The translations under genes were made by a program, and so were the position numbers. Below, in pieces: positions 1-64,000 of a DNA stretch of 64,000 nt. A model generated the notes under the pieces. That model did no database searches. It had not been told where the DNA came from and saw nothing but the letters and a program-made list of their open reading frames with translations. The DNA lies in NCBI GenBank assembly GCA_034440615.1, contig JAOTOM010002297.1, positions 1-64,000 of the forward strand, read 5' to 3'. The DNA is from Ashinkailepas kermadecensis. Its lineage: Eukaryota > Arthropoda > Thecostraca > Neolepadidae. Position 1 is the first letter of the stretch; each line of letters begins with the position of its first letter.

Positions 1-284
1 TCATAAGACACCCATGGCAGGACACGTGCACAAACCTGGCAACAACAATATCAGCTAGGTCAGCCAGCCACAGTTGAAGGTAGGAATAGCGAACATCCAT
101 CAGCGTCAACTGACTGTTTCGATCGCATACGGCAACAATGCAACTGCCAGCTGCTCGGTAGACATGAGCGAGAACACCACGACGGTAGGCCAACGCTGCG
201 TCTCCGCAGAAGTCAACGTCCAAGCTAACGTCACTGTCGCCAATGTTCTGGCCACTTCCCGTGTCGCCGGGCCTCGCTATTGCC
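1..284. other. Unassigned sequence before the satellite
   Basis: No recognisable gene or repeat. An open frame runs from 74 into the satellite, but its second half is satellite sequence and the first half has no recognisable domain, so it is not called as a gene. Confidence 0.5.
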
Positions 285-3200
285 AGCGGTCAGTACCGAC
301 CAGTCGCATTAACCCGCCCCGTGTCGGTCAGTACCGACCAGTCACAATAACTCGCCACGTGTCGGCCAGTACCGACCAGTCGCATTAACCCACCCCGTGT
401 CGGCCAGTACCGACCAGTCGCGTTAACCTGCCCCGTGTCAGCCAGTATCGACCAGTCGCATTAACCCGTCCCATGTCGGCCATTACCGACCAGTCACAAT
501 AACCCGCCCCGTGTCGGCCAGTACCGACCAGTCGCGTTAACCCGCCCCGTGTCGGCCAGTACCGACCAGTCACAATAACCCGCCCCGTGTCGGCCAGTAC
601 CGACCAGTCGCGTTAACCCGCCGCGTGTCGGTCAGTACAGACCAGTCACAATAACCCGCCCCGTGTCGGCCAGTACCGACCAGTCGCGTTAACCCGCCCC
701 GTGTCGGCCAGTACCGACCAGTCGCGTTAACCCGCCCCGTGTCGGTCAGTACCGACCAGTCACAATAACCCGCCCCGTGTCGGCCAGTACCGACCAGTCA
801 CAATAACCCGCCCCGTGTCGGCCAGTACCGACCAGTCGCGTTAACCCGCCCCGTGTCGGTCAGTACAGACCAGTCACAATAACCCGCCCCGTGTCGGCCA
901 GTACCGACCAGTCGCGTTAACCCGCCCCGTGTCGGCCAGTACCGAGCAGTCGCATTAACCCGCCCCGTGTCGGCCAGTACCGACCAGTCACAATAACCCG
1001 CCCCGTGTCGGCCAGTACCGACCAGTCGCGTTAACCCCCCCCCGCGTGTCGGCCAGTACCGACCAGTCCCGTTAACCCGCCCCGTGTCGGCCAGTACCGA
1101 CCAGTCACAATAACCCGCCCCGTGTCGGCCAGTACCGACCAGTCGCGTTAACCCGCCCCGTGTCGGCCAGTACAGACCAGTCCAATAACCCGCCCCGTGT
1201 CGGCCAGTACCGACCAGTCGCGTTAACCCGCCCCGTGTCGGCCAGTACCGACCAGTCGCATTAACCCGCCCCGTGTCGGCCAGTACCGACCAGTCACAAT
1301 AACCCGCCCCGTGTCGGCCAGTACCGACCAGTCGCGTTAACCCGCCCCGTGTCGGCCAGTACCGACCAGTCACAATAACCCGCCCCGTGTCGGAGACCGA
1401 CCAGTCGCGTTAACCCGCCCCGTGTCGGTCAGTACAGACCAGTCACAATAACCCGCCCCGTGTCGGCCAGTACCGACCAGTCGCAATAACCCGCCCCGTG
1501 TCGGCCAGTACCGACCAGTCACAATAACCCGCCCCGTGTCGGCCAGTACCGACCAGTCGCATTAACCCGCCCCGTGTCGGCCAGTACCGACCAGTCGCAT
1601 TAACCCGCCCCGTGTCGGCCAGTACCGACCAGTCACAATAACCCGCCCTGTGTTGGCCAGTACCGACCAGTCACAATAACCTGCCCCGTGTCGGCCAGTA
1701 CCGACCAATCACAATAACCCGCCCCTGTGTCAGCCAGTACCGACCAGTCGCATTAACCTGCCCCGTGTCGGCCAGTACCGACCAGTCACAATAACCCGCC
1801 CCGTGTCAGCCAGTACCGACCAGTCGCATTAACCTGCCCCGTGTCGGCCAGTACCGACCAGTCACAATAACCCGCCCCGTGTCGGCCAGTACCGACCAGT
1901 CACAATAACCCGCCCCGTGTCGGCCAGTACCGACCAGTCACAATAACCCGCCCCGTGTCAGCCAGTACCGACCAGTCGCATTAACCTGCCCCGTGTCGGC
2001 CAGTACCGACCAGTCACAATAACCCGCCCCGTGTCAGCCAGTACCGACCAGTCGCATTAACCTGCCCCGTGTCGGCCAGTACCGACCAGTCACAATAACC
2101 CGCCCCGTGTCAGCCAGTACCGACCAGTCACAATAACCCGCCCCGTGTCGGCCAGTACCGACCAGTCGCGTTAACCCGCCCCGTGTCGGTCAGTACAGAC
2201 CAGTCACAATAACCCGCCCCGTGTCGGCCAGTACCGACCAGTCGCGTTAACCCGCCCCGTGTCGGCCAGTACCGACCAGTCACAATAACCCGCCCCGTGT
2301 CAGCCAGTACCGACCAGTCGCATTAACCTGCCCCGTGTCGGCCAGTACCGACCAGTCGCGTTAACCCGCCCCGTGTCGGTCAGTACCGACCAGTCGCATT
2401 AACCTGCCCCGTGTCGGCCAGTACCGACCAGTCGCGTTAACCCGCCCCGTGTCGGCCAGTACCGACCAGTCACAATAACCCGCCCCGTGTCAGCCAGTAC
2501 CGACCAGTCGCATTAACCTGCCCCGTGTCGGCCAGTACCGACCAGTCGCGTTAACCCGCCCCGTGTCGGCCAGTACAGACCAGTCACAATAACCCGCCCC
2601 GTGTCGGCCAGTACCGACCAGTCACAATAACCCGCCCCGTGTTGGCCAGTCGCATTAACCCGCCCCGTGTCGACCAGTACCGACCAGTCGCATTAACCCG
2701 CCCCGTGTCGGCCAGTACAGACCAGTCACAATAACCCGCCCCGTGTCGGCCATTACCGACCAGTCACAATAACCCGCCCCGTGTCAGCCAGTACCGACCA
2801 GTCGCATTAACCTGCCCCGTGTCGGCCAGTACCGACCAGTCGCGTTAACCCGCCCCGTGTCGGCCAGTACCGAGCAGTCGCATTAACCCGCCCCGTGTCG
2901 GCCAGTACCGACCAGTCACAATAACCCGCCCCGTGTCGGCCAGTACCGACCAGTCGCGTTAACCCGCCCCGTGTCGGCCAGTACCGACCAGTCCCGTTAA
3001 CCCGCCCCGTGTCGGCCAGTACCGACCAGTCACAATAACCCGCCCCGTGTCGGCCAGTACCGACCAGTCGCGTTAACCCGCCCCGTGTCGGTCAGTACAG
3101 ACCAGTCACAATAACCCGCCCCGTGTCGGCCAGTACCGACCAGTCGCGTTAACCCGCCCCGTGTCGGCCAGTACCGACCAGTCGCATTAACCCGCCCCGT

Positions 3201-3612
3201 GTCGGCCAGTACCGACCAGTCGCGTTAACCCTCCCCGTGTCGGTCAGTACCGACCAGTCACAATAACCCGCCCCGTGTCGGCCAGTACCGACCAGTCGCA
3301 TTAACCTGCCCCGTGTCGGCCAGTACCGACCAGTCACAATAACCCGCCCCGTGTCGGCCAGTACCGACCAGTCACAATAACCCGCCCCGTGTCGGCCAGT
3401 CGCATTAACCCGCCCCGTGTCGACCAGTACCGACCAGTCGCATTAACCCGCCCCGTGTCGGCCAGTACCGACCAGTCGCATTAACCCACCCAGTGTCGGC
3501 CAGTACCGACCAGTCGCATTAACCCGCCCCGTGTCGGCTAGTACCGACCAGTCGCATTAACCCGCCCCGTGTCGGCCAGTACCGAGCAGTCGCATTAACC
3601 CGCCCCGTTTCG
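285..3612. repeat. 38-bp satellite array, about 88 copies
   Basis: Tandem 38-bp unit built on CGCCCCGTGTCGGCCAGTAC followed by CGACCAGTC and a variable 9-bp end. Two main end variants, CACAATAAC and CGCGTTAAC or CGCATTAAC, are interspersed and often alternate, giving a partial 76-bp higher-order period. Each unit has a small TCGG/CCGA inverted repeat around CCAGTA. A few units are shortened or carry CAGTACAGAC. Because 38 is not a multiple of three and stops are rare, open frames appear on the minus strand (for example 798-1373). They are artefacts of the repeat. Confidence 0.97.
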
Positions 3613-3910
3613 GCGCATCTTTTTACGCCCTTACCCCTCAGGTGTTTTGGCGATGGGAAGAAAAAACGGCGGCGAGCAGCACTGCTAAATTGCCAGCACC
3701 ATTTCTTTCATCTCATCTGCGTCTGATGTGGAAGTTCCAACCTCACGTCAAGTAAGGTAGTTGACCTAGCTCAGATAAAATATGACCATCTCCAAAAATG
3801 TTTTTAGGATTAACAACTCATCTAGATGACAAGATTTTGAAATGAAACTTGCTACGTTAGTACAATTTGGCAGTGACTACGACATGTATATCTCGGATCT
3901 CCGTCTGTGG
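3613..3910. other. Unassigned spacer
   Basis: Non-repetitive spacer between the satellite and the TTAA element. No gene-like pattern seen. Confidence 0.4.
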
Positions 3911-4860
3911 TTAACTCGCGCGCTGGAGGGGGGGGGCGAAATCCGCCACCCCTCCGGTTTTTCGTACATAACTCCAGATTTTACCGGTCGATATACGCCA
4001 TTTTTTGCGTACATGCTTAGAAATGACCGGCGCGTCGTTTAAAGCAAGATACATTTCAATCGGCCGAGTTTTTATTTTTTAATTTTACTTTACTTTACTT
4101 TAACGGGCCCAGTTAGGGGCAGTTAAAGTAAAAAAATTCGTAGCGCGAGACCACAAAAATCGGCGCTGATGCGCTTCCCGTACATCCGCAAAAGGGCAGT
4201 GTTCTTGGTAACACTAGCGACTTGTTTGATGTATATTGATATGCTATATAGTTTCAAGGTCATGTTAGGTCACCGAGGTCAAGTTCATGACAGGTTAATG
4301 GAACCAAACTTGGTCAACTGGAATTTTGTCATAAATGCACTACTGTTTGTCATTGTGTACCTAAGCGTTTCCATACTTTATTCATGTACTTCACTCCTTT
4401 CTTCGCGAAGCCGAGCGCCGAGCTGCCCGACGAAGCAGTCGGGCGAGCGGCCCGGTTCCGGTAACTGGAACAGGTAACTGGCCTGATAAAGTTCTGCTAT
4501 ATAGGTGACATGAGGTCAAATGTCGGATCTAGCATCTGTATTGCATCATTAGTAATGTCCAAAACATCATTGATGCCCATTTTTGAGCATTTAAACACAA
4601 TCACAGTGATCCATAACAATGACAAGCCAAGCCACGCAAAACAATACAATTTTGACAAATGTGACCTCATTTGACCTTGAAGATATTGACCTAAGGCCAT
4701 GAAATTTGCACCCAATAGAGTTCACTACCGTACCCATCCATTCTGCGAGTTTCGTTCCTCCAGCTTTAATAGGAGCCGAGATCTAAGGAGGGGGCTGAAT
4801 CCACCCCCCACCCCCCTCCAGCGCGCGTAATTTTCAGAGGCCCTCCCGGGCGCGTGTTGA
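3911..4860 (+). mobile_element. TTAA-flanked non-autonomous DNA element, copy 1
   Basis: Starts TTAACTCGCGCGCTGGAGGG and ends with GGGCGCGTGTTGA, the damaged inverse of the start. It matches 22292-23216 along its length, including the interior (ACCGGTCGATATACGC, GGCGCGTCGTTTAAAGCAAG, the TCAAGGTCATGTTAGGTCAC block and the CTGCCCGACGAAGCAGTCGG hairpin). The right end carries the terminal motif twice: an inner CCTCCAGCGCGCGTAA about 30 bp before the outer end. No transposase frame is present. The right TTAA has become TTGA. TTAA targets suggest mobilisation by a piggyBac- or Kolobok-type transposase, which is inference. Confidence 0.8.
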
Positions 4861-5545
4861 GTTAGTGACCTGACGTCACAGCCAATTTCCCTATTTTGTA
4901 AGATGTATGTTCTTCTAACTGCATCTTCCTTTAGCATGCATGCAGAAATACGATGATTCTGAATTCGTGTGCTTAGAATTCATGCCCAGTTGAGGTCCTT
5001 ATTCAATTTGCTTGACCTCCGTTAGGTGACCTGAGGCCAGGGCAAGACAAGGCGAGCTAAGTGGTCAAAACCTAGTTAGACACTTCTGTTTGCATGACTT
5101 ACTCCGAGCTTCCATAGCCTAAATAGCATCAAACTTGCATTCGACGATCTAAATTGGCCAATGGAACTACAACCATTAATCATAGTCAAGGTCATCCTAG
5201 GTCAGTTTCTTATAACATTTTTAAAATAGTTTTTAAGGCGTTAGTTTTTAATACGTGAAAATATATTGAAAGAAAGTTTACCATATGACACTAATTTGCA
5301 GTGCTTACAACACGTATGTATTGAAATTGTGTTTAGGGTCAGGTCAATGATCTGATGTCACTGCCAATTTTGGTCCACGATGAACCAATGTGACTAATTT
5401 TGAAAATGTGCTGTGTAATTAGCTAACTAGCTGGCACGCGTTTTACCTCTGCGTTTTCACAACAAATAGGGGGATACATTTTTAACACCTTTTCTTCTGA
5501 AAAACCGCCATTTTGAGTCTCAACATATTTTAAAACTAAAACACT
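4861..5545. other. AT-rich spacer with AGGTCA-type motifs
   Basis: No gene seen. Contains scattered TGACCT/AGGTCA half-sites, for example 5016-5035 and TCAAGGTCA near 5187. Probably decayed transposon sequence. Confidence 0.4.
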
Positions 5546-5690
5546 GGGTCATGTTCGGAGACCAATTGATCAAGGGATTTCCAATGATACCCTGTTGGCT
5601 TTCGTGCACCACTTAGTTTGGACGTTAGAGGGGGTCGTCAACCACCCAGACTGGGTGTGAGGATCTGAAGGATACGGGCACATATTATCC
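5546..5690 (+). mobile_element. Fragment of the G-tract element family (right end)
   Basis: Aligns by eye with the right end of 36112-36790 and 44325-45001: a CTTAGTTTGGA block, GATTAGAGGGGG or GTTAGAGGGGG, a GGGTGTGAGGAT box, then TATTATCC. Only the right end is recognisable here. Confidence 0.5.
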
Positions 5691-5794
5691 GTTTTTGCTA
5701 GACGCGGGCACCGATATACCAGTATTGCCATTAGCGGGAGCGGTTAGCGCTTCGGTCATAGACGATGAAGGTTAATCGCAGTCTCACAGGACCA

Positions 5795-6333
5795 AAACGG
5801 TTACCCGTCCGTCCTCGCCGGACGATGGTTGCCTGTCTGTCCTCGCTGGACGAGCTACCCGCCCGTCCCCGCCAGACGACGGACGACGGTTACCCGCCCG
5901 TCCTCTCCGGAGGACAGCTACCCGCCCGTCCTCGCCGGAGGACAGCTACCCGCCCGTCCTCGTTGGAGGACAGCTACCCGCCCGTCCTCGCCGGAGGACA
6001 GCTACCCGCCCGTCCTCGCCGGAGGACAGCTACCCGCCCGTCCTCGCCGGAGGACAGCTACCCGCCCGTCCTCGCCGGAGGACAGCTACCCGCCCGTCCT
6101 CTTCGGAGGACGGTTACACCCGCCCGTCCTCGCCGGAGGACAGCTACCCACCCGTCCTCTCCGGAGGACAGCTACCCGCCCGTCCTCGCCGGAGGACAGC
6201 TACCCGCCCGTCCTCTTCGGAGGACGGTTACACCCGCCCGTCCTCGCCGGAGGACAGCTACCCACCCGTCCTCTCCGGAGGACAGCTACCCGCCCGTTCT
6301 CGCCGGAGGACAGCTACCCGCCCGTCCGGTATC
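5795..6333. repeat. 28-bp minisatellite with 114-bp higher-order repeat
   Basis: About 19 tandem copies of a 28-bp unit containing CAGCTACCCGCCCGTCCTC and GCCGGAGGA. A variant unit with CTCTTCGGAGGACGGTTACA occurs at 6091 and again at 6205, so a 114-bp block (four units plus 2 bp) has been duplicated. Three overlapping open frames here simply translate the 84-bp (3 x 28) period. Confidence 0.95.
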
Positions 6334-7095
6334 GATGGCGTCGCGAGCCCAGCTGCCGCTATGCTAAGTGTCTGTGGTTGGCGCTTCACTAATCCCGTAG
6401 CAAGGCTCGCTTGGTGCCGCGCTGGCCACCCGTCGTGACCGTCCGCCGACGTACGGAAGGGCGAATGGAGTCCCCGTGCTGACCTTGAGCATGGCAGCTT
6501 TTGCGGATCTGTGGCACTTCCACATGGCGGATGGCCAAGGAAGGCCTGACATCGAACGTTGACGCGCCCTTGACATGTGTGGCGTGCTTACGCTTTGTCA
6601 GTGCTTATCGGTGTCTGGTGGAATTATAAGAAGCTCGGCTGGAATGAATTAAGCTGTAGTATATTGAGAAGGAAAAAATGAACGCGTATTTTCTTGACCT
6701 CGATGACACATGACTCGATGACTCATCGACCTTGAGAACATTTTGTCGTGCTGCTTTGCGATGAAAGAAGCGCCGCTCCAACTGTTCTTATCCCCGACAT
6801 TGGAGGCGCTCACAACACCAATGGCGGGGGGGGGGCGAGGGGTCAAGCCAGCATTGGAGGAGCTCGGGCCCCTCCAAGAGTACACAAAACGACGCTCCTG
6901 CTAGGTACATAACTACCTAAGTGATGAGCATACATGCTTGACAACAAATGAGCTTGCAATGAATTAAAATAGTTCCATAACGTGCTCGACGCATTATTTG
7001 TATACTTCATGCAAATGAATCTCATAGAACCCAGCAATGTTAGGCTGTACAACGGGAAATTGCGTCGAAACCGACCATGCCCGTTATCCCCGGCA
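6334..7095. other. Unassigned spacer
   Basis: No gene or repeat family recognised; a G9 run lies near 6829. Confidence 0.4.
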
Positions 7096-7250
7096 GTGTA
7101 GCATCAGCGAATCCGTCAGCAGTGTAGCATCAGCAGTGTAGCGTCAGTAGTGTAGCATCAGCAGTGTAGCGTCAGCAGTTTATCGTCAGCAGTGTAGCGT
7201 CAGCAGTGTAGCGTCAGCAGTGTAGCGTCAGCAGTGTAACGTCAGCACCT
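7096..7250. repeat. 14-bp minisatellite
   Basis: About 11 copies of GTGTAGCGTCAGCA with GTGTAGCATCAGCA variants; spacing is exactly 14 bp at 7206, 7220 and 7234. Confidence 0.93.
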
Positions 7251-7325
7251 ACCTGACGCCTGGACGTGGGCCACCAGTGGGTTGGTGATGATCTCCTGCA
7301 GGGAGGACTGGGTACGCCGGCCGCC

Positions 7326-7771
7326 GCCGACATACCACGGCGTCTGACTGACGGTGCGACTGTACTTGTTGTAGCGACCTGCCGGCGAACGTACAGCGCA
7401 CATCACTCAGCCGACATACCACGGGGTCTGACTGACGGTGCGACTGTACTTGTTGTAGCGACCTGCCGGCGAACGTACGGCGCACATCACTCAGCCGACA
7501 TACCACGACGTCTGACTGACGTCTGACTGACGTCTGACTGACGTCTGACTGACGTCTGACTGACTGACGTCTGACTGACTGACGGTGCGACTGTACTTGT
7601 TGTAGCGACCTGCCGGCGAACGTACAGCGCACATCACTCAGCCGTTACATGCCACTCCCCGCCGACATACCACGGCGTCTGACTGACGGTGCGACTGTAC
7701 TTGTTGTAGCGACCTGCCGGCGAACGTACAGCGCACATCACTCAGCCGTTACATGCCACTCCCCCACCCAC
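7326..7771. repeat. 84-bp tandem repeat with an inner 12-bp expansion
   Basis: Unit begins GCCGACATACCACGG at 7326, 7410, 7494 and 7661. The third unit is stretched by a local expansion of GACGTCTGACT at about 7508-7590; the fourth follows an extra CGTTACATGCCACTCCCC. Since 84 is a multiple of three, frames stay open across units, but there is no recognisable protein. Confidence 0.93.
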
Positions 7772-8353
7772 CACGCACAGCAATCGTCAGTCCTCCACGG
7801 CCAAATGCTTGGGTTAAAAGACAAGTCGGATGCCTTTCACTTGAACGGTCACACCGTGCTCATTGGAAACGCGAGGTCCAAAAGGGGTACCATTTCAATA
7901 ATATTTTATGTCTGCTATCTTTCAGGACCATGACGAACAATAAAAAACCATATGGATTATATATACATACATACATACATAGTGTATCGTAGTACCCATA
8001 AGCTTTTTGGTATTGCAGCAGTATGTATGTATGATGCATGTTAACAATTATCCTTCAAGGAGACTATTAAGACGTCGAGCCAGGATAAGCGATGGCTAAC
8101 AACGACCATACGAAGCATTCATCAACGAGGATGATATTAAAAACAACACATCAGTTCTCAATACGCAGGGTACAAAAATGGTGGATTTGTATGTAGTTTG
8201 GATATTTGGGAGCTTCAGCTGCTTCTGCAATACTGCACCCTCCGCCCCCCCCCCACCAGTGGGGGATTTAACAGGCCAGAAGTAGCGATGTAACATCTGG
8301 CCCCAGCCTGTTGGAGGACTTAGTAAAACACGACCGTAGCGCGGGACGCCTAA
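7772..8353. other. Unassigned spacer
   Basis: No gene recognised. A short (CATA)n tract lies at about 7965-7981 and a C9 run near 8251. Confidence 0.4.
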
Positions 8354-8801
8354 CTGAGTGTCCTGCCACGTGGATTAAACTACACGACCTCGGCCATTCT
8401 CGAGTGTCGCGGGCGGGGCACCCAACTGAGTGTCCTGCCACGTGGATTAAGATATACGACCCCGGCCAATCTCGAGTGGCGCGCGCGGGGCACCCAACTG
8501 AGTGTCCTGGCACGTGGATTAAAATACACGACCCCGGCCATTATCGAGTGGCGCGCGCGGGGCACCTAACTGAGTGTCCTGGCACGTAGATTAAAATACA
8601 CGACCACGGCCATTCTCGAGTGGCGCGCGCGGGGCACCCAACTGAGTGTCCTGGCACGTGGATTAAAATATACGACCTCGGCCATTATCGAGTGGCGCGC
8701 GCGGGGCACCCAACTGAGTGTCCTGGCACGTAGATTAAAATACACGACCCCGGCCATTATCGAGTGGCGCGCGCGGGGCACCCAACTGAGTGTCCTCGTG
8801 G
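8354..8801. repeat. 72-bp tandem repeat, about 6.2 copies
   Basis: Unit starts CTGAGTGTCC at 8354, 8426, 8498, 8570, 8642, 8714 and 8786, exactly 72 bp apart. Each unit holds CACGTGGATTAA, an ACGACC-CGGCCA core, TCGAGTGGCGCGCGCGG and GGCACCCAA. Open frames on both strands follow from the 24-codon period. Confidence 0.95.
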
Positions 8802-8843
8802 AAACTATTATGCTCATGTATTACTTATAGTTTGCAGTTGGTT

Positions 8844-9260
8844 ATGGAGAAAATCCCTCCGGACTGTCTCCCGATTGAGTCGTCGATTGTGGACACGAAA
8901 AGGGCGACCGACTTGATCACCAAGAACTTAAAAGGAAAGTCAGTTAAGTGTGAGCGAGCCCAGGGCAAATTCAGAAGTCAGTTTGCGACTTATCATTCTG
9001 GAGACGAGGTGTTCTACGTGTCCCTAACGCGTGGTGACCACGTCGTGAGTGATGATGAAGCTAAGACCCGGCTTGATGACGAGGCCGTGGAGGGAGCGCG
9101 AGGGCGACCAGGTAGAATCTAAGCTCAGCGCCCGTTCTCAGCGTCGGGCGTCCTCAAGAGTTGCTCAACAGCACAGTTTTCTGTAGCTCGTGGAGGCTGC
9201 TAGGCAAAGTGCTTGTGCTGAGGGCATGAAAGACGCGGCTTTCGTGCTGCGACAGGTGGG
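8844..9260 (+). pseudogene. Unidentified coding-like remnant
   Basis: A frame opening at ATG 8844 (start MEKIPPDCLPIESS) runs to TAA at 9120 with a protein-like, charged composition (KRATDLITKNLKGK, DDEAKTRLDDEAVEG). Past the stop the same strand still reads like an Arg/Ala/Gln-rich helix (SARSQRRASSRVAQQ) to about 9260, with further stops. I recognise no family. It could be the remnant of a transposon ORF or an exon, or chance. Everything beyond the open frame itself is inference. Confidence 0.2.
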
Positions 9261-10894
9261 CGAATAACCGAATCGGCCCAGCAAATTCGCCGGGCTCTCA
9301 GAAACTCTAAAGTGAGCCAACTCGAGCGCGTGTCAGGAGACCGGGCGGTGGCAATGTGTGTCAGCTGACTTGTCTGTGCACGGCTACCGTATGGTCCGCC
9401 GAGTGACGAATGATGCGGCGAAGACAGACATCCTGCCTGCTTATGTAAAGGTGCATGAGGCCAAGGTAGAGTGCTATCCGGCAGTCAACAGCATGCAATT
9501 CACCCAGACGTCAGTTCTCTTGGATCATACATCAGCTCTCTACAGGCTCTACTGGATCATACGTCGCAGCGGCTGGTGGCATGTCTGCCGTCTGTCGCCC
9601 GTACGGACTCAGCTTCACCTGCCGACCAGCAGTCGACGTCATCCAGCACCTGCACTTCGGCCGTGCTTCACGTCAAATGGGAATTTCACGAAGCTACAGG
9701 GCAAGTTGTATACAAACAGATGGGAGACGGCGATGTAGCTGCAGAACAAAATCTGTTCTGTACCACTCTGATGCCTTCGCAACTAACAGTGGGTGGCACT
9801 TGCGTCTGGACCAACCCACGCCGTCTTCAATCCGCTTCTGCCGGCCGTTGCGGATCCAGTACAAGCGCGAGACAGCAGAGGCCTCCCGGAAAGAACGAGA
9901 CAGTGACGTACTCAGTAGACGTATCCGAGATACGTCTACTACGTCGCCGGAACAGGCGGTACCAGTTTCAGAGTGGCGTACAATGTTCAACTCACCATGA
10001 TTCACAGCAAGGTGGTGGACACTCTGACTAACACCGGGAGCAGCAGCATGACATGTACCATTTCTGGGTGCACACCTCGTTAGATGAATGACCTGTCTGC
10101 TGCCGCTGCTCGACCTACCCGCGAGGGTGCATGCCAGCTCGGTCTCTCAACTATGCATGCCTGGATTCGATGCATTGAGTGCCTTCTCCACATTTCTTAC
10201 CGCCTGGAGGTCAAAGTGTGGGCAGTGTCAGGCGAAGAAAACAAGATGCGTGTGAAAGAAAGAAGGAAATAATTACATCAATAGTTCCTGGAGAGACTGG
10301 ATCTTGCCGTGGATCAGCCATGTGTTAGGTAGGTAGGTACGTCTGACGACGGGAACACGGCTCGGCGTGCCTTCAGAGACCCATATTTTACTTGTGTGTC
10401 ATATCTTAGGGATGTATTTTGGAATAATTTCAGCCACTTAAGACAAGATCTTGGATCTATTCTGCGGCGCAATTATAAAGTCACATTTACAGTGCAGAAT
10501 GCTCGCATAGCAAACGCTAACTAATAATTATCCCATAGATGAGTGCCCACGGACTTCGCTTATGACGTCATTATGACGTCAGTATGACCGGACGTCGATC
10601 TTTTAAAACGAGGTACACTAGATACTCATGTAGGTATGTGCACAATTTGAGCTCTCTACCTCAATTGGTTCCAGAGATATTTCGCGGAAGCAAAATGAGG
10701 GGAGGGGAATGTTCCCTTCACTCTTGTAGGCATTACCTCTGAAATTCCTGGGTTAAGCAATCTTTAAGACAATAGAGCTTCTCCATATGTTCGAAATGTG
10801 AAGCTCTTTCGGTTAAGACCAAAATCGCCCCTGTAACTAGCATACTTTGTCCGCAATGATTTATGGCCAGTTTTTCCCTCGAGTTATCACAGTG
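9261..10894. other. Unassigned; includes paired TGACGTCA sites
   Basis: Several short overlapping frames between 9358 and 10272 have no recognisable domain and stops in all frames. Two perfect CRE-type palindromes TGACGTCA lie at 10563 and 10574. A (GGTA)n run is near 10328. Confidence 0.4.
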
Positions 10895-11023
10895 TGTACT
10901 GGTGAGGCCACATCGAGCCGCAACACTGGTGAGGCTACACCGAGCCACTACACTAGTGAGGCCACACCGAGCCACTACACTGGTGAGGCCACACCGAGCC
11001 GCTACACTGGTGATGGCGTGGCT
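10895..11023. repeat. 27-bp minisatellite
   Basis: About 4.5 copies of a 27-bp unit ACTGGTGAGGCCACACCGAG plus CCACTAC, ending in a partial copy. Confidence 0.93.
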
Positions 11024-11029
11024 CCACCA

Positions 11030-11110
11030 GTGAAATATTGCCGTGCAATATATATTGCATATTGTATATACAATATACAACTCAATTCAAAACAATATAC
11101 AATGCAATAT
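11030..11110. repeat. AT-rich imperfect inverted repeat
   Basis: Blocks of GCAATATATATTGCATATTG and CAATATACAATGCAATATAT face each other around an AACTCAATTCAAAAC centre. Confidence 0.6.
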
Positions 11111-11140
11111 ATCACCTGTCACAGTTCAGTGACAGGTGAT
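11111..11140. other. Perfect 12-bp stem-loop at the CR1 5' junction
   Basis: ATCACCTGTCAC, a 6-nt loop AGTTCA, then GTGACAGGTGAT. The right arm is also the first recognisable CR1 coding sequence. Confidence 0.85.
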
Positions 11141-12640
11141 CAGATACACAATGTTGATTTCATTGATAGTGATGTTGTTTTCAATTATATCAGAAAAATA
11201 AAGCCAAACAAGGCAGCAGGACCTGATGGAATTTACGCTAGGGTATTGCGGGAAGCTGAAAAGGAACTGGCAATTCCACTTAGTATAATATTTTGTAGAT
11301 CAGTTTCACAAAATGAAATTCCAACAAATTGGAAAAGGGCAAATATAGTTCCTATTTTCAAGAAAGGAGAAAGAGGGGAAGTTGAAAATTATAGGCCAGT
11401 AAGCCTCACGTCCCTAGTCTGCAAGGTACTCGAATCAATTATCAAAGATAGAATAGTTAGTTTTCTGGAAGGAAACAGATTGATTCAAGATACTCAACAT
11501 GGGTTTAGAAAAGGGAGATCGTGTCTCACAAATCTCTTGGACTTTTTAAATTTTGCTACAGAAAAATTTGATTAGGGAAATCAGGTTGATGAAGCATATC
11601 TTTACTTTAGTAAGGCCTTTGACAAGGTACCCCATAAACGGTTAATGATGCAGCTTCAGGTCCATGGCATTGCAGGTAGCATCCTAAAATGGATCGAGTT
11701 GTGGCTTTCAGATAGACAGCAGAGAGTGATGCTTAATGGTACAAAGTCATCATGGCAAAATGTTCTCAGTGGAGTCCCTCAGGGGTCGGTACTGGGGCCA
11801 TTGTTGTTCATTATATTTGTGAATAGCATTGAATGTGGCCTAAGCAGTAAGGTTTTGAAATTTGCGGATGATTTGAAGATCTTTAGGGCAATAACAGGGC
11901 ACAGTGAGCAGGTTTTGCTGCAGATCGACTTAGACGAGCTTGTGAAGTGGTCCGAAAAATGGCAAATGAAGTTTAATTTTGATAAGTGCAAAGTCATGCA
12001 TGTAGGTAGGCAGCATATGAAGGCGCCATACTTGATGGATGGCCAAGTACTATCTGTGACTCAGCAGGAGAAGGAATTAGGTATTATTTTGAACACAAAA
12101 TTGGGGCATCAGAACAGACCAAAGAAGCCAGGAAGAAGGCACTAAGAATGCTTGGGGCGACACAGAGGAATGTGTCATACAAAAGTGAGGAGGTCATCAG
12201 GAAGCTTTACTGTGCATATGTCAGGCCACATTTGGAATACTGTGTCCAAGCTTGGTCCCCTAGTTATGAGAAAGATTGTTGGCTTTTAGAGAGAGTACAA
12301 AAGAGGGCAACAAGAATGGTTAATGGTATAGGCAACCTGGCATATGAGGAAATATTGAAGAAATTGAATATGTTTTCATTTAGATATAGAAGGCTGAGAG
12401 GAGATCTCATCGAGGTTTTTTAATTTGTTCATGATCAGGAACAGGGATATCTCGGGGAAATGTTTGAATTTAACGGAAATGATGCAATTAGAGGTCATCA
12501 ATTCAAAATTAAAGTTAATCACAGCAGGACAAGGTTAAGACAGTCTTTCTTCACCAACAGGGTAGTAGAATACTGGAACCAGCTGCCAGGAACAATTGTC
12601 AGTAGCAACACACTGAACATCTTTTAAAACGGCATAGACA
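11126..12640 (+). pseudogene. CR1-like non-LTR retrotransposon, 5'-truncated reverse transcriptase
   Basis: Encodes the RT of a CR1-type retrotransposon, which copies element RNA into DNA at a nicked target. Readable landmarks are KPNKAAGPDGI, NYRPVSLTSLVCKVLE, QHGFRKGRSC, the motif A region FSKAFDKVPH, GVPQGSVLGPLLF, the catalytic FADD, and the CR1-typical tail RPHLEYCVQAWSP, LLERVQKRATR, RRLRGDLIEVF and RVVEYWNQLP. It starts in the middle of the RT, so the endonuclease and ORF1 are missing. Damage: an in-frame TAG at about 11573; Tyr instead of the usual Asp before FSKAFD; a frameshift near 12145; a stop at 12421. The 3' end runs towards the (TA)n tract. Dead copy; CR1 clade call is from motif recall. 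Confidence 0.9.
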
Positions 12641-12789
12641 ATCATTATAAGAATAGGGGGCTTGTTTTTCTGTATTCCAGGGAGGGTGATTGACAGATTT
12701 GGTGGGCAACTGGTTCAGTGTACAAAGTGCAACCAAGAAGGGCTCTTGTGGCTCATAGTTGCACTGATCTTTTATGTCTTTATATACAT

Positions 12790-13386
<597 letters not shown>

Positions 13387-13520
13387 CACGACACATGTCA
13401 CGCCTGGTGCACGACACATGTCACGCCTGGTGCACGACACATATCACGCCTGGTGCACGGCACATGTCACGCCTGGTGCACGACACAGGTCACGCCTGGT
13501 GCACGACACATGTCATCACG
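13387..13520. repeat. 23-bp minisatellite
   Basis: About 5.8 copies of CACGACACATGTCACGCC plus TGGTG. Confidence 0.94.
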
Positions 13521-13804
13521 GAGCCAGACGAGCCGACATGGTCGTTTTGTCACGCATCAGAACAGAAGCAGGGCAGAGAAAACTTGCATATGACGTTGTG
13601 CACCAGTGCTGCCAAGTGCCATTTGTGTCGCATCGGACATTGTCCCGAATGCGGCTAAAAGAGCATACACTTGGGCAAAGGGACACGCTCGATCGCCGAT
13701 GTTTGATTTATTTCCGCAATAACTAATGAATACCGCGAGACTCTGTGTGCATTACGTCTTCGGTTTATTCCACCGCACGACCATCGGAACCTGTCGTGTC
13801 ATCA

Positions 13805-15081
13805 TCTACTGTATTATTTCAGTTAAAAAAAATTGGTTTGTCTGTTTGTCTGGATGTCTGTCTGTCGTCTTTTGTCCTTTTGTTGATTGTCATCGTGTGT
13901 AGGTTCGACTATTGGCCGCACGTGCTTTGAATTTTCACACACGATAGACAATCGCCGTGTGACGTGCGTGCCGCGTTTCGTTGTCGTGGGGTGTATGCCT
14001 CGCACGTGGCACGTGCTCAAAGTTGGCACTACCCCGCCATTGGCTTAACGTGTGATTTGGAAAATTGCATGCGGCGGAACATATTGGTGCCTGGGACGGC
14101 TCACAGCAGAGCTACGGAAATATGGTCGACATGACGCGAAAGCCCCAAATGTTGGCTATCACTGGGATGAAATTTCGTCACGATCGGGTCAACGTGCTTT
14201 GCGTGAGCGTCACGGGGGTCCTGAGAGGACGGTTCGTCGCCCGCCCATAGGAATAGCACGTAAAACCGGGATTTTTTCACAAATTTTAGCGCTCCCGATC
14301 GGCCCGATTCACACCGCCATATCTCGACAATCAATGGACCGATCAACACCAAACAAACACCATAGTGTAGCCACGGCAATTGCCAACATCGCCACGGCAA
14401 CGATTAACGGGTCACTTCTCACGCGCACGCGAGGGGGGATTGAAAACCGGAAGTGACGTTTTTTAGCGTTTTTCACGATTGGGTCTGGTTCTCGGAAACG
14501 GCTCAACTTGGCGACTTGCCGGTACTTGCATCACCTGGGCGGATGTACCGGCTACCATTTTCCCATAGACTATCGTGGGCTGCAGTGTGTGCGCGCGCCG
14601 TCATCGTGACACGGGCTGCACGTGTTTCGGTCCGTGAAACAACGTCCGCTCTACACTGTCCCCACACCACTGTCCGATGACATTTCGCGGAGAAAGTTGC
14701 ATGCGCAGATAGCCCGAAGCTGTGTGATGCCCACGGTTCCTTCGGATTTTGCACATCGCAATTAGTTAGGTAGCAATCGTCGAAGCCCGCAACCATTACC
14801 GGGCGGCATTATTCGGCGGCATTTTGCGCTCCAAGCCGTGCACCACGCTGAGCACAGTTTCCCACTAATTTCTTCAGCCGTCAAGACAACAATGGCGGCA
14901 CGCGCTTTATCGGCGGGGACACCTCCGCCGGACAGATTTCTTTTTAAATAAAAATATTCGGGAGCAGGGAAAAGAATCAACGTTACGTTCAAATGGGCAT
15001 AGCGGCCGAACCACTAGGCCGATTCACATGAAACCAACGCCAAAGTTTTAACCGCAGCGGAGCAAGGGCCGAAGGCGCTTG
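13805..15081 (+). mobile_element. Helitron-like non-coding element, tandem unit 1 (1,277 bp)
   Basis: First of four head-to-tail copies. Head: TCTACTGTATTATTTCAG, then a TGTCTG-rich tract. Tail: CCGATTCACATGAAACCAAC, then a hairpin CAAGGGCC-GAA-GGCGCTTG (7 of 8 pairs) directly before the next head. A 3' terminal hairpin without TIRs or target duplications, plus head-to-tail arrays, fits Helitron/helentron-derived elements; I see no Rep/helicase ORF and no clear CTRR end, so the class is an inference. The interior has no convincing coding capacity. Confidence 0.7.
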
Positions 15082-16359
15082 TCTACTATATTATTTCAGT
15101 AAAAAACTTTGTTTGTCTGTTTGTCTGGATGTCTGTCTGTAGTCTTTTGTCCTTTTGTTGATTGTCATCGTGTGTAGGTTCGACTATTTGCCGCACGTAC
15201 TTGAAATTTTCACACGCGACAGACAATCGATGTGTGACGTGCTGTTCCGAGTTTCGTTGTCGTGGGGTGTATTTCTCGCACGAGACACGTGCTCAAAGTT
15301 GGCACTACCCCGTCATTTGCTTAACGTGTGATTTGGGAAATTGCATGCGGCGAAACATATTGGCGCCTGGCACGGCTCACAGCAGAGCCACATAAATATG
15401 GCCGACATCACGTGGAAGCCCAAAATGTTGGCTATCCACGGGACGACATTTTGTCACGATCGGGTCCACGTGCTGCGCGTGAGCGTCACGGGGATCCCGA
15501 GCGAACGGGTCGTCGGCCGCCCCTAGGAATAGCACGTAAAACCGGGATTTTTTCAACAATTTTAGCGCTACCGATCGACTCGATTCACACAGCCATATCT
15601 CGACAACCAATTGACCGATCAACACCAAACAAAAGCCATAGTGTAGCCACGGCAATTGCCAACATCGCCACGGCAGCCATTAACGGGTCAACCCTCACGC
15701 GCACGCGAGGGGGGTGTGAAAAGCGGAAGTGACGTTTTTCAGCGTTTTTCACGATTGGGTCTGGTTCTCGGAAACGGCTCAACTTAGCGACTTGCCGTCA
15801 CTTGCATCACCTCGGCGGATGTACCGGCTACCATTTTCCCATAGACTATCGTCGGCTGCAGTGTGTGCGCGCGCCGTCATCGTGACACGGGCTGCACGTG
15901 TTTCGGTCCGTGGAAAAATGTCCGCTCTACACTGTCCCCACACCACTGTCCGATGACATTTCGAGACGAAAGTTGCATGCGCAGGTAGCCCCAAGCGTTG
16001 TGATGCCCACGGTTCCTTCGGATTTTCCACATCGCAAGTAGTTTGGTAGCAATCGTCGAAGACCGCAACCATTACCGGGCGACAGTTTTCGCCGGCAGTT
16101 TGCGCTCCAAGCCGTGCACCACGCTGAGCACAGTTTCCCACTAATTTCTTCAGCCGTCAAGACAGCCATGGCGGCACGCGCTTTATCGGCGGGGCCACCT
16201 CCGCCGGACAGATTTCTTTTGAAATACAAATATTCGGGAGCAGGGAAATGAATCAACGTTACGTTCAAATGGGCATAGCGGCCGAACCACTAGGCCGATT
16301 CACATGAAACCAACGCCCAATTTTTTTAGCTGCAGCAGAGCAAGGGCCGAAGGCGCTTG
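15082..16359 (+). mobile_element. Helitron-like non-coding element, tandem unit 2 (1,278 bp)
   Basis: Same length and order as unit 1 with scattered substitutions. The junction at 15082 keeps the tail hairpin followed at once by TCTACTATATTATTTCAG. Confidence 0.75.
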
Positions 16360-17570
16360 TCTACTATACTATTTCAGTAAAAAACTTTGTCTGTTTGTCT
16401 GTCTGTCTGGATATCTGTCTGTCGTCTTTTGTCCTTTTGTTGATTGTCATCTTGTGTAGGTTCGACTAATTGCCACACGTGCTTGAAATTTTCACACGCG
16501 ACACACAATCGACGTGTGACGTGTGGTGCCGCGTTTCGTTGTCGTGGGTTGTATGCCTGGCACGTGGCACGTGCGCAAATTTGGCACTACTCCGTCATTG
16601 GCTTAACGTGGGATTTGGGAAATTGCATGTGGCGAAACATATTGGTGCCTGGCACGGCTCACAGCAGAGCCACATAAATATGGCCGACATCACGTGAAAG
16701 CCCTAAACGTTGGCTATCCACAGGACAACATTTCGTCAGGATCGGATCAACGTGCTGCCCGTGAGCGTCACGGGGGTCCTGAGCGGACGGGTCGTCGGCC
16801 GCCGATAGGAATAGCACGTAAAACCGGGATTTTTTAAACCAATTTTCGCGCTCCCGATCGACCCGATTCACACCGCCATATCTCGACAACCAATGGACCG
16901 ATCGACACGAAACAAACACCATAGTGTAGCCACGGCAATTGCCAACATCGCCACGGCAGCCATTAACGGATCACCCTTCACGCGCACGCGAGGGGGGTGT
17001 GAAAAGCGGAAGTGACGTTTTTCAGCGTTTTTCACGATTGGGTCTGGTTCTCGGAAACGGCTCAACTTGGCGACTTACCGTCACTTGCATCACCTGCGCG
17101 GATGTACCGGCTACTATTTTCCCATAGACTATCGTGGGCTGCAGTGTGTGCGCGCGCCGTCATCGTGACACGGGCTGCACGTGTTTCGGTCCGTGGAAAA
17201 ACGTCCGCCCTACACTGTCCCCACACCACTGTCCGATGACATTTCGCGACGAAAGTTGCATGCGCACATAGCCCCAAGCGTTGTGATGCCCACAGTTCCT
17301 TCGGATTTTCCACATCGCAAATAGTTTGGTAGCAATCGTAGAAGCCTGAAACCAATACCGGGCGACATTTTTCCCCGGCTATTTGCGCTTCAAGCTGGGA
17401 GCCATTCTGATCACCCGTTCCCACGAATTTCTCCAGCCGTCAAGACAACAATGGCGGCACGCGCGTTATCGGCGGCTACACCTCCGCGGGAGAGACTCTG
17501 TAAAGATATATATTCGCGGGAACAGGGAACATCATTCCACTAAAATGGGCATAGCCGCCGAACCATTAGA

Positions 17571-18384
17571 GTTGCACGTCGTGTCTGTCTTATCTGTACC
17601 ACGTTCGTCGCGTCTGCGCCCATCATGTCACGTCTACGCCAAGTCTGTCGTGTCCCCGCCGCGTATGTCGCGTGTGCGACGCGCCTGCCGCGTCCGTCGC
17701 ACCTTTTGCGCTTGCGCCGAGTCTGTCTCATCTGTGTCGCGTTCGTCGCGTCTGAGCCGCGTATGTCCCGTCTGCGCCGTGCCTGCGCCGCAACAGTCAC
17801 GTCTCCGTCGCATGTGACAAGTCTGCGCCGTGTCTGTCGCGTCAGCGCCACGTCTGTCTTATCTGCGCCAGTTCCAGCACGTCTGTCGCGTTCGCGCAGC
17901 GTCAGTCGCATCTGCGCCGCGTTTGTCACGTCTACCCCGCGGGGATCTGTCGCTAATGCGCCGCGTCTGTCGCGTCTGCGCCGTGTCTGTCGCAACCGCG
18001 GGACATCTGTCGCATCTGCGCCGAATCGGTTGCACCTTTTGCGCTGGCGCCGGGTCTGTGTCATCTGCGTCGCGTTTGCCGCGTCTGTGCCGCGTATGTC
18101 GCGTCTGCGCCGTGTCTGCGCCGCAGCAGTCACGTCCCCGTCACATGTGACGAGTCTGCGCCGTGTCTATCGCGTCTGCGCCGTGTCTGTCGCGTCTGCA
18201 CCGTGTCTGTCGCGTATGCGCCACGTCTGTCGCGTCTGCGCCAGATCCATCGCGTCTGTCGCGTTCGCGCCGCGTCAGTCTCATCTGCGCCGCGTTTGTC
18301 GCGTCTACGCTGCCTCTGTCGCGTCTGCGCCGTGTCTGTCGCAAACGCGGGACGTCTGTCGCATCTGCGACGGATCCGTCGAGT
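17571..18384. repeat. 20-bp minisatellite inside unit 3
   Basis: Irregular 20-bp units close to CGTGTCTGTCGCGTCTGCGC, about 40 copies, with inner variants around CGCAGCAGTCACGTCCCCGT. Long frames on both strands (for example 17625-18386) are low-complexity Arg/Val/Ser artefacts. Confidence 0.9.
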
Positions 18385-18422
18385 AGGTTAGGTTAGGTTA
18401 GGTTAGGTTAGGTTAGGTTAGG
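18385..18422 (+). repeat. Interstitial (TTAGG)n tract, 7 copies
   Basis: Seven exact GGTTA repeats in a row, i.e. (TTAGG)n on the plus strand, the telomere repeat of most arthropods. It caps the 20-bp minisatellite. Confidence 0.9.
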
Positions 18423-19747
18423 ACAGGTTAATGAATTCCACTAAAATTGGCATAGCGGCCGAACCACTAGGCCGATTCACATGAAACCAACGCCAATTTT
18501 TTTGTTACCGCAGCGGAACAAGGGCCGAAGGCGCTTGTCTAATATAGTATTTCAGTAAAAAACTTTGTCTGTTTGTCTGTCTGTCTTTCTGGATATCTGT
18601 CTGTCGTCTTTTGGCCTTTTGTGGATTGACGTCGTGTGTAGGTTCCAGTATTGGCCGCACGTGCTTCAAAACTTCACACGCGCAGACCATCGACGTGTGA
18701 CGTGCTGTGCCGAGTTTCGTTTTCGTGGGTTGTATGCGTGGCACGTGACACGTGCGCAAAGTTGGCACTACCCCGTCATTGGCTTAACGTGTAATTTGGG
18801 AAATTGCATGCGGCGAAACATATTGGCGCCTGGCACGGCTCACAGCAGAGCCACAGAAATATGGCCGACATCACGTGAAAGCCCTAAACGTTGGCTATCC
18901 ACGGGATGACATTTTGTCACGATCGGGTCCATGTGCTGCCCGTGAGCGTCACTGGGGTCCTGAGCGGACGGGTCGTCGGCCGCCAAAGGAACAGCACGTA
19001 AAATCGGGATTTTTTTTCAACAATTTCAGCGCTCCCGATCGACCCGATTCACACAGCCATATCTCTACAACCAATTGACCGATCGACACCAAACAAACGC
19101 CATAGTATAGCCACGGCAATTGCCAACATCGCCACGGCAGCCATTAACGGGTCACCCCTCACGCGCATGCGAGGGTGGTGTGAAAACGCAAGTGACGTTT
19201 TTCAGCGTTTTTCACGATTGCGTCTGGTTCTCGGAAACGGCTCAACTTGGCGACTTGCCGTCACTTGCATAACCTGGGCGGATGTACCGGCTACCATTTT
19301 CCCATAGACTATCGTGGGCTGCAGTGTGTGCGCGCGCTGTCATCGTGACACGGTCTGCACGTGTTTCGGTCCGTGAAAAAACGTCCGCTCTACACTGTCC
19401 CCACACCACTGTCCGATGACATTTCGCGACGAAAGTTGCATGCGCAGATAGCCCCAAGCTTTGTGATGCCCACGGTTCCTTCGGATTTTCCACATCGCAA
19501 ATAGTTTGGTAGCAATCGTAGAAGCCCGAAACCATTACCGGGCGACATTTTTCGCCGGCTATTTGCGCTTCAAGCTGGGAGCCATTCTGATCACCCGCTC
19601 CCACGAATTTCTCCAGCCGTCAAGACAGCAATGGCGGCACGCGGGTTATCGGCGGCTACACCTCCGCGGGAGAGACTCTGTAAAGATATATATTCGCGGG
19701 AACAGGGAAATTAATTCCACTAAAATGGGCATAGCCGCCGAACCATT

Positions 19748-20544
19748 AGAGTTGCACGTCGTGTCTGTCTTATCTGCGCCACGTTCGTCGCGTCTGCGCC
19801 CATCATGTCACGTCTACGCCACGTCTGTCGTGTCCGCGCCGCGTATGTCGCGTGTGCGACGCGCCTGCCGCGTCCGTCGCACCTTTTGCGCTTGCGCCGA
19901 GTCTGTCTCATCTGTGTCGCGTTCGTCGCGTCTGAGCCGCGTATGTCCCGTCTGCGCCGTGCCTACGCCGCAACAGTCACGTCCCCGTCGCATGTGACAA
20001 GTCTGCGCCGTGTCTGTCGCGTCAGCGCCACGTCTGTCTTATCTGCGCCAGTTCCAGCAAGTCTGTCGCGTTCGCGCAGCGTCAGTCGCATCTGCGCCGC
20101 GTTTGTCGCGTCTACGCCGCGGGGATCTGTCGCTAATGCGCCGCGTCTGTCGCGTCTGCGCCGTGTCTGTCGCTACCGCGGGACATCTGTCGCATCTGCG
20201 CCGAGTCGGTTGAACCTTTTGCGCTGGCGCCGGGTCTGTGTCATCTGCGTCGCGTTTGCCGCGTCTGCGCCGCGTATGTCGCGTCTGCGCCGTGTCTGCG
20301 CCGCAGCAGTCACGTCCCCGTCACATGTGACGAGTCTGCGCCGTGTCTATCGAGTCTGCGCCGTGTCTGTCGCGTATGCACCACGTCTGTCGCGTCTGCG
20401 CCAGATCCATCGCGTCTGTCGCGTTCGCGCCGCGTCAGTCTCATCTGCGCCGCGTTTGTCGCGTCTACGCTGCCTCTGTCGCGTCTGCGCCGTGTCTGTC
20501 ACAAACGCGGGACGTCTGTCGCATCTGCGACGGATCCGTCGAGT
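19748..20544. repeat. 20-bp minisatellite inside unit 4
   Basis: Counterpart of 17571-18384, nearly identical unit for unit, lacking about one to two units. Confidence 0.9.
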
Positions 20545-20575
20545 AGGTTAGGTTAGGTTAGGTTAGGTTAGGTTA
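20545..20575 (+). repeat. Interstitial (TTAGG)n tract, 6 copies
   Basis: Six exact GGTTA repeats at the end of the unit 4 minisatellite. Confidence 0.9.
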
Positions 20576-20757
20576 ATGAATTCCACTAAAATTGGCATAG
20601 CGGCCGAACCACTAGGCCGATTCACATGAAACCAACGCCAAATGTTTAACCGCAGCGGAGCAAGGGCCGAAGGCGCTTGTCTTAGCTATTTCTGACGTCC
20701 TGCAATGAAAAGCCAACATGCTGTATTTCTCGCGATTACGGCATGACTATGAAATAT

Positions 20758-21425
20758 GGGCGTGGTGAGGCCACCCAGGCCACAGGAGCGTGGTGAGGTT
20801 ACCTGGTCTACAGGAACGTGGTGAGGACACCCAGCCCACAGGATCGTGGTTGGTTGGTTGGTTATTTGGGCTTAGGGGCGCATCGACTGCGATGGTCATA
20901 CAGCGCCCATCCACAGGAGCATGGTGAGGCCACCCAGGCTACAGGTGCGTGGTGAGGCCACCCAGGCTACAGGGAGCTTCGTGAGGCCACCCAGGCTACA
21001 GGAGCGCGGTGAGACCACCAAGCCCACAGGGAGCTTCGTGAGGCCACCCAGGCTACAGGAGCGTAGTGAAGCTACCCAGGCTACAGGAGCGCGGTGAGGC
21101 CACCAAGCCCACAGGGAGCTTCGTGAGGCCAACCAGGCTACAGGAGCGTAGTGAAGCTACCCAGGCTACAGGAGCGCGGTGAGGCCATCCAGGCCACAGG
21201 GAGCATCGTGTGGCCACCCAGGCTACAGGGAGCGCGGTGAGGTCACTTAGGCCACAGGGAGCTTCGTGAAGCCACCCAGGCTACAGGAGCGTGATGAGGC
21301 CACCCAGGCTACATAATCGTGGTGAGGTTACATGGTCTACAGGAACGTGGTGAGGACACCCAGCCTGCAGGGAACGTGATGAGGCCACCCATGCACAGGA
21401 GCATGGGCGGGAGCTAGGCCACATG
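20758..21425. repeat. 28/29-bp minisatellite, about 20 copies
   Basis: Units near GCGGTGAGGCCACCCAGGCT plus ACAGGAGC, some with GGGAGCTTCGTGAGG. A compound block (GGTTAC-TGGTCTACAGGAACG then GTGAGGACACCCAGCC) occurs near both ends, suggesting higher-order duplication. Confidence 0.9.
20849..20908 (-). mobile_element. Short 3'-tail copy of the I-clade element, inside the minisatellite
   Basis: Inverse of the 3' end of the element at 45431-47620: (GGTT)n, TATTTGGGCTTAGGGGCGCA, TCGACTGCGATGGTCATA, CAGCGCCC. Only the last 55-60 bp are present. Flanking units prevent a clear target-duplication call. Confidence 0.8.
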
Positions 21426-21544
21426 CGCTACAGCAGAAAGGTCGGGTGAATTTTATAGGTTACCTGGCTCCTGACAGTCATGCGCTTCAAACCTCGCAGT
21501 TGTCCCGAGGAACGCCCGGGATTCGATCCCTGCCGGCTACCAGA

Positions 21545-22291
21545 CGGATGCAACCTACACTGACTACTCTTTGGCCTTCCAAAGTGTCAATCCGAAACTG
21601 TTGCTATACAGGCTCGAAAATCCACATCATGTTTCGGACATAATTATATCTTTGATCCGCTCATACCTGATTGGTCGCCCGCAGCGGGTGATCGTCAACG
21701 GGGCGGTCTCAGGCTGGGCTGACGTCACTTCCCGTGTACCGGAAGGGAGCTTGCTGGCCTCTATTATTTGTCCTATTTGTGAACGATCTGCGTCCTGGAA
21801 TTGACCCGGAATGTCCAATTTTTATCATGACGTCAACATGTTTAGGAGGATAGCGTCTGTGGATGCGGCGACCCACCTTCAGAAATATATTGATTCCCTC
21901 TGCGGATGTTTCGCGGACTGCATTCTATCATCAAACCCTCTGAAATGCAGATCGTTCACAATGACTCTCCGCCGTAGTTCTGTGTGTTTCGAGTACAAAG
22001 TGCACGATACGACGCTGCAGTATGAGACTGTGGTGCGAGACTCGGGTGTTGCACCTGGACAGCAAATTTACATTCGCACAGCATGTACAGAGAACTGATT
22101 CAAGTGCGAACCGGGCGCTGGGACTGGTTAATAGATCCATGCAAACAGGAGTGTCAAGTAGTAAATTTTATAAACGTGCTTTGTTGACTGCATATAACGT
22201 GAACATTAGGTTTCGTCTTGAGTATTGCTGTCATCGGGGCAGGCGCAGCCACGGCACATCTGGCCCAGATAGACAGGGCAGAGCACACGCT
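21545..22291 (+). pseudogene. Non-LTR reverse transcriptase fragment, frameshifted
   Basis: RT remnant read over several frames: LAFQSVNPKLLLYRLEN, LIRSYLIGRPQRVIVNGAVSG, a GVPQGSLL box decayed to RVPEGSLLASII, FVLFVNDLRPGI in a shifted frame, MFRRIASVDAATHLQKYIDS, KCRSFTMTLRRSSVCFEY, DSKFTFAQHVQRT, SSSKFYKRALLTAYN and FRLEYCC. The catalytic YADD position reads YHDV, so it is inactive. Truncated at both ends; the right end abuts the TTAA element at 22292. Different from the CR1 copy at 11126; clade within the CR1/RTE/Jockey group not resolved. Confidence 0.85.
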
Positions 22292-23216
22292 TTAACACGC
22301 GCACTGGAGGGGGGGCGAAATCCGCCCACCCCTCCGGTTTTTCGCAAATAACTGCAAATTTTACCGGTCGATATACGCGATTTTCGGTGTACCTGCTTAG
22401 AAATGAACGGCGCGTCGTTTAAAGCAAGAAAAATGGAAATCGGCCGAAAATTTTTCAAGTTAGGGGCCGCTAAACTAAAAAAATGTTATAGCGCCAGACC
22501 ACAAAAATCGGCGCTGATGCGCTTCCAGTATACTGACAAAAGGGAAGTGTTCTAGGCAACACTAGCGACTTGTTTGATGCATATTGATATGCTGTATAGG
22601 TTCAAGGTCATGTTAGGTCACCAAGGTCAAGTCAGGCCAAGTTCATGACAGGTTAATGGAACCAAACTTGATCAACTGGAATGTTGCCATAAATGCACTA
22701 CTGGTTGTCATTTGTACTGTTTGTCATTGCGTTTCCATACTTTATTCATGTACTTCACTCCCTTCTTCACGAAGCCGATTGCTCCGAGCTGCCCGACGGA
22801 GCAGTCGGGCGGGCGGCCGGTTCCGGTAACTGGAACAGGTAACTGACCTGATAAAGTGGTGCTATATAGGTGACCTGAGGTCAAATGTTGGGTTTAGCAT
22901 CTGCATTGCATCATTAGTAATGTCCAAAACATCATTGATGCCCATTTTTGAGCATTTAAACATAATCACAGCGATCCATAACGATGACAAGCCAAGCCAC
23001 GCAAAACCGGATTTTTTTTCCAATCTGACCTCATTTGACCTTGAAGATATTGACCTAAGGTCACGAAAATCGCACACAATAGAGTTCACTACCGTGCCCA
23101 TCCACCCTGCGAATTTCGTTCCTCCAGCTTTACTAGGAGCCGAGATCTTAGGGGGGGCGGAATCCGCCCCCCTCCAGTGCGCGTAATTCTCAGAGGCCCT
23201 CCAGGGCGCGTGTTAA
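22292..23216 (+). mobile_element. TTAA-flanked non-autonomous DNA element, copy 2
   Basis: 925 bp with intact TTAA at both edges. Left end TTAACACGCGCACTGGAGGG; right end carries the inner CCCTCCAGTGCGCGTAA and the outer CCCTCCAGGGCGCGTGTTAA, so the terminal motif is doubled on the right. Interior matches 3911-4860. No transposase frame. Contains TGACCTGAGGTCA and TGACCTAAGGTCA. Confidence 0.88.
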
Positions 23217-23460
23217 TGTGGTTAGCTGCGCACTGTAGTGACGCACCTATACCGGAATATCTGGCACATCAGGACCGTCTTCGCTTTTATAACATGACAT
23301 TTGTGTCCACTCATCACATACAGGCATGACATCTTGTTCTTATGAAACGTGTTATGCGGTAGGGCGGACTCACCGGTTTTATTGCAGAACTTCGGATTAT
23401 GCGTCCCAATTAGGAGAATCAAGTAACCTGCTTTATTTTATGTACCATATACACACATAG

Positions 23461-23511
23461 TTGGTTATTGGAGTTTAAGGGCACATCGACTGCGTCGGTC
23501 ATGCAGCGCCC
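23461..23511 (-). mobile_element. Short 3'-tail copy of the I-clade element
   Basis: TTGGTTATTGGAGTTTAAGG, GCACATCGACTGCGTCGGTC, ATGCAGCGCC, the inverse of the tail at 47556-47615. No clear target duplication. Confidence 0.75.
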
Positions 23512-24592
23512 AACATGCACCAATGGAAGCCATTAGGTGTGGCTTGTTCAACAGATCAGTACGAGAGACGAACATGTTTGAAACAGGGACACGAAGTGCG
23601 AACATGAAAAGACGTCTGACATGACGACACTACTTTACATTACTCTGGTATTAAGCTTGATCAACACGCGCGCCACTCTAGCAGCACTCTCAAGCAACTA
23701 GCTCAGGTGACTTCGGTGACACGGGAAACAAAACAAGTCAGACGATACCAGAGAAATCACATATGGCCGTAGCAGCAGTACTGGTGGTAATTTCAAGCCA
23801 GGCTCTAGGATATAGCATTGTCACTTGACAACTGTTGCGCATCGCTTCAATGTGCTGCCACCTAGTGACGACCCGGCGCATTTAGCCTTCGGGTCCCCAC
23901 CGACGTCGCTGTTTACCTGAGCGGGCTCCGCGCATAGCTTTGCCAGTTGGGCGCGGTCGCAGCGGATGTGGCGGGATGGGCGGGAGACGGAGGGTGTGGC
24001 AGGATGGGCGATATGACCGGAGCCTTGGATAGAGCTGTTGGTTGCTGTGATTCTATTTAATTTCAGTTAATGTTTTCTGTGATCGGTGACAAAAGGATAC
24101 TACAACAAGGAAGACAGACGATTGACGTCAGAACACACGTACCAATCTGATAGCTGCTCGCCCTCTCCACCCAATACAACAATCAGCCGAACCCCTCCAC
24201 CCCGAGAAAGCAGCGCGAACTACGTGATAGGCCAGCATCACCCGCATCAGGTTGGCACCATAAGTTCACTTTTTTCAGCAGATAAAGGACGACCCTCTCG
24301 GCCTTCAAACTCACTCGGATCAAAGGTAACACACACTGAGTACTATTATTTACTCCTGAAGGCCACGTTGGCGAAAAAGGTGTCAGATGTAAATATTGTT
24401 TCAGAATATAAATATGCACGAGACAAGCATTGCAGCATCTACAGAACAAAACCGTTCTTTTTTATTCCATTTGTCGGTTCCCTTAATGCGCGATTTTTGC
24501 ACGGCAGTATCCAGCAATTGTGTAGGTTATATGTATGCTTGCGGCGCATACATACCGGCGGTGGACTAAGAAAGGCACACACGCCATACAGC
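23512..24592. other. Unassigned spacer
   Basis: No gene recognised. An open frame from 24086 reaches the 36-bp array at its end, but its first 150 codons carry no recognisable domain. Confidence 0.4.
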
Positions 24593-24736
24593 CGTCAGCT
24601 GGCCGGTCTGCAGCTGGTGTCACACTGCCGTCAGCTGGCCGGTCTGCAGCTGGTGTCACGCCGCCGTCAGCTGGCCGGTCGGCAGCTGAAGTCACGCTGC
24701 CGTCAGCTGGCCGGTCTGCAGCTGGTGTCACGCCGT
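24593..24736. repeat. 36-bp minisatellite, 4 copies
   Basis: Unit begins CGTCAGCTGGCCGGTCTGCA and ends GCTGGTGTCACACTGC; exactly 4 x 36 bp, rich in CAGCTG palindromes. Confidence 0.94.
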
Positions 24737-26648
24737 GACCGTGACCGATCGTGAACTAACCGAACTGGTCCACTATCGAGGCAAATCACGTCCCGTTTAG
24801 CTGGCACGCACCCCTTAGTCTTGGCTGGCGGCCTGGCTGAGTGGATGCACCTCGTCTCCATAGTACACGTACAGCTGTGTGGTGAGCACCACTGGGCAGA
24901 GTACAGTGTTTACCCGTGTCATGCAGCACTCCGACTGGTGCATATTATAGTAACCGGTACCAGTTGAATCATTTCGGATCGGGGAGAGAAGTTCAGGCAC
25001 TTGATCATAAGGCTCTCAAAAACTTCCACGGATTAAAGGAAAACCATCACTCATTTTAGAAATATACTGGAAGTGGACGCAAAGGCATGCCACAAATCAG
25101 GCGTGTGGTCAACTGGTCATCACTCTCTCAGCCCATCTCGTAGTCTCCATCCCTGTGGTGCAACACGAATATTAGGCTTTTACAATCCTTCAGAAACGGT
25201 CCCTTGCGATTGAGTTCACGACCCGCCGCGTCGGAAAAAAAAGATGCTTATATCCCGTCCGAAGAATTGGAGCGAAAAAAGAACGAAGCAGGAGAGGAAG
25301 AAATTAAAAAAAAACACAAAATCGTCCCACGTATTGAATATGTGAGGAAAACTTGGACCCATTTTCAAACCCCAAATAATTTCGAGCCTTTTCTGTCAAA
25401 ATGACAATTTTGAGGAGGAAAGCCCTCAGCTGCAGCAGCCACTGACGACACCCGGCTTGGTACGTTGCCACGCAGGCCCAAAGCCGCCGCGGCGCGGCGC
25501 CCAGCTTCAGACGGATGTCAGATTCAGCCATGCGACAACACAACTCACCAGAGCCCCCGGTATGCAAGATGGCGGAGACAGTGGCGGCAGCAGCCACATC
25601 TACGTCGCGTGACCTCGGATCAACAATGCATTCGGCATGGCAGTGCTGCGGCGGGCGGCAACTCCAGAGCACGCGAGGCCGCCTCCTCGGGATGTGGATT
25701 ACACAAAACAACAGTCAATCTGATTAAATTCCCGAAAAATGTAATCTCAGGATCCAAGGAGAATTCGCATGAGGTTCTTACTGCCATAAATCAGGGGACA
25801 GTTGCCGGATGCACGACTGGTTCTCCGAAATCGGTCCCAGGGCTGGAGACCACGAACGAACCCATGCACAACACGACATTTTTCACATGAAGCCGCAACA
25901 CAGCATTCAGCCTCGGCCATTCTTTTGACAGATAAGCGGCAGGAATCCGGAATTAAAACATTTCACCAAGGAGCCAGGCGGGCCCAAGATCTAAATCGAC
26001 GGTCTGGCCGGGGAATCCGCAGATGCCATTTCGAAGTACTTGACATATTGCTAGTGAACTGGAAGTGACCAGAACCTAGGTAATTAACATTTTGTCAGGG
26101 AACCAGCATCCCCCTCCCTCCAAAGCCCAACTTCACCAACCCGGTAAAACAAAACCCCTCCCCAAAAAATCGAAAACGGGGTTCAGTCTGGACACCGCAG
26201 TAACACAGCAAGAACAGCAGAAGCAAGGAACCAAAATGATTTATATAGGATGGGGGTGTCTACCAAAACCAGTGTCCCTTTTTATTTGGCAAAACATGAG
26301 CAATAAGGCGAGATCCGTTAGACATGCTCGATTAAAAGAGCAAATGTACGACCGCGTTGTGATGAAAATCGCTTCATTAACCCAAAGGAGTCACGCTGCA
26401 TATGGGCGTGGGCCGGATTCAGCAGAGCATCACATAAGAGAACACCATGGTCGCTCTATAAGCGGTGTCATTTAAAGGAGAAATTCTGGTGTTAGTTGTG
26501 ATGAAACTGAACAATACTTGAGATGGTAAAATGTACGTGAAAGCTCTTCAGAATTTCTATCAGTTACCATGTTTAATATGTGCATTACTCAGCTACATAG
26601 CCATTCTGGTTGTTTTGGGGACACCACGCAAGTATCGGAGCAATATCC
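24737..26648. other. Unassigned spacer
   Basis: No gene or repeat family recognised in about 1.9 kb. Short frames on both strands are not protein-like. Confidence 0.4.
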
Positions 26649-26926
26649 GTTTCGAAGTTCATCAGACGGTCTTTCTGTTACGAAGGTTGCAGACGGTTTT
26701 TCTGTTTCGAAGGTCGCCAGACGGTTTTTCTGTTTCGAAGGTCGCCAGGCGGTCATTCTCTTTCGAAGGTCGTCAGAGGGTATTTCTGTTTCTATGGTCG
26801 CCAGACGGTCTTTCCGTTTCGAAGTTCGCCAAACGGTCTTTCTGTTTCGAAGGTCACGAGGCGGTCTTTCTGTTTTGAAGGTCCCCAGACGGTCTTTCCG
26901 TTTTGAAGGTCACACGCATCGTCTGG
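26649..26926. repeat. 28-bp minisatellite, about 10 copies
   Basis: Units near CGGTCTTTCTGTTTCGAAGG plus TCGCCAGA. The repeats end where the minus-strand I-clade remnant begins. Confidence 0.94.
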
Positions 26927-26939
26927 CAGTCTTTGAAAT

Positions 26940-28343
26940 GCTTTACATCCTGGACCTCTCAGAGTCGTTGGGCCAGTCTTCAACTCACGTTTGGGCTGAT
27001 GGAGCTAGCGATAATCTATCAAAATATGCAATACCGCATCGATCGACGCACGCGCATCCAACGCCAGAAGCGGACATGGAGCCGTCTGTATAGATGCGCG
27101 AGAACTCGCGGCACTGGCGTATTTTTTTTCCAACGTCAGCATGTGCAACTCTTCGGAGTTTGCATTCCCCTTCTTTGAACGGGACAAAGTAAGGTCGGTC
27201 TGCACTGGGACAACCTGCCAAAGGGGAAGATAGGTGCACTGGGTGACAGCGTATGCCACATAATTTGGTCTAATTTTGCAGTTTCGGAAGGTCGATGCCA
27301 TGCGCGAAAAAAAGGTAAGTCACGCTGATTGCAGGACAACCGACGTGAAATTGATAACCTTGAAAATATCTACCGATAGGATGGATGTTTTCGATTCTGT
27401 TCGACCTTACATGTGTATCTCACTCCCAATAGTGTAGGGCGCAAAGAAAGAGGAGGCTCATCGGTCTCAGCCTATCGGCCGGAGAAGAGCGGAAAGCTCC
27501 AGTCGCAATACGAAGGACTGCATTATGGAGAACTTCCAGACGGCGTTTCGTTGTAACACACGCTCCGTCCTAAATAAAGCATACATAATCAGTTTTTAGA
27601 GAGCTAGGGTATAAATGGCAGATCGACTCCGTCGGTCATGCAGCGACTTTAGAAAGTAAGAGCGATCGGTACATAAGAAGCAAGATATATATGTCTGTTG
27701 CATACGAGCATCTGGAGACATTGCTCATCACCTGCAGTCTCTTTGCACATTTCTGCGTAAGATTGTTGATGTGGGTGCTGTATATTAGTCGGCGGTTAAT
27801 CCACATGCCAAGAAACTTGACAGCTGGCTTGAATGGAATGCGATTTCCGTTCATCATAATCATCGGATCGGTGCAAGAGCGTTTGCGGCAGAAGTGAACA
27901 GCGATGGTTTTCGACGTACACATAGCGAAACCTGTTTTGTCACACCAACCCTGCACCTTCCGTACAGCCAGCTGGAGTTGTCTCTCTAGCATGTGCACAT
28001 TGCGCGAAGAACATCAAACGGCAAAATCATTCACAAATAGCGTTTTACCTACGGAAATTGGCACGGAAGTACCCACATCGATCATCGCAATAACAAATAA
28101 TGTGACACTCAGTACATTTCCCTGCGGGACTCGGTCAACTTGTTGGAACGTGCGAGAGAGGAAGCCTACTTCTCTAACACATTTTTTTTTGGCAGTTAAA
28201 AACTGGTCAATAAAAACCCCCATTGAACCTATTAAACCCATACTTTCAGAGCCAGTGAGATACGTACAAACTACGTTCAAAGTAATAGCTTCTAGCCGAC
28301 ACCATTGATACAGAACACATATATGTCGCACATTTTGCGCCAC
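26940..28343 (-). pseudogene. I-clade non-LTR retrotransposon remnant (RT and RNase H)
   Basis: Reads from high to low coordinates. RT pieces: RVPQGNVLSVTLFVIA, then LFVNDFAV where FVDD is expected (catalytic Asp to Asn), LQLAVRKVQGWCDKTGFAM, VKFLGMWINRR, ILLLMYRSLLLSK; after a nested insertion (27601-27647) the thumb resumes as DYVCFI, RLEVLHNAVLRIATGAFRSS, DRLRPMSLLFL. An RNase H start IYTDGSMSASGVGCA follows near 27080. 5'- and 3'-truncated, several stops, no functional product. It parallels the element at 45431-47620 and is probably the same or a sister family. Confidence 0.85.
27601..27647 (-). mobile_element. 47-bp nested retrotransposon tail with TTTAGA target duplication
   Basis: The tail motif (GATCGACTCCGTCGGTCATG, CAGCGAC) sits inside the RT pseudogene between perfect TTTAGA copies at 27595-27600 and 27648-27653. 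Removing insert and one duplicate rejoins LSK to TDYVCF in frame, as expected for the RT thumb. Confidence 0.85.
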
Positions 28344-28388
28344 TAAAGATGCACATAAATGGCAGAGGCGGTATTATAGAGAGAAATT

Positions 28389-28475
28389 ATATATATATAT
28401 ATATATACATATGTACATATATATATATAAATTATATGTATATTATATTTATATATTCATGTAAATATATAAGCA
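28389..28475. repeat. AT-rich simple repeat
   Basis: Imperfect (TA)n with TACATATGTACA centre, followed by (AAGC/AAGT)n to about 28496. Confidence 0.85.
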
Positions 28476-28496
28476 AGCAAGTAAGCAAGTAGGAAG

Positions 28497-30043
28497 TTTG
28501 TGGTGGTTTTCGCCATGATAATAAGGCAAGCCCCTGGTGCACCATCACACCATTGTTGATTTCTTAGGGATTCTTCTCGTGGAAGCATACAATAATTTTC
28601 GGGATAGGCGGATCAAGATCACTGTTTGAGGGAGAGGCATCTGTACTAGGTATGTTCAAGTAATGGGAATGGTTCATGGTAATGAAAGAGTACGCAAGCC
28701 TGGATGTTCCGGGGATTCAGAACTCGTAAATTTTACGATTGTTTTATGCACTGACTGATATACAAGATGTTGCAGGCAGAGGCGGATCCGGGGTAAACAA
28801 ATAAGGCGGCAATCGCTTTTGTGGGTACTTGGTGTCGCCTATGGTGTGTATTTTCATTTGTAGAGCAACATTCGGCATATTACTAAAACACTTCTTGTTT
28901 AAAAAGAACAATTGAAGTGGTCACAAAACGCCATTTTGCTCGTCAAAAGTGTTCTCCCAATTTCTGCTACCCTGGATACGCATATTGTTTGTATGTTCAC
29001 CTTCAGCAGCCCACGATTGAAAGCAATATTAAATGTGACTAAATGTGAAGTCAATTCGTAGCAATTGCTCCCATTTCTTTGTGCCCTGCATCAGCGGATT
29101 TCAAAATTCCTAAATTTGTTTATATATCCAGATAGTTAACTATGCAAGCTTTCGGACGATTTTGTTATTGGTTCATTGGCTGGCGAGATCTCAAGAGGGC
29201 GAATAAGCGATTCCATTCATTGATTCCTTAACAACAGAATGAGTTTGCATGCATTACACAATAGGATTAATGGGCTCGCGAGCTACTTACGCCTAACCAG
29301 GCACCGTCCCGGGGACAACCGAAGAACCCCGCTCGGATGCGTCCACAGATCATACGCCCTCGCGCGTCCCTCACAGGGACACGTTCTCGAGGTGGCGAAA
29401 CAAACGTTACGCCAAGGCGGTGGTTAAAAAACGGTTCAAAGCTACTTTTGAGATCTTCCGTGAAAAGAAAATGAAAACTCGATGCAACATCCAAAGCATG
29501 CAGCTGATGTGGCCTACGCCTCCCAGGTGAGACCTGGCGTTTACCCTGGATGTGCCCAGCTGATGCATATTCCTAGGATGAAACAACCTCGGTACCAAAC
29601 TTCGTCAACAAGGCATGAATTGGATATAAAATCAAAATAATACACATCAGGTCTGAATACCGTCCCCTGGAATATTTTGCAAGCTTTCTGGCGCTCGATT
29701 AACTCTTAAGAAGCGTAATATTTCGAATAATAAGTAAGTCTTAGGTAAGTAAGTAAGACGTAATAAGTCTTTCGATACACTATCTGGGAAATGCAACAGG
29801 CCATGCACAACTAATCAGACATAGCACATGTCACATATCGGTGGGAGCTCGTTCGCAGGTGACGGAGCCCGTTCCAGGATATGACCGTGGACGAGCCGAG
29901 TACGATCGAAAAACAGTCGCACAAGAACCGTTTATCATGGTCTATTTCTCCCGCGAACTTGTGGATCATAAAGATAAAGTTGGGTTGATCTGGAATAGAC
30001 GGTCAGGATGCATTTCTCGGCAGCATACGGCAGGTCAATGACG
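28497..30043. other. Unassigned spacer
   Basis: No gene recognised. Short (AAGT)n runs near 29735-29752. Confidence 0.4.
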
Positions 30044-31172
30044 GACAGTGACTAACCAGTGACGGACCAGACGTGACAGTGACGGACCAGACGTGACAGT
30101 GATGGACCAGACGTGACAGTGACGGACCGGACGTGACAGTGACGGACCGGACGTGACAGTGACGGATCAGACGTGACAGTGACGGATCAGACGTGACAGT
30201 GACACGGACCAGACGTGACAGTGACGGACCGGACGTGACAGTGACGGACCAGACGTGACAGTGACGGACCAGACGTAACAGTGACGGACCAGACGTGACA
30301 GTGACGGACCAGACGTGACAGTGACGGACCAGACGTAACAGTGACGGACCGACGTGACAGTGACGGACCGGACGTGACAGTGACGGACCGGACGTGACAG
30401 TGACGGACCAGACGTGACAGTGACGGACCGGACGTTACAGTGACGGACCAGACGTGACAGTGACACGGACCAGACGTGACAGTGACACGGACCAGACGTG
30501 ACAGTGACACGGACCAGACGTGACAGTGACGGACCGGACGTGACAGTGACGGACCGGACGTGACAGTGACGGACCAGACGTGACAGTGACGGACCAGACG
30601 TGACAGTGACGGACCAGACGTGACAGTGACGGACCGGACGTGACAGTGACGGACCAGACGTGACAGTGACGGACCAGACGTGACAGTGACACGGACCAGA
30701 CGTGACAGTGACGGACCAGACGTGACCTTGACGGACCAGACGTGGCAGTGACGGACCGGACGTAACAGTGACGGACCAGACGTGACAGTGACGGACCAGA
30801 CGTGACAGTGACGGACCAGACGTAACAGTGACGGACCAGACGTGACAGTGACGGACCAGACGTGACAGTGACGGACCAGACGTGACAGTGACGGACCAGA
30901 CGTGACAGTGACGGACCAGACGTGACAGTGACACGGATCAGACGTGACAGTGACGGACCGGACGTGACAGTGACACGGACCAGACGTGACAGTGACGGAC
31001 CAGACGTGACCTTGACGGACCAGACGTGGCAGTGACGGACCAGACGTGACAGTGACGGACCAGACGTGACAGTGACGGACCAGACGTGACAGTGACACGG
31101 ACCAGACGTGACAGTGACGGACCAGACGTGACAGTGACGGACCAGACGTGAGAGTGACACGGACCAGATCGG
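30044..31172. repeat. 20-bp minisatellite, about 56 copies
   Basis: Unit GACAGTGACGGACCAGACGT with GACCGG and GATCAG variants and occasional 22-bp units carrying GACACGG. The 20-bp unit has no stop in any minus-strand frame, so three overlapping open frames of 240-350 codons exist there (the longest 30187-31236). They translate into the same His/Val/Ser/Pro pattern and are not evidence of a gene. Confidence 0.97.
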
Positions 31173-32124
31173 TCAGTGTTGTCGATCGGTCAGTGGTGCA
31201 GTGAATAATGAAGTGGGAACAGGGGAAACCGTACACACTTCGATGAATGAAATCATAGGAATCGTCACCGCATGGATCAAGTTATGGCATAGGACCCCGA
31301 TGTATACACAACAAAACCTCACAACAGCGGGCTGGGATGGAAAGCATGGCCATAATCATCCCGTGGCTTTTACCCGTGGCGACTACATTGGCTGGACCTG
31401 AACATATTGGCCACCGGCAGGCGACAATACACGTGGACTGGCTGAGGACGCCCAAAGCAAAACGTCTCACACATCGCAGTGACACACAATACATGTCATG
31501 TAACAAGATGGAGAAGTGCATCATTCGAAAATTCGCAAAACCACACGTATGGAACCCGCGGGAGAGCATAACATCGCCTTTTAAACATCAATGGAAGTAA
31601 GGGTGCCATAAGATGTGCAATATGCTACGTCACACACAGTGGATTGCGCGGAACAATGGCGACAAAAACGCACCGTGAGCGTCACACTTCACACAACAGC
31701 ACACACCCTGCATTGGTCGCCAGTGTCCGGCAGTGGAGGTGCCCGCCGCCTGTTCCTCGGCTAACCCGAGTGGATATGGGTGACGATGTTCATGGTGACG
31801 ACGTTCATGTCGGTGACGACGTTCATGACGACGCGGCGCCAGCCCGCCGCGTGCTCACATTGGCGCCGGCGAGATAGTTCAGCCGTAAACAGTCGCGTCC
31901 CGGACGTGCACAACACACATGCTGGTATCGCGTCCTGTGCGGCAGTCGTGTGGAAGCGGACACGATGACATAGGTGCTGAACCCCCAACGGATAATCCTC
32001 GGCAGTTGGGGTACCCAGCTCATCCGTCGGCTGGTTCTTGCCATCATATAACCAGCTCACCAACGTTATGTCAAAATATACTATGTACTTATTTGTCACG
32101 AAAAACCGATGCATTTCTCAGTAG
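31173..32124. other. Unassigned spacer
   Basis: No gene recognised. A small GTTCATG-TGACGAC repeat occurs at 31788-31831. Confidence 0.4.
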
Positions 32125-33417
32125 ATGCAAGTAGTGTCGGGTCAGCTTCATGGTTTGCTAGCTCAAATATCGCATGCTGTCCTCTATGGTCTAGACTATT
32201 TCTACGAGTACACAGCGATGCATCCTCCTCCAATGTTGTACCTTATCTCATTATCCATGTCATCATCTGGTGCTGAATCACCTTCACTCACTTCTCCTGA
32301 TTTGTCCGCGAGGATAATCCTCAGAAAGTTCATCTTCACCAGGGCAGTCTTCACAGTTGTGAATCATGCAATCACGGTTTTCCGTACCACATACATGGTG
32401 ATCGAGGACGTCACGGAATTTGAGACCGGGAAGGCCAAGAGCGAACATGAGCATTTTGGGTTTTGATAAGTGCACATGCACACCGAGTGCGTCCCACTGC
32501 TGCCTGCAATACTTCAGACGAAAGGCAGCAAAGGTTAAGAAGCCGGTGCGAAGGTTTTCATGGTTCTACTCGTATAGATCATATATCTCAGACAAGTTTC
32601 CCAAAACAAGCTTTTCTGGACTCTACGTTTGGTTCCAACAGTTTGTCAGACCGCGACACAGTCTGTTGTGCCGAGACACATTCGGCTGACCTGGTCCGAC
32701 TCATAAAAAGCTTTACTTTTACCTTGTCTGCGTCCGACATCCTGATAAATGTTCTCGCTTCACAGGCAGCACGGTCAGCGGGAGTTAGCAGTGAGCACTG
32801 GTCACCCAAACATGGCGCCACCCTTCGTATGTGCCCATCCTGATTTTTCACCTCCTCATCTTTGTATTTTCGCGATGCAATCAATGGTTGTGCGAATGGT
32901 TCCTCGGCTATCAGAATGCGATTGCTATGTTGTGGATGCTTCTCTCTCCTTGTAATTCATCGTAAGGTACACCTCATAAATCATCTTCTACCACAACTTG
33001 GAGATATTTTACCATTTCTTTTTAACCTTTTACCTCACGAGTTAGAATATTTCTGCAACACAACACTCAGGATAAGATAACCAACATTATCATCCAAGCA
33101 CGTGCCTCGAATGCCAGGATTGGATTACAAGGATTGTGTTGTGTGTTGTGCAAGGATTGGATTACAGTAATATACCGCGTTAAACACATATTAAAACAAT
33201 GCACGATAAACTAGCGCAAAAACAGCCATACAAGCCTAATTTAGAATGGGTTTATAGAGTTTTAGTTTTTTTTGCTTCGAAAGATCAAATAACGAACGTC
33301 ATTTCTCTACCTTTTCCAATCGCATTGTGATTGTCCAGAAAGTTAAGGTAGGTCATGTGATCTTAGGGCACGATGTCACGATTTGAAATAGGCCGTGAAT
33401 GAAAATTCCGAGATAGC
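32125..33417 (-). pseudogene. F4 transposon-like coding family, copy 1
   Basis: Minus-strand reading gives a decayed protein: DEEVKNQDGHIRRVAPC and SDADKVKVKLF at 32884-32588, then, with frameshifts, AGSSGTHSVCMCTY near 32500, LMFALGLPGLKFRDVLDHHV and a Cys-rich GTENRDCMIHNCEDCPG near 32360. The GTHSVC-C pattern followed by C-x(5)-C-x2-CP recalls a widespread uncharacterised invertebrate family often linked to transposons (from memory). It aligns with 49111-49202 plus 53185-54274 and 55291-55385 and lacks the two large insertions present there, so it acts as the empty-site reference. Truncated near 32125. Non-functional. Confidence 0.65.
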
Positions 33418-34924
33418 CAAAAGATGCAGTTGATTATTGTGAGTGCACCGATATACACTTTTGCACAATTCGGATTGTTGTTCATTGAGTTAAAGACCTA
33501 AAAGGACATCCTTGTTAGGTGACATCTAAAAAAAAGATATAAAAAGGTTCAGTTTCTACATCAGGGAGTACTAGCAATTTCGTGTCCTGCAAAAATTTAG
33601 TTTCTTTACTTTCGGTACCCATTTGCGTCCAAGACACAAATGGGTATCTTTACCACATGGATGGAGAGGGCGCACTCCTCATCACTCATTATGAGGTGGT
33701 GGGAAAAAAACATCACGCGAGTGTTCTACTCCTTACTGTAAGAACAAGGTGAAGCGGCCATTTTTTAAACCATCGTACACAAAATAGCTAAAACGTCTCG
33801 CTAGTGGGAGCGGTATGGCGAAGGTGATTAAATACGCTTCACAATAATTGGAAAGTGATAGCAGTTGCAATAAGTTGCAGCCAGAAACGAATACAAATTT
33901 AAGTATGAGACTGGTGGAATTCAACACGACAAAAACGACGCTGAACGCAATGATGTACCTTAACCAACACAAAATATTGTTATTTATGGTTTAGTAGGAA
34001 TTAAAATAACAGTGTACCAAATTACATTATATCAGTAAACACGTATATGTTGTCCACCGATTTTGTGGCCAGTTAATCGGGTTTGTAAAAGTATCAAGCA
34101 TGCCCATCCATCAAATACCAAATATGGCAGGATAACCGGCTTTCAGTTGCCGTCCAGATGGGCCGCTTGGTACATACATCGCTTCGTCACTAAGATAAAG
34201 CGATAACTGTCAGATACCGGAATATTCCCATTTATGGAAACTTGCATCATGACCACCTATGACAGAATAATAAAAAAAAACATGTTATGCTGACTAAACT
34301 CGGAAGATCTAGTCCTATTAGTCAAATTCAAGAGTCACCCAATCCGCAGCTCTGCTGCCCAGATGAGCAAGGTGCTAGTTTATGGCCTTGCAATTTACGA
34401 ATGTTTTACCTCGTCTGACCTGTGACATCGTCAATCATCCTAAACAGCAACATTTGCACTCATGGAATTCCCAAGACCCAGGCTGTCGACTGTCGTCTCA
34501 ATAAGCCCACTCTGCCATTGGGTTTGAATTCCAAGTGGGTATAAATTGTCGCATCGTAGAGTTACGAAAATTGGCCACGCCACCTAAACTGTGGCATCAT
34601 CCTCGACTTCCAGACGAGTCCTACACCTCAAAGGCACAAGGTGGAGGCCGGCCACAGGTTGTTGCACCGGTCCACTCGATCCGTCCATTGGTTGGATACA
34701 CAGGTACGGTCGGGGGGGGGGGGCAGCATGGCGCGTCAGTGTATGGAGCCGAGCCACGCTCCCAGCCGGCGCCGGACTCGGGAAGCAGTCCATGGCCTGC
34801 CACAGCAAATCATCTGGATTGGCGGCTCAACTTCGCCATCCGGTTCTCAAGTAGCCCATGCTTAGCCTAACCGCCAATGGTGACGGCTTTGCGAAGCGTG
34901 GACTGCCTTGTGATATAGCGTTGG
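33418..34924. other. Unassigned spacer with a 10-bp hairpin
   Basis: No gene recognised. Perfect inverted repeat TACCCATTTG / CAAATGGGTA at 33616-33625 and 33637-33646. A G13 run lies near 34711. Confidence 0.4.
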
Positions 34925-35031
34925 CATTCGCTCACGCCGATTGGTCGCGGGCGAAGAGTAGCGACAAGTAGGACTCGAACACACGACATTCCGGTCGAGA
35001 GACGGGCACCCTACCTCTAGTCTACTCGTCC
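34925..35031 (-). mobile_element. tRNA-like SINE, copy 1
   Basis: On the minus strand the head reads GGACGAGTAGACTAGAGG with an A-box-like GACTAGAGGTAGGGTG, then a B box GTTCGAGTCC, then TTGTCGCTACTCTTCGCC and CGCGACCAATCGGCGTGAG. The same head-to-body order occurs on the plus strand at 40368-40472 with 75-80% identity by eye. It is a tRNA-derived SINE rather than a tRNA gene: the arms pair poorly and the conserved block continues well past the T arm. Confidence 0.7.
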
Positions 35032-35537
35032 TTTAACCGCCAATAGCCGTCACCAGCATTGTCTACAGTAGCGCTTCGCGGCCGCAGGCCTCCATCATTA
35101 ACAGTTCACAGTGCAGTATGGCAATCACAGTGCCATGACATGACGACAGTCATAGCCGTAATTTCATCACGATTCCAGCTGATCCAATCCCACGAAACGT
35201 CAAACATCCCCGCATGATCGCCCCAACCAGTTCCACGCCAGGTCGACCCGCCATCCCGTACGTCCGTGAATGATCGAAGCATCAGGCCCGCACCTGCCAG
35301 GAAGATGGCGTTGCGGCAGCAGGAGAGCTGGTACGTAGGGGGCGCCACCGGCGCCACCGGCGGCACTCTCAGACAGCGCAGCAGTTTGGGCTCGGCTGTC
35401 GACTCCAGAGTGTTGTCGGCCAGCGTACGGGTCACCTCGGACCGGATCGACGGTCGCAGCTTCTGGCTGGCGACATACATGCGCGTGGTCACCAGTCAAG
35501 AGGTCATCGGACATACGGCACCGTGATCAAATAATGT
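35032..35537. other. Unassigned spacer
   Basis: No gene recognised; overlapping frames at 35106-35526 have no recognisable domain. Confidence 0.4.
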
Positions 35538-35695
35538 TTGCTTTTTTCGTTATGTGTGAGATGTCGAATCGAGTGCAGTTGTATGTAGAAATTCGTACTG
35601 AAATTGTCATTCAAAAATACCCTTTATGTCTTTGACGCTCAATTTGTAGCCATGGCGTACCTGCAAGGATATCTTTTTCGTTTTTCATACATACC
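35538..35695 (-). repeat. Dispersed repeat with protein-like minus strand, copy 1
   Basis: Aligns by eye with 39636-39785. On the minus strand both end in HLT-NEK, and the residues before are similar (NDNFSTNFYI here, NDTNSIGNFDI there). Probably a decayed transposon ORF; family unknown. Confidence 0.45.
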
Positions 35696-35783
35696 TAATT
35701 TATGGATAGGTCTATGTTACCGACAACAATCAAAATAGAAATACGATAAACTGGTATTGAACAACCGACCACATCATAAGTTA

Positions 35784-35846
35784 GTTAGTTAGTTATTAGG
35801 GATTTAGGGCGCATCGACTACATCGGTCATATAGCGTCCATAACAG
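35784..35846 (-). mobile_element. 63-bp retrotransposon tail with TAAGTTA target duplication
   Basis: (GTTA)n, TTAGGGATTTAGGGCGCATC, GACTACATCGGTCATATAGC, GTCCATAACAG, the inverse of the I-clade 3' end. TAAGTTA flanks it at 35777-35783 and 35847-35853. Confidence 0.8.
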
Positions 35847-36111
35847 TAAGTTATTTACGCTTCGATATATTGCATATGCTAGTTAAATTCGCATAATACT
35901 GCTGTTCCTTAATCATAGTAACAAACGGAACCTAAATACGTCATGGCATAGTTAAACCTTTCACCTTGGTGCATATATTACAGGAAATGATACCTGGGCC
36001 AGGTAATCAAAAAGTTTCCCCGATTGGACAATATTCGAGTTGTCGCCTAAAACTTCACTTAGTGACAGTGACTGAACGCATCCAGTGACTGGTTTTGAGG
36101 TCAGGGCATTT

Positions 36112-36790
36112 ATGGTCAACGAGTTGGTCAGTCAAGTGGGGTCACCTCCAGAAAAGTTCAACCAGGCGTAACGCTGGATATTTGAATGAAATTTTCAGCG
36201 TTTGCTTATCTTTAGGGACGAAGCAAAACGCACCAGAAGAATTTTGTATTTTTCCGTTTTTGATTACTTACTAGTTTTGCATATTTGCCAATTATGGCTA
36301 AAATCGAAGAATCTAGCCAAAGTAAGCATTTTTATTGGAGCAAGTTGACTTCGAACAACGTTTTTCGGTCCGCTCTACCTATTAGAAAAAGAAAGATTTA
36401 AGAAAATTGAAAACTGAACATTTTGAAATTTCGAAGAATAATTGATTTGTGGGTGGGCAAAATGTTTAGTGCCGTGGTTGATTTCGCCTTCCTTTTCTGA
36501 TACCAAATAATTTTTTCTTCCAATCCCCCAAAATGAACACCCCAGAGCCAAAAACATGATGTAAGCGTGAAAACCTACCTTGTGACGTCACTTTTGGGGA
36601 TAACATTTTGTGGGTGTTGTCTGGCCCTACTCGTCGAGAGCTTTCCGATGACACCTCATTCGTTTTCGTGCGACGCTTAGTTTGGAGATTAGAGGGGGGG
36701 GGGTTGTATCACCCCCCCCCCCCCCCCCCCCCCCACCGAGATGGGGTGTGAGGATATGACCAGAAAGACGGGGAGGGTTAAAATGGCACG
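36112..36790 (+). mobile_element. G-tract non-autonomous element, copy A
   Basis: Shares a long colinear block with 44325-45001: GGTCACCTCCA and AAAGTTCAACCAG, GATATTTGAATGAAA, AAAGTAAGCATTTTTAT, GTCCGCTCTA, GGGCAAAATGTT, CCCAGAGCCAAAA, TTTTGGGGAT, CTCGTCGAGAGCTTTCCGAT and a right end of long G and C runs followed by GGTGTGAGGATATGACC. No coding capacity. The left boundary is uncertain. Confidence 0.7.
36690..36736. other. G-run / C-run hairpin
   Basis: A run of about 10 G, TTGTATCA, then about 23 C. Matches the right end of the G-tract elements; likely prone to slippage and assembly error. Confidence 0.8.
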
Positions 36791-37168
36791 AAGCCAAAGC
36801 CGACGTCACTGTGGACAAGATCGTGGCTTCACGAAGCCGAAACCGGCTCCGCCCCCCATGTCGGACCCGTATTATCAAGCACTCCAGAACATAGTGCTGG
36901 TATTATCTCCCATGCTCTCTCCCTCCCTTCCTCTCGCCACATCCCTATTTCTCTCAGAAATGTTGGCCTTTTGTAGTCGAACACACTGCCTTGTTTCGTG
37001 GACGATGCAAACTTTTTTGCAAAGTAAAACATACGAATACCACCATATTGTAACGGCATTCATGCAGTCATTTCTTGGATAAACGAATGAGACTCAGCTT
37101 CCAAAAGCACGATGTTAGGCTTGAAAATTACGCTTAGGAGAAATAATATTAAATCTTCGAACACTTAT
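36791..37168. other. Unassigned spacer
   Basis: No gene recognised. Confidence 0.4.
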
Positions 37169-38036
37169 CCCGTTTACATGAGCAGGTCAGCCGTAAACGG
37201 AAATTTCCGATCCGGTCGATCCGCAAAAGTTCCGATCGCGCGGCCCGTTTTCAAGAGCAAGGCAGCCACCTGATCTGATTTTTGGGATTTGGCGGCTGAC
37301 ACGATGTGGTGAAAGTGCCGAATATTTGGCGCATTTTTGCGCTCCTGGCGCACCTGCTACGAGCAACGGCGCACACATGCACAAGTTATCATCAGTGATC
37401 CACGTAGTTAGAGGTTGTTGGGCGGGGATAGAGAATCAACTTATCCATGATTTCGAAGGATTCACGTAGCCGATGACACGTTGTCGATGACAACATGTCA
37501 TGCCCTTTGTTCTTCGTGAGTCCAATGGTGCATTGTTTCCAGACTACACCGACTGTGCGATAATTAAAGAAGCAGGCTAAACCAGGTTCACTACGCAGCC
37601 CAAGATATAAATCAGCAAAACAAACGCTTTCACACATCCTCAAGTTAGAACACTCCGCCAAACCGCAAAACTCACGGCTGGGGCACGCACTAATAACGTG
37701 AAGTTTCAGCACCGCTTTGAGCTGATACCTGTATGATTTTGCTGTTTCATAACTAGATTCGCAATTATAATTTAAAACGACGTTTATTTTTCATAATTAC
37801 CATAAATGTACTCACACCTTAGCAGAGAATAGCTTCAAGAAGTGTCATGACCCATGCAGCCGTACCGTTAATTGTTCATGGTTGGCGATAATCCCAAAAT
37901 TCCACCTACCGAATCGTAAATTTGGGTTGAGATTTTCGCATGTTTTGCCATGCCGAAGCCCGTTTACAAGAGCATTATTTTCGTAAGTTTTCCTAATCGC
38001 ATCGTATTCGGAAGTTTTGCTGCTCATGTAAACGGG
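37169..38036. mobile_element. 868-bp element with 16-bp perfect TIRs
   Basis: CCCGTTTACATGAGCA at 37169-37184 and its exact inverse TGCTCATGTAAACGGG at 38021-38036. Next to each end lies a direct, degenerate repeat of the motif: CCCGTTTTCAAGAGCA near 37245 and CCCGTTTACAAGAGCA near 37961. Flanks are TTAT on the left and TTAA on the right, so a TTAA target duplication with one mutation is plausible. A 106-codon minus-strand frame (37392-37712) is not recognised. Likely a non-autonomous DNA transposon. Confidence 0.75.
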
Positions 38037-38470
38037 TTAAATATGAATGGGATGCTGCGCTCGAAAAGGTTCCTTATATTCCCGTCCTTGGCACCCTTGA
38101 CACCCTTGACCGTTGGCGTCCTTCGACCTTGACACCTATGACCAAGAGATATTTGCATCGGGTCAAATCACTACCATCGTGTCAAAGGCAACAGAGCACT
38201 TGTTGCCACTGTGCGTGTTTGATAAGAACTCTTTACTCAACTTCTCCCTCATGTCATCAGCTTAAAAAAACAATTCGTTCGTATTACATTTAACGTTAAC
38301 AACCGTTACGTATAACGTTCCGCCTTTAATAAATCATATTTATCCGCTCACAAAAGTGACCTGACTCGAATTCATTTTGTCGATCAGAAGTTGTAGCTGA
38401 CACAATGTAAAGCAAAATAAAACAAAAAATCAGTACCAAACTAGATGACGAAGCATTGCAGATGTCCTAT
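38037..38470. other. Unassigned spacer
   Basis: No gene recognised; short direct repeats of GACACCCTTGACC-type sequence at 38085-38135. Confidence 0.4.
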
Positions 38471-38799
38471 CATGTTCACGTCCTGTGTGTCAGGACCCCA
38501 CTATCATATTCACGTCCTGTGTGTCAGGACCCCACTATCATGTTCACGTCCTGTGTGTCAGGACCTCACTATCATGTTCACGTCCTGTGTGTCAGGACCA
38601 CACTATCATGTTCACGTCCTGTGTGTCAGGACCCCACTATCATGTTCACGTCCTGTGTGTCAGGACCCCACTATCATGTTCACGTCCTGTGTGTCAGGAC
38701 CCCACTATCATGTTCACGTCCTGTGTGTCAGGACCCCACTATCATGTTCACGTCCTGTGTGTCAGGACCCCACTATCATGTTCACGTCCTGTGTGTGAG
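38471..38799. repeat. 34-bp minisatellite with a hairpin in each unit
   Basis: About 9.5 copies of TGTTCACGTCCTGTGTGTCA plus GGACCCCACTATCA. Each unit contains GTCCTG-TGTGT-CAGGAC, a 6-bp stem with a 5-nt loop. Units abut with no spacers, so it is not a CRISPR array. Confidence 0.95.
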
Positions 38800-39627
38800 C
38801 ATACCATGGAAGTGGGGAGCTCACAGTTCCTGCGCCCCGGAGCATAGGAACTGCTCATAAGTTGAGGAGGTGGCAGGAGCCGTTTTTAAATCGATTATTT
38901 ATATGTAATGCTCATGGGATAATGTTAAACTCGTCAAACGGTGGGGGGGGGGCTTCTCTTGCCCGCACCACCCGGTTCCTACGCCCATGGGGCGGCCTAT
39001 CTCCTCCCACCGTGGAACATATGAGGAATTTCACAACCTAGTGCAGCAACAGCGATCCAGTGGTACACTGTCGCCATTTTAGGATAACCGTAGGAGAGCT
39101 TGATAAATTGCTGCTCAAAATCATAAACATGGCACAAGTGGCAAACACATTTGCGAGATTCAATCTCGCCAGGCACGCGGCTGGCAGCAACACCAGGGTA
39201 ATTTTGTCATTACCTGCAACGGCATAGCCATGGGCAGTGGCGTCGACTTGCTACTTTTGGCAGGGCCCAGAGCTCGCCCTCCCCAATGCTGATTTGAGCC
39301 CACCAGTGCAGTGCCTCCTTCCACGAGTTTTAACTGGTAGGGAGGGGGGGGCGTGTCCATTGGCTACTGCGGGGGCAGCTGTCCCTATCCAACCACCTCT
39401 GGCGACTCACAGCAATGCTGAAGCAACGTGAGGTGTCCAGGGACTGTGCGGGCCACGGCCGAGAATGCCGGGACCGCTTCCTCTGCAGTTGGCCACATTT
39501 GGGGAGACCGTGGTCAGCCGGGCGCTCAGAGCGTGGTTAGCCATGTGGCCGGACGTGAGGAGAGCTACGTGGTCTGCCGGGCAGGTCCTGCTCGAATGTT
39601 GTGGCGAAAAATGTCAGTGTGCCAGGG
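38800..39627. other. Unassigned spacer
   Basis: No gene recognised; a G9 run near 38942. Confidence 0.4.
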
Positions 39628-39870
39628 TTAAAATAATGGTTTTTCGTTCGGTGTGAGATGTTGAAGCGAGCACAGTAGGATGTCAAAATTTCCAATGGAA
39701 TTGGTGTCATTTAAAATGCTTTTGATGTCTTTCAGACTCAAATTTGAGCCAATGGTGTAGGTACTTATGACTATACCTTTATCATTTGTTTTGGGATCCA
39801 TAATTTGAGAAGAGCTATATTCGGGATAGGGAGAATAATAACTGTGCCATAAACTGCTGTTGTATGCCAT
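39628..39870 (-). repeat. Dispersed repeat with protein-like minus strand, copy 2
   Basis: Minus-strand open frame of 80 codons containing LSLKDIKSILNDTNSIGNFD and LQHLTPNEK, the second of which recurs in decayed form at 35538-35695. A neighbouring shifted frame (39771-40007) may belong to the same decayed ORF. Family not recognised. Confidence 0.45.
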
Positions 39871-40367
39871 ATCACATTATAGGTAGTCCCTTTACCTGAA
39901 ATTGCATTGCGAAATGTTCGCGTAACACCATTCCCTGTCAAGAGCATGCACATGTTACGTATAAACAATATACTGTTTGAAAGGAGACACAAAGACTTCA
40001 TAAGCATGCATCAAGGAGCAGGATGTCAATACATCTTGGAGAAGGATGTCGATTGAGTGTTCAGAAAATGGTATATTCCACCCTACTTCACGAATAATTT
40101 AGCACTGCAGAGTGCAGATCCCCTTCTGAGCGGATTTTTTTTCGCCGGGATTGCATCTAGTTCAGCTCAGCGCACCGACGCCCGCTGAACAGATGCTTCA
40201 CTGAGTAGAGAAGTAAGACGTTCATGTACTCTAAATCAGTTCAAAATATTATTTCAAAATAAAACGTTTCTGACTCCAGGATCTCGATACGGTTTTCATA
40301 TTTCCGGTAAATTTCGTCACAGCTTGGAGACGATTATCACAATCACTATGACCCTCACTATGACCGG
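39871..40367. other. Unassigned spacer
   Basis: No gene recognised apart from the possible extension of the repeat at 39628-39870. Confidence 0.35.
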
Positions 40368-40472
40368 GGACGAGTAGTCTGGGGTAAGTTGGTCGTCTCA
40401 CAATCGAAAGATTGTGGATTCGAGTCTCACCTGTCGCTACTCTTCGCCCGCGACCAATCAGCGTGAGATATT
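40368..40472 (+). mobile_element. tRNA-like SINE, copy 2
   Basis: Head GGACGAGTAGTCTGGGGTAA, an anticodon-arm-like hairpin CAATCGAAAGATTG, B box GGATTCGAGTCTC, then CTGTCGCTACTCTTCGCCCG and CGACCAATCAGCGTGAG. Homologous to the minus-strand copy at 34925-35031; downstream sequences diverge. Confidence 0.7.
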
Positions 40473-40577
40473 GGCGACGCTACATGACTCAACGGTCGAC
40501 GTGTCGTAAAACCAATAACCATCACCACTATGATCCTCACTCTGAACTTCAGCTCTAATTGGGCAGGTTCCACTCAA

Positions 40578-40665
40578 GTCTCAAGTGCCTTTCCTCCCCC
40601 ATTGATCTCTCCAGCTCCTTCAAGTCTCAAGTGTCTTTCCTCCCCCATTGATCTCTCCAGCTCCT
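40578..40665. repeat. 46-bp tandem duplication
   Basis: GTCTCAAGTG-CTTTCCTCCC and the following 26 bp occur twice, starting at 40578 and 40624, with one substitution seen. Confidence 0.93.
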
Positions 40666-40905
40666 GTCATTGTTTTGTGCACAATGAAAAATCAAAGTGG
40701 ACTGCATTATGGACATTTAAAACAAAAGATATTCAACATTTTTCCCTCTCTAATGGATCTCTTACGATGCCAGTCAAGGAGCGTAACCCTTACCCTCTTG
40801 TATGGGATGGTCACGGCGATACCCCATGTCCTCTCCCTGCCTCTTTCGCCCGAGGCGTTCGCACAGCAGCACCAGATCGGACGCGCGGCTGCGGCGCTCG
40901 AGTCT

Positions 40906-40989
40906 GTCCATCTGGTCACCCAGTGGCTGGCTCGTCCATCTGGTCACCAAGTGGCTGGCTCGTCCATCTGTTCACCAAGTGGCTGGCTC
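40906..40989. repeat. 28-bp minisatellite, 3 copies
   Basis: GTCCATCTGGTCACCAAGTG plus GCTGGCTC at 40906, 40934 and 40962. Confidence 0.94.
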
Positions 40990-41301
40990 GTCCTAACGGT
41001 GGCACGCCTGCAGTTTACCTTGCAAATCATCGATAATCGATGTACTTATCCTGAACGAACGCTTCCGACTCCAGGATCTCGATTTTCATATGCCGATAGT
41101 TTCCGGTAATTGTGTCCCACAGCCTTGAGACAGCACCCCCAATGGACGCCTCGATCATCTCTTTGATTTGTAGCAGATCAGGATGTATATATTCATGTTG
41201 CTTGGGGACATCACGCGCTTCGTCTGGGACTCCATTGCCTTGTTCATTTCTCTTACCGATGTCTGTCCCTTCTTCCCTGAACGCGGTGCCGATTGCGGTC
41301 G
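40990..41301. other. Unassigned spacer
   Basis: Overlapping frames on both strands (41027-41344) are not recognised as protein. Confidence 0.35.
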
Positions 41302-41422
41302 CGATTTTACGTGATCGACCAGACGATTTTAAGTGATCGACCAAACGATTTTGTGTGCTCGAGGAGACGATTTTACGTGATCGACCAGTCGATTTTACGC
41401 GATTGACCAGACGATTTTCCGG
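41302..41422. repeat. 22-bp minisatellite
   Basis: About 5.5 copies of CGATTTTACGTGATCGACCA plus GA. Confidence 0.93.
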
Positions 41423-42430
41423 AATTCATGTTTTCGACGAGACGATTTGAACTTCACGAGAAAATGCTACGCTTTCGACGAGACGCGCCAGTGGAGGCTA
41501 CGCAATGCTTTTAGATTGGAAGTGAACTTGATCGTGGACCGGATTAAGGAAAAAAACAGACGTAATCACGGGAAAACCGGATAGTGCTTAAGCTGCTTAA
41601 AAGTTTCTAATTTAGCTCCATTCCGAGAAAGCCTAGCTGGATGAGAACAAATGCACGTATGTGCAACGTCTCATTCCGATTAGCAATATCAGAACAGCTA
41701 ATCAGCACCATTTTGCTGAGAAAAGCAGGTCTCCAAGCTAGGTAAGCCACAATTTTGCATTTGCCAGACGAGACACAAAACAGAACATGAAAGGTAATGC
41801 TAATCCTATTATAGCTGCAATGGGCTTCAGCGAAATGATCTCAGTAGCGGCTTCTGCTGCTGAAGCTGGGCTGAGTCGGTTATTATTATGGACAGGTCGG
41901 ATTACATTATAAAAATTCGTGATGAAGTGCCGCTCTGGCCAACATCTACATGGAAACTGGAAGAAAACATTTTCAACCACATCGTCAGTAACGACCCAGA
42001 ATGGATGCCGTACGTGGATAGCGTAGCTGCCTTTCGACCAAAAGATACCGATCTGGATCAGGATCTTCTGCTGAGTGGGCTGAAAAGTGTAGAACAATGC
42101 ATACAATTTACTTTAGAGCGAGAGAAAGACCACATTGCCGTTTCTAGATGTACTGATCGAAAGGGACTGATGAAGTAGTCAGATTTTCGGTAGATAGAAC
42201 AAACTACGAACACAAATGATATGATCTATTTTTATCGGGTCACAGCATGGGAACAGAACAGGGGTAGGCGTTTTCCTACATGCACACCACAATTTTTTCA
42301 TCGTGCTACTTGCATGCCGATTTTGAATACGTCGACCGGTTTAGAAGGTTACAGTTACAACCAATGACGTCTTGCCGACACTTGGAAACAAAGCCAGGCA
42401 CGTGCACCATGAGGCAATCCGTCAAATAAA
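41423..42430. other. Unassigned; holds a 96-codon frame of unknown status
   Basis: A plus-strand frame at 41888-42178 starts MDRSDYIIKIRDEVPLWP and ends in TAG; composition is protein-like (acidic, no low complexity) but I recognise no family and a minus-strand frame overlaps it. Could be a decayed exon or chance. Confidence 0.25.
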
Positions 42431-43045
42431 TATACCGTACTTTGCTGGATGGACAGCACATTGGAGCACCACGTGCCGCACCACGTGACATGCCAAATGG
42501 GGCTGTGACCGGACATACACACAGGGGTGTGACCAGGTAGGCATACAGCACATTGGAGCACCACGTGCCCACCACGTGACATGCCATGAATGCGTCAGAC
42601 CGGTTAAAAAAGAAGGCATGACAGCACATTGGAGCACCACGGATAGGCATGCCAAATGGCTCAGAGCGGTGTGACCGACATACCACAGGTAGGCAAGCCG
42701 CCAAATAAATATACCGTACTTTGCTGGATGGACAGCACATTGGAGCACCACGTGCCGCACCACGTGACATGCCAAATGGCTCAGAGCGGTGTGACCGGAC
42801 ATACCACAGAGTGTAGGGCAGGCCGCCAGGAAGGCATGACAGCACATTGGAGCACCACGTGCCGCACCACGTGACATGCCAAATGGCTCAGAGCGGTGTG
42901 ACCGGACATACCACAGAGTGTAGAGGAGGCCGCCAGGAAGGCATGACAGCACATTGGAGCACCACGTGCCGCACCACGTGACATGCCAAATGGCTCAGAG
43001 CGGTGTGACCGGACATACCACAGAGTGTAGGGGAGGCCGCCAGAA
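42431..43045. repeat. 107-bp tandem repeat with CACGTG pairs
   Basis: About 5.5 copies; unit starts GACAGCACATTGGAGCACCA and contains CACGTGCCGCACCACGTGAC, then a CTCAGAGCGGTGTGACCGG block and a CCACAGAGTGTAG block. Early units are shortened. A side motif AAATAAATATACCGTACTTT appears at 42425 and 42704, marking a higher-order repeat. Confidence 0.93.
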
Positions 43046-44324
43046 ACGGACAGAACGTGCATTTGAAACTCACTACGGCAGTCTAAAAACACCCCGGACG
43101 ACGTTCTTTAAACCGTGGACACGCACCAAATTCCACACCAAGAAAGGTAAAAACACTGCTGGACGAAGGCCGTGGACCTTGCCGAGGATCTAACATAGGC
43201 ATTACAAAATATTTGGCGTTTCTATTTCCAATAGAACTCCATCTTAGCAAGACAATGTGGGTTCGGGATATCTAAATATCTTCATTACTTTCACTGCATC
43301 AGCCTGGTAATACTATCAGCAACCTCTGGGTTAACAAAATAATCTACCCTATCTATATGGAGGACTCTCCGAGCCCTCCATTGATGGCAACAATCGGGAG
43401 AGTTGGCTCATTGGTTGCGAGAGGCGCAAAAGTCCCTCCCCATTCCATCTATTGACTAGCATTTCACATTCTACATCAGTATCACGGTCAGCGTTGAAAA
43501 ATAGCTTCTTCCTGGATTTTTTGCATCCAGAACACTACTCTCTCCAGAAAATTACCCACTCATTTCTTTCACTTTTAGGTTGAATGGTGTTGTTTTTGGC
43601 AATTAATTTATCTCTGTTAATACTCAGGAATCACTTGAAAGTGCAAGCTGATATTTTGACGTCACAGATTTGGAGAAAATGTCCTCTCCGTATAATATTA
43701 CCCACATATTTTCCTTTCGACATCCAGGATCATGAAGCACACATCCAACCCTGATTATGGAGGCAGCAAGATTGATCAATCTTCAGCGATTTGGGTTGGT
43801 ATCAAAACATGCGCTGCCATCGTGGTCTTGGATCTTGCCACCACAAATCCCACGGACAAGAACACCAGATATCGTGCGATGTACCATGCTCTGACACACA
43901 TTCACTCGAACGTAATACAACCGATAAATAAGTGTCGAAGAGCATCCCACCCCCACCCCCGCTAAACAAAATATTCATGATGCAGACCCAACTTCGAGTA
44001 CCTTCCTTCATCCCATGTCTTTCTAAAACGTGCCACCTTGCATAGTGGTGCGTGTCAACTTCGTCTCACGTATATTGATACTTGGAATTGCTATTGAAAT
44101 CCTCTCGGCCATATTTAATGGTGTTGGTGTGGTGCGCAACATGGCTCCGACATCGTGAAAATTATGCGCGCGGCTCCGGTATCGTTGTGAGCCAGCTCTC
44201 ACAAACATTCGAACCTCAATGTGATATTGTTGACGCTTCAATAACTCCATGTACGAAGTACGGAATTTTAAAGTGTTTCTGCAAGAAACATATCACATGT
44301 ACCATCTCTTCAACCTAGCCCGCT
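43046..44324. other. Unassigned spacer
   Basis: No gene or repeat family recognised in about 1.3 kb. Confidence 0.4.
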
Positions 44325-45001
44325 CCGTCTCGGGGGGGGGGGGTCATTTTACACCCCATGAGGTTTTCCGCGGACAGTGAAAAAACGGCATTTGGTCATC
44401 TACGGTCAATGTTATTCAAGGTCAAGTCAGGTAACCTCCAAAAAAGTTCAACCAGCTTTAACAAATACAGATATTTGAATGAAACTTTTAGCGTTCCCTT
44501 ATCTTTATGGATGGAACAAAACACACCAGATAATTTTTTGGTATTTGTTTTTAGTTTTTCATGATATATTTGTTTTCCATAATTGCTCATTAGGGGTAAA
44601 ATCGGAGATTCCGGCAAAAGTAAGCATTTTTATAAGGGCAAGCTGACTTAAAGCAATGTTTCGCCGTCCGCTCTATTCATTATGAAAATAAAAATGCAAG
44701 AAAATTAAACACATTTTTAAAAGAAAAACGTGATTTTTAAGTGGGCAAAATGTTAGTGCCATGATCTATTTCGTCTTTCTTTTATGATACCAATTAAACA
44801 ATATATATATATCCAAAATGAACTGCCCAGAGCCAAAATCGTGTCAGTCGTGATCACATGACAGACCCCTCTAGTGACGTAACTTTTGGGGATGGGATAA
44901 AATGTATGGGTGGTTCCGGGCCATACTCGTCGAGCGCTTTCCGATTACACCGCTTCGTTTGAAAATTATAGGGCGTATACAAGCCCCCCCCCGAGACGAG
45001 G
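44325..45001 (+). mobile_element. G-tract non-autonomous element, copy B
   Basis: Left end CCGTCTCGGGGGGGGG and right end CCCCCCCCGAGACGAGG form inverted ends; the interior is colinear with 36112-36790. No transposase. Target duplication not identified. Confidence 0.72.
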
Positions 45002-45430
45002 TGTGGTTATACGACCGGAAAGACGGGTTATTATCCTTACATACTTGTTTAATGTGTAATGCCCTGGCTTATTGCATAGAGATAGTCTGCACATGCCAAT
45101 TTTTTGCATTCATTGGACACATACAATGGCACTCAGACCCGCTCACACCCACACCCACATGAAAGTTGATGAGTTCAGATTGTATGATTGTAGCTGAGCT
45201 GTGACCTGCTACGCTTACATTGACATTGCACTTGTTTGTCTTCTCTTTTCCCCAATGTGATCACACACCCAAAAACACACGCAAACATGAGCACCAGGTT
45301 GTCATCCATTGCATGCTGTTGTGAACATTTCATCACTATTAATGCGCTGACTGCCATGATTGTCTCCCTCGTCTCCCCATGCCTATTGGGCCGTTTTTTT
45401 TTATAAATCAGAAAATGTGTAGACCATTAA
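45002..45430. other. Unassigned spacer
   Basis: No gene recognised. Confidence 0.4.
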
Positions 45431-47620
45431 ACGTTGCCTTCAACACCATATGACAACACTTGGCGCCGCCGCATTCTCATGAAGGCATTCAGGTATGGAA
45501 TCCGTGGCTCCATGGGACTCTTCCTCCAAAACTTTTTGTCAAGACGAGTTTTCCGTGTATGTATTGGAAACCACCTGTCGGAGAGATATCCGCAGACTGA
45601 GGGGGTACCACAGGGCAGTGTGCTAAGCGTTGCACTGTTTGCCATCATGATTAATGATATATGCGAGTCCCTTCCTCGACAGATTGGCAGGTCACTTTTC
45701 GTGGATGATGTTGCAATTTGGTGCTGCACATCCAGTGCACCATCAATGGCCCGGCAGTTGCAGCTAGCAGTAACTCACTTGGAAAACTGGAGCTCTGAGA
45801 ACGGGTTTTGGTTCTCGGTTAAAAAAAAACGTTGGGATGCAGTTTTGTCGGCGTCGTCGAAGCTGTCCAGACCCAACTGTCGAACTGTATGGGAACCCAT
45901 TCCCTTCCAGCGCGCTGCCCGCTTTTTAGGAGTAATTTTTGACACCCGTCCTACTTACAAGGAACACTTCAAAGCACTTCGGGAGAAGTGCTTTACATCG
46001 CTAAACCTACTGAAGATGGTTGCACGCAGGTCCTACGGAGGAGGCAGAAGAACCATGCTGCTGTTGTATCGTTCCCTCATCCGGGCAAGACTGGACTATG
46101 CATGTTTTGTATATAACAGTGCATGTACAACAAGCAAACGCACACTGGACACTGTACACCACTCGTCCCTCCGCATTGTGACCGGCGCTTTTCGCACTTC
46201 GCCTTCTGTAAGCCTTCTGGCTGAAGCTCATGAACCGCCACTCTCGCTCCGACGTGAAATGCTCGGGATGCGCTACGCTTGCAAGCTGCGTCAATTCCCT
46301 GACCATCCTACATATGCGCACGTTTTCTCTCGTCGCCTAATCTCATCATTCTATCGAGGACGTACTATGCATTCCACCCCCTTTTGCGTTAGGATACGTA
46401 GGATCTTTGAGGACAGTGGAATTCGACTGAAGGGAATCATGCAGTCCAATTTTACGCAGACGCCGCCATGGCAAGTGACCGCTCCGGTAATAGACATGTC
46501 GCTTTCTTCTGTAAGGAAGGAGGATGCTACACCACAAGACCGTCTGTCACGTGCCCTAGAACATATAGCCTCATTCGAGGGATACGTCCCGATATATACA
46601 GACGAATCTAAGACTGACGCTGGTGTGGGCAGTGCATTTGTTTCTGGGTCTCTGTCAAGATCTTTTTCCCTACCACCACAAGCGACGGTCTACACATCCG
46701 AGCTGGTTGCCATCACGAAGGCCCTCAGTTTTATCGAAGTGGGGCGGGAGACCTCGCATGCCATTTTTACCGATTCCTCAGCAGTCTCTGGGCGCTAAAA
46801 CAGTTTAACCCACCTGACTCCATTGTACAAGATGTTTTACCGCGTCTTAAACTGCTGGCTCAAGCTGGAAAGGCTGCTGTCCTCTGTTGGATCCCGAGCC
46901 ATGTCGGCATCGTGGGGAACGAGGCAGTAGATGCTGCTGCGAAGCGAGCAGCCAAAGCCCCATGCCTACGATCTATGCCGCTCCCAGCGAGAGAATATTA
47001 CCGCTCTATCGTGACCTTTGTTTAACAAAAAAAATGGCAGCTTAACTGGGATACGTTGCAGCTCAACAAATTACGAGCAATCAAGCCACGTCTTGGAGAG
47101 TGGCCCTCGTCCTACCGTAGGACGAGGCGAGACGAGGTTGTACTCTGCCGCCTTCGGCTGGGGCACACCCACCCAACACACCAACATCTGCTTTGTGGGG
47201 AGGACAGGCCAAATGTCCTCGATGTCATGCACCGCTGTCAGTGCGTCACGTTCTGATTTCATGCCCCCTGCCTGCCAATGATCGAAGACGTATTTTTGGA
47301 GGAATGCAGTCGATGTCACTCCGCGATCTCCTGGGTGACCAATCGCCCATGGTAACTTCAGGACAACTTTTTCGCTTTATCTCGGATGTCGACTTCACAG
47401 CAATTTACACCCCTCACTGACATGGAACACTAGAAGCTGCCTCACGTAACGCATGACCTGCTCCAAGCTGCCTCACGTAACCTGCTTTTATTGTTAAGGT
47501 TCGTATGTTACTGTTACTGTCGAAACCAATCCTCTCAAGCTGTACATCTAATATTGTTATGGACGCTGTATGACCAACGCAGTCGATGCGCCTCTAAACC
47601 CAAATAACCAACCATTCATT
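45431..47620 (+). pseudogene. I-clade non-LTR retrotransposon, 5'-truncated (RT, RNase H, 3' tail)
   Basis: Starts inside RT motif A (YDNTWRRRIL). Then GVPQGSVLSVALFAIMINDI, catalytic FVDDVAIW, RAARFLGVIFD, LDYACFVYNSAC, LRIVTGAFRTSPSVSLLAEA and HEPPLSLRREMLGMRYACK. RNase H follows: YTDESKTDAGVGSAF, SELVAITKALSFIE, IFTDSS, and after a frameshift near 46775 WALKQFNPPDS and CWIPSHVGIVGNEAVDAAAK. The C-terminus keeps LGEWPSSYRRTRRDEVVLCR. One frame is open for 454 codons (45434-46798). A stop occurs near 47022. RNase H after RT and the EPPLSLRR block indicate the I clade. The 3' end is GGACGCTGTATGACCAACGC, AGTCGATGCGCC, CTAAACCCAAATAACCAACC. ACCATT near both ends may be the target duplication. 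Confidence 0.9.
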
Positions 47621-48177
47621 TCGTGTTTCGTTTCGTAAATTATGATATTTTTATCCAACAGTGTAATGTTGTTCCTCCCGCACCGTCGGTGCCGGCATGG
47701 GATTTGATAACTCAGCGTTTTGGAAATGTATGCACACACTGCGCCTGTGTGCTGTCGAGAGCACGCGTATGCGTGTTATGCTGTCGTGTCTTTTGTGAGA
47801 ATTTCGTGAAAATACATGTTTTGTATTGTTGGTGGTATTTCTACGCTATGGTTGTCATGATGCAGCTGATCAATGGACAAGATCCACGGGTTACGAGGCT
47901 GCAGGACACAAGGTTTGGTCACGTGCATGAACAGAGTGCATAATATGTGTGTTAAAATGATTGATGTTTCTGGAAATGTGACCACATGTTTGTTGGATTG
48001 TTTTTTATTGGTTTTGGATTGTGTTCGTTGGCTGATTACAAGTCAATTCAAATATGAACAAGTTGATATTTACAATATTTAGCATTGGGCGATTTCGATT
48101 TCGAAAGTAATTGAATACAAGCATTTTGTAGTAGCATTAAAAAACAACGATCATGTGCTAACACACACATCTTGTGT
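47621..48177. other. Unassigned spacer
   Basis: No gene recognised. The last 50 bp resemble the inverse of 48619-48670, so the TIR of the next element may extend into it. Confidence 0.4.
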
Positions 48178-48618
48178 ACCCTGCAAGCTGCATATTTGAC
48201 TACCCTGAGAGTGTGTCAGAAAGCACACTGAGAGTGTGCTTCCAAACGCCAAAATAGAGTGTTGACACGCTCACAAAGCACATAAGTTTTGTGTTTACAC
48301 AAGGGGAAAGCACGCCAACAGCGTGCTGTTCATAGTAATAACACACCCTTGTCGTGTAAGCACATTGTAAATGTACAAGAATCGTGTGTAAAATAATCAA
48401 ATGGGCCGCATTTTACACACTAATAGTGTGTTATTAACACACTATGTGTGTGTATTTCTGATGTGTAACACACAGTCGGTGTGTTTTCTATATGTGTAAA
48501 CACAGAATTAATGTGCACCATGGATGTGTTAACACGCCATATCTGTGTTGCAAAGCACAATCACAGTGTGTTTTTCGACACACTCTAAAGGTAGACAAAC
48601 ATGCAGCTTGCAGGGTCG
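48178..48618. mobile_element. GTGT-rich element with about 40-bp TIRs
   Basis: ACCCTGCAAGCTGCATATTT plus GACTACCCTGAGAGTGTGT at the left is mirrored by ACACACTCTAAAGGTAGACA plus AACATGCAGCTTGCAGGGT at the right. The interior is almost entirely short ACAC/GTGT inverted repeats, e.g. ACACACTAATAGTGTGT near 48416. Weaker inverted similarity continues about 50 bp beyond each end, so the true boundaries may be wider. No coding capacity. Confidence 0.72.
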
Positions 48619-48805
48619 AGATTTGTGCGTTAACACACGTACCTTGTGTTGTTTGCAGTGTTAAGACAAAATACTGGTGTTCGATAGTTTTCAGCGTATG
48701 TCACAGCTTATCTAGCACCATTCACTTGCTATTGCATAACACTCTCAACAATTACAAACTCGTCCAATCATACCAATTGTGCTACCATAGCCAATCTCAT
48801 CAGCA

Positions 48806-49202
48806 TCACATCCGCTGTATCCCGTCAGAGATACAACGGTACCTCTGATCGCACAGTACCTCGTCCTCACACCAGTACGCTACGAACAGATGAACCGTAG
48901 ACTGGGACGAGTCCCAGCGGAAGCCCTGAGCTGCATCATGCACTACAAATGAATATTTTCCAACGAAATCGCACTGGACAATCACTTCCCCTCCTTGACA
49001 GAGCCTTTGCGTAGGTGAAGTGCTGACCTTGTTTGCCAGCCACAAAGTGGTTGGTTATTAGGGTTTTAGGGCGCATCAACTGCATTGGTTATACAGCGCC
49101 CATGCAACAGGTGGTGTCTGGTCAGCTTCACGGTTTGCTGACTCAAATATCGCATGCCTTCCTCTTTTGGTCTAGACTATTTCTACGAGTGTATAGCGAT
49201 GC
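48806..49202 (-). pseudogene. F4 transposon-like coding family, copy 2, downstream coding part
   Basis: Minus-strand continuation of the F4 protein beyond two insertions. From 49202: MRYLSQQTVKLTRHH, then the 59-bp insertion at 49052-49110, then (across a frame change) FVAGKQGQHFTYAKALSRRG and EVIVQCDFVGKYSFVVHDAA, QGFRWDSSQSTVH. The D in QCDFVGKYSF could be a catalytic Asp of an RNase-H-fold transposase; that is inference. Excising the insertion plus one GTGGT restores LTRHHFVAGKQ in frame. The reading fades below 48840. Confidence 0.65.
49052..49110 (-). mobile_element. 59-bp retrotransposon tail with GTGGT target duplication
   Basis: Tail motif (TGGTTATTAGGGTTTTAGGG, CGCATCAACTGCATTGGTTA, TACAGCGCCC) between GTGGT at 49047-49051 and 49111-49115, interrupting the F4 reading frame. 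Confidence 0.85.
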
Positions 49203-49210
49203 GTGCTCAT
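49203..49210. other. Left 8-bp target site duplication (GTGCTCAT)
   Basis: Identical to 53177-53184. The F4 copy 1 site at about 32219-32226 shows the sequence once. Confidence 0.9.
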
Positions 49211-49715
49211 TAGACCGGAGCGTCAGAAGGCTTTTTCGGAATTTCCAATCGGCACTGGTGGTATGACTTGGCCAGATATATGTCTAGCCAGGATACGTTA
49301 AAAAAAAGTTGGAAAAAATAACGTTTACCTTTGCCAACTAGTCGCCGAACGAAACCATGCGAGTTGACTCCCGGCGTTGAAGTCTCCAGCGGAATTTCAT
49401 ATCTAGTGCCCTTAGAATCTCGAGAACTAAGAAATAGAGAGAGAGATGCGGCTTTCGCCTGCGGATGGACCTACCCATAGGCTAACGTTTTGGCCCTGAA
49501 AAATGTTGACCTATCTCCCATGGTTGACCTGCCAGGTCAGGTCAAAGAGGCAAACGTGGGTCATTTGGCGAAAATCGGCCCAATTTCAGCGTGTTTGAGG
49601 TCCAAGCTTCACAGAAATCGTATTATCTGCGGTAAAAACAACATGCATGATATAATGGCCTAATGTGTGCACATTTATAACAAAATTGGGTTCAAGGTCG
49701 AGTATAAACTCATCA
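49211..49715 (+). repeat. Left terminal inverted repeat of the hAT-like transposon
   Basis: Aligns with the inverse of 52685-53176 at roughly 85-90% over the outer 400 bp and more loosely to GCATTTATAACAAA near 49680. Contains TTGACCTGCCAGGTCAGGTC at about 49522. Confidence 0.88.
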
Positions 49716-50057
49716 CCCGTAAGTTTTCCGGCCAGCCGCCAGAGCCAAGTGCAGTCAATATGATAAATATCTTTTTTCTTGGCCTCCACAAACGAACAAC
49801 TGATAATAGCGACTTAAACTGGTAGATACCTATGTCGACTTTTTAACTCCAATCCCAACTATCGCATTCTGCACAAAGTTTGTCCAACCATGTGTTTCTG
49901 AGTTCCATCCAATGAATGTGTTTCACATGATAGTACCTATACCTGCCAAGTGCCTGTCTCATACAACCCACCCTCTGTTTCAGATTCTTACATCCGTTAC
50001 ATGTTCAAGTGTGCACGACTGCACGACATATCAAATAATAATTCTGAGCAATAGTTA

Positions 50058-52380
50058 ATGTTTAAAGTTATGGCTCAGGCCGATTATCGAACGCGCAGTA
50101 CGGAACGAAAGCATCCCGTGCTTACAGTCGGTCCGTTGTAACTGAAAGAAACCCGCCTTCCCTGGAAAAGTGAAGTGCTTGGATACTTCATGCTGGTCCA
50201 AGATCAGCTCGGAAAACGTGCTCCGGGTGTAACGGTCGCGAACGTTGTGATGGAAAAGATCTTGGCGATATGGGATCGCTCAAGCGCCGTTCAGTTTAGC
50301 ATAAAGCACAATCAGCGAGAAACACCTGTGGTTAAAACTGAAGGCGACGGGTATGCACTGGAGAGAAGCAATATTTTAAAACCCAAATCGATCGTGAAAA
50401 AGATTCTGAAACTGAGAGACAGTGCGCGACAGCTCATAAAGTGGACGGAAGCGGAGAAGCGTGGCTTGCCATTCCACACGGTTTCTGATTCTCTGAAAGA
50501 CGAACTGTTCGATATTCTGCTCTGTCAATGCGACCTGAAAGACAACAAGCCGTGCTCTTCCTGTCCTGCAGGGATGAGGATCCCTGTCCTAGAAGTTCCC
50601 TTCATAAAAGATCAGCGGACAGAACGGAAGCTGATAATATCGCATGCAGTGGACACGAAAGAAACGAAGAAGATGAGGAAAAAAAAGTAGGTCGGAGGAA
50701 TCAGCTGCGAAGCAAAAGGCTGCGTCATCAGGGTCGAATGAGGTGGATTCCGATCGTGATGAAGACATGAATGCAGACGAAGGCGACGAAGATGACGACG
50801 ATGGTGTAGTGACAGAGCCTGCCGTCGACCCCTACACCAACCAAGCGCGAGGGCGCGATGTCAAGCGGAACAGACACGAACTGAGAAATTTTTATCGGAT
50901 GTGTGACCGGTTTGGAATATCGGACCGCGCAGGATCGGCGCTGCTGAACGCTGCGCTGGTCGACTACGGAATTGTGACACAGGAAAATCTGAGTGGCCTG
51001 GTCGACCGTAGTAAGCTACGACGACAGCGAAAGAAGTGGGGAGAAGACGAGGTAGAAACAAGACGGAGGCAGAACCGAGAAGAGAACAACATCATCGGCA
51101 TCTTCTATGACGGGCGAAACGACACCAGCCTGATCACCAAAGACGGTAAAATTCGGAAGATAAAAGAACCCCACGAAGTAGTTGTAGCTGAACCTGGACA
51201 CAGATATATCAATCACGTCACACCAGAGAGGCACATCGCAGCAGCTATCACGTCCGTCATCACCGACATAGACGCGGAGCCGGTAGTCATCGGATCGGAT
51301 GGAACTGCCGTAAATACGGGGTCACACCGCGGGATCAACAGACGGATAGAACTAGCTTTGGGCCGACCGCTGCAGCACGCGATATGCGGATTGCATATGA
51401 ATGAGTTGACGATGAAGCACGTGTTTCTAAATGCGGATGGACAAACGAGTGGTCCGGCATCTTATAAGGGCAAAATGGGAGTGTCAATCAGCCAGGATCT
51501 CAGGAAACTGCCTATGACGCCTTTCAAACCTGTACCCGGCCTGATTGAAGAAATGCCGCCAGAAGTAGAGAACACGATCAGTCATGATCAAAGGTACCTC
51601 TACAAACTGAGCATCGCCGTGCAGAAAGGACCATCTGAGTTCGAGAAAATGCTTCTGACTATGGAGCCCGGAACTCTGCACAACGCCAGGTGGGTTACTT
51701 TAGCCAACCGCATCCTACGACTGTATGTGTCGACCAAGAAGCCGTGGAGCGCGTTGCGTCGCGTAGTATTTTTCATTCTGAACCAATACGTTCCAGGCTG
51801 GTTCAGGTTCAGGAAGTTCCAAAATGTCAGTGACGGGGCAAAAAACTTCCTCTTCTTGGTGCAGCTGTCTAAAGGGCTACCCGAAAAGGACAGGAAGGTA
51901 ACACACGTCGTTCTGAACTGGAACAGCTTCTGGGCTCACCATGAAAACGTGCTGATCTCAATGCTGGCGGACTCTGATGAGGAAGTACGGAAGTTTGCTG
52001 TTGCTAAGATCATGGCCTGTCGTGAGGGTAGAGCGAATGCTGCGGATGTTAGGAAATATGAGCATCCTAGGGATAATGTCAATCTTGGTGCATCGTCACT
52101 GAAAGAGTTGGTGCAGTGGGAAGCCGTGGCGCTGACAGAGCCGCCGCTCACAATGGTCCTCAGTGATACGGCTATCTGCGCCGCAGCGGATGCGCCCATC
52201 ACGTTCGCAGATGTTCCCTGTCACTCACAGAGCGTAGAGAGGTGGGTGGCTGAGGTCGCACAGGCATCTGCCAAAAAAGTTGGCCACGATGCCCGTCATC
52301 GCTTCATTCATTCGAGAGCACGATCCAGATCAGACTTGCCACTCATGGAGAGCAAACGCGACTTCTTCGAATGGCCGTGA
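50058..52380 (+). pseudogene. hAT-like transposase, interrupted by one stop and one frameshift
   Basis: Would cut and paste the element using its TIRs. ATG 50058 opens MFKVMAQADYRTRSTERKHP; an in-frame TAA at 50139 follows, then the frame is open to TAG 50688. An A8 run at about 50676 (KKMRKKK) marks a frameshift to the frame open to 52380. N-terminal part: LFDILLCQCDLKDN then SSCP, a possible C-x-C...C-x2-C zinc site, and FIKDQRTERK. Counting from codon 50743: acidic linker 5-20; FGISDRAGSALLNAAL 58-72; DRSKLRRQR 88-96; FYDGRNDTS 121-129 with D123; GSDGTAVNTG 184-193 with D186; CGLH 215-218; RW 316-317; VER 498-500 with E499. D, D, C-x2-H, RW, E in this order is the hAT catalytic layout. Total near 770 codons. 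The order also matches an uncharacterised invertebrate family (memory). Introns rather than damage remain possible. Confidence 0.85.
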
Positions 52381-52684
52381 ACTAGTTCGCGATATGTCCC
52401 GCCTACAACATCGGCCAATTCCCTGTCTGTTGGCTGCTCTTGGCATCGCTGTATGTGATAATTTGTTTTGTATGCATGTAACGAGAGCATGTTTTGCATA
52501 TCACCCGTGCAAATGTATCCAAATGTGAGCCAATACACGTGCATACCTGTATTGTATAAACAATCTTTAGTGATCTATCATTATACAATTCGTTGAAGCT
52601 CTACCGTGCACTGATAGCGGATTATGTGATCAGGAAATGTAAACAATAACATTTTCAAACAAAACTGTTTATGCCTGAGACTAT

Positions 52685-53176
52685 GCGAAATACTGAGTAC
52701 GAACTTGACCTTCAATCTCTTTGTTATAAATGCGTATAAACTAGGCCATTGCATCATTAACATCATTTGTTACACTTAGACTAAATGTGTACCAAGATTT
52801 GACCTCAAACAGCCGATTTTCGCCAAATGACCCACTTTTCCCCTTTGACCTGACCTTGCAGGTCAACCGTGTGAGTTAGGTGAACATTTTAGGGGACCAA
52901 AACGTTAACCTACGGATAGGCCTACCCGCAGGTGAAAACCGCATCTCTCTATATTTCTTAGTTCTCGAGATCCTAAGGGCACTAGATGTGAAATTCCGCT
53001 GGAGACTTCAACGCCGGCAGTCAACTTGCATGGTTTCGTTCGGCGACTAGTTGGCAAAGGTAAACGTTATTTTTTTCAACTTTTTTGAACGTATCCTGGC
53101 TAGACATATATCTGGCCAAGTCATACCACCATTGCCGATTGGAAATTCCGAAAAAGCCTTCTGATGCTCCGGTATA
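52685..53176 (-). repeat. Right terminal inverted repeat of the hAT-like transposon
   Basis: Inverse partner of 49211-49715; shares CGGCGACTAGTTGGCAAAGG, AGACATATATCTGGCCAAGT and GCCGATTGGAAATTCCGAAA with the inverse of the left end. Confidence 0.88.
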
Positions 53177-53184
53177 GTGCTCAT
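53177..53184. other. Right 8-bp target site duplication (GTGCTCAT)
   Basis: Exact repeat of 49203-49210. Confidence 0.9.
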
Positions 53185-55385
53185 CCACTGTCTGTACCTA
53201 ATCTCATCCATGTCATAATCTGGGGCTGCATCACATTCACTCTTCTCCTGATTTGTCCCCGAGGATAATTCTCAGAAAGTTCATCACTCAGTCTTTTCCA
53301 GGGCTGTCCTCACAGTTGTACATCATGCAGTGATGGTTTTACGTCCTACATACGGCGTGATCGAGGAGACCACGGTATTTGAAACCGGGAAGGCAGGGAG
53401 AGGATATGAGCAGTTTTGGTATTGGTGTTAAGTGCACACGCATACCGAGTGCGTCCCACTGCGGCCTGCCAAGACGTAATGCTTCGAACGTAGGGTAGCA
53501 ATGGTTAAGATGCCGGAGCGATGGTTTTTAGGTTTCTGCTTATAATAGATCATGTATCACACAAGTTTCCCAAAACAAGCCTTTTCTGAACTCTACTTTT
53601 GGTTCCATTAGTCTGTCGCACCGTGACACAGTCGGTCTTGCTGAGACACATGCGGCTGATCTAGTCAGACTCATAAAATAGCTTCGCTTTCACCTTGACT
53701 ACGTCCGATACCCTCAGAAATTTCCTTGCTGCACAGGAAGCACGGTCAGCCTGAGTGAGCAGTGAGCACTTGGTTCGAAAACACGGCGCCACCTGATGTT
53801 TGTGCCCTTCCTGATATTTCACTACATTCGCAGGTTATTCATGTTCGGGATGCAATAAATGGTTGTGCGAATGGTTTCTCGGTAATCATAATGTGATTAC
53901 TGTGTTGTGGATGCCTTTCCCTTCTTGTAATTCATCACAGGGTGTAACTTATAAATCGTCCACTACCACAATTTTCAGAAATGTTGTCATTTCTTTTTAT
54001 CCTTTGACATAACGAGTTCGAATACTTCTGCAACACAACACCCAGGCTCCGATAATCAACATTTTTATCCGAACACGTGCCTTGAACGTGAAAAGGCTTA
54101 TATTTCAGTGATATACCGTTTTAAACACATATTGCAACAAGCCATGCTATACTAACGCAAATATAACCATGCATGCCTAATTTAGAGCGGATATGCAGAG
54201 TTTTAGGGGCAACACCCTATTTTTTTTAATGTTTGCTTCGAAAGATAAAATATCGAACGTCAGTTCTGCACTTTTTAACCCGCGCACGTCCGGGGGGGGG
54301 GCAGATATCTGTCCCCCCTGCGGTTTTTCCCACTTTTCCGCCATACTAATCGGGTTAACAAGGCCAAACCTCGCATGGCTGCTCATTGGTCTTTTCCGCA
54401 TATCCTCAGAAATGTTTGACCCTGGGTCATCTCAAGTCAGGTCACCAGGTCAGGTGAAGTGATCTAATGTCCCTCCGAGTTTTAGGTGGCATCACTCCCA
54501 CAATAATTGGGCGATTTATTTCAAACTTATATCACGACATGATCTTATCAAGGTCTATAATATGTATATCACGGTTTTTTCGTAGCGTTGACCTGAGGTC
54601 AGGTCGTGGCCATGGCTTACCCATTATAAGCGTATGGAAAAATATACAAATGTTTCCTGGTTACATATTTGCTCTCGGAATGACCTCCAACCGTTATGGC
54701 GTGTAGTTGGAAGCTATTCGCAATGCTATCGCTGACATTTTTGCACAGTGGCCCCACCAAGGTCAGCTGAGGTCACCTGAAATCACTAGCACATTTCTGC
54801 GCATTATATCGCAATGCATTGAGCTAGAAGGCTGAAATTACCGTCATTGTGCTTGTATCGCCAAGACGTGTCGATTGATATATTATATGACCTCCCTACT
54901 CTACCCCATGACCTTGACCTGAGGTCATTGTTTCGGTGACACATCTGTTGATCTGACCTTAAATTACACAGCGTATGTTGATAGCACATTTCAAGGGCTG
55001 TCGAATAGCATTTGCAGTTTGTTTCTATCTGCTACAGGTCCTGAGATATGTGCCAATATCTGAGGGTCCAACCCGATCTGGTCGAATTTGACATATGATG
55101 ACCCAGTGACCTAAATATTGACCTGAGCGAGAAAATGACCGAAATACTTTCGATAGAGCTTGTCAACAGCTATCCAAAGCCGTTTTCCGTTTGTCGCCAC
55201 CTAGCATAGTTCTCGAGATCTTAGGGGGCAGACATCTGCCCCCCCCGGACATGCGAAGTTGGCGCGGACCGCCGGACGTGCGAGTGTTAAAAATCGCATT
55301 GTGACTGTTCCGAACGATATAATAGGTCGCATGACCTTAGGTCACGATGTCACGTTTCAAATAACCCGTCAAGGAAAATTCCGAA
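53185..55385 (-). pseudogene. F4 transposon-like coding family, copy 2, upstream part (split by a TTAA element)
   Basis: Aligns with 32230-33417. Minus-strand reading near 53460 gives VLAGRSGTHSVCVCT, the same block as AGSSGTHSVCMCTY in copy 1, so the two copies confirm each other as decayed protein sequence. Non-coding similarity continues to 54274 and resumes after the TTAA element at 55291-55385. Multiple frameshifts and stops; not functional. The outer terminus of F4 was not identified. Confidence 0.65.
54275..55290 (+). mobile_element. TTAA-flanked non-autonomous DNA element, copy 3 (divergent)
   Basis: TTAA at 54275-54278 and 55287-55290. Left end TTAACCCGCGCACGTCCGGG, then G9 and CAGATATCTG; right end CAGACATCTGCCCCCCCCGG, then GGACCGCCGGACGTGCGAG before TTAA, so the terminal motif is again doubled on the right. 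Architecture matches copies 1 and 2, sequence is divergent. The sister F4 copy reads through the site near 33311 without the insert. Contains TGACCTGAGGTCA at about 54590 and 54914. Confidence 0.85.
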
Positions 55386-55602
55386 ATGTGCCATTTCATG
55401 ATGCACTGCTCTAGTAGACAAACATGTTACCAGTACACCGTATCATTTTCTGTCTGACGCAGCCTATTAACAATCATTGGACCGAAGTAATCGATGCCAA
55501 CTGTGTCAAACGCCCTGAAGGTCGCAAAGCGGCAATCAGTTAGATTAGCCATCATGGGAGGTTGAGGACCTGCAGCACGAGTTGACCAGCACCAGAGGAC
55601 CA
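55365..55602 (-). pseudogene. BEL/Pao-type integrase fragment
   Basis: Minus-strand reading: STRAAGPQPPMMANL, CRFATFRAFDTVGIDYFGP and IVNR, then in a shifted frame VTCLSTRAVHHEMAH. PPMMANLP, then VGIDYFGP, then TCL-TRAVH-E is the signature of BEL/Pao LTR-retrotransposon integrase around its first catalytic Asp (in GIDYFGP). One frameshift and no surrounding pol or LTRs recognised, so it is a relic. It is fused directly to the truncated RT of the I-clade element A at about 55602. Confidence 0.8.
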
Positions 55603-58150
55603 GTTCACGGCTTCTAAAGAAATGATGGGTGAAGTAGTCATTGCACCGAGTGCGATACGGATTAATTTATTTTGAATGGTGTCTAAAATGTGTAAGAAGG
55701 ATGTGCTAGCACCAGTATATACTACGGATCCATAATATATTATGGGTAGAACTAAAGATTTGTAAAGTAACAGAAGTGTATGCCGGTCGGCTCCAAGTGA
55801 TGAAGAAGTGATGCATCGAAATAAATTCAGTTGGTCAAAACATTTGTTCTGGATGTGCTTGATGTGTTTATGCATTGAAAGCATACGGTCCAAAATAATA
55901 CAAAGAAATTTAAACGAATTTACAAAACATATATCATTCTTTCCGAGGTGAAGCGGTGTTTTTGGAATTGGACAGGGAGTGCATTTGCTAAATATCATGG
56001 TTGCAGATTTTGTAGCGGAAAAAATGAAACCATTCTTCAGGGACCATTGATATATTTTGTCTAGTGCGTTTTGCAGTTGAAATAAACAATGCTCGTAATT
56101 TTTTCCGGACCACAAAATTGCGCTGTCATCGGCAAACAAAGGATATGATACCTTAATAGGCATGTCGGCGAAAAGATCGTTAATGATGAGGTTGAATAAA
56201 ACTGGTGAAATGCAGCTTCCCTGTGGTAGTCCATTTTGAAGAATGTGTTGATCGAAGATGGCTGACCGGCACCTGATGTGGAATGGACGAGTACCGGATA
56301 TAAACCTACTAAATAATGAGCTAATTGTGCTTTTATACCGAGTTGCTGAATTTTGAAAAGTAATGCGGTTTTGAAAACCATATCGTAAGCTTTGCTTATG
56401 TCTAAAAATACTGCGACTGTGTGTTGATGTTTTTTTATAGCCTAGGCGGATGTCTGTTTCTAACCGAATAAGGTGATCTATTGTACTGCGTTCTCGCCGA
56501 AAACCACCTTGAAAGGGCGATAGAAGTGAATTTGTTTCCAGGTTCGAGGTCAGTCATTTAATAACTATTCGTTCAAAAAGTTTTCCTAAACAACTGGTGA
56601 GTGCAATGGGTCGAAAATCACTTGGGTTACTATGGTCTTTGGCTGGTTTTGGAATGGGGATGAGGATAGTTTTTCCATGCTTCAGGAAAGTTGTGATTTG
56701 ACCATAATGAATTAAATGTGTCGGAGATGCATTGTTTGGTGTGGTCAGATAAATGTCGAAAGAAGGAATAATGCAATTTGTCAGGTCCTACTGAAGTGCT
56801 ACCGGGGGAGGAAATGGCATTCTCCAGTTCAGAAAGATGAAAAGAAGCATTGTAGTACTCGGTATTGTCGGAATCAAAGAGGTCGAAATTGGTGTGAAAA
56901 GTGTGTTGTGCATTTTGTAAGAAATTAGGTCGGTAGATCTCATCGGAGCTATTATGGGCTATGGTATCAGCTATGGTATTTACTATGGTTTGTGAGTCTG
57001 TAATGGTGAGATTGTGGATTTTGAGAGCCTATAGATATTTGAATGGAGAGCGTCCGGACAAACGTCGGATTAATTGCCATATTTTACTTAAAGGTGATTG
57101 AAAAGTGAGCTGCTGTAAATATGAGGACCATGAACGGCGCTTAGCATCGCAAATGATGCGTCGGGTTCTCGCACGTTCACGGTTACGGGTGGTTAAATTT
57201 TCTTGATCGGGATGTCGTAAATACTTCCTAAATGCTCTTTTTCGAACCGCAATTGCTTGTGAAATTTCTAGACACCACCAAGGTACTGGTTTTCGTTTTG
57301 TGAAAGGATTCGTGAGTGGAATTGTAGTGGATGCTGCTTCGAAAAGTGTGTGTGTAATTGAGTTGATGTTTTCGACGGGAGAAATGTTGTGGTTGTATTG
57401 AAAATAAGAAAGTGCCTGAAATATTGTCCAATCGGCTTTGGAAATTTTCCAGCGTGGGATAAAATCTGGTGTGCTATCAGTAGCAGTTGAAAAAGTGGGT
57501 ATTAATTTGATGGGGTAGTGATCGCTGTCTTGAATGTCTGTGTCTATGGTCGAATCGAAATCGTTGGCCAGAGTTGGAGAGCAAATTGTCAAATCTATTG
57601 CAGTTTCTGTGTTGTGTCCGAGGTGAAAAAAAAGTTGGCTCTCCAGTGTTAAGTATTACTAAATTGTGTCGGTCCAAGATGTGTTGAATAATGTGTCCGC
57701 GAGTGTCTGGGTGTGTACATTTTTTTATCCCATGCTGGGTTATGAGCGTTGAAATCGCCAAGTAAGATGAACGGGTTCTTGAAATTTGTGATGAAGTTTT
57801 CTAATTGTGTCAAAATGTTTGTGTTGTCTGTAGACGGTGGAATGTATAGTGAGCATACATGTATATTTCGACCATGTAAGCGGAATGTACAAGCTACGGC
57901 TTGTAACGATGAATGAAGTGTAATTTGTGTATGTGTGTAATAATTGTTAATGTAAAGGGCTGTACCACCACTGTGGTGTGATCCAGGGACCTCGTGGCGG
58001 TGCACCGAATAATTGAAAAGATTGAAATTATATGTATTGGTAGGCAAAAACCAGGTTTCTTGAAGTGCGATGAGAATCTGAGTTAAGTTGCTAAAAAGGT
58101 TTTCATTTCTGCAAATTTGGAAATCAAACTACGGTAGTTCCATTGTAGAA
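55603..58150 (-). pseudogene. I-clade element A, ORF2 (endonuclease and RT), 3'-truncated
   Basis: Read from 58150 downward. Apurinic endonuclease: FLQWNYRSLISKFAEMKTFL, NSTFRLHGRN-type core read as CTFRLHGRNIHVCSLYIPP, LLGDFNAHNPAWD, then ILDRHNLVILNTGEPTFF and SDHYPIKLIP. A linker with PWWCLEISQAIAVRKRAFRK leads to RT: a degraded motif region at 56990-56400, MPIKVSYPLFADDSAI (catalytic FADD intact), KFLCIILDRMLSMHKHIKHI, LYKSLVLPIIYYGSVVY and LIRIALGAMTTSPIISLE, where the fusion to the BEL/Pao fragment occurs. RNase H is missing. Many frameshifts; not functional. Confidence 0.85.
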
Positions 58151-58173
58151 ATTTGACATATGTGAAAGGAAAG

Positions 58174-59733
58174 TTAATATTTGTCGGCACCTTTTGGTGC
58201 CTGGCGCAGCCACGATTGCAGCTCTGGCAGGCATGTGGGTTGGGTACGTACGGCGACGGTTGACCCGCCTGAGCCGTCCGACCGACCGGTGACCTTGGCA
58301 AGGTCACGGCGGTCGGCCACTGCCGCGGGGGATTCCCGCCCGCTGGAATGTGTCGGTCGGGTCACGTGGGTGCTGGGCACGCAGGGCCCGATCGACGGCC
58401 CGTTGATGGTGAACGACAATTTGCTCCCGCAGCGCAGTGACTGAGGGGCCTGTCACTCCTCCCTGGAGTGGTCCGCTTATTGGGAGCCGGAGTGGTCTGT
58501 GTGTTGGGAGCCAGGGTGGTTTGTGTCGGTGTGGTCAGTGGTGTAAGTTTTTTTAGTGGAGTTAAACCGGGAATCATGTCAGTTTGAATCGAGGTAGAAG
58601 TAGTGTTGCCGCGACGAGTTGGGGGAGCAACGATGGCCGCTTGGGCGTAATTTTTTGTTGACGGGGAGGTGGCTTCGACAGACCGTCGGGCCTGGGGGTA
58701 TGACACCCCAGTCGTGGCCTTGGCAGCGCAGACCTCCTTCTCCTTGCGCCAAACTGTGCAGAGGGGTGATGTGGTCAGGTGATCGGAGGTGTTGCAGTTC
58801 AGGCAGTGGGTAGGTTTGGAGCAGGTGGATTCGGGATGAGGTGGGTCGCCGCACTTGGGGCAGCGGGCTGTTTGGCGGCATGTCTTACTGCCATGGCCGA
58901 AGCGCTGATAGTTAAAACAGCGGAGAGGATTGGGGATAAAGACACGGACTGGATATCGAAGGTAACCTGAGAGGTGTGTATTGGGAAGAGTTGTAGAGTT
59001 GAACGTAAGGACTAGGAGACTCATGTCACGTTTCTGACCATCTTTCAAGGATGTAATGCGGCGGACGTGGGTCACTCCCTCCGGCCTGAGCTCCACCTGA
59101 ATATCTTCCTCAGACATGAAGCGGAGCTCCGGCGCGAAGACGGTGCCCTTGGTGTTGTTGCCGTTGGAGTGGAGTGAAATGGTTACGGATTTACCACAAA
59201 ATGTGGTGGTACGGACGAGGGCTTTGGTATGGGCTCGGGTTTGGGTTTTGATGACGAGGGTTCCGTTGGCTGGGGCTTCAATGTCAGGATTGGCTAAGGA
59301 GCAAATGGGGAGGAGTTGCTTGGTTGGCCAGAAAACATTGACACGACGAAAGGAGACGGACTCCTCGACTGGCTTTACCACGATGTATGATCCAGCACTG
59401 CCGAGGTATGGTTCGATAGGTTCAGGTTGGGAGGACGTGGTCTGGTTCGAGCGTGGGTCAGCGGCGTGGAGAGTGATGGTTTGGTCTGGATTCCGAGGCG
59501 AGGTCGTGGTCTTGGGAAACGAGCAGAGTTCGGTGAGGCACAAAGGGCTTCCATGGCGTCATCCAAAGGAATAGTCCGGTGCAGGTCATCAATGTGGGTA
59601 TCATGAGATGGGGCATCATGGGCCGATTCCGGGGTCGTGCGATGGCCATCTTGTGTTGTGAGTGTTGGGAATTCAGAGTCAGAGTCCGTTGGCGAGCATG
59701 GGTCAGCGTCCTTTTTTTTCGTTTTTTCCCCAT
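58174..59733 (-). pseudogene. I-clade element A, ORF1 (gag-like, zinc knuckles)
   Basis: Nucleic-acid-binding gag-like protein that packages retrotransposon RNA. Start MGKKRKKRT at 59733; a frameshift near 59550 leads into a 393-codon open frame (59543-58362). In that frame: CFNYQRFGHGSKTC (209-222, first knuckle with Tyr instead of the second Cys), CPKCGDPPHPESTC (228-241, intact CCHC) and CLNCNTSDHLTTSPLC (247-262). A second frameshift moves to the frame ending LQSWLRQAPKGADKY at 58174; the same ending (HAWIRHAPTGAHK) occurs at the window edge in element B. ORF2 begins about 25 bp downstream. Confidence 0.85.
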
Positions 59734-60018
59734 CGCGGGGAAAAACCCCACCTAATGTGACTTAAATAAAGATGAAAACGCACAGGAACACAGGGAACGG
59801 AAGTACAATGAAGATGAAAAACGCGTGGAGGGACGGGTGTCAACCCTAGAAAGAAAGAAGCGAAAAGAGCGACGGATGTCACTCCACGAAAATGAAAAAT
59901 CAACTGCAATGACCAGCAGTCAGTCAGGCCAAAACTGGCACGGCGGGGTAATCAGTTTGCTCTGGCGATTTGCGCTCAAATAGTACTGAATACTCCATGA
60001 GACGCCCGGCTTTGATTT
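59734..60018 (-). other. Element A 5' region
   Basis: Leader upstream of ORF1, starting just after the AATAATAAAATC tail of element B. I clade elements usually carry an internal promoter here; none is recognisable by eye. Confidence 0.5.
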
Positions 60019-60100
60019 TATTATTGTAGGCACTTCGGCTTGCTCAGGCCATTTCGTGCCGTGAGTAGAATTAATTAAAATTTATGTTATGACAGTCAGT
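60019..60100 (-). other. Element B 3' UTR and A-rich tail
   Basis: Minus strand ends TACAATAATAAAATC near 60019, directly followed by element A. Confidence 0.55.
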
Positions 60101-63100
60101 TTATAGCTCTTGAAGCAAGTTGTTTTTTCGGAGAAAAATGACAAGTAGATTGATGAGGAAAGGGTGCTGATCTCCTAATAGTGTGGATAAAGAAAAGGGG
60201 ATGTTGTGTGTACGGCAATAGTTGGTAAGTGTTTTTGCTATGGTCATGGTAACCTTAACAGTGTAGGAGAATATGTGAAACTGTAAGATGGTGTTGCATG
60301 ATAGGCATGAATGTCGAGGTGAAGCAGTGTAAATATATCGATGGGTCAGAAAAGTATGTGCAATGCGGAGCCGTGATATAACTTTTTCTTCTTGTCTGTT
60401 TTTATATATGATGTGGTCCAATTATCAATGACGGGTTTGATGAAACGCAATCGTGTGTGGTTTGTAATTTCAGCCCATTGTTGGTTCCAAAAATGTCGGA
60501 TGCTCTGTTTTATTGTTGATTTAAGTCCTTCAAAATGTTGTGGAATTTCTGTGATGTGTGGTAATTGTAATGATTGTTCTGCAAGATGATCTTCTTCCTC
60601 GTTTCCTGGGATGCCGCAGTGACTGATCATCCACAGGAAACGGACCATGACACCCATCAGCTGAAATGTTCCTGGTGCATCATAAATTGAAATATGGCAA
60701 TGATGTGAAAACTAAAGTGACGAAATAGATTGTAAAACAGATTTAGAGTCCGAAAAAATGACGACGTTGTGCATGGGGTGACAGAGAAAACGGTTGCGAA
60801 CATAACGGAGGGCAATGAGGATGGCGTGTAATTCGGCGATGAAAATGGAGGTCCCGTCTGGCAAGCGATGCTGTTTTGTGTGTGTACCTGAAACATTTGC
60901 ATTTCATGTGCAATTTGCGTCTTTGGATTCGCCGGTGAAAACAAAAGGAACATGGCGAAAACGAGAACGAAACTGGTGAAATTTTTTTCGGCGTATTCTG
61001 GAGAAAGCTTTGATTTTGAAGTGGTGGTGAGATAGAAAGTATGTCTTTTGGTCATCTGCCACGGTGGTGTAGTTGGTGGATAAAGAGCAGTAATGTGTGG
61101 AATGTTGTATTGGAGTTGTGTAAAAAATGTTTTAATGCGTGAAGCTATGGTAAGGCCGGTTCGCTTTTCGGCGGGACCTAAATATTCGTGGTGTAAATTT
61201 GGCACAATTTGTAAAGATGCGTGTGTGGGGTGGTGTTCTTTAATTGAATTTTTGCGGGATACCTGAGTGTTTGTTGAATTCTTCGGAGAGCTAATGGTGG
61301 AGTTCCTGTTTCGATTTGTAAAGAAGTAATGGGACACGTGGTCATTGCACCAAGTGCTATGTGAATAAATTTATTTTCTAAGGTGTCCAAAAGTTTCAAA
61401 GCGGAGGTACTGCCACTTGCATAAACTACGAAGCCACATTCTATGATGGGAAGAACCAAGGATTTGTATAATTGTAATAGCGTGTGACGATCGGATCCGA
61501 AAGATGAAGACGTAATACAGCGAAATAAATTGAGTCAGTGAAAACATTTGGTCTGGATGTGTTTGACGTGCTGGTGCATGGAAAGCTTGCGATCGAAAAT
61601 AACACAAGGAAATTTGAACGAATTTACAAAATGTATGTCAGTGTTTCCGAGGTGAAGTGGTGTTTCTGTATTTGGGGCACGGAGTTGATTTGCTGAATAT
61701 CATTGTGGCAGATTTTGGAGCTGAAAATGTGAAACCGTATTTGATAGACCATCGATGTATCCGGCAAGTGCGTTTTGAAGTCTAAATAAGCAATGTATTT
61801 CATTTTTATCTGTGCACCAAATTGCGCTGTCATCTGCAAAAAGGGAGTGTGATATCTGAGGTGGCATGTCGGTGAAAATATCGTTAATGATGATGTTGAA
61901 TAAGACTGGTGATAAACAGCTTCCCTGTGGTAATCCGTTTTTCATTAAATGTAGCTCGGAAATCGCTCACCTGCACCGGAGATGAAAATGACGGGAACCA
62001 GACAAAAATCCTAATAAATAATGACCTAAATTTCCTTTCACGCCGAAGTGAAGAGTTTGAAATTAATGCTGGCTTGTATACCATGTCATATGCTTTGCTA
62101 ATGTCTAAAAATGCTGCTATGGTGTGTTCATGTTTTTTTTATAACCAATGCGGATGTCAGTTTCTAATCGAATGAGATGATCTATTGTTCTGTGGTCATG
62201 ACAAAAGCCGCATTGAATTGGAGATAAAAGATAATTTCTTTTCAAGTACCAGGTCAGTCTTTTTACAATCATACGTTCTAAAAGTTTTCCTAGACAACTC
62301 GTGAGAGCGATGGGTCGAAAACTGTTGGGGTTGCTGTGTTTTTTGCCGGGTTTTGGAATAGGAATGATGAGGGCTTCCTTCCAGGATTCGGGGAAAGTAC
62401 GGCCAGACCATAATGCATTAAATGTTTGTGAGATGCAACGTTTTGTGTCGCTGGATAAATGTCTGAAAAGTAATAATGTAAATTGTCGGGACCTACAGAA
62501 GTATTACCGGCGGAGGAAATTGCAGAATCCAGTTCTGAAACTTGAAAAGGGATATTGTATGTTTCAGTGTTGTCCGAATCGAATTGTGCCAAATCGGTGT
62601 GAAATGTGTGTTGTGCATTTTGTATAAATTCCGGTCTGTAGTTGTCATAGCTACTGTGAGCCATGGTGTCCGCTATTGTATTTACTATTGTTCGTGGGTC
62701 TGTAATTGTGGTGTTTTGAATTTTGAGGGCCGGGAGTGATTTAAATGGGGTGCGTCCTGATAATCGGCGGATTAACTGCCAGATTTTGGTTAAAGGTGTT
62801 TGAGAGGTGAGTTGCTGTAAATATAATGAGCATGAACGGCGACGAGCTTCGCGAATGATGCGGCATGTCTTCGCACGTTCATAATTACGGTTGACTAAAT
62901 TTTGTTAGTCGGGATGGCGTAAATATGTTCTAAATTATCTTCTTCTTGCGGCTATTGCTCGGGAAACTTCTATCGACCACCAGGGGACTGGTGTTCTTTT
63001 TGTGAAAGGTTTTGTTAGTGGAATAGCGGTGGAAGCTGCTTCGAAAAGTGTTGTTGTAACTTGATTGATGTTTTCGACAGCAGAAATGTTGGGATTGTAT

Positions 63101-63932
63101 TGAATATGTGAAAGTTCCTGAAATGTTGTTCAATCGGCCTTCGAAATTTTCCAGCGGGGGATAAAACTGGGTGTGGTATATGCCGCAGTTGAAAATGTGG
63201 GTGTTAATTTGATGGGGTAGTGATCGCTGTCATGAATATCACTGCCTATGGTCCAATCATAATCATTGACCGGAGTCGGAAGCATATTGATAAATCAATA
63301 GCTTTTTCTGTATTATGTCCAAGGTAAAAAAAGTTGGTTCTCCGGTGTTCAGTAATACTAAATTATGTCGGTCTAAAATTTGTTCAATGATGCGGCCACG
63401 AGTGTCTGTAAGTGTGCGTGTAAGTGTGCGTGTAAGTGTGCGTGTAAGTGTGCGTGTACGAGTGCGTGTAAGTGTGCGTCTGTAAGTGTGCGTGTAACCC
63501 ACGCTGGGCTATGCGCATTACAATTGCCAAGTAATATGAAAGGATTCTTGAATTGTGTTATGAGGTTTTCTAATGGTATCAAAATGTTTGTATTATCTGT
63601 TTATGGTGGAATATAGATCGAACAAACATCTACATTTCTTCCATGTAGTCGCAAAGTGCAGGCTACCGCCTGTAAGGGTGAATTGAGTGTAATTTGGTTG
63701 TGTGTAAAATCATTGTTAATGTTTAGGGCTGTACCGCCATTGCGGTGTGGTCCACGGACCTCGTCGCAACGGTACAGAGAGTAATTAAAGAGATTGAAAT
63801 TATATGTATCTGTGGATAAAACCAAGTTTCTTTAATTGCAATAAAAATAGGTGTGAGAATGCTAAAGAATGCCTCAATTTCGGCCCATTTTGATATCAAA
63901 CTGCGACAATTCCATTGTAATAATACGGACAT
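60101..63932 (-). pseudogene. I-clade element B, ORF2 (endonuclease, RT, RNase H, C-terminal domain)
   Basis: Same family as element A and longer. From 63932: LLQWNCRSLISKWAEIEAFF, CTLRLHGRNVDVCSIYIPP, LLGNCNAHSPAW (the Asp of GDFNAH is Asn), an in-gene 12-bp repeat, ILDRHNLVLLNTGEPTFF, RT start AGNTSVGPDNLHYY, GLPQGSCLSPVLFNIIINDI, SLFADDSAIWC (catalytic FADD intact), LGAMTTCPITSLQIETGTPP. RNase H near 60950-60600: AELHAILIALRYVRN, IFSDSKSVLQS, WMISHCGIPGNEEEDHLAEQ; the first Asp block reads FTGESK. The C-terminus RIAHTFLTHRYIYT then C-x2-C ends at 60101. About ten frameshifts or stops; inactive. Confidence 0.87.
63402..63497. repeat. 12-bp repeat expansion within element B endonuclease
   Basis: About 8 copies of TAAGTGTGCGTG with a TACGAGTGCGTG variant; absent at the matching point of element A (about 57715). 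Confidence 0.9.
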
Positions 63933-63954
63933 ATGTTCTAAAAATTAATGTTTG

Positions 63955-64000
63955 TGCGCACCTGTCGGTGCGTGCCTGATCCATGCGTGGAGGTCAGGCG
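63955..64000 (-). pseudogene. I-clade element B, ORF1 C-terminus (continues off the window)
   Basis: Minus strand reads LTSTHGSG in one frame and LHAWIRHAPTGAHKH in another; the second matches LQSWLRQAPKGADKY at the end of element A ORF1. Only the last codons are inside the window. Confidence 0.6.

Follow-up and report, generated by a model that had tools for sequence, protein, structure and literature searches.

The locus analyzed here raises the question of what lies between two copies of one 8-bp sequence in the window (the whole stretch of 64,000 nucleotides of Ashinkailepas kermadecensis DNA), how it moved there and to which transposases its broken gene is related. The preliminary description had read it as a hAT-like transposon carrying a transposase of an uncharacterised family, and this finding proved to be real and mostly correctly read. 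The element is a young cut-and-paste transposon which is hAT-like in its predicted fold and in its choice of targets; its ends are unusually long, and its transposase falls outside the recognisable hAT families. We give a probability of nearly nine in ten to its being a cut-and-paste DNA transposon with a Hermes-like transposase, nTnnnnAn targets and an 8-bp stagger.

The transposon occupies positions 49211-53176 of the window (3966 bp). It is bordered by GTGCTCAT at 49203-49210 on the left and at 53177-53184 on the right, the claimed 8-bp target-site duplication, which is supported on both sides by the window sequence and the genomic copies and on the left also by an empty site with one 8-mer. 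Self-alignment of the window was used to measure the terminal inverted repeats, which had been put at about 500 bp, and the left arm (49211-49684, forward strand, starting TAGACCGGAGCGTC) was found to match the right arm (52720-53176, reverse strand) at 84.5% identity across 477 alignment columns. The left end is common to most other copies and the right arm is also defined by genomic right ends; the same 64-kb self-alignment gave no second match to the element elsewhere in the window at E 1e-3. The window element and its near-identical genomic copies, together called family A, have common ends of TAGACCGGAGCGTC, and the right end of the window copy is altered, its outermost bases being TATACC where the right ends read in other copies have TAGACC. 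The terminal bases of the hAT superfamily are YARNG; those of family A (TAGAC) do not fit this pattern, whereas those of two sister families, B and C, do (TAGGG), the end sequences being TAGACCGGAGCG in family A and TAGGGTG in B and C. The repeats were said to be atypically long for hAT, and this agrees with the 10-25 bp (PMC3942097) and 5-27 bp (PMC3517528) stated for hAT repeats, since the arms of family A, 477 columns at 84.5%, lie well outside the short repeats of 5-27 bp which characterise hAT.

When the flanks of the element are joined, they align at 76% identity with window positions 32128-33315 (forward strand), from 103 bases to the left up to 1.1 kb to the right of the insertion point. 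The alignment is ungapped at the insertion point, the closest gap lying some 8 bases farther right. At the position of the element only one 8-mer, ATCCTCCT, is present, which shares 5 of its 8 bases with GTGCTCAT. The ungapped alignment and the one 8-mer thus mark 32128-33315 as an empty paralogous site, which speaks against a host gene or segmental duplication at the window locus, and this candidate was rejected on that ground.

Other repeats are also present in the window. A repeat with inverted ends TGGTTGGTTATTAGGG...GCGCCCAT lies at about 47559-49111, with further stretches at 20855-20917, 23452-23573 and 35788-35862, and a comparable stretch adjoins one family A copy (L023) on the right; it is likely a separate small transposon family. 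Tandem arrays occur at 287-3614, 30057-31168, 38467-38796, 8339-8796 and 42731-43043, the largest having a 38-bp unit in 88 copies and a 20-bp unit in 55 copies. Reverse transcriptase domains (PF00078) were found in three frames, at 45431-46798 (forward), 55552-56553 (reverse) and 10841-11575 (forward), which are probably retrotransposon remains.

A DNA search of the genome (907.7 Mb, about 908 Mb, in 4689 contigs), with 38 of 54 candidates scored, found at least 30 near-full-length copies which are 95-100% identical. Thirty-eight family A loci were read and both ends were found in 33 of them, counts which may include allelic duplicates among the contigs; five loci (L031, L032, L034, L035 and L036) stand outside the 33-locus duplication count, of which L036 and L035 were read separately. 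The preliminary description had proposed the tabulation of flanking 8-mers, with differing ends or missing 8-bp duplications in other copies as evidence against its reading. Neither was seen in most copies: the duplications are exact in 22 of the 33 loci and present with at most one mismatch in 27, and a clean one is missing in six (L002, L003, L004, L007, L023 and L024). Random re-pairing of left and right flanks gave on average 1.0 exact pairs (maximum 5 in 2000 trials) against the 22 observed; when one mismatch was allowed, the mean was 2.2 (maximum 7 in 2000) against the 27 observed. The duplicated sites share the consensus nTnnnnAn: T at position 2 and A at position 7 are each found in 26 of 27 sites, and each in 22 of 23 once the all-A/T sites are dropped. 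Two loci, L001 and L009, have the same duplication GTGCTCAT although their flanks differ. The idea of a domesticated host gene or a segmental duplication could draw on the fact that the window copy and most family A copies read are broken, but its chance is close to nil, as the copies lie in different flanks, each with its own 8-bp duplications, and an empty site exists at 32128-33315.

The 29 full-length copies differ from their majority sequence by 0.76% on average and from each other by 1.47%. The three codon positions carry nearly equal numbers of variants (125, 126 and 123), as expected of copies decaying after a burst, and judged from these sequences the window element is a recently spread transposon. 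An uninterrupted single-exon gene of 773 amino acids is present in L012 and L021, that is, in 2 of the 29 full-length copies and 2 of the 38 loci. Two other loci, L037 and L038, carry one common internal deletion with identical filler bases; both lie in TA-repeats, and in the 100 bases read their right flanks are not the same. In L036 two left ends stand head to head with an exact ATATATAG on both flanks, a structure which fits the near-symmetry of the element ends. In L022 (4332-5945) a partial copy follows the full copy in inverted orientation and the same 26-bp flank follows both, which may be a product of aberrant transposition or replication, or an assembly error. Short non-autonomous derivatives were searched for with the first 240 bp as query; none was recognised among the best 40 of 90 candidates, which is weak evidence of their absence, since scoring was confined to the best candidates. 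The left-end matches lay on contigs with longer copies, including six beyond the list of the DNA search (C698, C4430, C3643, C1219, C2371 and C1590), which are also found by the protein search.

The gene of the window copy is interrupted, as had been described. It begins with the ATG at 50070 and is stopped by an in-frame TAA at 50139-50141 (gene start 50070-50141, forward strand like all parts of the gene), a part which in L012 and L021 belongs to an uninterrupted frame of 773 aa. The N-terminal part continues at 50142-50690 with the CxC...CxxC and DQR motifs, seen in the open reading frame and by comparison with the intact copies, and its frame is lost at about 50680. Another frame at 50677-52380 encodes the transposase core of 567 aa, for which the structure model predicts an RNase H-like catalytic domain with an all-helical insertion and a Hermes-like fold. 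The window copy is broken, differing from the intact copies by an in-frame stop, the loss of the frame and an in-frame deletion of 4 residues; it could have moved before it broke, and otherwise it would need enzyme supplied by another copy.

The motif order D, D, C-x2-H, RW, V-E-R, noted before as that of hAT transposases, holds in alignments of 23 and 76 rows. The first putative catalytic Asp (51109-51111, in YDGR) is invariant in the 23 rows and conserved at 90% or more in the 76 rows; the second (51298-51300, in GSDGTAVNTG), the C-x2-H motif (51385-51396, CGLH) and the putative catalytic Glu (52237-52239, in QSVER) are supported by both alignments; and the RW motif (51688-51693) is reported invariant in the 76 rows. 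The spacing is further evidence for all five. In the N-terminal region the CxC...CxC cysteines are conserved at 90% or more in the relatives.

A protein search of the genome gave at least 82 matches (77 of 2859 candidates scored), among them the two sister families. Family B (L039-L042) is 3.5 kb long with pairwise identities of 99.4-99.6%; frames of 784-793 codons are present in all four copies fetched, and the two proteins read from the first Met have 772 (L039) and 780 aa. The intact family A proteins are 45% identical to those of family B. Family C (L043-L045) is 3.8 kb long, 98.4-98.8% identical pairwise, and has a 763-codon frame in one of three copies. Both families have TAGGGTG at both borders, and their inverted repeats extend over 152-191 columns at 71-76% in family B and 317 columns at 90-93% in family C. 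Twenty B and C places were examined, and four without TAGGGTG ends were dropped, leaving 16 which could be scored. Exact 8-bp duplications are present in 10 of these, with T at position 2 in 8 and A at position 7 in 7 of the 10; the remaining 6 have no clean 8-bp duplication, and among them a repeat of 6 bp is seen in L041 and one of 9 bp in C4594. Three of the four dropped places are probably a fourth family. The ends of family B or C were not found at C3053, C2837 (104158-105696) and C4282 of the same assembly (G000), which are probably a further related family. In a tree of 31 proteins, families A and B fall in one clade with three relatives, P0002-P0004 (support 100/98), and family C stands outside it on a long branch of unsure placement; by these protein sequences two or more old branches probably entered the genome.

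The relation to hAT was examined by sequence and by structure. Pfam gave no match for the two window frames, and Dimer_Tnp_hAT (PF05699) was found neither in them nor in the family B protein. Fifty relatives touched 31 Pfam families at E up to 1, and the matches to the 25 listed were weak and scattered: HEAT in 6 of the 50 (best E 0.014), HEAT_2 in 3 (best 0.0021), and, among others, TNP-like_GBD (E 0.069) and hAT-like_RNase-H (E 0.13) in a single member each. No BED zinc finger was among these 25 of 31, and no MULE family or KDZ transposase domain was in the Pfam lists shown for the window frames, the 50 relatives and the family B protein. Sequence searches of PDB gave nothing beyond weak matches, all to unrelated proteins (best E 0.025). 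Canonical hATs are plentiful in this genome, where the scoring of 150 of 791 candidates gave at least 150 PF05699 matches; these 150 include no place of family A, B or C. By hhalign, a profile of the 50 relatives was compared with five canonical hATs from this genome, a thin profile in which two rows are near-identical. The probability was 0.6% for the family profile, 0.1-3.4% for single sequences and 0.1% for a reversed control, as against 99.9-100% for hAT with hAT and 100% for the proteins of families A, B and C with one another. L080, a sixth and more divergent hAT-like protein, scored 89.5% with the other hATs and 0.0% with the family in a global-mode comparison of profiles. In the best local alignment of the profiles, the D...C-x2-H region of the family nevertheless coincides with that of hAT.

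Structural comparison of the core model gave Hermes as the clear best match. The model has the RNase H core and all-helical insertion of the Hermes type, being almost all helix between the C-x2-H motif and the Glu. By Foldseek E-value alone, ISCth4 (2e-4) ranks before Hermes (1.3e-3); this transposase of a bacterial insertion sequence, which we take to be IS256 kin, matches over 260 residues with a structural score and coverage below those of Hermes. This E-value and the long inverted repeats would favour a Mutator-like (MULE or IS256-type) element, since long inverted repeats and duplications of 8-11 bp are usual in MULEs, and on the whole we consider such an element very unlikely. P-element, MULE and KDZ structures were absent among the structural matches listed, which excludes nothing. 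P elements make 7-8-bp duplications, and membership of the P superfamily is also suggested by the one TNP-like_GBD touch and by the long repeats, which in Galileo, a member of that superfamily, reach up to 1.2 kb (PMC2775673); but the touch is near chance and close to that of hAT-like_RNase-H, the core model is almost all helix where stated and the best fold match is Hermes, so that a P-superfamily element is highly improbable. The hAT assignment stood for predicted fold, motif order and target choice; similarity of sequence could not be demonstrated by Pfam or hhalign. The family probably works like hAT and shares its origin, and by sequence it stands beside the classical hATs as a lineage of its own.

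Hermes belongs to the Ac group of hAT, and its residues follow the order D, D, C-x2-H, W, E, as here; the predicted catalytic fold with its helical insertion domain is likewise the same. The targets of Hermes are nTnnnnAn, where it makes 8-bp duplications as in our element, and its ends are capped by imperfect 17-bp repeats (PMC10368747), as against the 477 columns measured here. Hermes further differs in its 612 residues (about 773 here), in its BED finger, in place of which a CxC...CxxC region is found and no finger was recognised, and in having no match to the family by Pfam or among PDB sequences. The Buster and Tip groups also make 8-bp duplications; the target consensus of Buster is, however, nnnTAnnn (PMC3517528), and several proteins of the Tip clade are reported to have a hATC domain, BuT2 having 12-bp repeats and five exons (PMC3942097). 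The side branches hAT5, hAT6 and hAT7 differ by duplications of 5, 6 and 7 bp, and hAT7 was classified by transposase similarity (PMC12730594), which is undetectable in our family. Galileo shares long inverted repeats but has 7-bp duplications of consensus GTAGTAC (PMC2775673), and the fold match here is to Hermes.

Relatives numbered 81 by single-sequence search, 703 by profile (120 listed) and 8 with the family B query. Most are nameless, and the named species among the matches listed are all insects (Cacopsylla, Photinus, Carabus, Contarinia, Amyelois, Daktulosphaira, Diabrotica, Colias and Diatraea). Where the proteins are given names, these are of the type uncharacterized, hypothetical or unnamed protein, which together with the Pfam results is in line with the view that the family is uncharacterised. 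No relative was found among 98 pattern stretches of viral contigs. One relative (P0183) bears a precomputed Pfam label, PF27073, for which the literature search found no naming paper; this newer entry may touch part of the family. The literature search likewise found no paper naming the family itself, although subscription papers, Repbase Reports or Dfam may describe it.

That the family is a hAT subfamily already held in Repbase or Dfam, and missing from Pfam through sequence drift, is a serious possibility only a little short of even odds, and it is compatible with the mechanism proposed. The fold, motif order, 8-bp duplications and nTnnnnAn targets are all hAT-like, and Repbase names hAT families species by species (PMC4455052). 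Against it stand the lack of profile convergence with canonical hATs, the absence of A, B and C places from the 150 scored PF05699 matches (of 791) and a literature search aimed at such a family, which found no paper on one. Tentatively, and with the odds somewhat against it, we put forward a large, undescribed lineage of cut-and-paste transposons which has the hAT fold, motif order and nTnnnnAn targets, has lost any detectable similarity of sequence, has long repeats and a Cys-rich N-terminus in place of BED, lives in insects and other hosts and is active in places.

The sequence itself shows the ends and their duplications, the empty site, the consensus of the targets, a recent multiplication, some copies with intact genes and one deleted form at two sites, and the mechanism proposed for cut-and-paste movement may be outlined around them. 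The product of the single-exon gene would be a transposase of about 773 residues; its RNase H core would be Hermes-like and would hold an all-helical insertion, placed after the second Asp and before the Glu. A metal-binding site (CxC...CxxC) at the N-terminus, suggested by the cysteine pattern, may replace the BED finger. The enzyme would bind the long, nearly symmetric terminal repeats, cut the element out, possibly with hairpins on the flanking DNA by analogy with hAT, and join it to a target at nTnnnnAn with an 8-bp stagger, giving the 8-bp duplications; the conserved acidic residues would carry out catalysis.

The finding ties unnamed proteins to mobile DNA, and it offers ends, a target rule and a mechanism for the relatives, which repeat annotation could stop labelling as host genes. 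The intact family B copies, 99.4-99.6% alike, make a test of activity direct. If the reading as an undescribed lineage is true, the family would be a superfamily of its own by the convergence rule of Repbase. Dissimilar ends and BED-driven assembly are described for Hermes (PMC10368747), and a lineage of hAT fold with long, symmetric ends would show whether the chemistry requires these two features.
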